In this document: positions 1 through 64,000 of the stretch, in pieces
Layout: every line of letters starts with the position of its first letter
Numbering within the stretch: the stretch's first letter is position 1
Source of the DNA: Polaribacter sp. Q13
Lineage (GTDB): Bacteria > Bacteroidota > Bacteroidia > Flavobacteriales > Flavobacteriaceae
Length of the DNA stretch: 64,000 bases
Assembly: GCF_016858305.2 (NCBI RefSeq)
Contig: NZ_CP074436.1
Coordinates: 330,001-394,000 of the forward strand
Reading direction: 5' to 3'
Made by a program: the position numbers and the translations under genes
The notes under the pieces: model-generated
Database searches by the model: none
Told to the model about the DNA's origin: nothing
The model's input: the letters and a program-made list of their open reading frames with translations, nothing else

Positions 1-2
1 GA

Positions 3-1112
3 GATAGTAATTTACCAGGAAGATTTATGTTACTTGAAACAGGAATTCCGGAAAGAAGATTGTTATGTAGTGGAGAACACGGTTTATGGCAAACAACAGA
101 TTTAGAGGGGTGGCCAGATAAGCAAGCTGTAGCTGTAGAACAGATAGAAGGTCAGGTAAATGATCATAGTGGAAACCACGGAGCACATTCAATTTCTACG
201 GTGGCGGTGCATCCAAAAGAGCCAAATACGATTTACTTTTTAGCTTGGAGACAAGAACATAGAGGTAAATTACGTAAAACAACTGATGGAGGTAAAACGT
301 GGAAAAATATAAGTACCATTTTTGAAGCTGCTAATGCAGAATATCGAAATTTAGCGCCGCAAAATTCATTACTTATAGACCCTGTGAATCCAGATAATAT
401 GTATTTCTGTTCAACGACTGTTAAAATAGCAGAAATTAGTGGTTCTCCTGCGGAAAAATTAACAAAAGGAGGTTATGGATTCTATCGTTCTTCTGATGGC
501 GGGTATACTTGGGAACTGAGTAACAATGGTTTTCATAAAGATGCAAGTGTAAGAAGAATTGTTATGGATTTAGATAATCCAGAAACGTTGTATGCAGCTT
601 TAAATGACGATAATGGAGGTTTGTATACATCTACAAATAAAGGAAGTGATTGGGAAAGAGTCACAATTCCTTCAGTAATAAAATCGGTTAATAGTGTTTT
701 TATAGATCGAAATACAAAAGACATTTTAATTAGTACAGGAAGACGAACCGGAACTTATGAAGAAGGTGGTGTTTGGAGAAGTAAAAATGAGGGGAAATCT
801 TGGGAACGGATTTTCAAAGCACCCTATGTTTGGCAGGCAGAAACGTCGCCAGTTAATTCAAAATTAATAGTGATTAGTGTTCCTGGGCAAATTGTAAGTA
901 TGGCGCATGAGTTTATGAATCCAGGGATTTATCTCTCTAAAGATGATGGAGAAAACTGGACGAAAATAAATAAAGGTTTAGGAAACCAAGATAAAATGAC
1001 GGACATAAAACCAGATCCATATAACGAAAATGTTATTTGGAGTGCAGCTTGGGGTTCTGGTTGGTATGTTGCCTATTTAAATGGATCAACGGATGGTTGG
1101 TTAAAAGAATAA
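3..1112 (+). CDS. Asp-box (BNR/sortilin-like) beta-propeller protein, 5' end outside window
   Basis: The reading frame is open from the first complete codon, so the gene starts upstream of the window. The codons before the first in-frame ATG (position 27) read DSNLPGRF. They align with SNLPGHD in the full-length paralogue at 10364-12955, so that ATG is internal. At least five Asp-box repeats (S/T-x-D/N-x-G-x-x-W) are visible, such as TTDGGKTW, SSDGGYTW and SKDDGENW. They mark blades of a beta-propeller like those of GH74, VPS10 and sialidase-type proteins. What remains matches the C-terminal half of the paralogue. Its role is probably binding or endo-cleavage of the polysaccharide, which is inferred from context; no catalytic residue can be assigned. 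The gene is followed after 34 bp by the GH3 gene and is probably co-transcribed with it. Confidence 0.8.
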   Translation, partial: DSNLPGRFMLLETGIPERRLLCSGEHGLWQTTDLEGWPDKQAVAVEQIEGQVNDHSGNHGAHSISTVAVHPKEPNTIYFLAWRQEHRGKLRKTTDGGKTWKNISTIFEAANAEYRNLAPQNSLLIDPVNPDNMYFCSTTVKIAEISGSPAEKLTKGGYGFYRSSDGGYTWELSNNGFHKDASVRRIVMDLDNPETLYAALNDDNGGLYTSTNKGSDWERVTIPSVIKSVNSVFIDRNTKDILISTGRRTGTYEEGGVWRSKNEGKSWERIFKAPYVWQAETSPVNSKLIVISVPGQIVSMAHEFMNPGIYLSKDDGENWTKINKGLGNQDKMTDIKPDPYNENVIWSAAWGSGWYVAYLNGSTDGWLKE

Positions 1113-1146
1113 AATAATGAATATAATAACTTTTAAAAGAAGAAAA

Positions 1147-3342
1147 ATGAAAATTAAATTTACGTTAACGATGTTTTTTGTATTGTGTTTTGTTAGTCTA
1201 AAAGCTCAAAATAAAGAAATAGATTTTTCGTTTCAAGACACTAATTTATCATTAGATAAAAGAGTAGAGATTTTGGTGTCTCAAATGACTACCGATGAAA
1301 AAATAGATCAACTAAGAAATGGTGCACCCGCAATTGAGAGATTAAAAGTGCCAGATTATGATTGGTGGAATGAAGCTTTACACGGTGTTGCCAGAAACGG
1401 AAAAGCAACTATTTTTCCGCAAGGAATTGGTGTAGGAGCAACCTTTGACCCTGAATTGGCAGAAAGAGTGGCATCAGCAATTTCTACAGAAGCAAGAGCA
1501 AAATATATTATTTCGCAGAAACATGGAAATCATAGTAAATATGCAGGTTTAACTTTTTGGACGCCCAATGTAAATATTTTTAGAGACCCACGTTGGGGAA
1601 GAGGACAAGAAACCTATGGAGAAGATCCTTTTTTAACCTCTAAAATAGGTGTGGCTTTTGTAAAAGGTTTGCAAGGTAACGATCCTAATTACTTAAAAAG
1701 TGCAGCTTGTGCTAAACATTATGCAGTACATTCTGGTCCGGAATCTATAAGACATCATTTTAATGCAGAACCTACAAAACAAGATTTATACGAAACGTAT
1801 TTACCTGCTTTTGAGGCGCTTGTAGTGGAAGGGAAAGTAGAAGGAGTTATGACAGCTTATAATGCTGTTTATGGTGTGCCTGCAGGAGCTAGTAAGTTTT
1901 TAATACAAGATATTTTAATTGATGATTGGAATTTTGATGGTTATGTAACTTCAGATTGTGGTGCTGTTAGTGGAATTTCTAATAAGTTGAAATACGTGAA
2001 AACAGCAGAAGAAGGTGCTTCTGTAGCGTTAAAAGCAGGAATGAATTTAAACTGTGGAGGTGCTTTTAAAAACTTAAAAAAAGCAGTAAAAAATGGATTA
2101 GTTTCTGAAAAGTTAATTCATGAAAGAACCAAACAACTTTTTAAAACACGTTTTAGATTGGGGATGTTTGACAAGGTTGATAACAATCCATATACTAAAT
2201 TAGGATCCGAAAACATTCATAGTAAAAAGCATATTTCCTTAGCAAGAGAAGCAGCTCAAAAATCGATTGTATTATTAAAGAATACCAATAATACCTTGCC
2301 TTTATCCAAAGAAATAAAAGTACCTTACGTTACAGGTCCTTTTGCAAATTCTGCAGATGTATTAATGGGAAGTTATTATGGTGTAAGTCCAGGAATTGTA
2401 ACTGTTTTAGCAGGAATTACAGATGCCATTTCTTTAAGTTCGTCCTTAAATTATAGAAGTGGAGCATTGCCATTTCATAAAAATATTAATCCGAAGAATT
2501 GGGCGCCTAATGTAGCTGCAGAATCGGATGTAACTATTTGTGTGGTAGGTTTGTCTGCAGATAGAGAAGGAGAAGAGGTAGATGCTATTGCCGCTTTAAA
2601 TGTTGGAGATAAAATAGATTTAAAATTACCAGAAAATCAAATTAACTATGTAAAACAAATTGCAAAGGTTAAAAAAGGTCCTTTGGTTTTGGTAATAGCA
2701 AGTGGAAGTCCGGTTTCTTTAGAAGGAATTGAAGAGTATTGCGACGCAATTTTACAAATTTGGTATCCTGGAGAACAAGGAGGAAATGCCGTTGCAGATA
2801 TTTTATTTGGAGATATTTCGCCTTCAGGACATTTGCCAATTACGTTTCCTAAAAATGTGGAGCAATTGCCATCTTATGAAGATTATTCTATGCAAGGTCG
2901 TACGTATAAATACATGACTAAAGAGCCAATGTTTCCTTTCGGTTTTGGATTAACCTATTCTAAAACAACACTTAATAATCTTACTGTAAGTGATAAGAAG
3001 TTAAAAAAAGATGAAAAATTAGAAGTAACTGTTGATGTTTCTAACACCGGAAGTTATGATATTGATGAGGTAGTTCAGTTATATGTAAGTCCGATAAACA
3101 ACAAAGAAAATTTACCTATTACCAGTCTAAAAGCTTTTAAAAGAATAAGTTTAGCAAAAGGAAGTTCTAAAAAAGTGTCTTTTTCTATTGCTGCTGATGA
3201 TTTAAAAGTAATTAATAAAAAAGGAGAAAAAGTGTGGTATAAAGGCGATTATAAGTTGATTGTTGGAAATTCATCACCAGGAAAATTAAGTGAAAAATTG
3301 GGAGCAGCAATACCTCAAGAAGCGATAATTCAATTGAAATAA
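1147..3342 (+). CDS. Glycoside hydrolase family 3 (beta-glucosidase/beta-xylosidase type)
   Basis: A retaining exo-beta-glycosidase of family GH3, probably periplasmic. The ATG at 1147 is preferred over 1117 because it gives a clean signal peptide (MKIKFTLTMFFVLCFVSLKAQ). The N-terminal TIM barrel carries the GH3 landmarks WWNEALHG, FPQGIG and RDPRWGRGQETYGEDP. AAKHYA-type KH residues appear in CAKHYAVHSG. The nucleophile is Asp270 in VTSDCGAV; SDCGA is typical of the beta-xylosidase-like branch. The alpha/beta sandwich domain and the C-terminal fibronectin-III-like domain (FPFGFGLTYS onwards) are present, so the gene is full length (731 aa). Xylosidase or glucosidase activity on oligosaccharides from the sulfated polymer is inferred. 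It lies directly downstream of the truncated propeller gene. Confidence 0.92.
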   Translation: MKIKFTLTMFFVLCFVSLKAQNKEIDFSFQDTNLSLDKRVEILVSQMTTDEKIDQLRNGAPAIERLKVPDYDWWNEALHGVARNGKATIFPQGIGVGATFDPELAERVASAISTEARAKYIISQKHGNHSKYAGLTFWTPNVNIFRDPRWGRGQETYGEDPFLTSKIGVAFVKGLQGNDPNYLKSAACAKHYAVHSGPESIRHHFNAEPTKQDLYETYLPAFEALVVEGKVEGVMTAYNAVYGVPAGASKFLIQDILIDDWNFDGYVTSDCGAVSGISNKLKYVKTAEEGASVALKAGMNLNCGGAFKNLKKAVKNGLVSEKLIHERTKQLFKTRFRLGMFDKVDNNPYTKLGSENIHSKKHISLAREAAQKSIVLLKNTNNTLPLSKEIKVPYVTGPFANSADVLMGSYYGVSPGIVTVLAGITDAISLSSSLNYRSGALPFHKNINPKNWAPNVAAESDVTICVVGLSADREGEEVDAIAALNVGDKIDLKLPENQINYVKQIAKVKKGPLVLVIASGSPVSLEGIEEYCDAILQIWYPGEQGGNAVADILFGDISPSGHLPITFPKNVEQLPSYEDYSMQGRTYKYMTKEPMFPFGFGLTYSKTTLNNLTVSDKKLKKDEKLEVTVDVSNTGSYDIDEVVQLYVSPINNKENLPITSLKAFKRISLAKGSSKKVSFSIAADDLKVINKKGEKVWYKGDYKLIVGNSSPGKLSEKLGAAIPQEAIIQLK

Positions 3343-3581
3343 ATACCTCTTTATAGGTAGTAAAACATATCCGAATAATTAGATCTAAAAATAGATTATT
3401 CACTTAGATTATTTCTTAAAATACTTTGGAGTAGAAAAAAGCTATTCTAATGAGTAAGAAGTAATTCTTGTTTTTAATAATAGTGCAAAATGACTATTTG
3501 TTCCCTGTAAATGATAGTTTGATATAGTAGTAGCATACTTGTTTAAGTACATTGCTGTTAACTTTAAAAAACTAAACAATT

Positions 3582-5333
3582 ATGAGTAAAATTATTTTTA
3601 AAACAAGTTTATTTCTTGCCGTTATTTTATTTCAATTAAACCTCTATGCAAAAAGGATAAAATATACAGGAGATAAGGATTATACAGCAATAGTTAATAA
3701 TGCTATAACCACGAATACCTTAATAGAATTTGATGCAAATAAGGTTTATACTTTTAATGGAAAAATTAACACAAGAGCAGGTGTTAGAATAATTTTTCAA
3801 ACGAGAGGATCTAACAGTACCGTTAGAGGTGGTGCAACAACTAATGCTACCTTACAATACATAGGTGGTAATACTGGTACATTTATTAACTTATTGGGAA
3901 GTGCTACTTTTAATCAAATTATTATAGATGGAGGAGGTAATAAATATGGAGGCAATACACGTAGTTTTATAATTAGTACTAATCAACAACCTAAAACAAT
4001 ATTTACTTTTGTAACGCTTAAAAATTCAGATGGTTCTGGTATTGGTCAAAAAGGAGGGTTATATGCAAATGGTTTAACGATTAAAGACAGTAAATTTTTA
4101 AACATAGCAGGTCAAGTAATAAATTTATTTGACAGAAGAAGTATGAAAACTAATAATGTTGTTATTACAAGAATAGATAACCCTATTTTAATAGAACGTT
4201 CTACTTTTTCAGGTACATATGGTAGTGCTATATATGTTGATAATGGTAATGATTTTAGAAAAAATATAAAAGAAAGAGAACCACATAATAAAGGTTTTTT
4301 AAGAAATGACCAACCTACAGATATGAATCTTATATTAAGGGACAATAAATTTAAACAAGCTGATCGTTGGAATATTTCTTTAAATCAGGCAAGTAATGTT
4401 CTAATTGAAGGAAATACGTTTGAAGGGCCTAAGACGACTAATAAGAATAATACAACAATGCATATAGAACAAATTGTTAGAAATATTAGAATTATAGACA
4501 ATATTTTTAATATTGATAAAGGGCATTCTATTATAGATGTATCTGCAAGAGAAGGTTTAAAAAGACTACAAGATGAAAATTGGCCACTTTTAATTGAAGA
4601 ACATGGTTCTAGTTCGGTTCCTGTACAAGCACAAGCTAGTAATGCACAGCTTAATGCTGATTTTGATGTTACTGATATTTCTAAAATAAAGAATAAAAGA
4701 GGTGTACATGCTTATGGAGCTAGAAATTGGACTATTAAAGGAAATAAATTTAATGCTATAGGTACAGGTATGAAATTTGCCATGGATTTAGTGGATGCAG
4801 AAAATGTTAATTTTAAAAATAATACATTTACGGGTAACTTTGAAAATAAAATTATAATAGACAGAGGAGAACAAGGAAATAAAAATATTACGATTAATGG
4901 AGTAAATACGTGTGATATAAAATTTAATGGAGGAGAGCCTTGGTTAAAAAAAGGTTTAGCACCTAATGGTACTGTAACCAATGCAGATAGAACAAGTGCT
5001 AATATTAAAATAGGAGGAAGTCTTTTAACAACTATTATAAATTGTGCTCAAAAAACTGGAGTAACTTTAGGAAAAGTTACAGTTGAGTCTAAAGTTAATA
5101 ATTTTAGCTTCTATCCTAACCCTGCTTCTAATAGTATTAATATTACAACAGGTGCAGGTAAACATGCGGCTAAAATCTATGATGTTAATGGTAGAGTTGT
5201 TAAAGTATTTAATTTAGAAGAAAATACAACATCTTTAATTTCTCTAAAAAATTTAGATGCTGGTTTTTATATTATGAAAAGTAAAAATCTGTTAAATAAT
5301 ACAACGAATACAAATCGTTTAATTATTAAATAA
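3582..5333 (+). CDS. Secreted right-handed beta-helix protein with T9SS sorting domain
   Basis: 583 aa with an N-terminal signal peptide (cleavage near LNLYAKR). The long Asn/Ile/Gly-rich repeat region (about residues 50-480) has the periodic NNxF/IxGN pattern of right-handed parallel beta-helix proteins of the pectate-lyase-like superfamily (polysaccharide lyase families and some GHs). The last ~75 residues form a type A T9SS C-terminal domain: FYPNPASNSINI, then KIYDVNGRVVK, LDAGFYIMK and a basic end. The protein should therefore be exported through the outer membrane and released or surface-attached. It is the only T9SS-tagged protein recognised in the window and is the best candidate for an extracellular lyase or endo-enzyme that starts depolymerisation. 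That role is inference; I cannot assign a family or catalytic residues. It is followed by a strong terminator. Confidence 0.8.
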   Translation: MSKIIFKTSLFLAVILFQLNLYAKRIKYTGDKDYTAIVNNAITTNTLIEFDANKVYTFNGKINTRAGVRIIFQTRGSNSTVRGGATTNATLQYIGGNTGTFINLLGSATFNQIIIDGGGNKYGGNTRSFIISTNQQPKTIFTFVTLKNSDGSGIGQKGGLYANGLTIKDSKFLNIAGQVINLFDRRSMKTNNVVITRIDNPILIERSTFSGTYGSAIYVDNGNDFRKNIKEREPHNKGFLRNDQPTDMNLILRDNKFKQADRWNISLNQASNVLIEGNTFEGPKTTNKNNTTMHIEQIVRNIRIIDNIFNIDKGHSIIDVSAREGLKRLQDENWPLLIEEHGSSSVPVQAQASNAQLNADFDVTDISKIKNKRGVHAYGARNWTIKGNKFNAIGTGMKFAMDLVDAENVNFKNNTFTGNFENKIIIDRGEQGNKNITINGVNTCDIKFNGGEPWLKKGLAPNGTVTNADRTSANIKIGGSLLTTIINCAQKTGVTLGKVTVESKVNNFSFYPNPASNSINITTGAGKHAAKIYDVNGRVVKVFNLEENTTSLISLKNLDAGFYIMKSKNLLNNTTNTNRLIIK

Positions 5334-5369
5334 TAGACTTCTTAAACAGCTTATGTTGTTATAAATATT

Positions 5370-5400
5370 AAAGGCAGTAATTTTATATTGCTGCCTTTTT
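5370..5400 (+). terminator. Rho-independent terminator after the beta-helix gene
   Basis: AAAGGCAGTAAT and ATTGCTGCCTTT pair around a short AT loop with a run of T after the right arm. It lies 37 bp after the stop codon of the beta-helix gene and ends the leftmost plus-strand unit. Confidence 0.75.
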
Positions 5401-5457
5401 CTGTATATTATAATTAAGTTTTTAATGTCGGTAAAACTCCTTAAATAAGTGCATAAA

Positions 5458-5491
5458 AAAAAGTGTATTGAAATTTTTCAATACACTTTTT
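5458..5491. terminator. Perfect 16-bp hairpin, convergent (bidirectional) terminator
   Basis: AAAAAGTGTATTGAAA is followed by TT and then by its exact reverse complement. A/T tracts at both ends let it work on either strand. It sits 25 bp beyond the stop codon of the minus-strand sulfatase and separates that gene from the converging beta-helix gene. Confidence 0.8.
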
Positions 5492-5515
5492 CTATTTTAA
5501 ATAATACTAAATATT

Positions 5516-7048
5516 TTAATTGTCAGCATTAAATTTAGTTTGTATTGATGAAATGTCTAAAGGATCTTTCATGTCTTTTTGAAGTTGAATTAAATCTGTA
5601 AATAAGGTGTTTACTTTAGATTTATATGCTGAATTATCCGCTAAATTATTCATTTCTTCAGGGTCATTCTTTAAATCAAAAAGCAATACTTTATCAATTT
5701 TAGGATATATAATTAATTTAAAATTATCTTTTCTAATCATTCTTTGTAAATCTACATATCCATTGTAAATGGCATCATAATGGCTTTCTTTTCTTGTACC
5801 ATCAATAATATCCATAATACTGTTGTAAAAAATATAATCTGGTTTTTTAACGCCTGCAATATCTAAACTTGTAGCCATGGCATCTTGTAAATAAATGTCT
5901 TTATCTATTTTTGCTCCTTTTTTAATATTAGGACCAACAATCATAAAAGGAGCTCTAATACTATGGTCAAATTGAGATTGTTTCCCTATTAAACCATGTC
6001 TACCAGCAGCTATACCATGGTCTGCAGTAAAAATAATATAGGTGTTATCCATTTTTCCAGTAGCTTTTAATCGGTCTAAAATCTTACCAATTTGCACATC
6101 TAAATGTGTAATTAAAGCATAATATTCTCGTATGTGAGTTTTTGTAGCAAATGGAGTTCTTGGAAAAGGAGCTAAGGCTTCATCTCTTAAATTAGGACCA
6201 CAGCCCATACCATCTTTATAGGTGTATTCTGGCATCCAGCTTTTTGGTAAACTAATTTTGCTTACAGGATATTTATCTAAGAATTCTTTTGGAGCCTGCC
6301 TAGGATCATGAGGTGCATTAAAAGCCAAATACATAAAGAATGGATTGTCACTTTTTTCTGCTTTATCAAGAAAACCAATAGCATCATCCTTTAAAACTTC
6401 ACTCCAATGTTTACCACCTTGCCAATAACCGCCATATTTAGTATTAGAAGAAGTCCAAGTAGTATCATTTTCATTTAATGGTCTATTGTAACCTACAGGC
6501 ATTATAGTTGCAGGATCAATATCTGTACCTTCTATTTCTTTAAACTTTTTTACCATGGTTGCATGATCCCATGAATCCTTAGGCATACCACCTCTTACGT
6601 GTACAACATTTTGAAACACTTTATTAGGTTTCGCGTCTACGTGCCATTTACCAGTCATGTAAGTATCATAACCACCACTTTCCATCAGTTTTCCCCAAGT
6701 TTTGTCAATTTCTTTATTTTTTTTCCAATTTAGTCTAAAATCGTTTACGTCCCAAACACTTCTTCCAGATATAAGCATTGCTCTAGAGGCAGCGCAAATA
6801 GCACCACTCCAAGATCCCATATTGTAAGCATGCGTAAAAGTGGTTCCTTGTTGCACTAATTTATCAAGATTAGGCGTTTCAATTTCAGAATTACCCAATG
6901 CGTTTATTGCAGAGTAAGTCATATCATCAGCAAAAATAAACACAATGTTCGGTTTTGTTTTTACTGTTTTTGTAGCTTTAGAGCATCCCCAAGAAAGAAA
7001 TAATATTGAAGATAATAGTATTAAAAAAAATCTTTTGTTCAGATTCAT
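5516..7048 (-). CDS. Family S1 sulfatase lipoprotein (CAASR motif)
   Basis: Formylglycine-dependent sulfatase that hydrolyses sulfate esters on sugars. The lipobox LSWGC puts the lipidated Cys at residue 22, so it is membrane-anchored. The metal site begins with NIVFIFADD. The modification motif is C85-A-A-S-R, with Ala replacing the usual Pro at the third place, which is an accepted C-x-P/A-S-R variant. TGKWHVD supplies the active-site Lys and His, and FTADHG the second metal-binding Asp/His. Length (510 aa) is normal for the family. It is one of only two genes on the minus strand in the locus core. It lies downstream of the regulator gene but is separated from it by 310 bp containing the 7128-7163 repeat, so it probably has its own promoter. 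The sulfate position it cleaves is unknown. Confidence 0.92.
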   Translation of the reverse strand: MNLNKRFFLILLSSILFLSWGCSKATKTVKTKPNIVFIFADDMTYSAINALGNSEIETPNLDKLVQQGTTFTHAYNMGSWSGAICAASRAMLISGRSVWDVNDFRLNWKKNKEIDKTWGKLMESGGYDTYMTGKWHVDAKPNKVFQNVVHVRGGMPKDSWDHATMVKKFKEIEGTDIDPATIMPVGYNRPLNENDTTWTSSNTKYGGYWQGGKHWSEVLKDDAIGFLDKAEKSDNPFFMYLAFNAPHDPRQAPKEFLDKYPVSKISLPKSWMPEYTYKDGMGCGPNLRDEALAPFPRTPFATKTHIREYYALITHLDVQIGKILDRLKATGKMDNTYIIFTADHGIAAGRHGLIGKQSQFDHSIRAPFMIVGPNIKKGAKIDKDIYLQDAMATSLDIAGVKKPDYIFYNSIMDIIDGTRKESHYDAIYNGYVDLQRMIRKDNFKLIIYPKIDKVLLFDLKNDPEEMNNLADNSAYKSKVNTLFTDLIQLQKDMKDPLDISSIQTKFNADN

Positions 7049-7127
7049 AAAAAATAAATTTTAGTGTACAGTTAGAATAGAGAATAAAATTATGGTAAAA
7101 TATTGTAAATCACAACGTTTAAAATAG

Positions 7128-7163
7128 TTTGTGTCCTTAATAAGAACATTTGAGATATTAAAA
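7128..7163. promoter_or_regulatory. 36-bp exact repeat with 17-bp dyad, copy 1 (putative operator)
   Basis: These 36 bp recur exactly, in the same orientation, at 13033-13068. Inside lies the imperfect palindrome TGTCCTTAATAAGAACA (7132-7148), in which 7 of 8 bases match on each side around one central base. The dyad is 84 bp upstream of the minus-strand sulfatase start. This looks like a protein-binding site shared by two transcription units; the binding protein is unknown. The rest of the 310-bp gap (7049-7358) shows no gene. Confidence 0.5.
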
Positions 7164-7358
7164 AATTGATTCGTAAAACAAGTAAGAATAGTATTGTACT
7201 TTCAGCTTTTCGGCATTGGTTAAAAGACTTTAAGTAAAAGAGAATATACTTGTCGTAAAAAAACAAATTGGAGTGATTTTACATACTTATTTATAAGTTA
7301 GCATTACATGTCGTTGTTTGTGATATTGCAATTAGAAAGAAACAGTAGTTTAGGGAAA

Positions 7359-9869
7359 CTACTCCCAAATATTTTTTAAGTCTTCTTGTAAAAACTCTTT
7401 CAGTTTGTACCTAAATTTAACAGCGTTTATTACTTCATATTTTTGGCAGAAATTATCAAAAATAAAAATTATCTTGTTCTTACTTCCTTCTTTAGATAAG
7501 CTATGCAGTTGATAATACAAAGCTTGTATATTTAGTTCATCAATGGATTTAACATAAGTTGTAACTTGCAATACTGTTTGGAAATTTTCTTTGTAATATT
7601 CTTCTTTGCAGTAACATAATAGGGGATCGAGAATATCAAAATTTAAATTAGAACGCTCTTCTAAAAGCCATTCTTTTTTTGCTTCTGGTAAAAATTTTCC
7701 TCTTTTAACAACTTCAAAAAATTGTTGGTAATTGTGCAACCTAGAATTTATGAAACCGAGAACCCAATTGTAGTCTAAATAAATATTTTCATTCAATTCA
7801 ACTTTCCAAAATTTATTTTGATAAACTACATTAATACCCTCGGTAGATTGAAGTATTTTTTTTAATGCATTAAAAGAAACACCTCTATTGTTTGCTGCCT
7901 TGGCAGGAGGAAATCCTTCCCATAAAATATCTGTTAATTCGCTTGTGGTAATCCCTTTTTTATTTTTTATAGTTCTAAGTAAAACAAGTAAAAATAATTC
8001 TTTTAATTTAGGAGAAAAATCGGCTGCAATATCAACGCCATTGGCATTAATTAAACTGAACTTTCCAAATAAATAAATTGCATTTTTCTTTGGAATATTT
8101 TCTACAGAAACTAAAGGTTCTACCTTTTTTTTCTTAGCACGTCTTACATAAATACTTAGAAAAATTAAAGCTATTATTAAGCACGAGCTAATGATTAAAA
8201 GTAGGGGAGTCGTTTTATACGTATTAGGCTTTTTCTTTAAGTCTAAAGTATTGTGTGCTAACCATTTTATTTCATCATCATTTAGGGCTCTGTTCCATAT
8301 TTGTAAGTTATCTATATAACCGTTAAAATAATTATTATTATTTTTAATACCGTATCCCAATAAAAGATTTGAGGTACCAATAAAAGATGGACGATTTGTC
8401 GCTTTGCCAACAATAGCGCCATCAATATAAATACTTTGATTTTGTGTATCTAAATTATACTTTACAACTAAACGGTGCCATTTTTCTGGGCTAACAAAGT
8501 AGTTTGGTTTACAGTCGTTGGTGTAAAAGCCAAATACTGGTTTTTTAGAAAGAATATTTACATGTAAACCTTTTCTAAAACCTTGTTCATCACTACCTAG
8601 TATGCAGTATGTTTTTTGATCTTCTGTAGTTATATATTTAAAGTCGACGGCAATTGTAAAACTAGAGTTTATCAATTTATAATGTGCAACTTCTTGTAGC
8701 TTGATGTAGTTTTTGTTTTCAATTTTTAAAACGGTTCCCTTAACTTTATCATTAATAAATACGGGAGTATTTTCAGCTAATTGCTCTTGTTTAATTTCAT
8801 TGTCTATGGTATTTTCAAATTTGTATACTGCTGTTAAATTTTTAGTGATATCTAATTTTGTAGCATCAAATTTAAAGTTTTTATTAGGTATGATTTCATC
8901 AGAAATTTTAACGGAATTAGGTGTGAATTCATATCCTTCTTTTAAAGGTTTTAGTACAAATTCTGTCCCCTTTTCATATGGGAAGTTATAATAACCATCG
9001 GTATAAGATTTTATTTTATGTTGCCAGTTTATACCTTTTAAAATGTTGGTTTGGCTTAAAACTGTTCCTTTAATAGAGGGTGTTTCATTTATTAAATTGG
9101 TTAAATAAAAGAGTGTGTTTTTATGTTTTATTGATGAGTAAAAAATAAAATTAGGACGTTTTCCTGTAATTTTCCAAGCACGAAGTAAATATTGAATGCT
9201 ATAAGGGTTTGTACTAATACTATTCCATTGTTTTGGAATATTGTTCTTTGCTATTTTTTTTTCTGTAAAATGTTTAATGGATAAAAATTCGTTTCCTATA
9301 ACGCTATCTAAATCTGTCTTATCTCCATTATTAAATAGGGCATATTTAGTAATGTGATTAGATGTGTTGTTTATATAATTACTTTTAGAATCTTTATTGA
9401 AGATAATCAGTTGTTTTTTCTGCTTAATGATATCTTCTATAGTTGGCCAGCGTTCTCCAACCGGATTATAAAAAGATTTATCAAGTAAATTTGTAGCACT
9501 AAGTAGCTTTATTAATTTGTCATCATTGCCAGAGTACTTAATAAATAATGGAAATACTTTTTTTTCTGTTTTATTTATTTGAATAGAGAGTAACTCAAAA
9601 AATCTTTTTAAAGGTAAACTACCTTTATCCAGTTTTAATTTTAAGTCAGCTGTATTAGGTTCTTCGATAACATGAATAGACATACCATAATATCCTTTTG
9701 ATAAATCATCTTGCAGAATAGATATTATACTCTCTTTGTCTGAAAATTCAGCGATAGCAAAACTACGTTCGTTCATATTTTGACTGAAGCTGTTTTGTAC
9801 AAGAAACAATAAAAAGAAAAGGATTGTTTTTATTTTAGTTGGTAAATATTTTTTTTCTTTTCTAAACAT
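7359..9869 (-). CDS. Membrane-anchored one-component regulator: PLC-like + LamG sensor, TM helix, SARP/OmpR-like winged helix
   Basis: 836 aa. An N-terminal signal sequence ends near VQNSFSQN. About residues 30-330 resemble a PLC-like phosphodiesterase fold (WPTIEDIIKQKKQLIIF is reminiscent of such proteins; weak match). About 343-545 form a LamG/concanavalin-like domain (YKFENTID, WHRLVVKYN, IYIDGAIVG, IDNLQIWNRAL). A single transmembrane helix lies at about 553-576, followed by RRAKKKK (positive-inside). The cytoplasmic part has a winged helix at about 595-690 (KLKELFLLVLL, ITTSELTDILWEG, NRGVSFNALKKIL) and a helical tail, the layout of SARP-type regulators (Trans_reg_C plus BTAD). It should sense a sugar or wall-type ligand in the periplasm and bind DNA directly from the membrane. 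It is likely the local regulator and has its own promoter at 9905-9935. The target sites may be the TTAAG array at 10027-10099 (inference). Confidence 0.8.
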   Translation of the reverse strand: MFRKEKKYLPTKIKTILFFLLFLVQNSFSQNMNERSFAIAEFSDKESIISILQDDLSKGYYGMSIHVIEEPNTADLKLKLDKGSLPLKRFFELLSIQINKTEKKVFPLFIKYSGNDDKLIKLLSATNLLDKSFYNPVGERWPTIEDIIKQKKQLIIFNKDSKSNYINNTSNHITKYALFNNGDKTDLDSVIGNEFLSIKHFTEKKIAKNNIPKQWNSISTNPYSIQYLLRAWKITGKRPNFIFYSSIKHKNTLFYLTNLINETPSIKGTVLSQTNILKGINWQHKIKSYTDGYYNFPYEKGTEFVLKPLKEGYEFTPNSVKISDEIIPNKNFKFDATKLDITKNLTAVYKFENTIDNEIKQEQLAENTPVFINDKVKGTVLKIENKNYIKLQEVAHYKLINSSFTIAVDFKYITTEDQKTYCILGSDEQGFRKGLHVNILSKKPVFGFYTNDCKPNYFVSPEKWHRLVVKYNLDTQNQSIYIDGAIVGKATNRPSFIGTSNLLLGYGIKNNNNYFNGYIDNLQIWNRALNDDEIKWLAHNTLDLKKKPNTYKTTPLLLIISSCLIIALIFLSIYVRRAKKKKVEPLVSVENIPKKNAIYLFGKFSLINANGVDIAADFSPKLKELFLLVLLRTIKNKKGITTSELTDILWEGFPPAKAANNRGVSFNALKKILQSTEGINVVYQNKFWKVELNENIYLDYNWVLGFINSRLHNYQQFFEVVKRGKFLPEAKKEWLLEERSNLNFDILDPLLCYCKEEYYKENFQTVLQVTTYVKSIDELNIQALYYQLHSLSKEGSKNKIIFIFDNFCQKYEVINAVKFRYKLKEFLQEDLKNIWE

Positions 9870-9904
9870 AAAGGTTAAAGCATTCTATATTTTGGTATGG
9901 AGTT

Positions 9905-9935
9905 CAAACTTAAGAAAAACAAATAATAAATCAAG
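9905..9935 (-). promoter_or_regulatory. Bacteroidota-type promoter of the membrane regulator
   Basis: On the minus strand the sequence reads CTTG, 19 bp, then TAAGTTTG. This fits the Bacteroidota vegetative consensus TTG-N19-21-TAnnTTTG. The -7 element (9905-9912) lies about 36 bp upstream of the regulator start codon. Confidence 0.6.
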
Positions 9936-10026
9936 CTGTTTTATCCAGAAATTAGGAAACAAAAAGGTTTAATTACTTTGAGAATAATTTTTTTTAATAT
10001 TTTTTAATTATTTGTTTTACAGTGTT

Positions 10027-10099
10027 TTAAGGTTTTTGTTAAGTGGTGTATTAAGTACTGGTTAAGTGTCTGTTAATAGTATTTTAAGGTGCTTTTAAT
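10027..10099. promoter_or_regulatory. Phased array of seven TTAAG/TTAAT direct repeats (putative operator)
   Basis: TTAAG or TTAAT begins at 10027, 10039, 10051, 10062, 10073, 10084 and 10095. The spacings are 12, 12, 11, 11, 11 and 11 bp, about one DNA turn each, and most copies are preceded by a GT-rich stretch. The array sits in the intergenic region between the divergent regulator gene and the propeller gene. OmpR/PhoB and SARP winged-helix proteins bind direct repeats with 11-bp spacing (established for those families), which fits the regulator encoded next door. Binding itself is inference. Confidence 0.55.
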
Positions 10100-10140
10100 T
10101 AGTGACTGTTACATTTACTTTTTTATTAAAGAATTTTAAT

Positions 10141-10240
10141 CGCAGGGCGATGGCCAAGGTTTCAATTCCCCGAGGCTTGCCTCGAGATTTAAAAAAAATG
10201 TATCGGAAGCATACCTCGTATCCTTGGGGCGAGGTTGTTG
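10141..10240. repeat. REP-like GC-rich palindromic element
   Basis: An island of higher GC inside an AT-rich gap. It holds a perfect hairpin CGAGGC-TT-GCCTCG (10171-10184) and a second, looser pair ACCTCG...CGAGGT (10213-10235). This resembles REP/RAYT-type or transposon-end repeats of Flavobacteriia. No transposase is nearby. The rest of the 9870-10363 gap contains the regulator promoter and the TTAAG array and no gene. Confidence 0.45.
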
Positions 10241-10363
10241 ATTTAATAAAACTATAATATAAGGAATGCGAAACTAAATGTATTTAAAAGGAATTAGAAT
10301 ATTTAAGTGCAATGAGGAAATTCAAAAACCGAAATTTAAAAAAATAATTTAAGACATAACATC

Positions 10364-12955
10364 ATGAAAAAATTACTGAAACTAGCTATAATAAGTATGC
10401 TATCTTTTAATGTTTTGATACTATTTGCGCAAACTCCACAATATTTTAAAGACCTACAAACCAAAAAACAAATATCAACAACGGCTGTAAATTGGACAAA
10501 TGTTGGTCCTGGTATGTCTGGGTATAATGAAATATATTATGCACACCCAACTGATCCAAATAGTATGTACATGTCTTTGGATATGGGGAATGCATATTAT
10601 ACACACGACAATGGTTTAAATTGGACAACTATAAAAGATTGGGATACTGACGGAGAGAAAGGACGTACAATGGATGCCGATTTTTCAAGACAAAATCCTG
10701 ATTTTGGCTTTGCGCTTGATGACACTGGAAAACTAATGGTTACTCATAATCGTGGAACATCATATCAATGGGTGAAATCATGGCCTGGTTCTAAAAAGCA
10801 TTCATGCATTACTGTCGATCCAAATAATGATAACAATTGGTATGTAGGAGCAGGGCAAATTTGGAGAGTGAAAAAAATGCACAGAAGCAAAGCAAAACTT
10901 CATGGTACAATACCATTATCTGGCACTGAATATGGTCATATTTATATATCGAAGAATAAGGGTGCAAGTTGGACCAAAATAACGGATAAATTTAATGCAG
11001 ATTTGGATGTTGCTAAAATATTTGTAGATCCTACAAATTCTGATGTTGTATATACTTTTACAAACTATGGTTTTTATAAAAGTACCGATGGTGGGTATAC
11101 TTGGAAGCAGAAAGGAAAAGGATTACCATATAACTTACCTCGTGATGGTGGTATTTTCTTCAATAAAAAAACAAATGAGGTAAGTCTTTATTTAGTAGAG
11201 CAAACCAATTTTACCGATAATGGAAAAGGAGGAGTTACTACTTCTGGAGGTGTATTCAAAAGTACCGATGGAGGTGAAAACTGGGTTTCTATTTTGGGAG
11301 ACTTACCTTTCAATTTAAATAAAATTAATTATTACGATAATACTTTAAGATATTACAAAACATTGGCAAATTGGTTTAGTATTTCTATAAACGAAGCCAA
11401 AAAAAGGTTTCCAAACAAGCCTGCATTCACGTATCCTGTTTTTAATAAGTTAGTAATAAGCAAAACGAATTCAAATGAAATTTATTTGAGTTCAAATGTT
11501 GGGCACGACAAATCTTTTGGCCCTGATTTGTGGGTAAGTAAAAATGGTGGTAAGCACTGGGAAGTTTGCCTGCGTACTGGAGCATATTGGGTGAATAAGA
11601 CAGATGAAGAATATTGGAAAAGTAGAAATCAGCCGTTGGGTATGAACGCTAAATTTGCGCATTTGCAGAAAGAAAAGGAAGAAGAAAAGGTTTCTTCTAA
11701 TGTGCGAATGTTGTTTTCAAAAGTAGATGGAGAAATTATTACAGGTTACGGGCAACAAACACTTCGTTCAACAGATCAAGGAGCTAGTTGGCAACAAATT
11801 GATGACGACGAAACAACTCCTGGTTCTGGTGCTTGGGTTGGTAGAGGTGGAAGTAACCTTCCTGGGCATGACATGTTGTTGGAAACGGGAACCTCACAGT
11901 ACCTTCTTGTTAGTGGAGAGCATGGTTTATGGACAACTACTACAGGCGGAGAAAAAATTAAACCAGATGCAGTAGCCGTAAAACAACTTGAAGGACAAAC
12001 ACAAGGAAATACTAAGAATAATAAACACTCAAGTTCGGTAGCCGCAGTAGCTGTACATCCAAACGATCCCAACACTCTTTATATTCTTTCATTTAGGCAA
12101 AGTAACAGAGGTGCATTTCGAAAATCAACAGATGGAGGGAAAACTTGGAAAAATATTAGTCAGCCAGTTTCAGATAGCTCGAAATTAACAAATTCAATTG
12201 AGCAAAAAGATATATTGATAGACAAAAAGAACCCAAATAACATCTTTTTTATCGTTCCACTTGAAGACCACGCTCCTTGGGCCAAAGAACTTCGAATGAT
12301 AAATGGACGAAAGACAAAAAGAGAATTTGAAGTAGGAGTATATAGATCGCAAGATGGAGGTTATAACTGGGAGGTCGTAAATAAAGGTTTACCAAAAGGT
12401 GCTAATGTTTTTAGATTAGAAATGGATCCTAAAAATTCGAAAATATTGTATGCTTCAGTGAATAGACCTATGGATAAATCAGCTAAAGGAGGCTTGTTTA
12501 AATCTGTAGATAGCGGTAACACTTGGTCTAAGGTGAAGATTCCTTCGGAAATAAAAAGTGTAAACCATTTTAGTATTAATAAAAAAACGGGAGATTGGTA
12601 TTTAAGTGCAGGTGAAGCTGTTGGAGAAATTGATGCCGGTGGAACTTGGATAAGTAAAAATAAAGGAAAGAAATGGAAGAAGATATTCTTTATGCCTAAT
12701 GTATTCGAAACATATTCATCTAACGTTGATCCCAATACTATTTTGGTGAATGTACAAATGGGGCGTAAAATTAAAAATATTAATCCGGGAGTTTATTTTT
12801 CAAAGGATGGAGGTGCATCTTGGACAAAAGCAAATTACAAACTTGGGCAACCTGCTCGTATTATGACGTTACGTCCAGATATTAAAGATGCCAATGTCTT
12901 TTGGTTAGCAACATATGGTAGCGGATTTTACAGAGGGATATATAAACCTCAATAA
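10364..12955 (+). CDS. Asp-box (BNR/GH74- or sortilin-like) tandem beta-propeller protein
   Basis: 863 aa with a signal peptide (MKKLLKLAIISMLSFNVLILFAQ). About eleven Asp-box motifs can be read, among them SKNKGASW, STDGGYTW, STDGGENW, SKNGGKHW, STDQGASW, STDGGKTW, SQDGGYNW, SVDSGNTW and SKDGGASW. The number and length suit two consecutive propellers, as in GH74 enzymes, or a sortilin-type propeller. The C-terminal half is clearly homologous to the partial gene at the left edge of the window, so the locus holds two such proteins. A likely job is binding or endo-cleavage of the polysaccharide in the periplasm or at the surface. No catalytic Asp pair could be assigned and the family is uncertain. 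It is the first gene of the long plus-strand series, downstream of the TTAAG array. Confidence 0.8.
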   Translation: MKKLLKLAIISMLSFNVLILFAQTPQYFKDLQTKKQISTTAVNWTNVGPGMSGYNEIYYAHPTDPNSMYMSLDMGNAYYTHDNGLNWTTIKDWDTDGEKGRTMDADFSRQNPDFGFALDDTGKLMVTHNRGTSYQWVKSWPGSKKHSCITVDPNNDNNWYVGAGQIWRVKKMHRSKAKLHGTIPLSGTEYGHIYISKNKGASWTKITDKFNADLDVAKIFVDPTNSDVVYTFTNYGFYKSTDGGYTWKQKGKGLPYNLPRDGGIFFNKKTNEVSLYLVEQTNFTDNGKGGVTTSGGVFKSTDGGENWVSILGDLPFNLNKINYYDNTLRYYKTLANWFSISINEAKKRFPNKPAFTYPVFNKLVISKTNSNEIYLSSNVGHDKSFGPDLWVSKNGGKHWEVCLRTGAYWVNKTDEEYWKSRNQPLGMNAKFAHLQKEKEEEKVSSNVRMLFSKVDGEIITGYGQQTLRSTDQGASWQQIDDDETTPGSGAWVGRGGSNLPGHDMLLETGTSQYLLVSGEHGLWTTTTGGEKIKPDAVAVKQLEGQTQGNTKNNKHSSSVAAVAVHPNDPNTLYILSFRQSNRGAFRKSTDGGKTWKNISQPVSDSSKLTNSIEQKDILIDKKNPNNIFFIVPLEDHAPWAKELRMINGRKTKREFEVGVYRSQDGGYNWEVVNKGLPKGANVFRLEMDPKNSKILYASVNRPMDKSAKGGLFKSVDSGNTWSKVKIPSEIKSVNHFSINKKTGDWYLSAGEAVGEIDAGGTWISKNKGKKWKKIFFMPNVFETYSSNVDPNTILVNVQMGRKIKNINPGVYFSKDGGASWTKANYKLGQPARIMTLRPDIKDANVFWLATYGSGFYRGIYKPQ

Positions 12956-12960
12956 TTAGA

Positions 12961-13008
12961 TTATAGTTCGCATTCATAACTATAAAAAATAAAACATTCA
13001 TAGAATGT
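12961..13008 (+). terminator. Two small hairpins after the propeller gene
   Basis: TTATAGTT and AACTATAA (12961-12985) pair perfectly and are followed by A-rich sequence rather than a T run. ACATTC-ATA-GAATGT (12994-13008) is a second perfect hairpin. They may end or attenuate transcription from the propeller gene, but the absence of a T tract makes a classical terminator doubtful. Confidence 0.35.
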
Positions 13009-13032
13009 TGTGAAACCTAAGGTTTAATAGTA

Positions 13033-13068
13033 TTTGTGTCCTTAATAAGAACATTTGAGATATTAAAA
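13033..13068. promoter_or_regulatory. 36-bp exact repeat with 17-bp dyad, copy 2 (putative operator)
   Basis: Identical to 7128-7163, with the dyad at 13037-13053, 74 bp upstream of the start codon of the GH37/GH63-like gene. That spacing is close to the 84 bp seen for copy 1 and its sulfatase. The shared position in front of two genes supports a regulatory role rather than a random repeat. Confidence 0.5.
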
Positions 13069-13126
13069 TAATATTTTTTTATGTTTTTTTGAAGAAGCAA
13101 AAGGTTCAATAATTAAAATAAGTTTT

Positions 13127-14485
13127 ATGTCGAAAGTATTAATTGTTAAAAAAGTTGTTTTTTTTAGTGTCTTTTTGATGATGTTCTTTGCTCTAAATGC
13201 AAACGCACAAGATAAAAAGCAAGTACAATTTAAATCAAAAACTAGTAAAAAGTATGTTGCTCCCGCTCATGTAAAATTTGATGCAAATTCAATTGTATTA
13301 AAAACAAGGTTAAGAGAACTAAATAGAGATATCAATAATTTCGGAATTTTATTAGATACAGAAATAACCAACAAAAAATTGTTAACAGGATATAGATACG
13401 AACAATTTTACGATTGGGATTTATATTTTGAAAACATTTATATGTCGTACTACGGAATTTCAAAATACAACTTCGACAATTTAGAGGGCTTTTTTGCAGT
13501 GCAACATCCAGATGGATTTATTAAAAGATCATTTGGTCCAAAATTATTTGGTGCAGATCATCACTTTAAACCTTTTATTGCCCAAATTATAGTATTGGGA
13601 TCTCGTCAGACTAAAAATTGGGAATGGGCTAAAAAGTATTATCAAAAAACGCAATTATATTTAAAGCATTGGTTTGAATATGATACAGATAAAAATGGAT
13701 TGGCATATTGGTCTGGGCAGCAAAAAGGAGCTTGGTCTGGCGCATCAGACCATAGTGGTATGGACAATCAAAATACAAGAACTCTTGGTTTAAGTGAAGG
13801 TGTAGATTTAAATTGTTATTTGGTGCGTGAATTGCAAGCGATGGCAGTTATAGCAAAAGAATTAGGGAAACATAAAGATGCTAAAAATTATTTAAAGCAT
13901 GCTGATAAGTTAAAGAAGTTGATTAACAAATATTTATGGGATGAAGCGTCTGGTTTTTATTACGATAGAAATGAAGAAAATGGAAAAACAACTTTTGTAA
14001 AGTCGGTTTCTGGTTTTACACCAATTTGGGCAGGAGTTGCATCAAAAAAACAAGTAAAACGAATGGTTGACGAGCATTTGAAAAACCCAAAAGAATTTTG
14101 GTTAGAATATCCTGTTCCTGGTTATGCAAAAACAGAACCAGATTATCGTCAGAATTATCAAGGACAAAAAGGTTGTAACTGGAAAGGTTCTACTTGGATT
14201 CCTACTAATTACATGATTTGCCATGGATTAATGGATTATGGGTATGATTCTTTAGCAAAAGAAATTGCGCTAAAAACCTATAATATGGTATTAGGAAATA
14301 AAAATACACGTGAATTTTTTAATTCAGAAACCGGTGAAGGACTAGGAATGAATCCATTCTTTGGATGGTCTTCTTTAGCCTATATTTTACCTTTAGAATT
14401 AGAATTAAAGTACAATCCTACAAAGTTAAATCAAGAAAAGATACAACCAATTGTTGTGGATAAAATTGGTGTCAATTTTAAATAA
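13127..14485 (+). CDS. GH37/GH63-like (alpha/alpha)6-barrel glycosidase
   Basis: 452 aa, signal peptide ending near LNANAQ. The sequence fits the (alpha/alpha)6 toroid shared by trehalases (GH37) and GH63 alpha-glucosidase/mannosylglycerate hydrolase-like enzymes. YEQFYDWDLYFENIYMS resembles the substrate-entry region. SGMDNQNTR holds the probable general acid Asp213 (compare SGxDxS in GH63), and GCNWKGSTWIPTNYM resembles the conserved WRGPxW segment. It is short compared with eukaryotic GH63 enzymes but normal for bacterial ones. An inverting exo-alpha-glycosidase acting on oligosaccharides is likely; the exact sugar is unknown. It begins the tight gene series 13127-45589 and has the dyad repeat in front of it. 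Confidence 0.72.
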   Translation: MSKVLIVKKVVFFSVFLMMFFALNANAQDKKQVQFKSKTSKKYVAPAHVKFDANSIVLKTRLRELNRDINNFGILLDTEITNKKLLTGYRYEQFYDWDLYFENIYMSYYGISKYNFDNLEGFFAVQHPDGFIKRSFGPKLFGADHHFKPFIAQIIVLGSRQTKNWEWAKKYYQKTQLYLKHWFEYDTDKNGLAYWSGQQKGAWSGASDHSGMDNQNTRTLGLSEGVDLNCYLVRELQAMAVIAKELGKHKDAKNYLKHADKLKKLINKYLWDEASGFYYDRNEENGKTTFVKSVSGFTPIWAGVASKKQVKRMVDEHLKNPKEFWLEYPVPGYAKTEPDYRQNYQGQKGCNWKGSTWIPTNYMICHGLMDYGYDSLAKEIALKTYNMVLGNKNTREFFNSETGEGLGMNPFFGWSSLAYILPLELELKYNPTKLNQEKIQPIVVDKIGVNFK

Positions 14486-14522
14486 TTAGGATTTGTTAAG
14501 GAATGAATCAATAAAAAATATC

Positions 14523-16088
14523 ATGAGAAATAAGTATAAAACTTTAAAAGCTGCAAGTGGGTTTGGTTTGGCACTTCTAATAGTGACTTTATCACTAATT
14601 TCTTGTGAAAAAAAGGTAGAGAAAAAACCAAACATTCTTTTTTGTATTGCAGATGATGCTTCTTTTATTCACACATCTATACAAGGAACAAGTCAACTTA
14701 ATACACCAAATTTTGATAGGGTTGCAAAACAAGGAGTGCTTTTTAATAACGCTTATAGTAATGTGTCATCTTGCGCTCCATCAAGGGCTGCTATTTTAAC
14801 AGGAAGAAACCTCTGGGAATTGGAAGAAGGAGGATTGTTATTTGGAGGGTTGCGTAAAAAGTTTCCTACGGTTTCAAATATGTTAAAAGAAACCGGTTAC
14901 GCTACAGGATATACTGGTAAAGGATATATGCCTGCAAGTTTAAAAGAACCGTATCAAACAGAACCATTGGCGCCGGAGTTAAACAAAATCAGAATGAAAG
15001 TTCCTAAATTTATTTCAAATAAGGATTATGCTAGCAATTTTGAAGACTTTCTTGATAAAAAAGAAAAAGACAAACCTTTCTTCTTTTGGTTTGGATCTCA
15101 CGAAGCACATAGGGCTTATAGTCAGGGAATTGGAGTAAAAAATGGAAAGGATATTTCGAAAATTAAAGTACCCGGTTTTTTACCAGATACAGATTTAGTC
15201 CGAAGCGATATTGCAGATTATTATTATGAAATAGAATGGTTTGATACGCATTTAGGACTTATGATTAAAGCATTGGAAGCTTCTGGTGAATTAGAAAACA
15301 CCATTATTATTGTTACTGCAGACAATGGAATGCCTTTTCCAAGAGCAAAAGCGTCATGCTACGATTATGGAACTCATATGCCATTAGCTATTTATTGGGG
15401 TAATAAAATTAAAGGAGGAGCTAACGTTGATGATTTTATCAGTTTTACCGATTTTGCTCCTACATTATTAGAAGCTGTTGGTCTTGATATTCCGAAAGAA
15501 ATGTCAGGAAAAAGTTTTTTAAATGTTTTACTTGCCAATAAAAGCGGCCAGGTAGATGCTACAAGAAATCGCGTTTTTACAGGCTTAGAACGTCATGCGT
15601 ATTGCCGTCCCGAAGGATTGGGTTATCCTGTACGTACCATTAGAAAAGAAGATTGGTTATATATGGTAAACTTTGAACCAGACAGATACCCTGGTGGAAA
15701 TCCCGATTTTTATTCAGTACATCAAGGTTATTATGGAGAGGTTGATGCTGGACCTACACGTTCTTATTTAATTGATAATAAAGAGGATATCGACGTAAAA
15801 TATTATTTCGATTTACAGTTTGCTAAACGTCAAAAAGTAGAATTATATAATGTAAAAGAAGATCCATATCAATTAAAAAACTTGGCTTCCGAAGAAAAAT
15901 ATACAGATTTATGTGATTCTTTAAAAACAGAACTTTTTGCTTATTTAAAAGAAACGAATGACCCCAGAATGGAAGGGAAAGCTCCTTGGGATAATTATCC
16001 GTATTACTTTAAAGGATTGGATAAGAAATATTTATTACCAATAGGGCTGAGAGATATTAACTATAAAACCAAAAAAATCAACAAATGA
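14523..16088 (+). CDS. Family S1 sulfatase lipoprotein (S1_8-like, CAPSR)
   Basis: Formylglycine sulfatase resembling the heparan N-sulfatase/S1_8 branch (recognised by general pattern, not searched). The start at ATG 14523 is preferred to the in-frame TTG at 14493 because it gives a lipoprotein leader with lipobox SLISC (Cys28). Metal-site NILFCIADD, modification motif C84-A-P-S-R and VTADNGMPF are all intact. GKGYMP replaces the common GKWH, as is usual in this branch and also seen in the relative at 34308. The stop codon overlaps the GH2 start by 4 bp (ATGA), indicating translational coupling with that gene. It probably removes sulfate from a sugar unit that the GH2 enzyme then acts on. 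Confidence 0.92.
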   Translation: MRNKYKTLKAASGFGLALLIVTLSLISCEKKVEKKPNILFCIADDASFIHTSIQGTSQLNTPNFDRVAKQGVLFNNAYSNVSSCAPSRAAILTGRNLWELEEGGLLFGGLRKKFPTVSNMLKETGYATGYTGKGYMPASLKEPYQTEPLAPELNKIRMKVPKFISNKDYASNFEDFLDKKEKDKPFFFWFGSHEAHRAYSQGIGVKNGKDISKIKVPGFLPDTDLVRSDIADYYYEIEWFDTHLGLMIKALEASGELENTIIIVTADNGMPFPRAKASCYDYGTHMPLAIYWGNKIKGGANVDDFISFTDFAPTLLEAVGLDIPKEMSGKSFLNVLLANKSGQVDATRNRVFTGLERHAYCRPEGLGYPVRTIRKEDWLYMVNFEPDRYPGGNPDFYSVHQGYYGEVDAGPTRSYLIDNKEDIDVKYYFDLQFAKRQKVELYNVKEDPYQLKNLASEEKYTDLCDSLKTELFAYLKETNDPRMEGKAPWDNYPYYFKGLDKKYLLPIGLRDINYKTKKINK

Positions 16089-18586
16089 GAAACTCCAAAC
16101 TTCTGAAATTCATTTTATTTACACTATTTGTAGCTTTTTATATATCATGTAAATCTGGAATTAGTGAGTCTGCATCGGAATCATTATCCGTATCTGATGA
16201 GAACTTTAACAAAGGATGGCTTTTTTCTAAAGGTGATTTTAAAGATGCACAAAATGTCAATTTTGATGATGCGGATTGGAGAAAATTAAATCTACCCCAT
16301 GATTGGGCCATTGAAGGTCCTTTTGACAACAAATACAACGCAAGAACAGGTGGTTTACCTGTGCATGGAGTTGCTTGGTATAGAAAACATTTTAAGGTTG
16401 ACAGTCAGTTTAGTGAAAAACAAATTTCTGTTGAGTTTGATGGTGCCATGAATCTTGCTAAAGTTTGGCTGAATGGTGAATATATTGGAGAAAGACCTTA
16501 TGGTTATATCGGCTTTGAACTTGATCTTACCAAGCATATTAAATTTGGAGAGGATAATGTTATTTCTGTTCAGTTATCACCAGAAGATTTAGCAGCACGT
16601 TGGTATTCTGGAGCAGGAATTTACAGAAATGTAAGACTTAAAATGAATGAGAAAATTCATATTCCGCAGTATGGAACGTTTGTTACAACACCAAATGTTA
16701 CCAAAGAAAACGCTGAAGTAAAAATTGAAACTAAAATTAAAAATTCTTCTACCGTTACAAAAAAGGCGGAACTTAAAACAGTCATTAAAAATAATAGAGG
16801 AGTTGTTGTTGCTGAAAATACTACAAAATTATCAGTAGATAAAGGCGCTGAAGTAAAAGAGTTGGTTTCTTTAGAAGTAGAAAACCCTGAATTATGGGAT
16901 TTAAAATCACCTACTTTATATACCGCAAAAAGTATTGTAACTGTTGATGGACAAATTGTGGATGAATATGAAACTAAATTCGGAATTAGAACTATTAAGT
17001 TTGATAAAGACAACGGTTTTTTATTAAACGGAAATCAAGTTGAATTGAATGGTGTGTGTATGCATCATGATCAAGGACCTTTGGGAGCGGCTATAAATTA
17101 CAGAGCCAAACAGCGTCAAATGCAAATAATGCAAAGTATGGGCGTAAATGCATTAAGAACGAGTCATAATCCACCATCACCAGAAATATTAAGAGTTTGT
17201 GATGAGTTGGGAATTGTTGTTATTGTTGAGGCTTTTGACGAATGGAAAATAGGAAAAGTAGAAAACGGTTATCATAAGTTTTTTGATGAATGGCACGAAA
17301 CCGATTTAAGAGATATGATTAAAAGAGATAGAAATCATCCTTCTGTAATTATGTGGAGTATTGGTAATGAAATTCTAGAACAAAGTAAAAAAGATGGATG
17401 GAAACTAACTAAACAGTTAAATGATATTTGTCATGATGAAGATAATACCAGACCAACTACCGTTGGATTTAATTATTTCCCTGCACCGTTTAAGAACAAT
17501 TTAGCAGAGCAAGTAGATATTGTTGGTATGAATTATTGGCCAGAAGAGTACAAAGCTATTTTAGAGAAAAATCCGGATATGATTGTATATGGTTCAGAAA
17601 CATCTTCATTAACAAGTAGTAGAGGTGTGTATCATTTGCCAATAGAATTCACTGAAAAACATGAAACCAATCACGTTTCTAGTTATGATGTGATTGTTGG
17701 TCCACCTTGGGCATACGCGCCAGATATTGAGTTTGATGCACAAGCTAAAGAACCAAGATCTTTAGGTGAATTTATTTGGACAGGTTTTGATTATTTAGGA
17801 GAGCCAACGCCTTATGGAGGAAGAGACAACTCAACCAACGGACATTGGAATGATGATTGGCCATCACGTTCATCTTATTTTGCTCCTGTTGATTTATCAG
17901 GATTTCCAAAAGATCGTTTTTATTTATATCAAAGTCAATGGACGACAGAACCAATGGTACATGTTTTACCGCATTGGAATTGGGAAGGTAAAGAAGGTGA
18001 TATCATTCCGGTATATGCATATACCAATTGTGATGAAGTAGAATTATTTGTAAACGGAAAATCTTTTGGTAAAAAGATTAAAGGAAAAGATTTTACCGAA
18101 ATACCATCCGAATATCATGGATTTAAAAAAGGAATGTATAAATCTAAATACAGACTTTCATGGAATGTGCCTTATCAACCAGGAGACATCAAAGTAATAG
18201 CATATAAAGATGGCAATGAAGTAGCTTCTAAGCAAATTAAAACTGCAGGAACTCCTGCTACCATAGAATTAGTCGCAGATAGAACTGAAATTGATGCAGA
18301 TGGTAATGACCTTTCTTTTATTACAGTGAAGGTTTTAGATAAAGACGGTAATTTTTGTCCGCTTGCAGATAATTTAATCAACTTTAATATCTCTGGAGAA
18401 GGCGTTTTGGCAGCAGTAGGAAATGGAGATCAAACGTCATTAGCCTCTTTTCAAGCAAACAACAGAAAAGCGTTTAATGGAATGTGTTTATTGGTGGTGA
18501 AATCGACAGAAAATAGCGGAATTATAAACATTACAGCATCTTCAGATAATTTGGAATATCAAAAAATAGCAATACAAACAAAATAA
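16085..18586 (+). CDS. Glycoside hydrolase family 2 lipoprotein
   Basis: 833 aa lipoprotein (lipobox YISC, Cys22). The GH2 order is complete: sugar-binding beta-sandwich (LPHDWAIEGPF, AWYRKHF), Ig-like domain and TIM barrel with NGVCMHHDQGPLGAA and LRTSHNPPSPE. The acid/base is Glu429 in MWSIGNE and the nucleophile is Glu505 in YGSETSS. C-terminal DUF4982-like and Big/invasin-like domains follow (IELVADRTEIDADG near the end). Retaining exo-beta-galactosidase or beta-glucuronidase activity is expected from the family; the sugar cannot be told from sequence alone. Its start overlaps the sulfatase stop by 4 bp and a GH29 gene follows 33 bp later, so these three genes look like one functional set. 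Confidence 0.94.
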   Translation: MRNSKLLKFILFTLFVAFYISCKSGISESASESLSVSDENFNKGWLFSKGDFKDAQNVNFDDADWRKLNLPHDWAIEGPFDNKYNARTGGLPVHGVAWYRKHFKVDSQFSEKQISVEFDGAMNLAKVWLNGEYIGERPYGYIGFELDLTKHIKFGEDNVISVQLSPEDLAARWYSGAGIYRNVRLKMNEKIHIPQYGTFVTTPNVTKENAEVKIETKIKNSSTVTKKAELKTVIKNNRGVVVAENTTKLSVDKGAEVKELVSLEVENPELWDLKSPTLYTAKSIVTVDGQIVDEYETKFGIRTIKFDKDNGFLLNGNQVELNGVCMHHDQGPLGAAINYRAKQRQMQIMQSMGVNALRTSHNPPSPEILRVCDELGIVVIVEAFDEWKIGKVENGYHKFFDEWHETDLRDMIKRDRNHPSVIMWSIGNEILEQSKKDGWKLTKQLNDICHDEDNTRPTTVGFNYFPAPFKNNLAEQVDIVGMNYWPEEYKAILEKNPDMIVYGSETSSLTSSRGVYHLPIEFTEKHETNHVSSYDVIVGPPWAYAPDIEFDAQAKEPRSLGEFIWTGFDYLGEPTPYGGRDNSTNGHWNDDWPSRSSYFAPVDLSGFPKDRFYLYQSQWTTEPMVHVLPHWNWEGKEGDIIPVYAYTNCDEVELFVNGKSFGKKIKGKDFTEIPSEYHGFKKGMYKSKYRLSWNVPYQPGDIKVIAYKDGNEVASKQIKTAGTPATIELVADRTEIDADGNDLSFITVKVLDKDGNFCPLADNLINFNISGEGVLAAVGNGDQTSLASFQANNRKAFNGMCLLVVKSTENSGIINITASSDNLEYQKIAIQTK

Positions 18587-18619
18587 TAATTATACTAAAA
18601 GACTCTAAAATAAAAGAAT

Positions 18620-20137
18620 ATGAAACAAAAAATAGTATTAGTGCTGTTTGCCATTTTTACAGCAATTAATGTATCAAACGCACAAGAAAATTTTAAACCA
18701 GAATGGGAAAGTTTAAAGAAGCACAAACCTTCTCCGGAATGGTTTGCCGATGCAAAATTAGGTGTTTATTTTCATTGGGGAGTGTACAATGTTCCTGCTA
18801 ATGGAAATGAATGGTACGGGCGTTTTATGTATGATAAAGATCGTAGAAAAAGTTGGGGTAAAGATATTTATGATTACCACACAAAAACCTACGGAAGAGA
18901 TAAACAATACCACGATTTTATCCCAGAATGGAAAGGGGAAAAATTTAGTGCAAAAGCTTGGGTAGATATGTTTGAGCATTTGGGCGCAAAATTTATTGGA
19001 ACTATTGCAGAACATCATGATGGTTTTTCGCTTTGGGAAAGTAAAGTAAATGAGTGGAATTCTAAAAACATGGGTCCAAAGATTGATGTTGTAAAAGAAA
19101 TGGCATTGGAGGTTAAAAAACGCGATTTAAAATTCATGACCACGTTTCATCATGGTTTTCATATGATGTTTTTTCCAAAAAGTGAAAACAGTGGGCTTCG
19201 TCCATTAAGTGAGCACAATGCTGTGTACAAAAATAATGAAGTGCCTTCAGATCCAAAATACCGTAAGTTATATGGAACGATGACTTATCAAGAAGAATGT
19301 GACATTTGGTTAGGAAAATTAGATGAAGTAATAAATGATTATTGTCCCGATTATATTTGGATGGATTTTGCTCAGGGTTATATAAATGAAAAATACCGTA
19401 AACAATTTTTAGCAAATTATTTTAACAAAGCAGCTGAGTTAAATAAAGAAGTGGTTGTAAATACAAAAGGAGATTTTTTTCCAACGGATTTGGCAATTGT
19501 GAATTTAGAAAGAGCAACTATGGAAGATATTATGCCAGATGTTTGGGTAACAGATTTTCAGATAGGTAGTTCTTGGGGATACAATAAAGACAAGCGTTCT
19601 GCTATTAATCCGCAAAAAGCAATTAGAATTTTAGCTGAAGTTGTAAGTAAAAATGGTGTGATGATTTTAGCTGCAGCGCCAATGGCAGAAGGAATAATTC
19701 CTGAAGAACAAGTGGCTGCAATGAATGGAATTGGTAATTGGTTAGGAGCTTATGGCGAAGCAATTTACAAAACGCGTCCGTTTGTAGAATTTGGTCAAGG
19801 TCCAACAAAATTGGTAAAAAACCCTAATGATGATTGGAATGCTTACGGAGCAATTAAAGCAGGACTTCAAGATTTAAACGATCAAGATGTTCGATATACA
19901 AAAAACGGAAATACGGTGTATGCTATTCAATTAGGATGGCCAGGTGCGAAACAAGAAATTACTTTGGAAACTTTTGCAGGAAAAGCAAAAGATTTAAAAA
20001 TTAAATCGATAAAAGTTTTAGGAAGTAAAGAACGTATCAAATGGAATAAAACAGCAAAAGGATTGACAGTTACATCACCTAAAAAAATGCCAGAATTTGG
20101 TGAAGCTGCCATTGTATATAAAATTACTTTAAAATAA
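18620..20137 (+). CDS. GH29 alpha-L-fucosidase
   Basis: 505 aa, signal peptide ending NVSNAQ, so probably periplasmic. The GH29 hallmarks are present: LGVYFHWGVYNVP near the N-terminus, AEHHDGFSLWES (substrate-binding His pair) and YIWMDFAQG with the nucleophile Asp249. The C-terminal beta-sandwich (VRYTKNGNTVYAIQLGWPG) is intact. It should release alpha-L-fucose from oligosaccharides by a retaining mechanism. It is one of three GH29 genes in the locus and has the same architecture as the others but is clearly diverged from them, suggesting different linkages. It lies between the GH2 gene and a sulfatase with short spacers, probably in the same transcript. Confidence 0.94.
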   Translation: MKQKIVLVLFAIFTAINVSNAQENFKPEWESLKKHKPSPEWFADAKLGVYFHWGVYNVPANGNEWYGRFMYDKDRRKSWGKDIYDYHTKTYGRDKQYHDFIPEWKGEKFSAKAWVDMFEHLGAKFIGTIAEHHDGFSLWESKVNEWNSKNMGPKIDVVKEMALEVKKRDLKFMTTFHHGFHMMFFPKSENSGLRPLSEHNAVYKNNEVPSDPKYRKLYGTMTYQEECDIWLGKLDEVINDYCPDYIWMDFAQGYINEKYRKQFLANYFNKAAELNKEVVVNTKGDFFPTDLAIVNLERATMEDIMPDVWVTDFQIGSSWGYNKDKRSAINPQKAIRILAEVVSKNGVMILAAAPMAEGIIPEEQVAAMNGIGNWLGAYGEAIYKTRPFVEFGQGPTKLVKNPNDDWNAYGAIKAGLQDLNDQDVRYTKNGNTVYAIQLGWPGAKQEITLETFAGKAKDLKIKSIKVLGSKERIKWNKTAKGLTVTSPKKMPEFGEAAIVYKITLK

Positions 20138-20176
20138 GTATCAGATATAAAATCATAAAGTATAAATCAGAATAGT

Positions 20177-21817
20177 ATGAAAACTCCAATGTTGAATTTT
20201 CTTGTTGTAACCGTTGCTTTTTTAAGTTTAAGTAGCTGTGGTGTTGATAAAAGTGAAGTAAAAGAACGTCAAAAACCGAATATCATATTTATCATGGCAG
20301 ATGATCATACATCGCAAGCTATTGGTGCGTATGGTAGTCGATTGGCAAAACTGAATCCTACACCAACAATTGATAGATTGGCAAAAGAAGGAATTCTTTT
20401 TGAAAATGCCTTTTGTACCAATGCTATTTGTACACCATCAAGAGCAAGTATTATTACAGGACAATACAGTCAAGCTAATGGCGTGTTAGATTTAGACGGG
20501 AATTTGCCTGCAGACAGACAATATTTGCCTATCGAAATGAATAAATTGGGCTATCAAACGGCGGTGATGGGAAAATGGCATTTAAAAGATGCACCAGAAG
20601 CTTTTGGTTATTACAAAGTATTTTACAATCAAGGAGAATACTTTAATCCTGTAATGCGAGAAAAAGGAGCGTTAGATTCTGTTTCTAATTATAAGCTTTA
20701 TAAAAAAACGGGAACGTTTCCGGGGAAAAGATACGAAGGTCATTCTTCTGATGTTGTAACGGATGCTTCTTTAAATTGGTTAAAAAATATTAGAGATAAA
20801 AGCAAGCCATTTATGTTGTTGCATCATTTTAAAGCGCCGCATGATATGTTTGAATTTGCGCCACGTTACAAAGATTATTTAGAAGATGTTACCATTCCAG
20901 AACCTGCAAGTTTATGGGATAATCAGAATAATGGTTCTATAGCTACTAAAGGAATTAATGGTTCTTTAATGGATACCATAGGTTCATCCGTCGGAAAAAG
21001 AAATGTAATTAGAAACATGGGGCAACATATGGAAATTGATCCAAATCTTTCTGATGATGAATACAAAAGACAAGCGTATCAAGAATATTTAAAAAGGTAT
21101 TTGCGCTGCGTAAAAGGTGTAGATGATAATGTAAAACGTCTTTTTGATTATTTAGAAAAAGAAGGATTGATGGACAATACTATAATTATGTATACCGGAG
21201 ATCAAGGTTTTATGCTGGGAGAACATGATTATATCGATAAAAGATGGATGTATGAAGAAGCAATGCGCATGCCGTTTTTGGTGAGATATCCTAAAATGAT
21301 AAAAGCCGGAACAAGAACTGATGCCATTGTAAATAATACAGATTATGCACCAACCATTATAGAATTGGCAGGAGGTAAAACGCCATCTTATATGCAAGGA
21401 AACAGTTTTAGTGAGTTATTAGAAACGGGTAAAGAACCAGAAAATTGGCAGCAATCTACCTATTATCGTTATTGGATGCACATGGCACACAAGCACAACA
21501 ATCCTGCTCATTTTGGAATTAGAACAAAAAAGTACAAGTTAATATTTTTTTATGGTGAACCATACAGAGATGATTTGGTGCATTGGAAAGGTAAAAAGAA
21601 AAGACCATTATTTGCCATGAATACGCCAGCAGCTTGGGAGTTTTATGATTTGGAAAAAGATCCGAAAGAAATGGATAATAAGTACAATGATCCTGCGTAT
21701 GCAGAAATTATACAGCAATTAAAAAAGGATTTAAAAGAAAAGCGAAAGTCTTTAAATGAAGAGGATGCTAAGTATCCTAATATTCAGAAAGTAATTGAGG
21801 ACAATTGGGATAAGTAG
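20177..21817 (+). CDS. Family S1 sulfatase lipoprotein (CTPSR)
   Basis: 546 aa lipoprotein (lipobox LSSC, Cys21). The opening NIIFIMADDHTSQAIGAYG and C85-T-P-S-R followed by SIITGQ resemble the S1_11 / N-acetylglucosamine-6-sulfatase-like branch. GKWHLKD and YTGDQGFMLGEHD complete the active site; the second metal ligand is Gln-containing DQG instead of DNG, which is common in this branch. Length is normal. It is found between a GH29 and the 703-aa unknown enzyme, with a 39-bp and a 42-bp gap. The sulfate position and sugar are not deducible from the sequence alone. Confidence 0.92.
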   Translation: MKTPMLNFLVVTVAFLSLSSCGVDKSEVKERQKPNIIFIMADDHTSQAIGAYGSRLAKLNPTPTIDRLAKEGILFENAFCTNAICTPSRASIITGQYSQANGVLDLDGNLPADRQYLPIEMNKLGYQTAVMGKWHLKDAPEAFGYYKVFYNQGEYFNPVMREKGALDSVSNYKLYKKTGTFPGKRYEGHSSDVVTDASLNWLKNIRDKSKPFMLLHHFKAPHDMFEFAPRYKDYLEDVTIPEPASLWDNQNNGSIATKGINGSLMDTIGSSVGKRNVIRNMGQHMEIDPNLSDDEYKRQAYQEYLKRYLRCVKGVDDNVKRLFDYLEKEGLMDNTIIMYTGDQGFMLGEHDYIDKRWMYEEAMRMPFLVRYPKMIKAGTRTDAIVNNTDYAPTIIELAGGKTPSYMQGNSFSELLETGKEPENWQQSTYYRYWMHMAHKHNNPAHFGIRTKKYKLIFFYGEPYRDDLVHWKGKKKRPLFAMNTPAAWEFYDLEKDPKEMDNKYNDPAYAEIIQQLKKDLKEKRKSLNEEDAKYPNIQKVIEDNWDK

Positions 21818-21859
21818 TTTTGATTAATTCGGATAATTTTAAACGTTAGAAAAGAAATA

Positions 21860-23971
21860 ATGAAAAATAATTTAAAGAGTATTTTATTTTTGATAGTAGG
21901 TTTCCTGTTTTTAGGAAATGTTACTGCTCAAAATAAAGATTTTATAATCCATACAGATATAAATACAGGAGGTATCCAAAAGATTATGAATAAGGGTGAT
22001 AAATACAAAATGAATTGGATTTTCAATTGTGATGGATCCGATTTAGAATGGTTTACACCTGAATATGCATGGGGACTTGGATTTATTACTCTAGAAAAAT
22101 CAGGAAAGCAAGAAACCTATAAATGGAATTCAGTATCTGATATTTCTGAAAAGAATGGTAAAACAATATTGTCTTATGAATTTACAGATTTCACTTTAAA
22201 AATTACACGTTCTTTTAATGCTGATGGGGATTTAATTGAGAATTTCAAAATAGAAAACAACTGCTCGGAGACCTTAAAAGTAGTTGATATGGGAATTTAT
22301 ACCCCTTTTAAAGATTGGTATGCTGGTGGTGCAGAAGTATGTATGACGAGTCGTTGCAATACACATGTTTGGGCTGGTGGATATAATTCTTCTTATGTAA
22401 ATGCTATTAGAATGGGAACTGAAGCACCTCATTTAGGATTAGTTGTAACGGAAGGAAGTATTCGTCATTATGAATTAATAAACACAAGAGATTTACCAAG
22501 AAAAGTAGCAGGTTCTAATTTACGTGGAGGAATTACACTAAAAGTGGAACCAACAACCATTAAACCAGGAGATAATTATGGTTTAACATGGAAAGTGTTT
22601 TGGCATAAAGGATATGAAGATTTCTACAAAAAAGCGTTGGAAAGTGGAACTGTAATTGCCGAAGCAGATAAGTATTTTATCCCTGTGGGAGAAACAGCTA
22701 AAATGCGTTTTAAATCAAAAAATAAATTAGAAAATGTAAGTTGTAGTGTTGATGGAAAGTCACTTAAATTGAAACAGAATGGGAATTTAATTTCAGTTGA
22801 ATACAAGGCAAAAAAACCAGGAGACAAAATAGTAACCTTAAACTACAACGGAAAAAAGACGGTCATCAATCTTTTTTATTCGACTCCAACGGAAAAGTTA
22901 ATGAAAAATAGAGTTGATTTTATCATCGATAAGCAACAAATGGGAGATAAAACGGATGAGAAATTCGGTGCTTATATGGTGTATGACAATGAAGAGAATG
23001 AAATTTATCCGAATATTCCTTTTAAAGTAGATCATGATGAAGGCGCAGAACGTTTGGGAATGGGAGTTGCCATTGCGAATTGGTTGCAACAATTTCCGAA
23101 TTCGAATAAAAAATATAAGAAGTCTCTTGAAGAGTATTATCAATTTGTACGTTACAAATTACAAACAAAAGACTATAAAGTATACTCTACAGTCGCTCAT
23201 AATAAAAGACATAGAGGATATAATTATCCTTGGGTAGCAGCATTTTATGCAGAATTATACAAGCAGACTAAAAATCCTGTTTACATAATGGATTGTTATC
23301 ATACCATGCGAAAATGGTATAAAGAATTTGGATATGATTTTTATGCAATCTGTGTGCCTATCAAGAAAAGTATTGATTATTTGCGTGAAGCAGGTTTTAA
23401 CAAAGAAGCTGAAATTCTGTTGAATGATTATAAAAAAGTAGCAATAGAGTATGACAAAAACGGTATTAATTACCCAAGTCATGAAGTAGTTTTTGAACAG
23501 TCTATTGTTTCTCCTGCCGTTAATTTTTACATGGAATTGTACTTAATTACTAAGGATAAACATTATTTAGAAGAAGGAGAAAAACATTTGGAAATCTTAA
23601 AAGCTTTTAATGGTCAGCAACCAGATTATCATTTAAATGAAATAGGAATTCGTCATTGGGATGGGTATTGGTTTGGTAAAAGACAATCTTGGGGAGACAC
23701 AATGCCGCATTATTGGTCTGCACTTACTGGTCGTGCTTATATTTTATACTACGCAGCTACTGGGAATGAAGATTATTTACGTAGAGGGAAAATTTGCTTA
23801 GAAAACAATCTGTGTAATATTAGAAATGATGGAACTGGCGCTGCTGCCTACATCTATCCAGAAAAAGTAAATGGCGTTAAAGCGGAATTCTATGATGAGT
23901 TTGCCAACGATCAAGATTGGGCCTTGTTCTTCTTTTTGGAGATGAATGAGTTATTGAGTTGGAAAATTTAG
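21860..23971 (+). CDS. Probable carbohydrate-active enzyme, beta-sandwich + (alpha/alpha) toroid, family uncertain
   Basis: 703 aa, signal peptide ending NVTAQN. About residues 25-260 look like a beta-sandwich, followed by an Ig-like linker (about 265-345) and a helical domain (about 350-703) with the Trp/Tyr/His-rich turns of an (alpha/alpha)6 barrel (HNKRHRGYNYPW, IRHWDGYWFGKRQSWGD, MPHYWSALTGRAY). The stretch at 144-200, with YTPFKDWYAGGAEVC, SRCNTHVWAGG and EAPHLGLVVTEGS, looks highly constrained and rich in polar active-site-type residues. It reminds me of GH154-type (beta-glucuronidase) or related proteins, from memory only. It could instead be a polysaccharide lyase. It sits between a sulfatase and an esterase gene and is probably periplasmic. 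Confidence 0.6.
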   Translation: MKNNLKSILFLIVGFLFLGNVTAQNKDFIIHTDINTGGIQKIMNKGDKYKMNWIFNCDGSDLEWFTPEYAWGLGFITLEKSGKQETYKWNSVSDISEKNGKTILSYEFTDFTLKITRSFNADGDLIENFKIENNCSETLKVVDMGIYTPFKDWYAGGAEVCMTSRCNTHVWAGGYNSSYVNAIRMGTEAPHLGLVVTEGSIRHYELINTRDLPRKVAGSNLRGGITLKVEPTTIKPGDNYGLTWKVFWHKGYEDFYKKALESGTVIAEADKYFIPVGETAKMRFKSKNKLENVSCSVDGKSLKLKQNGNLISVEYKAKKPGDKIVTLNYNGKKTVINLFYSTPTEKLMKNRVDFIIDKQQMGDKTDEKFGAYMVYDNEENEIYPNIPFKVDHDEGAERLGMGVAIANWLQQFPNSNKKYKKSLEEYYQFVRYKLQTKDYKVYSTVAHNKRHRGYNYPWVAAFYAELYKQTKNPVYIMDCYHTMRKWYKEFGYDFYAICVPIKKSIDYLREAGFNKEAEILLNDYKKVAIEYDKNGINYPSHEVVFEQSIVSPAVNFYMELYLITKDKHYLEEGEKHLEILKAFNGQQPDYHLNEIGIRHWDGYWFGKRQSWGDTMPHYWSALTGRAYILYYAATGNEDYLRRGKICLENNLCNIRNDGTGAAAYIYPEKVNGVKAEFYDEFANDQDWALFFFLEMNELLSWKI

Positions 23972-24019
23972 TATTACCAAGAACAATAAAAGATTAAATA
24001 TTAAAAAAAAAACATACAG

Positions 24020-25243
24020 ATGAAATTTAAAATCACATTATTTTTTAGTTTGCTTATAATCGCTTCAAGCAGTTTATTAGCACAAGTTTCCAAAGAAAAA
24101 TTTAATTTCGATCCAAATAAAACAGAGGAACTTAGAGTAAGGAACGGTTTGCCAAACTTCTTTAAAAAACTAAAAGCAGGCGAAGATGTAAAGATTGGAT
24201 ATATTGGAGGAAGCATCACCAATGGTGGGTTGTGGCGAACTAAATCTATAGAATGGCTTAAAAGTGAGTATCCAAAAGCAAATATTACACAAGTAAATGC
24301 TGCAATTGGAGGAACAGGTCCAGAATATGGAGCTTGTAGAATAAACAATCATTTGTTGATACACAATCCAGATATGGTTTTTATTGAATACAGAGTTAAT
24401 AATGGTGGCGCGTATCAAGGGCGTGCTTTAGAAGGATTGATTCCACAAATTTGAAAAAAGAATCCGAATGCAGAAATCTGTATTGTATATACCATTGCAA
24501 AAGGTATGATTGCCGATATTCAAAAAGGAAATCAAACCAATGCAGGTAAATTTATGGAGCCAGTTGCCAATCATTATGGAATTACTTCTATAGAATTTGG
24601 ATTGGAAGTTGTAAAGTTATTAAATGAAGATAAGCTTGTGTTTCAAAAAGGAGACAGTCCATCAAAAGGTAAAATAGTATTTACAAATGATGGTACACAC
24701 CCGGTAGAAGCAGGGCATGATATTTATAGAGATGTTTTAGTAAGGTCTTTAAAATCTATTGAAAATTTTGGGACTCCAGGAAAACATATAATCCCTAAAC
24801 CTTTGGCTGAAAATAATTTTTCCGGAGCTTCTTTAGTGCCAGTTACGAAAGCTAAATTTAGTAAAAATTGGCAAAATGTTGATTTAGGTGATGAAACGAT
24901 GATCAATGATGATTTAACAGATAAAAATGGTGGTACTAAAACACTGTTTGAGAAAGCGATGAAAACTGAAACCATTGGCGAAACATTTACATTAAAATGG
25001 GAAGGATTTTTATTAGGTTTTACTTCAATATTAGAAGCTAAAGGAGCAATAAAAGTAGAAGTAACTACGGATGGTATTTCTAAAATTTTCGATATGAAAT
25101 CTCGAAATGGAAAAACTCAAACCAAATATACTTTTTTGAAGGAACTAAAAAGAGGAGTGCATACAACCACAGTAAAATTGATAAAATTAGCACCAGGTAA
25201 AGTATTTCAAGTAGGTCAGTTTTTGGTGGTTGATCATCAGTAA
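24020..25243 (+). pseudogene. SGNH/GDSL hydrolase broken by an in-frame TGA
   Basis: A signal-peptide-bearing SGNH hydrolase of 408 codons (counting the TGA, excluding the final stop), likely an acetyl- or acyl-esterase acting on the polysaccharide. Block I, YIGGSITNGG, holds the nucleophile Ser65, and block V, NDGTHPVEAGHD, holds the Asp and His of the triad. Codon 145 (24452-24454) is TGA. The frame continues without shift as KKNPNAEICIVYT, and the expected residue here is Trp (IWKKNP), so one G-to-A change explains it. Ser and His now lie on separate reading frames: 24020-24454 and 24506-25243. Either the gene has recently decayed, or the base is a sequencing error. An ATG at 24506 could restart translation but would lack the nucleophile. 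Confidence 0.8.
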
Positions 25244-25310
25244 TATCAATGGGTTTTTAGAAAGTATTAGTTGAACTCAAAACGAAAAAGGAATATAACT
25301 TTCTCATAAT

Positions 25311-26823
25311 ATGAATACTAAAAAATATATAATTTTCTTGTTAATTGGAGTTTTATCAATCTCTTGTAAAGTAAAAAACGAACAGATTGCAGAAGCTTCA
25401 AAAGAACAATATCAGGCCAATTGGACTTCTTTAAGAAAGCACCAAACGCCTAATTGGTTCGATGATTTAAAGTTTGGTATTTATTGTCATTGGGGACCTC
25501 AAACAGTTGAGGTTATGTATAAAAAAGATGAAATTACTCGGTTGCAAGCTATCGAGAAATGGAAAGGAGATAAGTTTAGTGCTAAAAATTGGGTAGATGT
25601 AATGCAGAGAACAGGTGCACAATTTGGTGGTCCTGTAGCTTGGCATGGTAGTGGCATTGTAAATTGGGATAGTGATATTACAAACTGGAATTCTACTAAA
25701 AAGGGACCTAAAGTTGATATTTATGGCAGTTTGTCTAAAGAACTTCATAAAAGAGGAATGCCCGTAATTGCAAGTTATCATATAGGTGATTTTTGGAGTA
25801 GAATGTGGGGGCAAATAAGTTTAGAAAATAAATCAATTATAGATCCTACACAAGACAATTCTAAATATGCAGTTTCTAATAACGGACGAATTAGCGATGA
25901 AATTTTTGATGCGTGGTACGCCAGAATTTCAGAATCTGTAGATAAATATCAACCAGATATGATTTGGTTTGATACCGGTTTTGGAGGTACAGTTCATAAA
26001 GTATTAAAAAAGGAAATGGTAAATGGCCGTTTACTTCCAAATGTTTCTAATAAATTGATAAGTGCGCCAGAAACATATCAACAAAAAATGATTAGTTATT
26101 TCTTTAACAAGGGGTTAGAGTGGAATAAAGAAGTTGAGGTTATTTATAAAACGCATGATATTCCTGTTGGCATTGGTGTAAGAGATATTGAAGATGGAAA
26201 TTTATTGGGTTTACAATATGATCCTTGGATGGCAGATGTAAACATGCAACGTCATTTTGATTGGCGCGCTACTTGGTTTTACAATCCTTTAAACAAAGTA
26301 AAAGATGCCGGCATGTTGGTTAGATATGTTAGTGGATATGACTAGTAAAAATGGTAGAATGTTATTAAATGTTCCTCCAAAAGCAGACGGTACTTTTGCA
26401 GAAGAAGTTAAAAAAGAACTCTTTGAAATTGGAGATTGGTTAAAAATGAATGGAGAAGCAATTTATGGTACCATGCCTTGGGTATTTTATGGTGAAGGCC
26501 CAACAGAAGTTACAAATCCGGGTCATCATGGTCAAGGAAAAAATCATGGAGATTTTATTCCAAAATACACTTCGGAAGACATTCGTTTTACACAAAAAGA
26601 GAATGTATTGTATGCTATTTGCTTAGACTGGCCAGGAGAAGAATTAAATATTAGAAGTCTAGGAACTTATGGAAAACTATATCCTGGTGATATAAAATCG
26701 GTTTCGATGTTAGGTAGTAATGAACAGATTAAATGGAGCCAAAACAAAGAAGGAATGCTTTTAAAATTACCTTCAACACAGCCATGTAAATTTGCAGTGG
26801 TTTTTAAAATTGAAAGAAAATAA
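25311..26823 (+). pseudogene. GH29 alpha-L-fucosidase lipoprotein with a frameshift
   Basis: Lipoprotein leader (lipobox SISC, Cys19) and a GH29 domain with FGIYCHWGPQTVE, AWHGSGIVNWDSD and the nucleophile Asp221 in MIWFDTGFGG. The first frame stops at 26345 after DAGMLVRYVSGYD. The next frame continues as DMLVDMTSKNGRMLLNVPPKADG to 26823, so one extra base (or two missing) near 26318-26330 breaks the gene. Removing one base restores the usual MLLDMLVDMTSKNG of GH29. Joined, the protein is about 503 aa, a normal length. The substrate-contact HH pair of other GH29s reads WHGS here, so it belongs to a different subgroup. The C-terminal beta-sandwich is intact in the second frame. The next sulfatase starts 1 bp after the stop. 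Confidence 0.85.
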
Positions 26824-26824
26824 T

Positions 26825-28240
26825 ATGCAGAAATTTAAAATACTAATCGCTTTTTGTTTATTGATAAACATGATGCATGCTCAGACCCAGAAAAAAAACT
26901 TCATCATTATTTTTACGGATGATCAAGGTTATGAAGATTTAAGTTGTTTTGGCTCTAAAAATGTCCATACACCTAATATAGATCAAATGGCAGCAGAGGG
27001 AATGAAGCTAACAAGTTTTTATGTAGCTTCATCAGTATGTTCTCCTTCAAGAGCGGCTTTATTAACCGGTAGAATGCCAAAACGCGCGGGAGTTCCCAAA
27101 GTTTTATTTTCTACTCCAGCCATTTTTAACGGACACGGATTGCCGCCAGAAGAAATTACAATTGCAGAACATTTAAAAGAAAAAAATTATGAAACCGCAT
27201 TGGTTGGTAAATGGCATTTAGGTCATGAAAAAGAGTATTTACCTTTAAATCAAGGTTTTGATTCTTATTACGGAATTCCATATAGTAATGATATGTCTAT
27301 TGCGCCTAATATGGAAATTTCTCCGGATGTAGTTTTAAATGATGGCTATACCATTGAACAGTTACATTCTGATGCAAAAAGAGTGGATAAACATTATAGT
27401 GAATTAAGAAACAAACCGCCTTTAATGAGAGGGAATAAGGTGATCGAATATCCTGCAGATCAATCAACTTTAACAAAAAGATATACCAAAGAAGCCATAT
27501 CATTTATCAAAAAAAACAAAGAAAAACCGTTCTTTTTGTATTTCGCACATACGTTTCCACACAGACCAATTTATGTGAGCGATCAATTTAAAAATTCAAG
27601 TAACGGTGGTCCTTATTACGATGCTATTAAAGAAATTGATTGGAGTGTTGGTGAAGTTTTAAAAGTATTAAAGGAAAATAAATTAGATAAAAATACAGTG
27701 GTTATTTTCTGTTCAGATAATGGGCCTAATAGTTTAGGTTCTGCCAAACCTTTAAAAGGGAAAAAGTTTTCTACTTATGAAGGCGGACAAAGAGTACCAG
27801 GAATTATTTGGGCGCCAGGGGAAATTAAAGCAGGATCTGAAAGTGACGAATTAATTTCTTCTTTAGATATTTTTCCTACCATAGCTAAATATGCTGGAAT
27901 TGAAATGCCCGATAATAGAATTTATGACGGATATGATCAAACGGCATTTTTAAGTGGGAATTCAAAAAAATCGGCAAGAAATGAAATGTATTATTATTCT
28001 GCAAATACAACAGTTATTGATGGAGTTCGTGCTGGTGATTGGAAATTTCTATATAAAGGACACAAAGTAAAAAATGCAGGGAAATTAAAAGGCGATGATT
28101 TGGTTGATAAACTATACAATGTAAAAAAAGACATTTCAGAAAAAAACAATTTGATTAAAACAAATCCTAAAAAAGCAGAAGAGCTTATTAAACTAATGAA
28201 AGCATTTGATGTAAAATTAGAAGAAGATATTCAACAATAA
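26825..28240 (+). CDS. Family S1 sulfatase (CSPSR), tandem copy 1
   Basis: The start at ATG 26825 is chosen because it gives the signal peptide MQKFKILIAFCLLINMMHAQ; a longer frame from 26792 would overlap the fucosidase. The arylsulfatase core is IIIFTDDQGYEDLSCFGS, then C72-S-P-S-R, GKWHLGHEKEYLPLNQGFDSYYGIPYSND and FCSDNGPNS. Length is 472 aa. It is closely similar along its whole length to the next gene, and the two are tandem duplicates. The layout resembles the S1_16/S1_19-type exo-sulfatases, but the subfamily is a guess. It opens the block of eleven sulfatases. Confidence 0.94.
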   Translation: MQKFKILIAFCLLINMMHAQTQKKNFIIIFTDDQGYEDLSCFGSKNVHTPNIDQMAAEGMKLTSFYVASSVCSPSRAALLTGRMPKRAGVPKVLFSTPAIFNGHGLPPEEITIAEHLKEKNYETALVGKWHLGHEKEYLPLNQGFDSYYGIPYSNDMSIAPNMEISPDVVLNDGYTIEQLHSDAKRVDKHYSELRNKPPLMRGNKVIEYPADQSTLTKRYTKEAISFIKKNKEKPFFLYFAHTFPHRPIYVSDQFKNSSNGGPYYDAIKEIDWSVGEVLKVLKENKLDKNTVVIFCSDNGPNSLGSAKPLKGKKFSTYEGGQRVPGIIWAPGEIKAGSESDELISSLDIFPTIAKYAGIEMPDNRIYDGYDQTAFLSGNSKKSARNEMYYYSANTTVIDGVRAGDWKFLYKGHKVKNAGKLKGDDLVDKLYNVKKDISEKNNLIKTNPKKAEELIKLMKAFDVKLEEDIQQ

Positions 28241-28253
28241 AAAAAAAGAAAAT

Positions 28254-29669
28254 ATGAAATATTTTGTAATACTATTTTTAGCATTGTTCCAAACAGCAAT
28301 ACTACAATCTCAAGTAAAAAACGTGATTGTTATTTTTACTGATGATCAAGGTTATGAAGATTTAAGTTGTTACGGATCAAATAAAGTAAAAACGCCTAAC
28401 ATAGATCAAATGGCAGAAGAAGGTTTAAAACTAACCAGTTTTTATGTAGCTTCTTCCGTGTGTTCTCCTTCAAGAGCAGCTTTGTTAACAGGTAGAATGC
28501 CTAAACGTGTTGGTATTCCTGGAGTTTTGTTTCCAAAGAAAAATGAAAAAGGATTACCTACAGATGAAATAACTATTGCAGAACTTCTAAAAGAGAAAAA
28601 TTACGCAACTGGTTTGGTAGGAAAATGGCATTTAGGACATGCTAAAAAATACCTTCCGTTAAACCAAGGTTTCGATTCTTATTACGGAATTCCATATAGC
28701 AATAATATGTCTATTGCCTCAGGAATTGACATTTCGCCAAACGTTGTTTTAAATGACGGTTATACATTAGAAATGATGCATGCCGATATTAAAAAAGTAG
28801 ATAGCGGAGAGAAAAAATACAAAAATGAATTAAAAGAAAAAGCGCCTTTGTTAAGAGGTAATGAGATTGTAGAGTATCCTACAAATCAAACGACTTTAAC
28901 TGAGAGATATACAAAAGAAGCTGTTTCATTTATCAAAAAAAATAAAGAGAAACCTTTCTTTTTGTATTTCGCACATTCTTTTCCTCATGTGCCAATTTTT
29001 GTTGGCGATAAATTTAAAGGAATCAGCGGAAGTACTCCATATTATGATGCTATTGCAGAAATAGATTGGAGTGTTGGTGAAGTTTTTAAAACTTTAAAAG
29101 AAAATGGGTTAGATAAAAATACACTTGTTATTTTTACTTCAGATAATGGGCCAAATAGTCATGGTTCTGCAAAACCATTAAAAGGAAGAAAGTTTGAAAC
29201 CTATGATGGAGGACAAAGAGTACCAGCAATATTTTGGGCTCCAGAAGAGATTAAAGCGGGCATTACAAGTGATGAAGTAGTTTCTTCGTTAGATGTTCTT
29301 CCAACTATTGCAAATTTCACCGGTATTTGCATGCCAAAAGATAGGGTTTATGATGGTTATGATCTTTCAAAATTTCTAAAAGGGAAAACGAAAGAATCAC
29401 CAAGAAAAGAAATGTATTTCTATGGTTCTAATTCTACAAAAATAGATGGAATTCGTCAGGGAGATTGGAAATATTTAATTAAAGGGTACAGAAAAGCAGG
29501 TTGGTATAAACCTAAAGGAGATGATCTTAAAATTAAGTTGTTTAATCTGAAAGAAGATATATCAGAATCTGAAAATTTAATTGAAAAAAATCCTGAAAAA
29601 GCAAATGAGCTTTTAAATAAAATGAAGGATTATGACGCTGATTTAACAAAAGATATTTCAAAAAAATAA
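28254..29669 (+). CDS. Family S1 sulfatase (CSPSR), tandem copy 2
   Basis: 471 aa, signal peptide MKYFVILFLALFQTAILQSQ. Motifs follow its neighbour: VIFTDDQGYEDLSCYGS, C70-S-P-S-R-AALLTGRMPKR, GKWHLGHAKKYLPLNQGFD and FTSDNGPNSHG. It arose from, or gave rise to, the gene 14 bp upstream by tandem duplication. Differences cluster in loops such as the segment after LTGRMPKR (VGIPGVLFPKKNEK versus AGVPKVLFSTPAIF), which may tune substrate choice. Both copies have all catalytic residues, so neither appears to be decaying. Periplasmic location is expected from the SPI leader. Confidence 0.94.
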   Translation: MKYFVILFLALFQTAILQSQVKNVIVIFTDDQGYEDLSCYGSNKVKTPNIDQMAEEGLKLTSFYVASSVCSPSRAALLTGRMPKRVGIPGVLFPKKNEKGLPTDEITIAELLKEKNYATGLVGKWHLGHAKKYLPLNQGFDSYYGIPYSNNMSIASGIDISPNVVLNDGYTLEMMHADIKKVDSGEKKYKNELKEKAPLLRGNEIVEYPTNQTTLTERYTKEAVSFIKKNKEKPFFLYFAHSFPHVPIFVGDKFKGISGSTPYYDAIAEIDWSVGEVFKTLKENGLDKNTLVIFTSDNGPNSHGSAKPLKGRKFETYDGGQRVPAIFWAPEEIKAGITSDEVVSSLDVLPTIANFTGICMPKDRVYDGYDLSKFLKGKTKESPRKEMYFYGSNSTKIDGIRQGDWKYLIKGYRKAGWYKPKGDDLKIKLFNLKEDISESENLIEKNPEKANELLNKMKDYDADLTKDISKK

Positions 29670-29693
29670 AAACCATTTTTAATTTTAAGACAG

Positions 29694-31106
29694 ATGAAAT
29701 GTAAAACCAATATTTTAAATTCCTTATTGATATTTTTAGTTTTTGTCCAACTTTCTGCACAAGAAAAACCAAATGTCATCCTTATTATGGCAGATGATGT
29801 AAGTTGGAATTGCTTTAGTACTTACGGAGCAGAAGATTATAAAACCCCAAATATTGATGCTTTGGCGGCAAAAGGACTTCAATTTAATCATTGTTATTCT
29901 ATGCCAATTTGTACACCGTCTCGTGTAAAAATTATGACGGGTCAATACAATTTTAGAAATTATACTCATTTTGGATATTTGAATCCAAAAGATAAAACTT
30001 TTGGAAATTTAATGAGAGATAACGGCTATAAAACAGCCATTGCTGGTAAGTGGCAACTAAACGGATTGTACAATAAATTACCGGGAAGTTTAGATAAAAC
30101 AAGACCATTTAAGGCAGGGTTTGATGAGTCTTGTTTATGGCAAGTAACTACAGAAAAAAAAGGAAAAAATGGAGGAGAACGCTTTTGGAGTCCGCCTTTA
30201 CTTCAAAACGGGAAATTTCTTAGTATAGAAGATAATCAAGGAAAATACGGTCCAGATATTATGTCTGATTTTGTTTGTGATTTTATAGAAAAGAATAAGG
30301 ATGCACCTTTCTTTGTGTATTATCCAACGGTGTTGGTGCACAGTCCTTTTGTTCCTACACCAGATACTATTGGTGATGGAGATAGGTCTCAAAATGCAAA
30401 TCATACGCCGAAAGACAAAAAATTAAAAAAAGCCAATTATGTGGCAATGGTGAGTTATTTGGATAAAATAGTGGGTAAAATAGTTGATAAAGTTGAAGCT
30501 GTTGGTCAGTTAGACAACACAATTATATTATTTACTTCGGACAACGGTACAGCTTCTATTACTTCAAAATGGAAAGGAGAAAATGTTGTTGGAGGAAAAG
30601 GAAAAACCATAGATATGGGTACACATGTGCCGTTGGTTGCGTATTGGAAAGGACATACGCCAAAGGGTGTTCAAAGTAACGATTTAGTAGATTTTACAGA
30701 TTTCTATGCAACAATTGCAAGTGCTGCAAAAATTAAACTTGGTAAAGACGATCCTATTGATGGACGTAGCTTTTTACCACAATTAGAAAATAAAAAAGGT
30801 AATCCAAGAGATTGGGTGTTTTGGCAATATCAACCCTATTGGGGGAAATTTGAAGGAATTCAGTTTGTTAGAAATCAAACTTATAAATTATATAAAACAG
30901 GAGAGTTATATGATATTCCGAATGACTTGCATGAAAAAAACAATTTAAAGTTAGATACAAACAATATTGAGGCTCAGAAAGCTAAAAATAATCTTCAAAA
31001 AGTGTTAGATGTAGCACCACCAGCACCATTAGTTGTTGGAGGTAGATATGCTAAAAAGCGAGAAGTGTATCCAGATTGGAAGAATATTGTAAATCCTAAT
31101 GATTAA
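29694..31106 (+). CDS. Family S1 sulfatase (CTPSR) with GKWQ instead of GKWH
   Basis: 470 aa, signal peptide ending VQLSAQ. Metal site NVILIMADDVSWN, modification motif C73-T-P-S-R, FTSDNGTAS and YPTVLVHSPF (second active-site His) are present. The active-site Lys/His segment reads AGKWQLNG: Gln replaces the His that contacts the sulfate in characterised sulfatases. The segment after it is also unusual (LPGSLDKTRPFKAGFDES). This may mark a subfamily with a different sulfate-binding site. The gene stops 10 bp before the next sulfatase start (31117), so the two are likely co-translated on one transcript. Confidence 0.92.
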   Translation: MKCKTNILNSLLIFLVFVQLSAQEKPNVILIMADDVSWNCFSTYGAEDYKTPNIDALAAKGLQFNHCYSMPICTPSRVKIMTGQYNFRNYTHFGYLNPKDKTFGNLMRDNGYKTAIAGKWQLNGLYNKLPGSLDKTRPFKAGFDESCLWQVTTEKKGKNGGERFWSPPLLQNGKFLSIEDNQGKYGPDIMSDFVCDFIEKNKDAPFFVYYPTVLVHSPFVPTPDTIGDGDRSQNANHTPKDKKLKKANYVAMVSYLDKIVGKIVDKVEAVGQLDNTIILFTSDNGTASITSKWKGENVVGGKGKTIDMGTHVPLVAYWKGHTPKGVQSNDLVDFTDFYATIASAAKIKLGKDDPIDGRSFLPQLENKKGNPRDWVFWQYQPYWGKFEGIQFVRNQTYKLYKTGELYDIPNDLHEKNNLKLDTNNIEAQKAKNNLQKVLDVAPPAPLVVGGRYAKKREVYPDWKNIVNPND

Positions 31107-31116
31107 AAATAAAATA

Positions 31117-32622
31117 ATGAGAACAAAACAATTCCTTAAAATTTTAGTGCTATTTTGTTTATTCGCAAATACTATTTCAGCACAAAACAAACCCAATATT
31201 GTAGTTATTATGGCTGATGATATTGGTGTGGGAGATATTGGTTTTTATCACAAACAACGTACAGGGAAAGAACCAGTAGTGCCAACCCCAAATATTGATA
31301 AATTAATAGACCAAGGAATGCGATTTTCTGATGCGCATTCACCGGCTTCGCTTTGTGCTCCTACACGTTTTTCTATGATGACGGGTAATTTTTCATATCG
31401 AAATAAAAAAGGACCTTGGGGCGTTTGGGGACCAGATAGAGATGCAGGAATAGAACCAAACTTTACAACAGTAGCGCGTGTCGCAAAAAAAGGAGGATAT
31501 AATACCGCTTTTTTCGGGAAATGGGGACTTGGTGGCGATTGGGATGCGAAGCCAAAGAGTATTTCTGGTTACGAAAACGTACAAAAAGGAGCTGGTTATT
31601 ATGGTTTTGATTATTCTGTTGCTTTGCCAGAAGGCATTCAAAATGTTCCGTATGCTTTTTATGAAGATGGAAAATTTATGAAACTTAAAGACGATTCTAA
31701 AATTACAAAAATTCCTTTTGAGCAACTAAAATATTCTGACGAGAATAAAAGAAAAGTAGGAGGTAGTGTTGGTGATTCTAATTGGGATCCTACATTAGCT
31801 GGACCTGTTTTGGCTAATAAAGCGGTTACTTATATCAACCAACAATCAAATACTAAAAAACCGTTCTTTCTTTATTATTGTAGTCAGGCAGTACATTTGC
31901 CACACGCTCCTTCATCAACATTAAATGGAGAAAAAATTGCAGGTGCTACACTAGAAACGCATGGCGACATGATTAAAGAATTGGATGTTCAAGTAGGTAT
32001 GATGATTGCTGCTTTGAAGAAAAATAATTTATATGATAATACGCTTATAGTATTTACTTCGGATAATGGTGGACTTCCAAATTATAAATATAGTCCGAAA
32101 TTAGAAAAACTAGGTCATGATTCTAGTGATGGTAAGAATGGATATAAAGGTTCCATTTATGAAGGTGGACATAGAATTCCGTTTGTTGCCGTTTGGTCTG
32201 GACATATAAAACCAAAAAGTAAATCGGATATTGTTATGGTTGGTCATGATATGATGCCAACAATAGCAGCAGTTACAAATGTTAGTTTAGAAAAAGAAGT
32301 AGTGCTAGACGCTGCAAATTTATTACCAATTCTAACAGGTAAATCCGAAGCTCCTATTCATAAATATTTAATGCATCAAGCTCAAAAAGGGAAAGGTGGT
32401 TATTACGCTATTCGCGAAGGAGATTTTAAATTAGTGATGTCTGTAACTAAAAGAGATGTTTTTGATGATTTAAAGGTTGATGGGTTGTATAATCTTAAGG
32501 ATAATGTTTTAGAAGATCCATCAGGAAATCTTAAGGGAAAAGAAGTGTACAAAGAAAAAATAAGTCAATTGAAAAATAAGTTTTTAGAATTGAGAAAACC
32601 AGGTGCAACTACTCTTTATTAA
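31117..32622 (+). CDS. Family S1 sulfatase (CAPTR, GKWG type), paralogue of 42447-43940
   Basis: The start at ATG 31117 gives signal peptide MRTKQFLKILVLFCLFANTISAQ; a start at 31099 would overlap the previous gene by 8 bp. Core motifs are IVVIMADDIGVGDIGFYH, C80-A-P-T-R, FTSDNGGLPN and SQAVHLPHAP. Thr replaces Ser at the fourth place of the modification motif. The Lys/His segment is GKWGLGGDW, without the His. Large stretches are identical to the gene at 42447, so these two are recent paralogues in the same locus. The cluster member at 37506 is a more distant relative that keeps GKWH. An untranslated gap of 120 bp follows, with nothing recognisable. Confidence 0.93.
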   Translation: MRTKQFLKILVLFCLFANTISAQNKPNIVVIMADDIGVGDIGFYHKQRTGKEPVVPTPNIDKLIDQGMRFSDAHSPASLCAPTRFSMMTGNFSYRNKKGPWGVWGPDRDAGIEPNFTTVARVAKKGGYNTAFFGKWGLGGDWDAKPKSISGYENVQKGAGYYGFDYSVALPEGIQNVPYAFYEDGKFMKLKDDSKITKIPFEQLKYSDENKRKVGGSVGDSNWDPTLAGPVLANKAVTYINQQSNTKKPFFLYYCSQAVHLPHAPSSTLNGEKIAGATLETHGDMIKELDVQVGMMIAALKKNNLYDNTLIVFTSDNGGLPNYKYSPKLEKLGHDSSDGKNGYKGSIYEGGHRIPFVAVWSGHIKPKSKSDIVMVGHDMMPTIAAVTNVSLEKEVVLDAANLLPILTGKSEAPIHKYLMHQAQKGKGGYYAIREGDFKLVMSVTKRDVFDDLKVDGLYNLKDNVLEDPSGNLKGKEVYKEKISQLKNKFLELRKPGATTLY

Positions 32623-32742
32623 GATAGGTAAACTAATATTCAATACTAATTATTTAGATGGTGCTATTAGATGCAGGTATTTATATGCAACCATTTTTCC
32701 TAAAGCAAAATAATAAATAATAAACGTAAAAATTAAAAGTAT

Positions 32743-34302
32743 ATGAAACTGAATGTAAAAGTTGTTTCTAAATTAGTAATTGTATCTTTTATGATACTCA
32801 CAAATATAGTTATTGGGCAAACTAATCATAAAAAACCCAACATTGTTTTAATTATGGCTGATGATATTGGTTTCTCTGATATTGGTGCTTATGGAGCAGA
32901 AATAGAAACGCCAAATATAGATAAGCTGGCAAGTGAAGGATTACGATTTACCACATTTTATAATATGGCAAAATGTGCAGCAACAAGATCATCACTCTTA
33001 ACAGGTTTGTATAGTGGAGGTAACGGAGCGGTTCATTTAGCCAACTTAACAAAACAAGCGGGTTACACCAGTATGATGAGTGGTAAAGAGCATTTTAATA
33101 ATTGGGTACCTGAGTATTGCAGATCACAAAATGCTTTTGATAAATCGTTACTTTTTTGGGCAACTACAGAGTATTATTTACCTCCATCTGGAGAATTTTC
33201 ACAGAAATTCCTTTTAAACGGTAAAGAATTAAAACCGAGTGAAATTAAGCATGAAATTTCACCAATGTATAAAACAGATTTTATGACGGATTATGCATTG
33301 AATTGGTTAGATGAATCTTTCAAAGAAGAAAAGCCTTTCTTTTTGTATTTACCTTATCATGCCGGACATTATCCATTACAAGCAAGACCTGAGGATATTG
33401 AGAAATATAGAGGGAAGTATAAAAAAGGTTGGGATAAATTACGTGAAGAACGATACAAAAAAATGCTTGCCTTGGGCGTTATTTCTAAAGAACATAAGTT
33501 AAGTCCGCCAGAGAATAATTTAAACAAAAAAAGAGGTCCTTTTGTAAAGGATTATACCGATTATTACCCTTGGGAAGGTTTATCCGAAGCAAAAAAAGAT
33601 TCTCTAGATTTAGAAATGTCTGTGTATGCTGCAATGATTGATAGAATGGATCAAAACATAGGTCGTGTTTTAGATAAATTAGAAAAAGAAGGCGCGCTAG
33701 AAAATACAATTATTCTTTTTTTAAGTGATAATGGGGCTTGTCCTTTTTATTCTAATAGAGTAAAAGATGTACAACCTGGGCCAGCAAATTCTTATTGGAG
33801 TTTGCGTACAACCTGGGCAAACTTAGCGAATACACCTTATAGACAATATAAGCAATCTGGAATGGAAGGCGGCAGTCATACGCCATTTATTGCCTATTGG
33901 CCAAAAAATATCAAACCCAATACGTTTACTGATCAACCAGGACATGTGGTGGATATTGCACCTACTTTTTTAGATATTCTAGGTATTGAATACCCAGAAA
34001 CTATAAATGGTGTTGCTACAAAACCTTTACACGGAAGTTCTTTAATGCCAATTTTTAAAGGAGAACAACGTAAAGAACCCGATTTCTTTATTTCAGGAAT
34101 TAATGGTTTTAAAATGTTTAGAAGTGGCGATTTTAAGATAGCACAAATGAACAAAGGAGAATGGGCATTGTATAATATTAAAAAAGATCCAACGGAGTTG
34201 GTTAATCTGGCAAGTACAAATCCAGAGAAAGTAAAAGAATTGGCTAATTATTACGCAAGAGCGCTTAAAGGAAAGAATTCAATAAAAAAGAATAAAAAAT
34301 AG
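32743..34302 (+). CDS. Family S1 sulfatase (CAATR), S1_4-like with shortened loop
   Basis: 519 aa, signal peptide ending NIVIGQ. IVLIMADDIGFSDIGAYGAEIETPNID is the first metal block; C78-A-A-T-R-SSLLTG is the modification motif, with Ala and Thr at the third and fourth places. FLSDNGACPF is the second metal block. The overall order, including a long TPYRQYKQSGMEGGSHTPFIAYWP segment, matches the relative at 35877. Between LTGLY and the Lys/His site this protein lacks about 20 residues that its relative has (the PHQAGVGGM region), and the site reads SGKEHFNN instead of TGKWHVAD. A different substrate pocket is likely. It is preceded by the only gap above 100 bp in this block. Confidence 0.92.
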   Translation: MKLNVKVVSKLVIVSFMILTNIVIGQTNHKKPNIVLIMADDIGFSDIGAYGAEIETPNIDKLASEGLRFTTFYNMAKCAATRSSLLTGLYSGGNGAVHLANLTKQAGYTSMMSGKEHFNNWVPEYCRSQNAFDKSLLFWATTEYYLPPSGEFSQKFLLNGKELKPSEIKHEISPMYKTDFMTDYALNWLDESFKEEKPFFLYLPYHAGHYPLQARPEDIEKYRGKYKKGWDKLREERYKKMLALGVISKEHKLSPPENNLNKKRGPFVKDYTDYYPWEGLSEAKKDSLDLEMSVYAAMIDRMDQNIGRVLDKLEKEGALENTIILFLSDNGACPFYSNRVKDVQPGPANSYWSLRTTWANLANTPYRQYKQSGMEGGSHTPFIAYWPKNIKPNTFTDQPGHVVDIAPTFLDILGIEYPETINGVATKPLHGSSLMPIFKGEQRKEPDFFISGINGFKMFRSGDFKIAQMNKGEWALYNIKKDPTELVNLASTNPEKVKELANYYARALKGKNSIKKNKK

Positions 34303-34307
34303 AAATC

Positions 34308-35825
34308 ATGTATAAAATAATTAGAAATTTAATCGTTTTAGTAGGTTTTATTAGCCAAGTTTCTATGGCGCAAACCAAAAGACCAAATGTATTATTTGCA
34401 ATAGCAGATGATATGTCGCACGCTAGTGCTTATGGATATCATTTTTTACAAACACCTAATTTTGATAAAGTAGCCAAAGAAGGATTGCTTTTTAATAATA
34501 TGTTTACACCAAGTAGTAAATGTTCTCCTTCTAGAGCAGTTGTTGTTACAGGTAGAAATCCATGGCAAATAGAAAATGCAGCTAATTTAACACCTGTTTG
34601 GCCAGATAAATTTAAAAGTTTTATTGAAGTGATGGGTGAAAACGGATATACTACCGGTTTTACCGGAAAAGGTTGGGGACCAGGTATGTTTGAAAAAGGT
34701 AAAAAAAGAGAACTCACAGGTAAAGCATATAACGAAATCAAAAATAAAAATGTACCTGCTGCAGGTATTAATAAAATAGATTATGCTGAGAATTTTAAGG
34801 TTTTTATGGAAAATAAACCGAAGGATACGCCTTTTTTCTTTTGGTATGGTTGTAAAGAACCACATAGAAGTTATGAGTTTAAATCTGGAGTAAATAAAAA
34901 TGGAAAAAAATTAGCTGATGTAGATTTTTATCCAACTTTTTGGGGAGATTCGGAAGATGTGAAACATGATATTTTAGATTATGCAGTAGAGGTAGAGCAC
35001 TATGACAATCACTTAGGTAAAATGCTAGATTACTTAGCTAGTATAGGCGAATTAGAGAATACAATTATCATAGTAACTTCAGATAATGGAATGCCATTTC
35101 CGAGATATAAAGGGCATCCTTTTGATTTTGCTACAAGAGTTCCTTTTGCTGTAAAATGGCCATCTAAAATAGTAAAACCAGGTAGAGTTGTCAATGACTT
35201 TGCAAGTTTTATAGATATTGCGCCAACTATTTTTGAAATTTCAAATATTAAAGAAAAAGGTAGCGGAATGATAAAAATGGAAGGGAAAAGTTTGCTAGAT
35301 ATTTTTAATAATAAAGCGGATAAAAGTAGAGATATTGTAATAACAGGAAGGGAAAGAAATGACCCAAGTAGACCAAATGGTTGGGGATATCCTGTACGTA
35401 GTATTCATAATAAAGACTTTGTGTATTCTTATAATTTTCATCCAGAAAGATGGCCAAGTGGTACTCCTGATGCAGATTATAGAGATACAGATACTAGTCC
35501 AACTAAAAAATATACTAAAAACTTACCTAAAACGAGTTTGCCTTTTCAGTGGAATTACGGAAAAAGACCTCAGGAGGAATTATACGATTTAAAGAGAGAC
35601 CCGGAATGTTTACATAATTTGGCATCAAACTCTAAATATGATCAAATTAAAAAGAAGCTTCATAAAGAACTTTTTTGCGAATTAGAAAAACAAAAAGACC
35701 CAAGAATGTCAGATAATGGAGATGTCTTTGATTCGTATGAAGGCGAGGCAAGAACTAAAAAATATTTATTATTGGTAGAGTGGTTTAAAACGGGTAAAAA
35801 ACCAAAAGGAATTAAACCACAGTAA
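34308..35825 (+). CDS. Family S1 sulfatase (S1_8-like, CSPSR)
   Basis: 505 aa, signal peptide ending QVSMAQ. NVLFAIADDMSHASAYGY, C72-S-P-S-R, GKGWGPGMFEKGK and VTSDNGMPFPRYKGHPFD define a heparan N-sulfatase/S1_8-like sulfatase related to the one at 14523-16088. Both share the GKG segment, WYGCKEPHR/WFGSHEAHR and the end pattern KDPRMSDNG / NDPRMEGKA. The leader type differs: SPI here, lipoprotein there. It starts 5 bp after the previous stop, so co-transcription is certain in practice. The sugar acted on is unknown. Confidence 0.93.
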   Translation: MYKIIRNLIVLVGFISQVSMAQTKRPNVLFAIADDMSHASAYGYHFLQTPNFDKVAKEGLLFNNMFTPSSKCSPSRAVVVTGRNPWQIENAANLTPVWPDKFKSFIEVMGENGYTTGFTGKGWGPGMFEKGKKRELTGKAYNEIKNKNVPAAGINKIDYAENFKVFMENKPKDTPFFFWYGCKEPHRSYEFKSGVNKNGKKLADVDFYPTFWGDSEDVKHDILDYAVEVEHYDNHLGKMLDYLASIGELENTIIIVTSDNGMPFPRYKGHPFDFATRVPFAVKWPSKIVKPGRVVNDFASFIDIAPTIFEISNIKEKGSGMIKMEGKSLLDIFNNKADKSRDIVITGRERNDPSRPNGWGYPVRSIHNKDFVYSYNFHPERWPSGTPDADYRDTDTSPTKKYTKNLPKTSLPFQWNYGKRPQEELYDLKRDPECLHNLASNSKYDQIKKKLHKELFCELEKQKDPRMSDNGDVFDSYEGEARTKKYLLLVEWFKTGKKPKGIKPQ

Positions 35826-35876
35826 AAAAAACGAAAGATATTATAACGAGCAATCCGTTTTGAAAAATTATAGCAT

Positions 35877-37475
35877 ATGAAGTTTAAAATTATAAAATTA
35901 GTACTGTTTGTAGGGTTGCTAAGTCAAGTTGTTAACGCACAAACTAAACAACCCAACGTCATATTAATTATGGCAGATGATATGGGCTATTCTGATATCG
36001 GTTGTTATGGAGGTGAAGTAAAAACGCCAAATTTAGACGGATTAGCGAAAAACGGAGTACGTTTTAATCAATTTTATAATAACGCAAGATGTTGTCCAAC
36101 CAGAGCTTCCATTTTAACAGGTCTTTATCCGCATCAAGCAGGTGTTGGCGGAATGGTTGGTAATGGTCATGGAGATTTAAGTGAAAAGGCAGTTACAATT
36201 GCTGAGGTTTTAAAATCAAACGGATATGCAACCTATATGACAGGTAAGTGGCATGTTGCAGACTCTTATACAAAAGAGGATATACACAATTGGCCAAAAC
36301 AGAGAGGTTTTGATAAGTTTTTTGGAACCATACAAGGTGCAGGAAGTTATTTTGATCCCTTTACGATAAGCTATAATAATGAAAGCGTAGATTTAAAAAC
36401 AACAGATAAGTTTTATTATACAGATGCAATTTCAGATTCTACAGTAACATTTTTAGATCAACATTTTAAAGAAAAAGCGAAGCAACCCTTTTTCTTTTAT
36501 GTTGCTTATACAGCTCCACATTGGCCATTACATGCTTTAGAAAAGGATATTGAAAAATATGAAGGTGTTTACGATAAAGGATGGGATATTTTAAGAGAAG
36601 AGAGATTAAAAAGAATGAAAAAAATGGGAATTGTTCCCAATAACACCAAACTAAGTCCACGTGATCCTCGTGCAAAAGAATGGAGTTCTGTAGAAAATAA
36701 GGAATGGGAATTACAACGCATGAAAACTTATGCGGCCCAAGTAGATAATATGGATCAAGGTATTGGTAGAATTATAGATGAACTAAAAAAAGAAGGCGAA
36801 TTTGAGAATACCTTAATTTTATTTTTATCTGATAATGGTGGGTGTATGGAAACTTTGAATGAAGTTGAAAAATATATTGATTCACGTGAATTGACTGTTA
36901 CTTTGGATGGTGAAAAAGTTATCCCCAAAAATATTCCAAATCTTATGCCTGGGCCAGCTACAACATATCAAAGCTATGGCCCATCTTGGGCTAATTTAAG
37001 CAATACACCTTATCGAAAATATAAAAAATCTGGTCATCAAGGTGGGGTTGCTACTCCATTTATTATGCATTGGCCGAAAGGAATCAAAAATAAAAATGTT
37101 TTAAAAAAAGAGATTGCTAGTATTATTGATATCATGCCAACTATTGTAGATGTTACAAATGCAGCATATCCTGTAAATTATCATGGAAATAAAATTCAAC
37201 CTATGGAAGGGCTAAGTTTGATAACTGTTGTTCATGATAAAAAATTAGACAGAGACGAGTGGTTTGTAGAGCATGGTACCAATAAAGGGTATAGAAAAGG
37301 AGATTGGAAAATTGCATATTCAAAAGATGGAGATGGAAAAAAATGGGAACTCTATAATTTAAAGAAAGACCCTACTGAATTGAATGATCTCGCATTGGTA
37401 CATCCTCAGAAACTAAATACCATGAAAGAGAGATGGTATGAATGGGCTAAACGAGTAAAAGTAGTTCGTAAATAA
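35877..37475 (+). CDS. Family S1 sulfatase (S1_4-like, CCPTR)
   Basis: 532 aa, signal peptide ending QVVNAQ. NVILIMADDMGYSDIGCYGGEVKTPNLD, C72-C-P-T-R-ASILTGLYPHQAGVGGM, GKWHVADSY and FLSDNGGCME are the standard sites. In S1_4-type enzymes the first Cys of the CCPTR motif is the one converted. Its insert between metal blocks (DIEKYEGVYDKGWDILREERLKRMKKMG) is also found in the 32743 gene, showing common descent. This is a textbook arylsulfatase arrangement and probably the more conventional of the two. It is followed by a 30-bp gap before the next sulfatase start at 37506. Confidence 0.94.
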   Translation: MKFKIIKLVLFVGLLSQVVNAQTKQPNVILIMADDMGYSDIGCYGGEVKTPNLDGLAKNGVRFNQFYNNARCCPTRASILTGLYPHQAGVGGMVGNGHGDLSEKAVTIAEVLKSNGYATYMTGKWHVADSYTKEDIHNWPKQRGFDKFFGTIQGAGSYFDPFTISYNNESVDLKTTDKFYYTDAISDSTVTFLDQHFKEKAKQPFFFYVAYTAPHWPLHALEKDIEKYEGVYDKGWDILREERLKRMKKMGIVPNNTKLSPRDPRAKEWSSVENKEWELQRMKTYAAQVDNMDQGIGRIIDELKKEGEFENTLILFLSDNGGCMETLNEVEKYIDSRELTVTLDGEKVIPKNIPNLMPGPATTYQSYGPSWANLSNTPYRKYKKSGHQGGVATPFIMHWPKGIKNKNVLKKEIASIIDIMPTIVDVTNAAYPVNYHGNKIQPMEGLSLITVVHDKKLDRDEWFVEHGTNKGYRKGDWKIAYSKDGDGKKWELYNLKKDPTELNDLALVHPQKLNTMKERWYEWAKRVKVVRK

Positions 37476-37505
37476 AATTAAATATTGAAAAAAACTATAA
37501 TAGAA

Positions 37506-39056
37506 ATGAATAGAATTGAAATTTACTTAGTAACTCTAATTTTGATGGTTGGTTTTACAAATAATACTCAGGCACAAAAGAGCAAAAAACCGAATGTAAT
37601 TGTTGTTTTAGCTGATGATATAGGGGTTGGTGATATTTCACATTATAGAAAATTACATAGCAATCATATTGTTTTAGAAACGCCACATATTGATAATTTA
37701 GCATCGCAAGGAATGATGTTTACGGATGCTCATGCTTCTGCAGCATTGTGCGCAACATCTCGATATTCAATTATGACCGGAAATAGCTGCTACAGAAGCA
37801 CAGAACCTTGGGGTGTTTGGGGAGGTTATTCTCAATCTGCAATTCAAGATGACCAGCTGACTCTTGGAAGATTAATGCAGAAAGCAAATTACCAAACAGC
37901 ATTCTTTGGAAAATGGCACTTGGGTACAGGTTTTCCTCAAAAAGATGATCCCAAAACTATATTTGTTCCAAAAAGAGGAAGCAAGGAAGCTCGTGCACCT
38001 GTTGATATTAGTAGAATTTTGCGTGGTCCAAAGCAATTCGGTTTCGATTATAGCCTTACTTTACCTGCCGGAATTCAGGGTATGCCTTATGCAATTTACG
38101 AAAACCATGATTGGTTACCACTTCGAAAAAACTCAACCATAAAAGTGATTGAGAAGGCATATATGACTAGTATTGGTGTAGACCACTTTAGTAGAGAAGG
38201 TTATGGAGATTCAAATTGGAATCCGAGTGAAATAGGACCTCTATTAGCAAATAAAGCTGTAGATTATATTGCAAAAAATGCGAATAAAAAGGATCCGTTT
38301 TTTATGTATTACTGTTCTCAAGCAGTTCACACACCACATGCAGCTCCTGTTGAACTTAATGGCGTAAAAATAAAAGGAACAACACCATCTAAACATATTG
38401 ATATGATCAAAGAGTTAGATGTACAGGTAGGAATGCTTGTTGATGAACTAAAAGCTCAGGGCATTTATGAAAATACGGTTATTATTTTCACATCCGATAA
38501 CGGAGGGTTACATACTGATGGAGATACTTGGAATGCTCACCATGAACCAAGTGACATCTATAGGGGTGCAAAAAATGATCCTTTTGAAGGTGGACACAGA
38601 GTCCCTTTTATAGTTGTTTGGCCAAATGTAGTAGAGAAAAACACGAGTAGCAATAAGCCTATCATTGGATTAGATATTATGGCAACTTTAGCCGGTATCA
38701 CAAAACAAAAAATAGGTAAAAAGGTTGCTCAAGATTCTCATAATTTGGTTCCAGTATTTAAACAGATAAAAGGAGCTAAAACACATGATTTTTTAATGAT
38801 ACAAGGTGGTGCTAGGAAAGAATATGCAATTAATGATAAAGGTTGGAAGCTAATACTTCAAGTAAATAAAAAAACAAAAGATTATTTGACTGCTAAACCA
38901 GTTTCCTTATTTAATCTGAACGATAATATTACTGAAGATGATATGAAAGATTATATAAACAATCCTGCATATCAAGAAAAAGTTCAAGAACTATTAGAAA
39001 AGTATAAAAAAACTATTAAGAGTAAGGTTTATTTAGGGAACCATAAATTAAAATAA
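37506..39056 (+). CDS. Family S1 sulfatase with unusual CATSR motif
   Basis: The start at ATG 37506 gives signal peptide MNRIEIYLVTLILMVGFTNNTQAQ; an upstream in-frame TTG at 37485 is less likely. Motifs: VIVVLADDIGVGDISHYRKL, C82-A-T-S-R-YSIMTGN, GKWHLGTGF and FTSDNGGLHTD. The modification motif has Thr where C-x-P/A-S-R sulfatases have Pro or Ala, although Cys, Ser and Arg are kept. It is related to the pair at 31117 and 42447 (shared WGVWG, SQAVH and DVQVGML segments) but keeps the His of GKWH that they have lost. Whether the Cys is efficiently converted to formylglycine is an open question. Confidence 0.92.
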   Translation: MNRIEIYLVTLILMVGFTNNTQAQKSKKPNVIVVLADDIGVGDISHYRKLHSNHIVLETPHIDNLASQGMMFTDAHASAALCATSRYSIMTGNSCYRSTEPWGVWGGYSQSAIQDDQLTLGRLMQKANYQTAFFGKWHLGTGFPQKDDPKTIFVPKRGSKEARAPVDISRILRGPKQFGFDYSLTLPAGIQGMPYAIYENHDWLPLRKNSTIKVIEKAYMTSIGVDHFSREGYGDSNWNPSEIGPLLANKAVDYIAKNANKKDPFFMYYCSQAVHTPHAAPVELNGVKIKGTTPSKHIDMIKELDVQVGMLVDELKAQGIYENTVIIFTSDNGGLHTDGDTWNAHHEPSDIYRGAKNDPFEGGHRVPFIVVWPNVVEKNTSSNKPIIGLDIMATLAGITKQKIGKKVAQDSHNLVPVFKQIKGAKTHDFLMIQGGARKEYAINDKGWKLILQVNKKTKDYLTAKPVSLFNLNDNITEDDMKDYINNPAYQEKVQELLEKYKKTIKSKVYLGNHKLK

Positions 39057-39065
39057 GTTACAATT

Positions 39066-40628
39066 ATGAGAAAACAAACGATATTTATAACAATGCTTTG
39101 TTTATGCACTTTCATACTTCAGGCAGAAGTAAAAGTTGCCAATATTTTTGGAAGCAAAATGGTATTACAGCGTAATCAGAAAAACCCTATTTGGGGAACC
39201 GCATCTATCGGAGAAAAAATTAAAATTTCAATTGCAGGACAGACATACAAAACTGTTGCCAATAAAAATGGACAATGGCGTATAAAGCTGAATTCAATGA
39301 AAGCAGGTGGTCCATATACAATGATTATCAAAGGAACAAATAAAATCATTTTTAATGATATTCTTGTAGGTGAAGTTTGGATATGCACCGGACAATCTAA
39401 TATGCAATGGAGTGTAGAGGACTCTAATCATTCTGAGTTAGAACTCTTAGCTGCCGATTATCCTGAAATACGTTTATTTACAATTCCTCTTGTTGCATCT
39501 TCTAAACCACAAACAGAAATAAGAGATTCAGTATGGCAGGCTTGTACACCAAAATCATTACCTAAGTTTTCGGCTGCTGGTTATTTCTTTGGAAAAAGAT
39601 TGCATAAAATTTTAGGAGTTCCTATTGGTTTAATTAATGCTTCCTGGGGAGCTTCTTCCTTAGAAACCTGGATTCCGCGTGATGCGATAGAAGAAAAATA
39701 CAAACATCCTGAATTCTTAGAAGATTGGGATTGGAGAATGACCCAGTTTACAGATAAGATGTTTAAAGATTATACAAAACAATATATCGCATGGGAAAAT
39801 GCAGGGAAACCTGGAAAAAAAATGCGTCCACCAAGAGATATTCGAATTGGACAAAATGCACCAGCAAATGCTTATAATGGTGTTATCAATCCTGTAATTG
39901 GTTATGGAATAAAAGGTTCTATCTGGTGTCAGGGTGAAGGAAACCTTGGACGTGGTGATCAATACAGCGAACTTTTTCCAATTATGATAAACTCTTGGAG
40001 AGAACGCTGGGGGCAAGGGGACTTCCCTTTCTACTGGATTCAAATAGCAAGTATGAAAGAACCAGATTTAGAACCAAAAACGAGTTCATGGGCTGAACTA
40101 CGCGAAGGAATGTCCAAAACCCTTTCCTTACCCAATACAGGAGAAGTAATATCCATGGATGTGGGAGAAGGAAACTTTATTCACTATCGCAACAAGCAAG
40201 AAATGGGTAACCGTTTGTCTCGATTAGCTTTAGATGAAGCATATGGATATGATATAGAAGGTAAAAGCCCACGTTATAAGTCGATGGAGATTAAAGGAAA
40301 TAAAATAATTATTACGTTTAATAATATAGACCAAGGTTTATATGCTTTTGATACCAATACTATTAAAGGATTTTCTATTGCCGGAGCAGATCAAAAGTTT
40401 GTTTGGGCAGAAGCTAAAATAATTGATAAAAATAAAGTAGAAATCTATGCTGATAAAATTCAAAAACCTGTTGCAGTCCGTTATGCTTGGTCAGACATGC
40501 CTAACGCTAATCTTTTTGATAAAAATGATTTACCTGTGGCTTGTTTTAGGACAGATGCTTGGCCTATAGCCTCAGAAGGTAAATATTTATCACCAAGAAG
40601 ATATGAATACAATAACACTAAAAAATAA
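39066..40628 (+). CDS. Sialate O-acetylesterase-type (SASA) carbohydrate esterase
   Basis: 520 aa, signal peptide ending LQAEV. KVANIFGSKMVLQRN opens the N-terminal beta-sandwich typical of this family. The SGNH-like catalytic domain has the nucleophile Ser111 in CTGQSNMQWSV, with NASWGASSLETWIP and IWCQGEGN as further blocks. Family members remove O-acetyl groups from sialic acids, but in plant and algal polysaccharide loci they usually deacetylate other sugars. Here it is the only non-sulfatase gene in an 18.8-kb run of sulfatases, and it implies that the substrate is acetylated as well as sulfated. A second esterase (the SGNH gene at 24020) is broken, so this one may be the only working deacetylase of the locus. 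Confidence 0.9.
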   Translation: MRKQTIFITMLCLCTFILQAEVKVANIFGSKMVLQRNQKNPIWGTASIGEKIKISIAGQTYKTVANKNGQWRIKLNSMKAGGPYTMIIKGTNKIIFNDILVGEVWICTGQSNMQWSVEDSNHSELELLAADYPEIRLFTIPLVASSKPQTEIRDSVWQACTPKSLPKFSAAGYFFGKRLHKILGVPIGLINASWGASSLETWIPRDAIEEKYKHPEFLEDWDWRMTQFTDKMFKDYTKQYIAWENAGKPGKKMRPPRDIRIGQNAPANAYNGVINPVIGYGIKGSIWCQGEGNLGRGDQYSELFPIMINSWRERWGQGDFPFYWIQIASMKEPDLEPKTSSWAELREGMSKTLSLPNTGEVISMDVGEGNFIHYRNKQEMGNRLSRLALDEAYGYDIEGKSPRYKSMEIKGNKIIITFNNIDQGLYAFDTNTIKGFSIAGADQKFVWAEAKIIDKNKVEIYADKIQKPVAVRYAWSDMPNANLFDKNDLPVACFRTDAWPIASEGKYLSPRRYEYNNTKK

Positions 40629-40634
40629 GAAATA

Positions 40635-42440
40635 ATGTTCAATAAATTCTTTTATTTCATTTTAATGGTCCAATTTTTTACAATTGGAACAGCACAAGTT
40701 AAAAAAAAACCTAATGTAATTTTAATTATCACAGATGATCAGGGTTATGGCGATATTGGAGCCCTGGGGAACAGGATTATTAAGACCCCCCACATGGATA
40801 AACTCCATGACATTGGAATACGCTTTACCAATTACCATGCAGGTACTACTTGTGCACCTAGTCGTTCTGGTTTAATGAGTGGAGCTGAAGGAAACCGTGC
40901 AGGCGTTTGGCACACTATCGGAGGATGCAGTATAATGAGGGAGAAATTCACTATTATGCCACAAATATTCAAGCAAAATGGGTATTCAACAGCGATGTTT
41001 GGAAAATGGCATTTGGGGGATTCATATCCATACAAGCCAGAAGATCGTGGTTTTGATGAAACAGTAGTACATGGTGGAGGTGGAGTAGGGCAAACACCAG
41101 ATTTTTGGGATAACGATTATTTCGATGACACCTATTGGCACAACGGTACTCCTCAAAAATATAAGGGCTATTGCACCGATGTATTTTTCTCTGAGGCCAT
41201 CGATTTTATTGAAACTAAAAAAGACGAACCATTCTTTGTATACTTGTCAACCAATGCGCCACATGGCCCGTATAACGTTCCCAAAGAATATTATGACCTG
41301 TATAAAAAGGATACCGAATTAAATGAATTGCAGAAAGCTTATTTTGGTATGATTACCAATATCGATGATAACATTGGAATTCTTGAGAAAAAGCTAGAAG
41401 AACTAGGCATAAAAGACAATACCATTTTAATTTTTACTACGGATAATGGTGCTGCTTACCAAACCGTAAAAGATGGGAAAAGTAAATATGTGTACAATGC
41501 AGGAATGAAAGGTTTTAAAGGGTCTGCTTACGAAGGAGGACATAGAGTTCCTTTCTTTATTCATTGGAAGGATGGTAAAATAGAGGGCGGTTATGATGTA
41601 AATGAACTCGCTATGAATTTTGATATTTTACCTACATTAATTGGTTTATGTGGATTAAATAATGATCCTAATTCAGGACGAGATGGACGCGACCTTTCTC
41701 CTTTAATTAAACAAGAAGTAAAAGACTGGCCAAAACGTTATTGTGTGGTCGATAACAACAGAATTCAACAGCCAGAAAAATGGCGTTCTTCTGCTGTAAT
41801 GGAGAATGATTGGCGCCTAATTAATGGAAAAAAATTATATAACTTAAGCAGTGATCCGGGTCAAGAAACGGATATCGCAAATAAAAATCCACAAAAAGTA
41901 GAAGAAATGCGTGATGCTTACGAGCAATGGTGGGCATATACCTCTCGCGATTTTGGACACTATGAGGCTTACCCAGTTGGAGTACCAAATATTAAGGAAA
42001 CGACCATTACAGCACACGACTTACACACTTTTGACGAGGTGACTTGGGATCAATCCTACATTAGAGACCCATACAGTAGCAAAAAGCCAGCATTAGGTAC
42101 CGGTTATTGGATGATTGATGTACAAGAGGAAGGTGAATATGAAATTGAGTTAAGAAGATGGCCACACGAATCTAATTTAGGATTTAGTGCTGCCGTGCCA
42201 CAATTAGGAGTAGAATCTTCTTGGTATGATATAAAACCAGCAGGTGTAAAACTAGAGGTTGAAAAAGTAATACTAGACATTGAAGGTATTCATATGGAGA
42301 GAAAAGTAGATATGCAAAAAAAGGAAGTAAAATTCAAGGCATATTTATCAGAAGGAAGACAGCATCTTGAAGCCAATTTTATAGGAGAAGACCAAAAGAA
42401 GTTTGCTGCTTTTTATGTGTACATCAAAAAGTTAAAATAG
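40635..42440 (+). CDS. Family S1 sulfatase (CAPSR) with C-terminal beta-rich domain
   Basis: 601 aa, the longest sulfatase here; signal peptide ending TIGTAQ. NVILIITDDQGYGDIGALGN, C73-A-P-S-R-SGLMSG, GKWHLGDSYPYKPEDRGFDE and FTTDNGAAYQ form the catalytic site. The last ~140 residues (after TITAHDLHTFDEVTWDQ) form an added beta-rich domain with the pattern GEYEIELRRWPHES. This extra domain is common in one arylsulfatase branch of marine Bacteroidota and probably closes over the substrate pocket. It begins 6 bp after the esterase stop. A domain-level search would settle the subfamily; I do not assign one. Confidence 0.93.
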   Translation: MFNKFFYFILMVQFFTIGTAQVKKKPNVILIITDDQGYGDIGALGNRIIKTPHMDKLHDIGIRFTNYHAGTTCAPSRSGLMSGAEGNRAGVWHTIGGCSIMREKFTIMPQIFKQNGYSTAMFGKWHLGDSYPYKPEDRGFDETVVHGGGGVGQTPDFWDNDYFDDTYWHNGTPQKYKGYCTDVFFSEAIDFIETKKDEPFFVYLSTNAPHGPYNVPKEYYDLYKKDTELNELQKAYFGMITNIDDNIGILEKKLEELGIKDNTILIFTTDNGAAYQTVKDGKSKYVYNAGMKGFKGSAYEGGHRVPFFIHWKDGKIEGGYDVNELAMNFDILPTLIGLCGLNNDPNSGRDGRDLSPLIKQEVKDWPKRYCVVDNNRIQQPEKWRSSAVMENDWRLINGKKLYNLSSDPGQETDIANKNPQKVEEMRDAYEQWWAYTSRDFGHYEAYPVGVPNIKETTITAHDLHTFDEVTWDQSYIRDPYSSKKPALGTGYWMIDVQEEGEYEIELRRWPHESNLGFSAAVPQLGVESSWYDIKPAGVKLEVEKVILDIEGIHMERKVDMQKKEVKFKAYLSEGRQHLEANFIGEDQKKFAAFYVYIKKLK

Positions 42441-42446
42441 AAAGAA

Positions 42447-43940
42447 ATGAATAAAATACTATTAGTATCCTTAATTGTAGTTCTCTTTACCGAAACTAAG
42501 CTCACTGCCCAAAATAAACCAAATATAGTTGTTATTATGGCAGATGATATTGGTGTGGGAGATATTGGCTTTTATCACAATCAACGAACAGGAAAAAAAC
42601 CTATTGTACCAACTCCTAATATAGATAAATTAATTGATCAAGGGATGCGATTTTCTGATGCGCACTCACCTTCATCACTTTGTGCACCAACTCGATTTTC
42701 TATGTTAACCGGTAATTTTTCATATAGAAATGAAAAAGGACCTTGGGGTGTTTGGGGTCCAGATAGGGATGCCGGAATAGAACCTAAATTTACTACCGTA
42801 GCACGTATAGCAAAACAAGGAGGATATAATACTGCCTTTTTTGGGAAATGGGGTCTTGGAGGAGATTGGGATTCTAAACCAAAAACGGTTTCAGGTTATG
42901 AAAAAGTTGACAAGGGAGCTGGTTATTATGGTTTTGATTATTCTGTTGCCTTGCCAGAAGGGATACAGAATGTACCTTTTGCTTTTTATAAAAATGGAAA
43001 ATTCATGAAGCTACAAGAAGATTCAAAAATGACTCGGGTTTCTTATGAACAGCTAAAGCTTAAAAATGAGAAAAAAAGAATAAAAGGAGGTAGTGTGGCA
43101 GATTCTAATTGGGAACCTTCAGAAGCAGGACCCATTTTAGTGAATGAAGCTGTAAATTATATTCATAAACAAGCAAACAATAAGAAACCGTTTTATTTGT
43201 ATTACTGCAGTCAAGCAGTTCATGTTCCGCATGCACCTACCGCTACATTAAATGGACAAAAAATTGCAGGTGCAACTTTAGGAACACACGGAGATATGAT
43301 TGTAGAGTTAGATGTGCAGGTTGGGATGTTAGTAGCATCTTTAAAAAAGAATGGATTGTATGATAATACGTTGTTTGTGTTTACATCAGATAACGGAGGC
43401 TTAAACGAAAATAAGTTACTTGTAGACGCAGGGCATAATTCTAGCAATCAATTTAGAGGTAAAAAAGGAGCTATTTACGAAGGAGGTCACCGTATTCCGT
43501 TTGTAGCAGTTTGGCCTGGTAAAATTAAACCGAATAGCCAATCTAATGTTGCTGTTTTTGGGCAGGATATGGTAGCAACTATTGCTTCTGTTGTAGGAGT
43601 TTCTGTGGATAGAACTAAAATAATAGATTCAGCCAATCTGCTACCTATTTTTACAAAAGGGAAAAAGAAAGCGCTTCATAAATACTTAATGCATGCTTCG
43701 CAAGAAGCTGGAGGTCCATTTTACGCCATACGTGAAGGTAATTGGAAATTAATAATGAAAGGTGAAAGTATGAAGGTTTTAGGAGAGCTTAATCCAATAG
43801 AATTGTACAATCTTAAAGATAATGAAACTGAAGATTTTACAAAAAACTTAATTAATAACCCAAAACAAGCTAAGCGAATTGAACAGATGAAAGCAAGCTA
43901 TTTAGCACTTCGTTCAAATAAGGCTTCTACATTATTTTAG
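42447..43940 (+). CDS. Family S1 sulfatase (CAPTR, GKWG type), paralogue of 31117-32622
   Basis: 497 aa, signal peptide ending TKLTAQ. Long stretches are identical to the 31117 gene: IVVIMADDIGVGDIGFYH, C79-A-P-T-R, WGVWGPDRDAGIEP, GKWGLGGDWD and GYYGFDYSVALPEGIQNVP. It shares the loss of the usual active-site His in GKWG. Differences gather in the region FAFYKNGKFMKLQEDSKMTRVSYEQLK and near the C-terminus. The two copies are 9.8 kb apart with other sulfatases between, so the duplication was followed by insertion or rearrangement, or came by recombination. Both keep all other catalytic motifs (FTSDNGGLNE here). Confidence 0.93.
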   Translation: MNKILLVSLIVVLFTETKLTAQNKPNIVVIMADDIGVGDIGFYHNQRTGKKPIVPTPNIDKLIDQGMRFSDAHSPSSLCAPTRFSMLTGNFSYRNEKGPWGVWGPDRDAGIEPKFTTVARIAKQGGYNTAFFGKWGLGGDWDSKPKTVSGYEKVDKGAGYYGFDYSVALPEGIQNVPFAFYKNGKFMKLQEDSKMTRVSYEQLKLKNEKKRIKGGSVADSNWEPSEAGPILVNEAVNYIHKQANNKKPFYLYYCSQAVHVPHAPTATLNGQKIAGATLGTHGDMIVELDVQVGMLVASLKKNGLYDNTLFVFTSDNGGLNENKLLVDAGHNSSNQFRGKKGAIYEGGHRIPFVAVWPGKIKPNSQSNVAVFGQDMVATIASVVGVSVDRTKIIDSANLLPIFTKGKKKALHKYLMHASQEAGGPFYAIREGNWKLIMKGESMKVLGELNPIELYNLKDNETEDFTKNLINNPKQAKRIEQMKASYLALRSNKASTLF

Positions 43941-43957
43941 AATTAAAAAAATATCAA

Positions 43958-45589
43958 ATGAAAAAATTACTATTAATAACAGTACTAGCCTTGTATGCTT
44001 TTGCAGCAAGTGCTCAAAAAAAACCAAATATAATTTTTATTCTAACGGACGATCAATCCTATGGAATGATGGGGTGTACCGGGAATGAAACAATACAAAC
44101 ACCAAACCTTGATAAATTGGCAGGAGAAAGTGTTCTTTTTACTAATGCACATGTAACTAGTGCTATATGTACGCCTAGTAGAGTTTCTATTTTATTAGGA
44201 CAATATGAGCGAAAACATAGTGTAAATTTTAATTCAGCTACAGCTGTTTCAGAAGAAGCTTGGGCTGAATCTTACCCTGTATTAATGCGTAAAGCAGGAT
44301 ATTATACAGCTTACATTGGTAAAAACCATTCGCCAATTGGTACCTTAGGTTATGAAAGCGGATTGGCAGAAAAAAGTTATGATTATTGGTACGCTAGTCA
44401 TGGTGGTGTTTATTTTTATCCGAAGGAAAGACATAAAATATATGAAGATGCTATTGCAGAAACACAAGTTGAAGTTTTAGAAGAAGGTGTAGATCAATTT
44501 TTAGATCCTAATGCAAGAAGATTAAAAGGAGCAATTAGCTTTTTAGATAATCGCCCTGCGGATAAGCCATTTTTATTAAACTTAATGTTTAATATACCAC
44601 ATGGAGCAACCACATCTACTATGAAATTAAGAGAAACAGATGATGCTATATACCGCACATTATATCGTGACCTTGATATACCATTACCGGATAACTATAT
44701 TGCTAAAGCAGATATAAAAACACCTAAATTACCAGCAGAATTGCTACATGCTAGCGACCGCCAAATGGGGTATAATTATGTTGATACGCCTGCTACAGAA
44801 AGAGAAAGATATATTCGTCAAATACAGTGTATAACAGGGATAGATCGTTTAGTGGGGAAACTTAGAAAGCAATTAAAAGAGATGAAATTAGATAAAAACA
44901 CGATTATTATTTTTACTTCAGATCATGGTTTATTTATGGGGGAACAAGGTTTGGGAGGAAAGGCATTGTGTTACGAGAAAACAACTCATGTACCAATGTT
45001 TATATACAATCCAAAGCAGAAAAAAGGGTATAAAAGTGATGCTTTGGTACAAACTATAGATATTGCACCAACTTTATTATCTCTAGCTGGCGCACCTATT
45101 CCAGAAGCATTTCAGGGGAAAGATCTTTCCGGTTTTATAAATGGAAATACAAAAGAAGTTCGTGATTACGTGTATACAGAAAATTTATGGTCTACTAAAT
45201 TTGGGAACCCAAGATGTGAAGCTGTTCAAACTAAAGAATGGAAATATATTCGGTATTATCAAAACAATAATATTTCGGCAGCAAAATCTGTAGAATATTC
45301 AAAGGAATATAAGGTGTCTCAGCGCATTATGCTATATGAAGTGCACCCAAGTCAATTTGCAGTGTATCGTAATTTTATTGAAGGACCTTTAGAGGGAGAG
45401 AAACCGGTGTATGAAGAATTATATCATTTAACAAAAGATCCAAACGAATTACATAACTTAATTAATGAACCTAAGCATACATCAATTCTAAATGAATTAA
45501 AAGCTGCTTGGAAAGTTGAAATTAAGAATGCTCGTGGAACAGGGAAACCTAAGGTTCGAATTTATACCAATATAAAATCGCCTGTATAA
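43958..45589 (+). CDS. Family S1 sulfatase (CTPSR), iduronate/choline-sulfatase-like layout
   Basis: 543 aa, signal peptide ending FAASAQ. NIIFILTDDQSYGMMGCTGN, C71-T-P-S-R-VSILLGQYERKHSVN, IGKNHSPIG and FTSDHGLFMGEQGLGGK. The second metal block has DHGLFMGEQ, close to iduronate-2- and choline-sulfatase-like enzymes, and His follows Asn in GKNH. It is the last gene of the eleven-sulfatase block; a strong terminator follows at 45662-45691, so it probably ends the main operon. The long stretch KLRETDDAIYRTLYRDLDIPLPDNY is typical of this branch. The substrate is unknown. Confidence 0.93.
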   Translation: MKKLLLITVLALYAFAASAQKKPNIIFILTDDQSYGMMGCTGNETIQTPNLDKLAGESVLFTNAHVTSAICTPSRVSILLGQYERKHSVNFNSATAVSEEAWAESYPVLMRKAGYYTAYIGKNHSPIGTLGYESGLAEKSYDYWYASHGGVYFYPKERHKIYEDAIAETQVEVLEEGVDQFLDPNARRLKGAISFLDNRPADKPFLLNLMFNIPHGATTSTMKLRETDDAIYRTLYRDLDIPLPDNYIAKADIKTPKLPAELLHASDRQMGYNYVDTPATERERYIRQIQCITGIDRLVGKLRKQLKEMKLDKNTIIIFTSDHGLFMGEQGLGGKALCYEKTTHVPMFIYNPKQKKGYKSDALVQTIDIAPTLLSLAGAPIPEAFQGKDLSGFINGNTKEVRDYVYTENLWSTKFGNPRCEAVQTKEWKYIRYYQNNNISAAKSVEYSKEYKVSQRIMLYEVHPSQFAVYRNFIEGPLEGEKPVYEELYHLTKDPNELHNLINEPKHTSILNELKAAWKVEIKNARGTGKPKVRIYTNIKSPV

Positions 45590-45661
45590 ACATCTTTTAA
45601 ATTATAAAAAATATAAATTTTTGAACTAAAAAATAAAGGTTAGAGCGTTAGTTAATATGTA

Positions 45662-45691
45662 TTAAAAACAGCATTTTTATGCTGTTTTTAA
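45662..45691 (+). terminator. Perfect 13-bp hairpin terminator after the sulfatase block
   Basis: TTAAAAACAGCAT, a TTTT loop, then its exact reverse complement ending in TTTTTAA. It lies about 70 bp downstream of the last sulfatase stop and likely ends the long 13-45.6 kb transcript. Confidence 0.75.
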
Positions 45692-45838
45692 TGTGTATTA
45701 GATTCCCTAATTATAGTTAATCAATCAACAAATAAAGTTTTGAAACCAACTATACAGTAATTTTTTTTATTATAATTAATGAAGTTAAAGTAGAATTGGG
45801 TTTCATTATTTTACATTGTTTAAAAATTCAATTAAAAC

Positions 45839-46077
45839 GGTGAGGGTGCTGTGGTATTGCATTATGCAACAGATTCAGAAAATATATTGAAGTTCAAGGA
45901 ACACTAGAAACTTGAAATTCAACTTACGGATACAAAAGATAACACAAAAGTATTCGGTAGTAAATGGAAAAATATAGTAGTGTTGCATCCTAATGCGGGT
46001 ACGGACTGAATTATAGCATTTACGAGTCTAAAATAAAAGAGTATCCAAAAGCAGTAAAAATTAGAAAAGTATTATAG
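45839..46077 (+). pseudogene. Degraded coding remnant in a 550-bp gap
   Basis: The gap 45590-46139 has no intact gene. One frame reads GEGAVVLHYATDSENILKF up to a TAG, then LEIQLTDTKDNTKVFGSKW and NIVVLHPNAGTD up to a TGA. A shifted frame continues KEYPKAVKIRKVL to a TAG at 46075-46077. The amino-acid texture is protein-like and the stops and shift suggest a decayed gene end. I cannot name the ancestral family. Confidence 0.4.
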
Positions 46078-46139
46078 AAAAAAGTTATTTAAAAGAATAA
46101 GAGTTTTCAAAAAATAAGAACCGCTAAAACACCATTTAT

Positions 46140-47810
46140 ATGACGTTAAAAATTATTACATTAATTACTGTTTTATTAGTGACACAAATTGGCTTTTCAC
46201 AAATAAAGGTCTATGATAAACCTAAATCAAATAAAACAATTCAATCGGTTCAATGGGAGGTAAATGATTTGATTTATCATACAAAAAAGTCCATTGAAAA
46301 ACCATTTTCAAAAAAAGTTTTTGCCATTGTAAAAAGTGAAAAAGAAGAACAAAAAGTGCCGTTGTTTTACAATGGAAATAACGAATGGGTTTTTAGATAT
46401 TCAAGTTCAACAACCGGAAAAAAAACGTTTGTCATTACTTCTGAAATAAAAGAACTGAATGGAAAAAAGGGGGGATTTAATTTCACGGAGAATAAGAAAA
46501 AAGAGCGTCATGGTGGTATTGTAAAAAATAAAGAAGATTTGAGACATTTTTATTATGAAGATGGTTCTCATTATTTTAATCTAGCTTTTGAATGTGATTG
46601 GTTGTTTGCTTTGGATTATGGTAACAAAGATATTTCAAAAACCGAACATCTATTGGGTTTGATTAATGAAAATAAATTCAATCAAATTGTAATGAATGTG
46701 TATGCTTATGATCCAGATTTAGATTGGGTTAAAGATGAACGACTAAAAGAAAATCCTCAGCATAATTATGGTGCTCGAGAAGATATATTTCCGTTTTTAG
46801 GTTCTAACTCTAAACCAGATTATAGTAGTTTAAACGTAAATTTCTTTAAACATTTTGATAAAGTAATTGCTGAAATGCACAATAAAGAAATTGTAAGTCA
46901 TTTAATGATTTATGTTTGGAACAAGCGTGTAGCATGGCCAAAAGCAGGTTCGGAAGCAGGTAATATGTATTACGATCATGTAATAAAACGTTACCAAGCA
47001 TTTCCAAATATTATTTGGGATGTTTCAAAAGAAGCAGCTTCAAGTATTGCTATTGCTCAGAATAAAAACATAGTTCAACATCTTGAAGAGCGTATTGTTC
47101 GTACTCGAAAATTAGATGCTTTTAATCGATTATTATCTGTTCATGATTATGGTTTTTGTAAAACGCATAAAGAGGATGTCGATTTTATTTCTACGCAAGA
47201 TTGGAAACTTACAATTCATCAGAGTATGTTAAAAGCATATAACCAATTTCCGAATAAACCTGTATTTAATATTGAACACGGCGGATATGAAGAATCTCCT
47301 TATAACGTTTTTCCTGGTGGATATAGCAATGCAGAAATGTGTTTAAAAAGAAATTATTTATGTCTGTTTGCAGGAACGTATACCACTTATTATTGGCAAG
47401 GAACCTCTTGGAATGCGATTATTCATAATCCGTTTGAACAGCCAGATGATTTTATAAAACCACACTTTGAATATTTTAAATATATGAGAAAGTTAATGGA
47501 CAAAGTAGGTTATGAGAATTTTGAACCCGTAACAAAATACAATGTAAGATCTTATAATTTAACAGATATTAAAAATGGAACCATCATGTTGTATATTCCT
47601 AAAGAAGTTCATTTTGACGATGTAGAGCGTCAACTTAAAGCAGAATTTAATTATAAAGATGCTACAAAACAATGGTTTAATACACTTACAGGAGAGTTTA
47701 CCAAAGAAGAAAAATTAGTATTTAAACACAAATACGGATTTTGGGATTATAGACCTTGGAGAAATAAAGCAGATGCCATTCTTATTATAAGTAACTTAAA
47801 GAAAATTTAG
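46140..47810 (+). CDS. DUF5060/DUF4038 apiosidase-like glycosidase
   Basis: 556 aa, signal peptide ending QIGFSQ. The N-terminal ~100 residues look like a DUF5060-type Ig-like domain (SVQWEVNDLIYHTK, GNNEWVFRYSSS). A TIM barrel follows with HYFNLAFECDWLFALDYG, LMIYVWNKR, NIIWDVSKEAA and NIEHGGYEES, the last holding likely catalytic Glu/His. This is the layout of apiosidase-like/GH140-type enzymes (DUF4038 or related). A C-terminal collagen-binding-like beta domain (IMLYIPKEV, AEFNYKDATKQWFNTLTGEF) ends it. It probably removes a side-chain sugar; the sugar is unknown. The gene begins after the terminator and a remnant, so it probably starts a new unit. Confidence 0.72.
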   Translation: MTLKIITLITVLLVTQIGFSQIKVYDKPKSNKTIQSVQWEVNDLIYHTKKSIEKPFSKKVFAIVKSEKEEQKVPLFYNGNNEWVFRYSSSTTGKKTFVITSEIKELNGKKGGFNFTENKKKERHGGIVKNKEDLRHFYYEDGSHYFNLAFECDWLFALDYGNKDISKTEHLLGLINENKFNQIVMNVYAYDPDLDWVKDERLKENPQHNYGAREDIFPFLGSNSKPDYSSLNVNFFKHFDKVIAEMHNKEIVSHLMIYVWNKRVAWPKAGSEAGNMYYDHVIKRYQAFPNIIWDVSKEAASSIAIAQNKNIVQHLEERIVRTRKLDAFNRLLSVHDYGFCKTHKEDVDFISTQDWKLTIHQSMLKAYNQFPNKPVFNIEHGGYEESPYNVFPGGYSNAEMCLKRNYLCLFAGTYTTYYWQGTSWNAIIHNPFEQPDDFIKPHFEYFKYMRKLMDKVGYENFEPVTKYNVRSYNLTDIKNGTIMLYIPKEVHFDDVERQLKAEFNYKDATKQWFNTLTGEFTKEEKLVFKHKYGFWDYRPWRNKADAILIISNLKKI

Positions 47811-47888
47811 AAATTGCAGTTTTTTTTGCTAGGTACAAATAGCGAAACGAGTAAAAGTAGAAATTACTTAGAACTAAAAATAAAACAA

Positions 47889-48143
47889 ATGAAAACGAGA
47901 CTTTTTATACTTATAACTTTAATAAATATTCAGTTTGTTTTATCACAAAAGAACATTGGTGTAGAAACTTGGTCTTTTAATAATTTTACTTTCGAAGAAA
48001 CTTTAAGTAAAATGGAGACGGTAAATATTAGCACTTTAGAGATGTATCCTAAACAAGTGTTTAGCGCAACAGATAAATCTTTAACGACTTATAAAAAGCC
48101 AAAAGAAAAACTAAAAAAGATGCTAAATAAATATATAATCTAG
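47889..48143 (+). pseudogene. Truncated sugar-phosphate isomerase/epimerase-like fragment
   Basis: Only about 84 codons: signal peptide MKTRLFILITLINIQFVLSQ, then the start of a xylose-isomerase-like TIM barrel (IGVETWSFNNFTFEETLSKM, LEMYPKQ). Normal members are about 270-300 aa, so over two thirds is missing; the stop at 48141 comes 39 bp before the GH29 gene. An in-frame TTG start at 47814 would add an improbable leader. It is probably a dead remnant. The intact relative of this superfamily is at 55126-56178, but that one has no leader peptide. Confidence 0.6.
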
Positions 48144-48182
48144 CATTTTTAAAAAAGCACATTAACTAACTATAAAAGCGGA

Positions 48183-49763
48183 ATGAAAGTATTAAAATTT
48201 ATCTTTTTTGCCTGTATTATAAGTCAATTTACCTCATGTAAAAATAATTCCGAAGGAAAAGTAAAGGAGGACGTTGTACAGGATACGACACTATTTAACA
48301 GTTCAGATGCGTCTTTGGTGAATTACGAAATTCCAGAATGGTATAAAGATGCTAAAATAGGCTATTGGGCTACTTGGGGCGTGTATTCTGTACCTGCCTA
48401 TGCTGGAGATCATGCTGCAGAATGGTATGGCAGATGGATGTATACTGTTGATGACGGTTCTGGAGAAAAAAAAGGAAAAACATTTGATCAAAGAGGTTTA
48501 AAAACCGCAGCATTTCATAAAGAAAAATATGGAGATCCAGCTGTTTTTGGTTACAAAGACTTTATTCCGATGTTTAAGGCAGAAAAATGGAATGCCGATG
48601 AATGGGCAAATTTATTTGAAGAAGGTGGCGCTAAATTTTTTGTTTTTATGGCGATGCATCATGATAATTTTTGTTTGTGGGATTCAGAGACTCAACCCTA
48701 CAATTCCGTTAAAATGGGGCCGAAAAGAGATTTTACTGCAGAAATGAAAATTGCAGTGAAGAAAAAAGGGATGCATTTTGGAGTTTCTAACCATTCTGCT
48801 TGGAATGGTAGTTTTTTTGAATACAATCACATCAATGGTTTTGATGGTTTAAAGAAAGAAAATCAAGGTTTGTATGGTACCGGAAAAGTTGATTCATTAG
48901 CGATAGATCGCTGGTGGAAAACTACTATTGAATTGGCAGATAAATACCAACCAGATTTATACTATTTTGATTGGGGATGGAATTTAAAACCTTTTCAAGA
49001 AAAGCATCGAAGAAAATTTTTAACGCATTATTATAACAAAGCTTTAGAATGGGGGAAAGGAAAGTATCCTGCTCCAAATGTTGTTGTAAACTATAAAAAC
49101 AGAGCAAAGTTACCTGTAGGATCTGCTGTTTTAGATTTAGAACGTGGTGGTATGAAAGAAATAGAGAAAGAATTGTGGCAAAATGATACTTCATTGGGGT
49201 TAAAAAGTTGGTCTTATGCAATGGATGAAGAGTACCGTTCTGCAAATCAAGTGGTAGATATGTTGATGGATATTATTAGTAAAAATGGTGTTTTATTACT
49301 GAATATTGGTCCCAAAGCAGATGGTAGTATTCCGCATGAAGCTGCTATCCCAATAAAAGAAATAGGAGCATGGTTAAAAATTAATGGTGAAGCAGTTTAC
49401 GCAACCAGACCATGGGAAATATTTGGAGAAGGACCAACGGTACCTAATGAGAAAATGCACGGAGATCAAGTGGAATATACATCCAAAGACATTCGTTTTA
49501 CAAAAAGTAAGGATGATAAAAATTTATTTGTTACATTTTTAGGTTGGCCTTCCAATGATGCGATTGTTACTTCTTTAAAATCTGAAATAATTGATTTAAC
49601 TTCCTTAGAAAAAGTTACCTTGTTGTCAAATAATGAAGCAATTAAATGGAATCAAAAAACAGATGGATTGCATTTTTATTTACCTCAGAAAATTGATAAA
49701 AATGATTCTGCATATGCTTTAAAATTAGAGTTTAAGGAAACAGTACCACAGTTTAGAAAATAA
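48183..49763 (+). CDS. GH29 alpha-L-fucosidase lipoprotein
   Basis: 526 aa lipoprotein (lipobox FTSC, Cys19). IGYWATWGVYSVPAYAGDH replaces the usual FGxFxHWG, with the Thr-Trp-Gly variant, and MAMHHDNFCLWDSE carries the substrate-binding His pair. The nucleophile is Asp263 in LYYFDWGW. The C-terminal beta-sandwich, with IISKNGVLLLNIGPKADG and FGEGPTVPN, is intact. It should release alpha-L-fucose. It is the only other GH29 with an undamaged reading frame besides the one at 18620, so the locus may rely on these two. It is followed 8 bp later by the last sulfatase. Confidence 0.94.
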   Translation: MKVLKFIFFACIISQFTSCKNNSEGKVKEDVVQDTTLFNSSDASLVNYEIPEWYKDAKIGYWATWGVYSVPAYAGDHAAEWYGRWMYTVDDGSGEKKGKTFDQRGLKTAAFHKEKYGDPAVFGYKDFIPMFKAEKWNADEWANLFEEGGAKFFVFMAMHHDNFCLWDSETQPYNSVKMGPKRDFTAEMKIAVKKKGMHFGVSNHSAWNGSFFEYNHINGFDGLKKENQGLYGTGKVDSLAIDRWWKTTIELADKYQPDLYYFDWGWNLKPFQEKHRRKFLTHYYNKALEWGKGKYPAPNVVVNYKNRAKLPVGSAVLDLERGGMKEIEKELWQNDTSLGLKSWSYAMDEEYRSANQVVDMLMDIISKNGVLLLNIGPKADGSIPHEAAIPIKEIGAWLKINGEAVYATRPWEIFGEGPTVPNEKMHGDQVEYTSKDIRFTKSKDDKNLFVTFLGWPSNDAIVTSLKSEIIDLTSLEKVTLLSNNEAIKWNQKTDGLHFYLPQKIDKNDSAYALKLEFKETVPQFRK

Positions 49764-49771
49764 TGAAATAA

Positions 49772-51346
49772 ATGATATTTATGAACTATAATAGTAATTA
49801 TTTAAAATTGGGATTTCTTTTCCTATTCGTATTCTTTTTTACAGGAATAAAAGCACAAAATAAAGCAGTAAAAACGCCAAATGTAATTGTTATTCTTGCT
49901 GATGATATTGGGTATGCAGATGTAGGATTTCAAGAAAATACTTCACTTGGTATTCAAACTCCAAATTTAGATAAGTTAGCAAAAAAAGGTATCGTTTTTA
50001 GTAATGCATATGCCTCTGCTGCTGTTTGCAGTAATTCTAGATTAGGCCTTTCTACAGGTCGTTATCAACAAAGATGGGGAGCTTACTATTATGGTCAGGG
50101 AGGATTGCCAAGCAACGAATTTACTATTGCAGAAATGATGCAAGAAGCCGGATACAAAACCATGAAGGTTGGGAAGACTCATTTAAACGGTGGGCCAAAA
50201 TCAGATCCTATGAAACATGGATTTGATCATTGGTTAGGCTTTAAAAGTCATTCATATGATTATTTCTTGTTGAGTCAAAAAGATGTTGATGCTTACAATA
50301 AAAAATCTCCGGGAAGTGCTGCAAAAGCAAAAATGATACCTTTTGGGCCTTTAATTCGCGATAGTAAAACAGTAGAATCGTATGAGAATACAAACACCAC
50401 AGAAGTGTTTACAAATGAGTCTGTTAAATTTATTGAAAGTGCCAATGAAAAACCTTTTTATCTGCAATTAGAATACAACGCGTTGCATACACCGTTATAC
50501 AAAGCACCGGAAGCAATGCGCGAAAAGTATGCAATTCCGGCTCGTTCTTTTAATAGAGATGATAAAGTTTGGGAATATCCACATTGGGATCCAATTATTG
50601 AACCTGATTACTCTAAATGGTATAGTGAAACCTGTCATTTAGGAATTGCAGATCCTTATGGGCGTAAAATTTATTTAGCACATTTGGAATATATGGATAT
50701 GATGATTGGTAAAATTGTAAAGGCTTTAAAAAAGAAAGGAATTTTAGATAATACCATTATTGTTTTTTCTTCGGATAATGGCGGGTCAAACCAATCTTAT
50801 GCAAATAATTTACCAATTAATTCATACAAATATTGTTTGATGGATGGAGGAATTAAAGTTCCTATGTTTATACATTGGCCAAATGGAATCGCTAAAAATA
50901 AAAAAGTAGATGCACTTATTACGCATCGCGATTTATATGCGAGTCTTTCTGAATTAACAGGAATAGCTCCTAAAAAGAAGTTAGACGGTAAGAGTCTTTT
51001 TCCGTTGTTTAAAGGGGGTGAAAAAGAAATACATAACGAACCTTTATTTTGGGATTCTGGTGATAAAGAAAAAAATTGGGTAGTGCGTTCTAACAATTGG
51101 AAATTAGTTTATAGAAACGAATCTAAAAACTATGCTTCTTATGTTTTGGATAAAAAAGGATTGGTTACAGGACTAACTGAAGAGCCTATTCCTGCTGGTT
51201 ATCAACTTTATGATTTAAATAAAGATCCTTATGAAACACAAAATATAGCAAGTGTAAATACAGCAAAAGTAGCTGAAATGAAAAAGCTATATACCGATTG
51301 GCGAGCGCAAATGGGGAAACCAATTAGAGGTAGTAAAGCGAAATAA
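49772..51346 (+). CDS. Family S1 sulfatase with unusual CSNSR motif
   Basis: 524 aa from ATG 49772; ATG 49781 is equally good and gives leader MNYNSNYLKLGFLFLFVFFF. VIVILADDIGYADVGFQEN, then C86-S-N-S-R-LGLSTGRYQQRWG, VGKTHLNGGPKSD and FSSDNGGSNQ. The layout with RYQQRWG resembles a common sugar-sulfatase branch in which the motif is CSPSR; here Asn replaces Pro. Asn in this place is outside the usual C-x-P/A-x-R rule for formylglycine generation. All other catalytic residues are present. It is the last polysaccharide gene of the main locus and precedes the AraC regulator. Confidence 0.92.
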   Translation: MIFMNYNSNYLKLGFLFLFVFFFTGIKAQNKAVKTPNVIVILADDIGYADVGFQENTSLGIQTPNLDKLAKKGIVFSNAYASAAVCSNSRLGLSTGRYQQRWGAYYYGQGGLPSNEFTIAEMMQEAGYKTMKVGKTHLNGGPKSDPMKHGFDHWLGFKSHSYDYFLLSQKDVDAYNKKSPGSAAKAKMIPFGPLIRDSKTVESYENTNTTEVFTNESVKFIESANEKPFYLQLEYNALHTPLYKAPEAMREKYAIPARSFNRDDKVWEYPHWDPIIEPDYSKWYSETCHLGIADPYGRKIYLAHLEYMDMMIGKIVKALKKKGILDNTIIVFSSDNGGSNQSYANNLPINSYKYCLMDGGIKVPMFIHWPNGIAKNKKVDALITHRDLYASLSELTGIAPKKKLDGKSLFPLFKGGEKEIHNEPLFWDSGDKEKNWVVRSNNWKLVYRNESKNYASYVLDKKGLVTGLTEEPIPAGYQLYDLNKDPYETQNIASVNTAKVAEMKKLYTDWRAQMGKPIRGSKAK

Positions 51347-51595
51347 ATGTATTTAATTAAGCATGTTAAAGGGGGGCATTTTAAGATATCGAGCATTTTT
51401 CTTTACTGCGTCTTTACACGATATTTCTATAATTCAAATTTACCAAAAAAAGATGCTGAAGCCTGTTTGTTTTAGTTCGGAAAAAAAAATGAACAGTTTT
51501 GTTATTTATTAATAATAGATATTATTTTGTTTTAAAATAAATTACTTGTTGCTAGTACTTATTTCTTAGTGGTTTTTATCTTTTTTATGTTAGGT

Positions 51596-51603
51596 TAAAT
51601 TTG
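51596..51603 (+). promoter_or_regulatory. Likely -7 element of the AraC regulator gene
   Basis: TAAATTTG matches the Bacteroidota -7 consensus TAnnTTTG, 36 bp before the AraC start codon; a good -33 TTG is not seen. The 293-bp gap 51347-51639 holds nothing else that I recognise. Confidence 0.35.
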
Positions 51604-51639
51604 CTAAATTGTGTTTTTTTAAATGTATAATATATTTCA

Positions 51640-52662
51640 ATGAGTTTAAAGATGATAAAAATACAACCGTATAGAGAAGAAAATGTAGTTTATCATGCAG
51701 ACACCTGTGCTGCTCTGATTAATGCAGCAGATAGAAAAAAAATAGAATTAAATGCGTTGGGTAGGTATACATATCCTGGTGAACGATTAGGCGATGAAAC
51801 AATAGGATTAAATAGTGTTGGATGTTGGAATGCAAATGAGTCTCAAGATTGGGGATTAGATTGGCATAGGAATGAAGGGATTGAATTTCATTTTTTAGAA
51901 TCTGGTTCAATGCCGTATGCTCAAGAGGATAAAGAAATGTTATTAACGCCAAACCATTTAACAATCACACGTCCTTGGGAAGTACATAAAGTTGGGAATC
52001 CTACTATTGGAATGGGAAAATTTTATTGGCTAATTATTGATTTAGGAGTAAGAAGACCTCATCAAGAATGGGTTTGGCCTAAATGGATTTCTCTTACAGA
52101 AAAGGACCTCTTAAGATTATCAATTATTTTAAGACAGAACGAAAAAATGGCATGGAAAACCGATAAAAAAATTCTGGAATGTTTTAAAAAGATTGAACAA
52201 GCTATTAAGACTTTTGATAAAGGGAAAAAGGCTTCTAAATTAAGGGTTTTAATTAACTATTTATTGGTTCTTGTTCTAGAGTTGTTAGATACAGATGATG
52301 TGGTTTTAAATGAATCGTTAACAGATAGTTCTAGAAGTGTATCCTCTTTTTTAAAAGAATTAGACAATGATTTGTCGCGAGATTGGACCGTTAAAAGTAT
52401 GTCTGATTCTGCAGGAGTAGGAGTAACCCGTTTAACACATCATTGCAAACGACTAACGAATTTAACACCCATGAAATATTTATTTATCAGACGGTTAGAA
52501 ATGGCTAAAAAAATACTTCAAGAAGATAACGGGCTTACTATAAGTGAAATTGCCTATAAATGTGGGTTTTCTAGTAGTCAATATTTTTCTACAATTTTTA
52601 AAAAGTATGAAAAATGTACGCCAAAAGAATATCAGCTAGAAAAAAAGTTAGTATCTCTTTAA
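51640..52662 (+). CDS. AraC-family transcriptional regulator
   Basis: 340 aa, no leader peptide, cytoplasmic. The N-terminal cupin-like ligand domain (WHRNEGIEFHFLESGSM, LTPNHLTITRPWEVHKVG) is followed by a C-terminal AraC double helix-turn-helix at about residues 240-340 (WTVKSMSDSAGVGVTRLTHH, LEMAKKILQEDN, ISEIAYKCGFSSSQYFSTIF, TPKEYQ). It probably responds to a sugar released by the locus. It stands directly upstream of the MFS/oxidoreductase/isomerase/DUF1080 genes in the same direction and is likely their regulator; the sequence does not show the ligand. Confidence 0.88.
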   Translation: MSLKMIKIQPYREENVVYHADTCAALINAADRKKIELNALGRYTYPGERLGDETIGLNSVGCWNANESQDWGLDWHRNEGIEFHFLESGSMPYAQEDKEMLLTPNHLTITRPWEVHKVGNPTIGMGKFYWLIIDLGVRRPHQEWVWPKWISLTEKDLLRLSIILRQNEKMAWKTDKKILECFKKIEQAIKTFDKGKKASKLRVLINYLLVLVLELLDTDDVVLNESLTDSSRSVSSFLKELDNDLSRDWTVKSMSDSAGVGVTRLTHHCKRLTNLTPMKYLFIRRLEMAKKILQEDNGLTISEIAYKCGFSSSQYFSTIFKKYEKCTPKEYQLEKKLVSL

Positions 52663-52776
52663 ATAATTTGTGCAATATTTTTCACTGAATTAAAAAACAC
52701 ATAAAGCGAACTTTTATTATGTAATTTACACAATGTTTAAAAATTAACTATAAAAACTACGTAAATCTCAATAAAT

Positions 52777-53952
52777 ATGAAGGAAATTAATAAAAGCCGT
52801 CTTTTTTTAGCTAGCTGTTTGGCTTTAATTGTTACTGCAATGACATTTGCAATTAGAGTAAGATTAGAAACAGTATTTGGTCCAGAGGGAATTGGATTAT
52901 CGTTAGAAGATTTAGGATATGCTTTTGCTCCAGCTTTCTTTGGATTTACAATTGCAATGATTATCGGTGGACCTTTAGTAGATTTATTAGGAATTAAAAA
53001 AATATTAGGAGTTGCTTTTATAACGCATGCAGTAGGAATTGTATTAACGCTTACAGCGGATAGTATGACCTCTTTATTTATAGCAACTTTATTTGTAGGT
53101 ATCGGAAACGGAATGGTAGAAGCTGCATTAAACCCTATGATAGCTTCTATGTATACGGATAATAAAACCAAGATGTTAAATAGGTTTCATGTTTGGTTTC
53201 CTGGTGGAATTGTAATTGGTGCCTTGTTAGGATGGTTAGTGATGGACGTAATGGGCTTAAGCTGGCAAGTGATGGTGTCTTTATTATTCATTCCGCTTAT
53301 TGCTTATGGTGTAATGTTTTTAGGACAAAAAATTCCGGTTACAGAACGTGTTCAATTAGGAATTAGTAATAAAAAAATGTTTGCGAGTGTAGCAAATCCA
53401 TTATTCTTATTCATGGTGTTTTGTATGTTTTTAACAGCATCATCAGAATTAGGAACAACGCAACGTATAGAATCTTTATTAAAAACATCTGTTGAATCTC
53501 CTTTATTGGTTTTGGCATTTATCAACGGAATTATGGCTTTGGGTAGATTGTCCGCAGGTAAAATTGTCCACAAATTAAAACCATCCGGAATGTTATTGTA
53601 TTCTGCAATTTTCACCTTTATTGGTTTGTGGTTGTTAACTATAACAAGTGGCGGAATGATTTTTGTGGCTGCAGCAGTATTTGCGGTTGGAGTTACTTTT
53701 TTCTGGCCAACCATGTTAGGTTTTGTGGCAGAATATTTACCACAAACAGGCGCTTTAGGGTTGTCTATTATGGGTGGCGCAGGTATGTTTTCTGTGTCTA
53801 TCGTGTTGCCAATTATGGGTAGATTAATGGATGGAGCAAGTGGTCCTGGAGAAGCATTACGTACGATGTCTATTTTACCTGCAATTTTAATTATCGCCTT
53901 TTTAGGCCTGAATATTTACATGAAAAAAAGAACAAATAAAGTACAAGCATAA
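52777..53952 (+). CDS. MFS sugar transporter
   Basis: 391 aa with about 12 hydrophobic segments and a Major Facilitator pattern (GPLVDLLGIKK after helix 2, and NPMIASMY, HVWFPGGIVIGALLGW, FINGIMALGRLSAGKIVHKLKP). It should import a sugar or sugar derivative across the inner membrane. It is the first gene of a four-gene cassette with tight spacing (next start 6 bp after the stop), which suggests that it imports the substrate of the oxidoreductase and isomerase downstream. Related transporters occur in similar Bacteroidota cassettes; the exact solute is unknown. Confidence 0.85.
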   Translation: MKEINKSRLFLASCLALIVTAMTFAIRVRLETVFGPEGIGLSLEDLGYAFAPAFFGFTIAMIIGGPLVDLLGIKKILGVAFITHAVGIVLTLTADSMTSLFIATLFVGIGNGMVEAALNPMIASMYTDNKTKMLNRFHVWFPGGIVIGALLGWLVMDVMGLSWQVMVSLLFIPLIAYGVMFLGQKIPVTERVQLGISNKKMFASVANPLFLFMVFCMFLTASSELGTTQRIESLLKTSVESPLLVLAFINGIMALGRLSAGKIVHKLKPSGMLLYSAIFTFIGLWLLTITSGGMIFVAAAVFAVGVTFFWPTMLGFVAEYLPQTGALGLSIMGGAGMFSVSIVLPIMGRLMDGASGPGEALRTMSILPAILIIAFLGLNIYMKKRTNKVQA

Positions 53953-53958
53953 ATTAGT

Positions 53959-55104
53959 ATGAGAAGAAAATTAAGAATGGGAATGGTTGGCGGAGGCGCC
54001 GGATCATTTATTGGAGGAGTACATAGAAAAGCCGCCGCTATTGATGGTATGATTGATTTAGTTTGCGGTGCATTTAGTAGTAGTGCAGAAAAATCAATTG
54101 CTTCTGGAAAAGACTTAAACTTAGATGAAAATAGGTGTTATGGTACTTTTGAGGAAATGATTTTGAAGGAAAAAGAGTTGCCAGAAAATATTCGTATGGA
54201 TTTTGTAGCGATTGTTACTCCGAATCATATGCATTTTTCTCCTGCAAAATTTGCTTTAGAAAACGGATTTCATGTGGTTTGTGATAAGCCTGTAACATTA
54301 TCCTTAGAAGAAGCTATTGAGTTAGAAACTGTTATTCAGAAAAATGGGAAATTATTTGCATTAACACATAATTATACGGGTAATTCTTTAGTAAAACAGG
54401 CAAGAGCTATGATTACCAAAGGAGAATTAGGTGAAATTAGAAAAATTCAAGCGCAATATTTACAAGGTTGGTTGTCTACAGATTTAGAAAGTACGGGACA
54501 AAAACAAGCAGCTTGGAGAGTAGATCCTAAAAAATCTGGAATTGGTGGTGCACTTGGAGATATAGGAACGCATGCAGAAAACTTAATTGAATATGTTACC
54601 AATCTAAAGATTGATGAAATAGCTGCCGATCTAGGAGTCTTCGGTAAGGGAAGGGTTTTAGACGATGATGCAAATATGTTAATCCGTATGGAAAATGGTG
54701 CAAAAGGAAGCATTTCTATTTCTCAAATAGCTTTGGGAGAAGAAAATAACCTTTCTATTAGAGTGTATGGTACCAAAGGGAGTTTGGAATGGCATCAAGA
54801 AAATCCGAATGAATTAATTACAAGGTGGTTAGATCAACCAAAGAAAATTTATACACCTAATGGAGCAGGATTGCATGCAGAAGCTTTGGAAGTTAGTAGA
54901 ATTCCAGCAGGACATCCAGAAGGATATTTAGAAGCGTTTGCAACCATTTATAAAAACTTTGCAACACACGTTTTGGCTGTTAGCAATAATGAGGAAATTG
55001 CAAAACCAGATTACCCAGGTATTGAAGATGGAGTTAGAGGTTTAAAATTTATTTATGCTGCTGTAGAAAGTAGTAAAGGGAATTCTATTTGGAAAAAAAT
55101 ATAG
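53959..55104 (+). CDS. Gfo/Idh/MocA-family sugar oxidoreductase
   Basis: 381 aa, cytoplasmic. The N-terminal Rossmann fold has GMVGGGAGSFIGGVHR (dinucleotide-binding Gly-rich loop) and VCDKPVTLS, which matches the conserved EKP-type segment. The C-terminal domain has GALGDIGTHAENLIEYV with the catalytic-type His, and DDANMLIRMENGAKGSISISQ. Family members oxidise or epimerise sugars, often at C3, with NAD(P) cofactors. In the 3-keto-glycoside pathway known in Bacteroidota, such enzymes work with DUF1080 hydrolases like the one two genes downstream. Its substrate here is unknown. Confidence 0.88.
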   Translation: MRRKLRMGMVGGGAGSFIGGVHRKAAAIDGMIDLVCGAFSSSAEKSIASGKDLNLDENRCYGTFEEMILKEKELPENIRMDFVAIVTPNHMHFSPAKFALENGFHVVCDKPVTLSLEEAIELETVIQKNGKLFALTHNYTGNSLVKQARAMITKGELGEIRKIQAQYLQGWLSTDLESTGQKQAAWRVDPKKSGIGGALGDIGTHAENLIEYVTNLKIDEIAADLGVFGKGRVLDDDANMLIRMENGAKGSISISQIALGEENNLSIRVYGTKGSLEWHQENPNELITRWLDQPKKIYTPNGAGLHAEALEVSRIPAGHPEGYLEAFATIYKNFATHVLAVSNNEEIAKPDYPGIEDGVRGLKFIYAAVESSKGNSIWKKI

Positions 55105-55125
55105 TGTAAAATTAAAAATTACAAG

Positions 55126-56178
55126 ATGAAAACAATAAAAGGACCTGCAGTATTCTTAGCTCAATTTGCAGGAAGTGAAGCACCATTTAATTCTTTAGAT
55201 GGAATGTGTAAATGGGCTTCAGAATTAGGATATAAAGGAATTCAAATTCCTACTTGGGAAACGGGTTTAATAGATATAGAAACGGCAGCTAAAAGTCAGA
55301 CTTATTGTGATGATTTAAAAGGAAAAGTAAATTCTTACGGATTAGAAATTACAGAACTTTCTACACATCTACAAGGTCAATTAGTAGCTGTAAATCCTGC
55401 TTATGATACTATGTTTGATGGTTTTGCGCCGGAGCATGTAAGAGGTAATCCAAAAGCAAGAACAGAATGGGCAGTAGATTTTGTAAAGAAATCTGGCACA
55501 GCAAGTGGGAGATTGGGATTAAAATCTCATGCTACTTTTTCTGGAGCGTTGATGTGGCATACGGTTTATCCTTGGCCTCAACGTCCAAACGGATTGGTAG
55601 ATATGGGCTTTAAAGAATTAGCAAATCGTTGGACACCAATTTTAAATCATTTTGATGAACAAGGAGTAGATGTTTGTTATGAAATTCATCCAGGAGAAGA
55701 TTTACATGATGGGGTTTCTTTCGAGCAATTTTTAGAAGCAACAGGAAATCATAAAAGAGCAAATATACTGTATGACCCTAGTCATTTTGTATTGCAACAG
55801 TTAGATTACTTGGCATTTATAGATATTTATCATGAGCGAATTAAGTCTTTTCATGTAAAAGATGCAGAATTTAATCCAACAGGAAGGCAAGGTGTTTATG
55901 GCGGATATACAGATTGGAAAGATCGTGCTGGTCGTTTTAGATCTTTAGGGGATGGTCAAGTAGATTTTAAAGGTATTTTTACGAAATTAACAAAGTACGA
56001 ATGTGATGTTTGGGCAGTAATGGAGTGGGAGTGTTGTATTAAATCTTCTGAGCAGGGAGCAAGAGAAGGAGCGCCTTTTATTCAAAAACATATTATAGAA
56101 GCTGCAGAACGTAGTTTTGATGATTTTGCTGGAGGAGATATCGATGAGAATTATTTAAAAGGAATATTAGGAATTTAA
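55126..56178 (+). CDS. Sugar phosphate isomerase/epimerase-like TIM-barrel protein
   Basis: 350 aa without a leader peptide. It has the xylose-isomerase-like TIM barrel with conserved metal-ligand-type residues in VCYEIHPGEDLHDG, ILYDPSHFVLQQLD, IKSFHVKDAEFNP and VWAVMEWECC. Family members catalyse aldose-ketose isomerisation or C3 epimerisation of free or phosphorylated sugars. It is encoded 21 bp after the oxidoreductase, so the two probably act on the same imported sugar. The truncated relative at 47889 has a leader peptide and may represent a periplasmic version that has been lost. Confidence 0.86.
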   Translation: MKTIKGPAVFLAQFAGSEAPFNSLDGMCKWASELGYKGIQIPTWETGLIDIETAAKSQTYCDDLKGKVNSYGLEITELSTHLQGQLVAVNPAYDTMFDGFAPEHVRGNPKARTEWAVDFVKKSGTASGRLGLKSHATFSGALMWHTVYPWPQRPNGLVDMGFKELANRWTPILNHFDEQGVDVCYEIHPGEDLHDGVSFEQFLEATGNHKRANILYDPSHFVLQQLDYLAFIDIYHERIKSFHVKDAEFNPTGRQGVYGGYTDWKDRAGRFRSLGDGQVDFKGIFTKLTKYECDVWAVMEWECCIKSSEQGAREGAPFIQKHIIEAAERSFDDFAGGDIDENYLKGILGI

Positions 56179-56192
56179 ATTTTAGAGTAAAT

Positions 56193-57041
56193 ATGAAAAA
56201 TTACTTACTAGTATTACTTGTAGTCCTAAGTTCGGCTTGTGCGCAAGCTCAAAAGAAAAAGGAACATAATAATCCTAATAAAGATTTTGTTAGAGATGAA
56301 AGTATTAGAAAAGCATTGGAATCTAATACCTTTTACGGAACACCTTCACCTACAGATCATCGGGAAACAGAATTTTACGATCCAGTAGCTGTTGTAAACC
56401 CTACGGGTCAAAATGGTGTGCCAAGTGATGCTATTGTGTTGTTTGATGGCACAAATTTAGAGGAATGGATAAACCAAAAAGACGGGATTCCATGTACCTG
56501 GAAATTAGATGCGGAAGAGAAATCCATGACAGTTGCAAAAGGAGGAATAAAAGCAAACGCAACTATTGTTACCAAGCGTAAATTTGGGGCTGTACAATTA
56601 CATTTAGAATGGAGATCTCCACCAGCTGTAAAATCCAGAACAGGACAAGCGAGAGGAAATAGTGGTGTTGCTTTAGATGATAAATACGAGGTTCAAATCT
56701 TAGATAATAATGACAATGAAACGTATTCAAATGGAATGGTTGGGTCTATATACAAACAAGCTGCTCCGTTAGTAAATGCTTCTGTTGCAACAGGAAAATG
56801 GAATAGTTATGATATCATTTACCATCCACCAGTTTTTGAAGGAGATAAAAGAGTTAAAGACGGAACAATGACCGTACTTGAAAATGGTGTTTTAATTCAA
56901 GATCATTTTGCTTTACAAGGTGCAGTTGCTTATGTTGGTTGGCCAAGACAAGAAGTGCATGGTAAAGGCGCAATTAGATTACAAGATCATGGAAGTGCTG
57001 TGAGTTATAGAAATATCTGGGTAAGAGAATTAAGTAATTAA
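56193..57041 (+). CDS. DUF1080 (3-keto-disaccharide hydrolase-type) secreted protein
   Basis: 282 aa. The leader MKNYLLVLLVVLSSACAQAQ could be SPI or a lipoprotein signal (SSAC). DUF1080 concanavalin-like fold at about residues 80-282: AIVLFDGTNLEEW, RGNSGVALDDKYEVQILDN, WNSYDIIYHPP and IRLQDHGSAVSYRNIWVREL. DUF1080 proteins are reported as 3-keto-glycoside hydrolases/lyases that cleave oxidised glycosides. The oxidoreductase and isomerase genes just upstream fit that pathway. A strong terminator follows, ending the cassette. Confidence 0.85.
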   Translation: MKNYLLVLLVVLSSACAQAQKKKEHNNPNKDFVRDESIRKALESNTFYGTPSPTDHRETEFYDPVAVVNPTGQNGVPSDAIVLFDGTNLEEWINQKDGIPCTWKLDAEEKSMTVAKGGIKANATIVTKRKFGAVQLHLEWRSPPAVKSRTGQARGNSGVALDDKYEVQILDNNDNETYSNGMVGSIYKQAAPLVNASVATGKWNSYDIIYHPPVFEGDKRVKDGTMTVLENGVLIQDHFALQGAVAYVGWPRQEVHGKGAIRLQDHGSAVSYRNIWVRELSN

Positions 57042-57070
57042 AGAAGCTTTTTTCTGAAGTAGATGTATGA

Positions 57071-57110
57071 AAAAAGCGAAGGTAATTTTAAGTTACTTTT
57101 GCTTTTTTTT
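57071..57110 (+). terminator. Terminator after the DUF1080 gene
   Basis: AAAAAGCGAAGGTAA pairs (with two G-U pairs) with TTACTTTTGCTTTTT around a 7-nt loop, followed by a T run. It also lies near the 3' end of the minus-strand hypothetical gene and may serve both. Confidence 0.7.
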
Positions 57111-57118
57111 TATTCGGG

Positions 57119-57823
57119 TTATTCAATTTTTCTGCCTTCTAAATATTTTACTCTTTTATAAGCGTTTTCTTTAAAAAGTCCTTTTTTATCAATTCTAATA
57201 ATAGACCAAGTGGTATCTACTCTAGAGTTATTATTCGTTTCAACAAAATCATCATCGTAATAAGAAATAGTAATCATATCCATAATGTCTTCGCTAATCC
57301 ATTTGCCATATTTATCTCCTAACCAACCATCTTTATCACCAGTAAAAGCCAATTCACCTAAGTTAATAATCTCTAAAGAACCTTTTTTTGTAGTTACGCC
57401 ATAAAGTGTTTTGCAGCAGGTTCCGTTTTCATAAGTAAAAGTGAATAAATTAAAAGCAGGAAATTCTTTGTATTCTTTAAAACAAAATCCGTCATAATTG
57501 TTAAGGTCTAGAAGTTCTGAATCTCCGATTGCAATTTTTTGAGAGCTTAAATATTTTGATATAAACTCCTTGTCCATCCTATTTTTTTTAGAACAAAACT
57601 GACTGTAAACTTCAACGTCTTTTTTAGCTTTTGAAGTCTTCCTTTCTATAAATTCAAAATCTATGTTAGGTAGTATTATTGTAGTATCTGCATACATTAA
57701 ATTTGAAGGTTCATTTAAACTTCCCTCTTTTTTAACTTCAGAAAAAGAGAAAAAAAAAGGGATTAATAAAAGTGCTAGGACTGTAATTTTTTTTATCAAA
57801 AGGAAGTTTTTTTTATCAAACAA
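57119..57823 (-). CDS. Hypothetical secreted protein
   Basis: 234 aa read from a TTG codon at 57823; no in-frame ATG precedes the leader, so the true start is uncertain (a TTG at residue 9 is an alternative). Residues ~10-30 are hydrophobic (ITVLALLLIPFFFSF) and look like a signal peptide or membrane anchor. The rest is soluble with Cys pairs (NGTCCKTLYGV) and no recognisable domain. I do not know the function. It is divergent from azurin across a 343-bp gap (57824-58166), which holds the azurin promoter and no further gene. Confidence 0.6.
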   Translation of the reverse strand: MFDKKNFLLIKKITVLALLLIPFFFSFSEVKKEGSLNEPSNLMYADTTIILPNIDFEFIERKTSKAKKDVEVYSQFCSKKNRMDKEFISKYLSSQKIAIGDSELLDLNNYDGFCFKEYKEFPAFNLFTFTYENGTCCKTLYGVTTKKGSLEIINLGELAFTGDKDGWLGDKYGKWISEDIMDMITISYYDDDFVETNNNSRVDTTWSIIRIDKKGLFKENAYKRVKYLEGRKIE

Positions 57824-58061
57824 ATGTAATTGTTTTTTATATGAAATGAATAGTTCGTTTTTTATCGATAGCTGTACTTTTAAAAAAGATGTTTTTTGTA
57901 AGGTTCATGTTTTTAGTTGTTTAGGTATTGGTGAGTGCTTGGGTTAAGAATTAATTAGACGATAAATCGCCTTAATAAAATCATTTGAAGCTATATTTAT
58001 AAGGATAATTTTAGAAATTTGGCTTGTTCATATAAGAAAACGATTAAGTAAGACCAAATAG

Positions 58062-58092
58062 TTTGGTATTAACAAGATTATTAATATTTTTG
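58062..58092 (+). promoter_or_regulatory. Bacteroidota-type promoter of the azurin gene
   Basis: TTTG (58062-58065), exactly 19 bp, then TATTTTTG (58085-58092), fitting TTTG-N19-21-TAnnTTTG. The expected transcript start is about 7 bp later, leaving a ~65-nt leader before the ATG at 58167. Confidence 0.7.
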
Positions 58093-58166
58093 AAGATACT
58101 TAAAGTATGCGTTGAAAGTTATTTGAATCAAATTTCGAACAATTAATAAATATAAAAACAAACTAA

Positions 58167-58676
58167 ATGAAGACCCTTAAACATGTAATGATTGCCTTTT
58201 TTTCTTTAATGATGTTAGCAAGTTGTGCTAAAAATGAAAAGGAAAAAACAGAAAATAAAACTTCTAAGAAAAAAGTAGTTGCAGTAGAAAAGAAAGTTGA
58301 CAAGATTAAAAGTTTTGTAATAACCGGTAACGATGTAATGAAGTTTAACAGAACTGAAATTAAAGTAAAATCTGGTCAGAAAGTAAAAATCACTTTAAAA
58401 CATGTTGGTCAATTGCCTGTAAATGCTATGGGGCATAATTTTGTGATTTTAAAAAAAGGTGTTGACATGGCAGGGTTTGCAGCTAAAGCAATGGCAGCTA
58501 AAGATAACCAATACATTCCTGTAGGTTCTAAAGATATAATTGCACATACTAAATTAATTGGTGGTGGAGAAAGCGATAGTGTAGAGTTTGATGCTCCTGA
58601 AAAAGGAACATATCAATTTTTATGTAGTTTTCCAGGACACTATGGTATGATGAAAGGTGAGTTTATTGTTGAGTAA
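58167..58676 (+). CDS. Azurin-type blue copper lipoprotein
   Basis: 169 aa lipoprotein (lipobox LASC, Cys20) with a Lys/Glu-rich linker (21-50) and an azurin cupredoxin domain (about 50-169). Copper ligands are His90 in AMGHNF and Cys153, His158 and Met162 in LCSFPGHYGMMKG. It should carry single electrons in the periplasm, for example to a cytochrome oxidase or peroxidase. Sequence order and length match bacterial azurins. It is not part of the sulfatase locus: it has its own promoter and its own terminator. Confidence 0.94.
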   Translation: MKTLKHVMIAFFSLMMLASCAKNEKEKTENKTSKKKVVAVEKKVDKIKSFVITGNDVMKFNRTEIKVKSGQKVKITLKHVGQLPVNAMGHNFVILKKGVDMAGFAAKAMAAKDNQYIPVGSKDIIAHTKLIGGGESDSVEFDAPEKGTYQFLCSFPGHYGMMKGEFIVE

Positions 58677-58714
58677 AATTTCAATATAATTACCTTATAT
58701 ATAATTCCATTCTG

Positions 58715-58770
58715 GGGTATTGCAATGTGTTTTCTTAAAAAGGAGAAAAGCATTATCAATACCCTTTTTT
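58715..58770 (+). terminator. Terminator after azurin
   Basis: GGGTATTG and CAATACCC enclose an inner TTTTCTT/AGGAGAAAA stem and are followed directly by six T. Strong Rho-independent form. Confidence 0.85.
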
Positions 58771-58791
58771 ATTCTCTATTAAAACAAATTC

Positions 58792-59190
58792 GTGAGTAAT
58801 TTCTACAAATTAAAAAGATCTGAAAAAATTATAAATTATATTTTATTTGTGTTATTTGTGTTATTTGTAATTTTCGCAATTATTCAACTAAATGATCCTG
58901 ATGGAGTTTTATGGTTTTCAATCTATTTTTTTGTTGCCTTAATTTGTTTCATTGCTAATTTTAAGGTGATTCCAAAATTTATTTTAATAACAACAATAGT
59001 TGGTTTGCTTTTATATGCTGCATTTCATTTTACACTATTTATAGATTATATACAAACCGAAAATAAAGAAGAAATTTTTGGAGAAATGGTTTATGAAAAG
59101 CCTTACCTAGAAGGAACAAGAGAATTTCTAGGTTTATTAATAGCCGCTTGTGGTGTTATTTATCAACTAAAAAAAGTTAATAGACTCTAG
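58792..59190 (+). CDS. TMEM220-like small membrane protein
   Basis: 132 aa starting at GTG 58792 (no better ATG in frame). Four hydrophobic segments can be counted. IQLNDPDGVLWFSIYFFVALICFIANF carries the NDPD-W-Y pattern of the transmembrane 220 family, whose function is not known. It follows the azurin terminator by 21 bp and has no obvious promoter of its own. Confidence 0.7.
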   Translation: MSNFYKLKRSEKIINYILFVLFVLFVIFAIIQLNDPDGVLWFSIYFFVALICFIANFKVIPKFILITTIVGLLLYAAFHFTLFIDYIQTENKEEIFGEMVYEKPYLEGTREFLGLLIAACGVIYQLKKVNRL

Positions 59191-59295
59191 CCATAAGGTT
59201 CTAATCTTAATTTTTTATCAAATTACAAAACAGCCTTAAATGGTTTGTTTTCTTTCAGTGAATTTCTAAGCACATTAATGAAGTAACATTTTTTT

Positions 59296-59303
59296 TAGCT
59301 TTG
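59296..59303 (+). promoter_or_regulatory. Likely -7 element of the TonB-dependent receptor gene
   Basis: TAGCTTTG matches TAnnTTTG, 38 bp before the start codon; no clear TTG at the right distance upstream. Confidence 0.4.
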
Positions 59304-59341
59304 TTGGGTGTGTTTTTAATATTAAAACAAATAAACTAATA

Positions 59342-62149
59342 ATGAATAAATTTATTGCGCTATCATTTTTTGTCTTAACATTTTTATATACAAGCATCAG
59401 TTTTTCTCAGAATTCAATTTCAGGGAAGGTAAAAGACCTTGCAGGAAAATCAATAGAAAATGTTGTTGTAGCTATAGAGAAATCAAAACTGTTTAGTACA
59501 ACAGACAGTAAAGGAGAGTTTAAAATTAAAAATATAGCAAACGGAAATTATAAAGTCACTATTTCTCATTTAGGCTATAAATTAATTACTAAAACACTTA
59601 CTCTTGATAATAAGGATATTACTGTGTCTTTTACTTTAGAGGAAGATTTAATAAACCTTAATGCTATTGTGGTTACTGGTACTTTTGATCCTAGAACTAG
59701 TTTAGAATCTAGTACTTCTATAAGTGTTTTAGATACAAAAGCTATTCAGAAAACCTATACACAAGGTACTGCTGGTTTATTACAAAACATACCTGGTACA
59801 TTTACAGATGCATCAGCAGGAGAAATATTTACCAGAGTTTATACACGTGGTATTTCTGCCTCTGCAGAAGATGATATGGGTTGGTATTATGTGTCATTAC
59901 AAGAAGATGGTTTGCCAGTAAGTTTGGTACAACACTCTTATTACAGTCCAGATTTGTTTCATCGTGTAGATTTAACAACGCAAAAAGTAGAAGCTATTCG
60001 TGGAGGAAGTTCATCAATTACAGCCATGAATGCACCAGGAGGAATTTATAATTTTATTTCTCATGGAATACATCAAGAGTTAACGGGAGACGTACAAGTT
60101 TCTACAGGACTGCAAGGAAATAATAATTTTCTTAATAGAATTGATGCTACTATTGGTGGTGCTCTTGGTAATGATTGGTATTTTAATGCAGGTGGACATT
60201 ACCGTAAAGATGATGGCGCTAGAGATACCGATTTTACGTTTAGTAAAGGAGGTCAGTTTAAGTTTAATGTGATTAAAAAATATGACAAAGGTTCTCTTAA
60301 GTTTTATGGAAAATTATTAAACGATAAAACAAACCGTTATACAGGTGTTGCTGCTACTAATTGGGAAAACCCAACAGCAGCATTTGGCCAAGATTTTAGA
60401 AACTCATCTTTATTAATGCCGAGTTTTAATGCTAAAATTCCTGATGGACGAAACCTAGAAAATACGATCAATTTTAACCCTTCTCAAGGTGTTCATGCAA
60501 AAGATTATGCTTTTGGTGTAGATTTTTCACAAGATTTAGGAAACAATTGGTCTGTTAGAAATAATAGTAAATTTTCTGCTAAAAATGCCAATTGGCAAAC
60601 TTCCATTAGTAACGCTTTTGTTTCACTTAGCGATCCAACAGCGTATTTTATTAGTGGAGCTCAGTTTCCTATTGGACAAGTAGTTTTTAAAGATGTACAA
60701 TCTGGTTCTGAATTGGCGCGTGTAAATAACGCAGGTATTTTAGGGGGACAACCTTTTGAATATATTAGTGGATCATTGCCGTATGACGCTATTATGGGAA
60801 CATCTGCTTGGTATAAAGAAAATAAGGCTAATGAATGGATGAACCAATTAACTATTAGAAAGAAGTTAGAAAATCATGATATTAATACAGGTCTTTCTTT
60901 AGGTTTTTCTGATACTTCGCATTTTACACAAGGTAGTTTTGCTTTTGCAACCTATGAACCAAACCCAAGGATATTAGAGGTTACTTTAGAAAACCCTGGA
61001 GATCCTGTTTTGGCTTTATCAGATAAAAATGGTGCTAGTAATTATGGAGGTTTGTTTTTTGTGAATTCTAGAGCAAATGTGAGTCAGATTGCTCCTTTTA
61101 TAAATGATAGATGGAAAGTATCGGAAAAACTGTATTTAGATTTGGGAGTGCGTTATGAAAGCATCAATCATAAAGGAAGTAAAGATAGATATGCACCATT
61201 TTCTCAAGATGGTGGAGTAGATGGAGATGCAACAACAGCATACGATAATGGTGTTTTAACCCCAACGGGAGATCAAGATAATTTTAATTTTACGTATAAT
61301 TATGTATCCTACTCTGGGGGAATCAATTATAAAATAAATGAAAATGCTGCATTGTTTTCTAGATACTCAAAAGGAAATAAAGCACCAGAATTAAACTATT
61401 ATTTTAATAATTTTGCAAACGTCCCAATCAATCAAAAAGGCGAGGTTCAGAAAATTATTCAAACAGAACTTGGTCTAAAATTAAATGCTAAAAATGCCTC
61501 TTTTACGGGTACTGCTTTTTGGAGTACACTTAAAGATGTTGGTATTGCTAATTTTGAGTTTGATGGTGATACAAATAGTACTTTTTATACACCAATTCAG
61601 TTTAATACTTCAGAAACTTTTGGTTTTGAATGGGAAAGTGTTTTTACGCCGATAGATTATTTTAGTTTTAGATTTAATGGAGTTTTACAAAGTCCGAAAG
61701 CTAAAGATTGGAAAGTGTATGATGCAGCTGGTTCTGTAGATACTAGTGATGATACGATTACAGATTACTCAGGTAAAACATTGGCTTTTAACCCTAAAGT
61801 AATGTTTAATTTAAGTGCAGAGTTTGAAAAAGATAAATTTTCGGCATCTTTAAAATGGCAATACATGGGCAAACGTTTTGGAAATGTTTCTAATGCTTTT
61901 GAATTGGCGGCTTACAGTGTTTTCGATTTAGGAACAGGTTATCAAATAAACAAAAATCTATCTGCTAACATTTTGGTTACCAATCTTTTTAATTCTGATG
62001 GTTTGGCTAACTTTTTTGGAGCAAATAGTTTTGGTGCCAATGCAAATGGAGCAACATCAGATTTTATAGCAGCAAATCCGGATGCTAGTTTTGTAGTATT
62101 TCCAATATTAAGAAGAAGAGCAATGTTAAAAATAAATTATCATTTTTAA
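59342..62149 (+). CDS. TonB-dependent outer-membrane receptor (without SusD)
   Basis: 935 aa, signal peptide ending ISFSQN. A CarboxypepD_reg-like domain comes first (ISGKVKDLAGKSIENVVVAIE, ISHLGYKLITKTL), then the plug (LLQNIPGTFTDASAG, VEAIRGGSSSITAMNAPGGIYNF) and the 22-strand barrel ending in the aromatic LKINYHF. It takes up a ligand through the outer membrane using TonB energy. No SusD gene follows. It lies upstream of a DUF1080 gene with a 104-bp gap, suggesting uptake of an oligosaccharide or glycoside for that pathway; a siderophore-type ligand cannot be excluded. Confidence 0.9.
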   Translation: MNKFIALSFFVLTFLYTSISFSQNSISGKVKDLAGKSIENVVVAIEKSKLFSTTDSKGEFKIKNIANGNYKVTISHLGYKLITKTLTLDNKDITVSFTLEEDLINLNAIVVTGTFDPRTSLESSTSISVLDTKAIQKTYTQGTAGLLQNIPGTFTDASAGEIFTRVYTRGISASAEDDMGWYYVSLQEDGLPVSLVQHSYYSPDLFHRVDLTTQKVEAIRGGSSSITAMNAPGGIYNFISHGIHQELTGDVQVSTGLQGNNNFLNRIDATIGGALGNDWYFNAGGHYRKDDGARDTDFTFSKGGQFKFNVIKKYDKGSLKFYGKLLNDKTNRYTGVAATNWENPTAAFGQDFRNSSLLMPSFNAKIPDGRNLENTINFNPSQGVHAKDYAFGVDFSQDLGNNWSVRNNSKFSAKNANWQTSISNAFVSLSDPTAYFISGAQFPIGQVVFKDVQSGSELARVNNAGILGGQPFEYISGSLPYDAIMGTSAWYKENKANEWMNQLTIRKKLENHDINTGLSLGFSDTSHFTQGSFAFATYEPNPRILEVTLENPGDPVLALSDKNGASNYGGLFFVNSRANVSQIAPFINDRWKVSEKLYLDLGVRYESINHKGSKDRYAPFSQDGGVDGDATTAYDNGVLTPTGDQDNFNFTYNYVSYSGGINYKINENAALFSRYSKGNKAPELNYYFNNFANVPINQKGEVQKIIQTELGLKLNAKNASFTGTAFWSTLKDVGIANFEFDGDTNSTFYTPIQFNTSETFGFEWESVFTPIDYFSFRFNGVLQSPKAKDWKVYDAAGSVDTSDDTITDYSGKTLAFNPKVMFNLSAEFEKDKFSASLKWQYMGKRFGNVSNAFELAAYSVFDLGTGYQINKNLSANILVTNLFNSDGLANFFGANSFGANANGATSDFIAANPDASFVVFPILRRRAMLKINYHF

Positions 62150-62253
62150 TAATGAATACTGTTCTAAATTTGAACATATGAGTTCCTCTTTCAGGGATGA
62201 TCATTGTTATTTTTACAAAGTTAAAAAGTAGATAAAAACTAATAATTTATAAG

Positions 62254-64000
62254 ATGAAAAAAAACATATTCTATTGTTTGGTATTTTTACTGATGGTATC
62301 CTGCGGAAAAGAGGAGCACAAGTCAGTAGAAAAAAAGGCTAGCACAGAAAAAGACGCAGAAATAAGTTTACCTTTTTCTACTATTGAATTAAATGATCTA
62401 GCAGGTTTTAAAGCAACATCAAGCAATTGGAAAATTGTAGGAAATGCTATTGCAGACAGAAACAAGGAAAAAACATTTACAGCTACAGAAGGCGTAGGTA
62501 TTTTATTAAATACGCCAAATAAGGAAGCTAAAGGAAATATATTTAGCAATTTTGAACATGGAGATATTGAATTAGAACTAGACGTAATGATGCCATTAGG
62601 ATCTAATTCTGGTATTTATTTTCAAGGACGATATGAAGTTCAATTATTCGATAGTTGGGGAGTAACAGCACCAAAATATAATGATATTGGAGGTATTTAT
62701 CAACGTTGGAATAAAGAAGCAGCTAAAGGTAAAGAAGGTTATGAAGGGCATGCTCCAATGGTAAATGCATCAAAAGCTCCAGGTTTATGGCAACATTTAA
62801 AAGTTATTTTTCATGCACCAAAGTTTAATTCCGAAGGAAAAAAAACAAAGAATGCTTGGTTTGAAGAAGTTCTGTTAAATGGTGTTTTATTACATAAAAA
62901 TGTAGAAGTTACAGGAGCAACAAGAGGCGGGAAGGCTAAAGAAGTTGCTACTGCTCCGTTTATGATTCAAGGAGATCATGGGGCAGTTGCTTTTAAAAAC
63001 ATAAAATACAAACTTTATGGAAACAAGAAGATTGGTATTAAAGAAACTACGCTAAAAGTGTATGATAATCCTGATAAAAGCAGAGGCTTAAAAAAGTATG
63101 AAGAACGTAAATTAATTCAAGAAATTAAGGTAGATTCTATTTCTCCTTTGGTAAGGTTTAAGCCAAACGTGCAGCATACTCTTAACTATACAGGTCAGTT
63201 TGATATACCAACAACAGGAGAATATTTATTTGATGTAAATGTGTACGGTACCGCTGTTTTGATAATTGATAATGATACTGTAGTGAACACTGGTGGAATT
63301 GGTTCTGGTAAAGTAAAACTTCAAAAAGGAATAGTGAATTATACCTTGTTGTATAACAAACCATATCCTTGGGGATTACAATTCGACCTTTATGTAGAAG
63401 GACCAGAAATACAACGTTATTCTGTATTAGAAACAAGTATGGCTGGTATCAACAAAAATAAAACTATTAAACCTATTGTAATTGATGCTACAACCGAGAA
63501 TCAAATTCAACGTTGCTTTTTGTTTCATAAAGGAACCAAAAGAACTCATGTTATTACTGTTGGTTTCATAGAAAAATTAAATTTTGCTTATGATTTATCT
63601 TCCGCTTCTTTGCTACAAGTTTGGGGTGGAGATTTTTTAGAAACTACAGATATGTGGCATTCCAGAGGAAAAGAGCAAGTGGGAAGCCCGCGTGGTTTTA
63701 TTGTTTCGGCAAATGGAAATATAGATTTTGCAGTTTTAGAAAATGAGAATCAAGATTGGCCATCAGAAATAAATGAAGAAACGAACTTTAAACAAAAAGG
63801 ATACAAATTAGACAAGAATCAAATTCCTGAGTTTTTATGTAGTATAAATGATGTAGAAATAGCAGATAAAATAATAGCTTCTACCAAAGAAAAAAGAGCT
63901 GTAGAAAGAATTATACATATAGATGGAAAAAGTGCAATTTGGCATAAAATAGCGGTAGGAGAATCCATAGAAAAATTGCCAAATAATATATTTATTATCA
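62254..64000 (+). CDS. DUF1080 lipoprotein with further C-terminal domains, 3' end outside window
   Basis: The frame opens at ATG 62254 and remains open to the window end (582 codons). Lipobox MVSC (Cys17). A DUF1080-type fold covers about residues 45-260: SNWKIVGNAI, LGSNSGIYFQGRYEVQLFDSWG, FEEVLLNGVLLHKNVE and IQGDHGAVAFKNIKYKLYG. A PA14-like beta domain follows (about 290-390: TLNYTGQFDIPTTGEYLFDVNVYGTA), then the start of another domain with features of cytochrome/glucose dehydrogenase-associated modules (LLQVWGGDFLETTDMWHSRG). Likely a 3-keto-glycoside-cleaving protein. A TAAATTTG element at 62165 could be its -7 box. Confidence 0.8.
   Translation, partial: MKKNIFYCLVFLLMVSCGKEEHKSVEKKASTEKDAEISLPFSTIELNDLAGFKATSSNWKIVGNAIADRNKEKTFTATEGVGILLNTPNKEAKGNIFSNFEHGDIELELDVMMPLGSNSGIYFQGRYEVQLFDSWGVTAPKYNDIGGIYQRWNKEAAKGKEGYEGHAPMVNASKAPGLWQHLKVIFHAPKFNSEGKKTKNAWFEEVLLNGVLLHKNVEVTGATRGGKAKEVATAPFMIQGDHGAVAFKNIKYKLYGNKKIGIKETTLKVYDNPDKSRGLKKYEERKLIQEIKVDSISPLVRFKPNVQHTLNYTGQFDIPTTGEYLFDVNVYGTAVLIIDNDTVVNTGGIGSGKVKLQKGIVNYTLLYNKPYPWGLQFDLYVEGPEIQRYSVLETSMAGINKNKTIKPIVIDATTENQIQRCFLFHKGTKRTHVITVGFIEKLNFAYDLSSASLLQVWGGDFLETTDMWHSRGKEQVGSPRGFIVSANGNIDFAVLENENQDWPSEINEETNFKQKGYKLDKNQIPEFLCSINDVEIADKIIASTKEKRAVERIIHIDGKSAIWHKIAVGESIEKLPNNIFII

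Follow-up and report, generated by a model that had tools for sequence, protein, structure and literature searches.

The minus-strand gene at positions 7,359-9,869 of the window (the whole 64,000-nucleotide stretch of Polaribacter sp. Q13 DNA analysed) probably encodes a one-component transmembrane activator, which would sense an extracellular fucose-containing sulfated glycan and drive the divergent fucosidase/sulfatase operon through a direct-repeat array. The sequence analysis supports the architecture of the protein, the loss of the motif histidines in its phospholipase C (PLC)-like domain, the repeat array, the synteny and the co-variation of repeat and output domain; we infer the ligand, activation by clustering, DNA binding, topology and positive regulation.

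Gene and domain layout of the regulator

The plus-strand frame across the gene is full of stops and the real open reading frame (ORF) is the minus-strand one. Thirty full-length relatives, among which there are near-copies, align to the 836-residue product at 23-98% identity; in this 31-row alignment the relatives P0008-P0010 show a shortened PLC part. At the sequence level the ORF is confirmed as more than a chance frame and its layout as real. The domains are listed in Table 1, and the cytoplasmic winged helix and TPR-like domain together span residues 592-836. LamG_3 (PF13385) matches residues 386-535 with an E value of 7e-17 and 62.4 bits against a cut-off of 27.6. The transmembrane (TM) helix was placed at 551-578 by hydropathy and at 554-578 in the AlphaFold2 model, and the charge bias around it is moderate: three K before and five K/R after. 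The model gives low confidence to the linker 579-589 and, in ten-residue blocks from 591 on, pLDDT values of 81-94, with 72 in the last block. A first AlphaFold model, from 10 rows, had low confidence in the PLC region, which improved with 31 rows. The beta domain at 266-343 is carboxypeptidase-regulatory-like by appearance and has no library match. Single-sequence Pfam and NCBIfam scans of the protein did not detect the PLC domain and the winged helix, Pfam gave no histidine kinase or receiver match up to E 1, and the result lists of structure-based fold searches were filled by LamG matches, with no read-out on PLC or SARP folds.

An earlier note, made from the sequence alone, had proposed a sensor part, one TM helix and a winged helix with helical repeats, and had regarded the LamG, TM and winged-helix calls as the firmer ones. 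Pfam, hydropathy and AlphaFold2 bear out this architecture and all three calls, and structure prediction, named there as a possible refutation, contains both the winged helix and the TM helix. The beta domain and the promoter repeat array are additions to that description.

Table 1. Features of the regulator gene, the divergent promoter region and the presumed target operon (positions in the window)
Feature	Position	Strand	Basis
Membrane-anchored SARP-type regulator gene, 836 aa	7359..9869	-	ATG at 9869; alignment of 31 rows including the query
Signal peptide, residues 1-29	9783..9869	-	By eye: hydrophobic stretch, FSQ end; model helix 9-22
PI-PLC-like domain without motif histidines, residues 31-265	9075..9779	-	hhalign 98.3% to PF00388 protein; His columns 1/31, 0/31
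Extra beta domain, residues 266-343	8841..9074	-	Strands in model; own profile separable in relatives
LamG/ConA-like lectin domain, residues 344-545	8235..8840	-	PF13385
Single TM helix, residues 551-578, RR at its end, then AKKKK	8136..8219	-	Hydropathy, model
Winged-helix DNA-binding domain (OmpR/SARP type), residues 597-697	7779..8081	-	Model; weak PDB profile matches
BTAD-like helical repeat domain, residues 698-836	7362..7778	-	TPR matches, best E 1.5e-5
Seven-copy TTAA(G) direct-repeat array, proposed operator	10027..10101	+	Shuffle tests; related arrays in L003-L005
TACATTTA, -7-like promoter box	10110..10117	+	8 bp past last repeat; TA..TT.A columns
BNR/sortilin-like protein, first gene of presumed target operon	10364..12955	+	PF15902, PF02012
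MGH1-like glycoside hydrolase	13127..14485	+	PF22422; 76-82% identity to L003-L005 counterparts
Sulfatase	14493..16088	+	PF00884; 72-73% to L003/L004 genes
Alpha-L-fucosidase (GH29-type)	18620..20137	+	PF01120; 77-85% in L003-L005
Co-directional sulfatase/fucosidase array, presumed further targets	26792..51346	+	Common direction of the genes

PLC-like sensor domain

The PLC-like assignment had been called weak. Its homology part is now firmer, a profile search having been run: the PLC part of the regulator family profile aligns over 212 columns with a PF00388 protein (hhalign probability 98.3%), and at the level of sequence profiles the homology of residues 31-265 to the PI-PLC X-domain phospholipases is firm. 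The reference protein (PF00388 E 1e-7, with a sorting tail) comes from genome G024, which belongs to the same family as the window, and its gene adjoins a Kelch-type regulator gene. Of its motif residues, the W of WPT is conserved in 28 of the 31 rows of the PLC domain alignment and the N of PNFI in 30. The regulator differs from the phospholipases in the two motif histidine columns, which hold His in 1/31 and 0/31 rows, the alignment near the first of them being gapped, and no column of the domain has His in half of the 31 rows. We take these two histidines to be the catalytic pair; since they are missing, the domain appears to be a pseudoenzyme. In locus L045, the gene at 8527-10098 adjoins that of a Kelch-type SARP regulator and encodes a secreted PI-PLC which has a Por sorting tail and in which both motif histidines are present; this pairing is a possible hint at the origin of the PLC sensor.

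Putative DNA-binding head

The winged-helix region, 597-697, shows weak PDB profile matches (SaeR, E 0.07-0.08; AfsR 8hvr, E 0.24), and none of the Pfam winged-helix models matched the regulator (P0001). BTAD matches two LamG-LamG relatives with E values of 0.012 and 0.0051, both under the Pfam cut-off, and a BTAD search of the Polaribacter genome itself gave nothing above the cut-off. Judged by sequence, the SARP label is weak. In the AlphaFold2 model only, a winged helix is followed by BTAD-like helices, with the secondary structure and in the order seen in SARPs. The SARP-type reading of the earlier note gains from the order in the model and from operator-type repeats, and its sequence support (AfsR, BTAD) stays weak.

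Repeat array in the divergent promoter

The divergent region measures 494 bp and shows TTAA at 10,027, 10,039, 10,051, 10,062, 10,073, 10,084 and 10,095, in steps of 12, 12, 11, 11, 11 and 11 bp. A seven-long TTAA chain at 11/12 bp appeared in 0 of 2000 shuffles, and in 0 of 3000 in a second shuffle test. The gap between the last heptamer and TACATTTA is 8 bp in the window; with the 11/12-bp steps, this is a DNA pattern of the SARP operator type. In published SARP operators, according to passages of PMC10936776, the repeats follow one another at intervals of 11 or 22 bp and the 3' repeat lies 8 bp from the -10 element, and PimR uses heptamers with 4-bp spacers, as described in part of PMC5930380. 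We propose the array as the operator for the head of the neighbouring regulator.

The TTAAG triple gives two overlapping matches in the window, both in the array, and none in 100 shuffles. The whole 4.42-Mb genome contains three matches, two of them in the array, and the reversed control is equally frequent with three, so the evidence lies in the long chain and not in the triple. The third match, at C1:1131883, shows no clear link. The pattern TTAAGKGN5TTAAGK is non-specific: it gives 26 matches against 32 for its control in 8 genomes, and consequently no wider regulon was defined.

Three relatives (L003-L005, from Labilibacter, Saccharicrinis and Wenyingzhuangia) also carry arrays ahead of this fucosidase/sulfatase operon; they are related to the array of the window but less regular, and their orientation to the operon, as judged by TTAAG, is the one seen in the window. 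Strict 11/12-bp TTAA chains in L003, L004 and L005 are 2, 3 and 3 long, lengths attained in 479, 38 and 56 of 2000 shuffles. With looser steps (11-13 and 22-24 bp), a rule set after these arrays had been viewed, the TTAA chains are 5, 4 and 5 long (1, 55 and 21 of 3000 shuffles) and the TTAAG chains 3, 2 and 5 long (1, 36 and 0 of 3000). When MAFFT aligns the four arrays, the TA..TT.A columns that come after them are invariant in the four promoters; the L003 box does not match TA..TTT[AG]. Upstream of other full PLC-type regulators there are TTAA chains in L008 (4), L007 (3) and L046 (3), reached by 3, 13 and 35 of 1000 shuffles, and TAAG chains in L047 (3, in 0 of 1000) and L006 (2, in 31 of 1000), these five values being the best among several core words tried.

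Target locus and synteny

The operon that faces away from the regulator gene in Labilibacter, Saccharicrinis and Wenyingzhuangia, in divergent orientation to it, starts with an MGH1-like hydrolase gene and also contains a fucosidase (77-85% identity) and several sulfatases (72-88%, others near 30%). The regulators of these three genera are only 43-51% identical to the 836-residue protein. The window contains at least 15 sulfatase genes, 14 of them on the plus strand, and three fucosidase genes, one in two pieces, which suggests a fucose-containing sulfated glycan as the substrate. The survey of co-occurrence with sulfatase loci proposed in the earlier note gave a divided result. Linkage of PLC-type regulators to sulfatase arrays is found in four TTAAG loci: the window, L003, L004 and L005. 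No such array lies beside the other full PLC-type loci whose neighbours were examined, L006-L008, where a single sulfatase piece occurs in L006 at a distance of about 9.5 kb, or in the Gfo/Idh clade described below; the neighbour-gene survey covered L010 and L047 in part and left out L011-L013 and L046.

Three further observations concern this region. The GH29-type fucosidase gene at 25,311-26,823 is split in two overlapping ORFs, 25,311-26,345 and 26,305-26,823, each matching part of PF01120, and is likely a frameshift or a pseudogene. At 24,020-25,243 there are two short ORFs, of 144 and 245 aa, without Pfam matches; the first has a GGSITNG stretch, which to us has a GDSL-like look, and the pair may be a second broken gene. 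The piece at 10,140-10,240, between the repeat array and the BNR gene, is G+C-rich with, by eye, an inverted-repeat look; as the L003-L005 operons begin directly at the MGH1-like gene, the stretch may, together with the BNR gene, have been inserted.

Distribution of the family in Bacteroidota

With the output-domain profile, 42 distinct ORF sequences were identified across the loci examined, those of L041 and L045 being one gene. Several sensors are exchangeable on this one output domain: PLC-beta-LamG, LamG-LamG, Kelch, and LamG with a degenerate N-terminal part. In the phylum sample, at least 13 of 392 genomes, from six families, show an output-domain match below E 1e-40, a lower bound given that scoring was limited to six candidates per genome. 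An earlier scan with the family profile, as a rule scoring two candidates per genome, found 27 of 397 genomes with a best E below 1e-50; a count of 215 of 397 was rejected, most of the weak matches listed covering LamG columns alone. A genome contig search with P0001 alone as query found no relatives. Named members are annotated, in the records examined, as LamG proteins or 'SAPR/SARP' regulators.

The genome of Polaribacter sp. Q13 contains one more member, a LamG-LamG protein of 692 aa whose gene lies before two sulfatase genes, with TTTTACCC repeats in between. This paralogue (G000:C1:475635-477713, L106) is inside a second sulfatase locus, and in Wenyingzhuangia (L005) both regulator types are found within 22 kb. 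Six loci (L048-L052 and L054) show the regulator ahead of Gfo/Idh and 3-keto-disaccharide hydrolase-type genes, some then followed by a GMC oxidoreductase gene (neighbour genes called with Pfam in L050 and L054 alone), so family members also occur outside sulfatase loci. L074-L090, a SARP-like group of Bacteroidota at a greater distance, has best E values of about 7e-19 to 9e-10; 14 of its 17 loci show no TM helix in the sequence covered, and the group has no clear 11/12-bp repeat signal. Locus L068 (G683:C1:1169741-1171572) shows tandem SARP-type regulators, and the DNA that separates them contains a 20-bp match at offset 12.

Direct repeats across the family

Exact direct repeats of at least 8 bp at an offset of 8-20 are present in 22 of 59 regulator-flanking regions, 15 of the 22 at offset 11/12, against 15 of 88 control regions of the same loci, 3 of the 15 at that offset (Fisher p 0.005, in an exploratory comparison where related genes are not independent). 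Among the 13 downstream regions of the loci fetched later, 10 have their best offset at 11 or 12, with one 11/12 tie (binomial 1.4e-6); 9 of 12 is the safer count because L071 and L072 are near-copies, and L064 comes from a genome with another family member already known beforehand. L066, L067 and one L068 region of this set lack the signal. Of 50 downstream regions, 30 contain a repeat unit of at least 7 bp between the regulator and the gene that follows, and in 20 there is none.

The tandem TTACCCC pattern, TTACCCCN{4,6}TTACCCC, gives 14 matches in 15 genomes. Twelve of these follow the matched end of a regulator at a distance of 36-397 bp. The reversed control gives nine matches in the same genomes; as the motif was first read at loci of the genomes searched, the search tests rarity and not adjacency. 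The tandem is absent from G120 and G250, and the matches at G000:754295 and G094:C22, inside ORFs, were taken as chance. Counted from the A of the last ACC, 8 of 23 promoters have a TA..TTTR box 24-26 nt further on, with about 0.2 expected; the 7 of 30 repeat-bearing regions without ACC are left out of this count, the 24-26 range was picked after the counts, and several of the eight promoters belong to related genes. On the output-domain tree, the users of TTAAG, TTACCCC, TTCACC and TTAACCC cluster with 3 changes, the least possible, and label shuffles average 13.0 and are as low as 3 in 0 of 200, with labels set by hand for 29 of 54 rows. This supports, as far as sequences go, a repeat motif that tracks the phylogeny of the output domain.

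Proposed mechanism and alternative explanations

In the proposed mechanism, the secreted half (PI-PLC-like, beta and LamG domains) would sense, on the outer side of the inner membrane, a ligand that is most likely an oligosaccharide of a fucose-containing sulfated algal glycan, and the one TM helix, in the predicted topology, would pass the signal inward. Ligand binding may alter the association of the single-pass protomers and so lead to clustering. The winged-helix and BTAD-like heads would then bind in head-to-tail order along one DNA face, each 11-12-bp repeat taking one monomer, and those beside the -7 box could contact RNA polymerase and recruit it to the divergent operon, presumably with a positive effect. 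An array of seven repeats would permit a graded, cooperative switch.

A membrane protease might instead cut near the TM helix and free the SARP-type head as a soluble factor. The single TM helix and the low-confidence linker that joins it to the head in the model would suit such regulated proteolysis, which we consider unlikely. The repeats could also serve another regulator, for instance a response regulator of the PhoB/OmpR type, the membrane protein being a mere neighbour, since 11-bp repeats are suitable for PhoB-type regulators too; however, the repeat motif, with hand-set labels, follows the phylogeny of this output domain, and 12 of the 14 TTACCCC tandems in 15 genomes adjoin these regulator genes, which makes this explanation improbable.

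Lying in a divergent region, the array could act on both genes, so the protein might repress the operon or chiefly control its own gene. Against this, the last repeat is just upstream of the -7-like box facing the operon, as in activating SARPs, and in 30 of 50 downstream regions, some maybe by chance, the repeat is between the regulator and the next gene; we give repression or autoregulation little credence. Despite the clear PI-PLC homology, a role as a membrane phospholipase, with the cytoplasmic part as an accessory, is very improbable for the protein, considering that the motif columns are nearly devoid of His and that LamG or Kelch replaces PLC in other family members. The preferred reading is still that of a glycan-sensing transmembrane activator.

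Relation to known systems and significance

The SARPs of Streptomyces are actinobacterial, typically soluble proteins. The regulator resembles AfsR and PimR in its modelled winged helix and the BTAD-like helices after it, and in 11-bp direct repeats at a promoter element (passages of PMC10936776 and PMC5930380); it differs in its C-terminal, membrane-tethered head, its occurrence in Bacteroidota and its array of up to seven 11-12-bp repeats. Transmembrane transcription regulators (TTRs) are, in the main text of PMC10269533, widespread and more frequent in Bacteroidota; its supplementary domain tables comprise over a hundred DNA-binding domains, and the words 'SARP' and 'BTAD' are absent from the main text taken alone, apart from those tables. 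By prediction, the regulator carries a TM helix and a DNA-binding domain in one chain, as the TTR definition asks. Regulators of the ToxR/CadC type have an N-terminal cytoplasmic winged helix and a C-terminal periplasmic domain. The regulator would share with them the one-component design, the TM helix, the head inside and the sensor outside, but its order is reversed: the sensor is N-terminal with a signal peptide and the BTAD-like head is C-terminal. In Bacteroides, glycans are read by hybrid two-component systems and by SusR, proteins whose target is a polysaccharide locus; the regulator differs from the hybrid systems in having no matched histidine kinase or receiver domain.

Among the matches listed in the open-licence literature, no description of membrane SARP-type regulators in Bacteroidota was found. 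TTRs as a widespread group and SARPs are known, and what would be new is the joining of both in Bacteroidota. Tentatively, and with more doubt than confidence, these proteins may form an undescribed receptor class of this phylum: membrane-tethered SARPs of inverted topology with exchangeable secreted sensors, whose heads would line up along 11-12-bp repeats in strings of up to seven protomers. In the branch with the regulator of the window, a dead phospholipase C domain, descended from one that gripped a phosphorylated polyol ring, would have turned into a receptor of sulfated sugars.

If true, marine Bacteroidota would have a further glycan-sensing route beside hybrid two-component, SusR-like, ECF/anti-sigma and AraC regulators. 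The arrays are testable candidate operators, and an 11-12-bp repeat beside the gene would be a rule for assigning target operons to the family. The system would also provide a simple modular sensor-to-SARP design, and a lead on the inducers of fucose- and sulfate-rich polysaccharide clusters.
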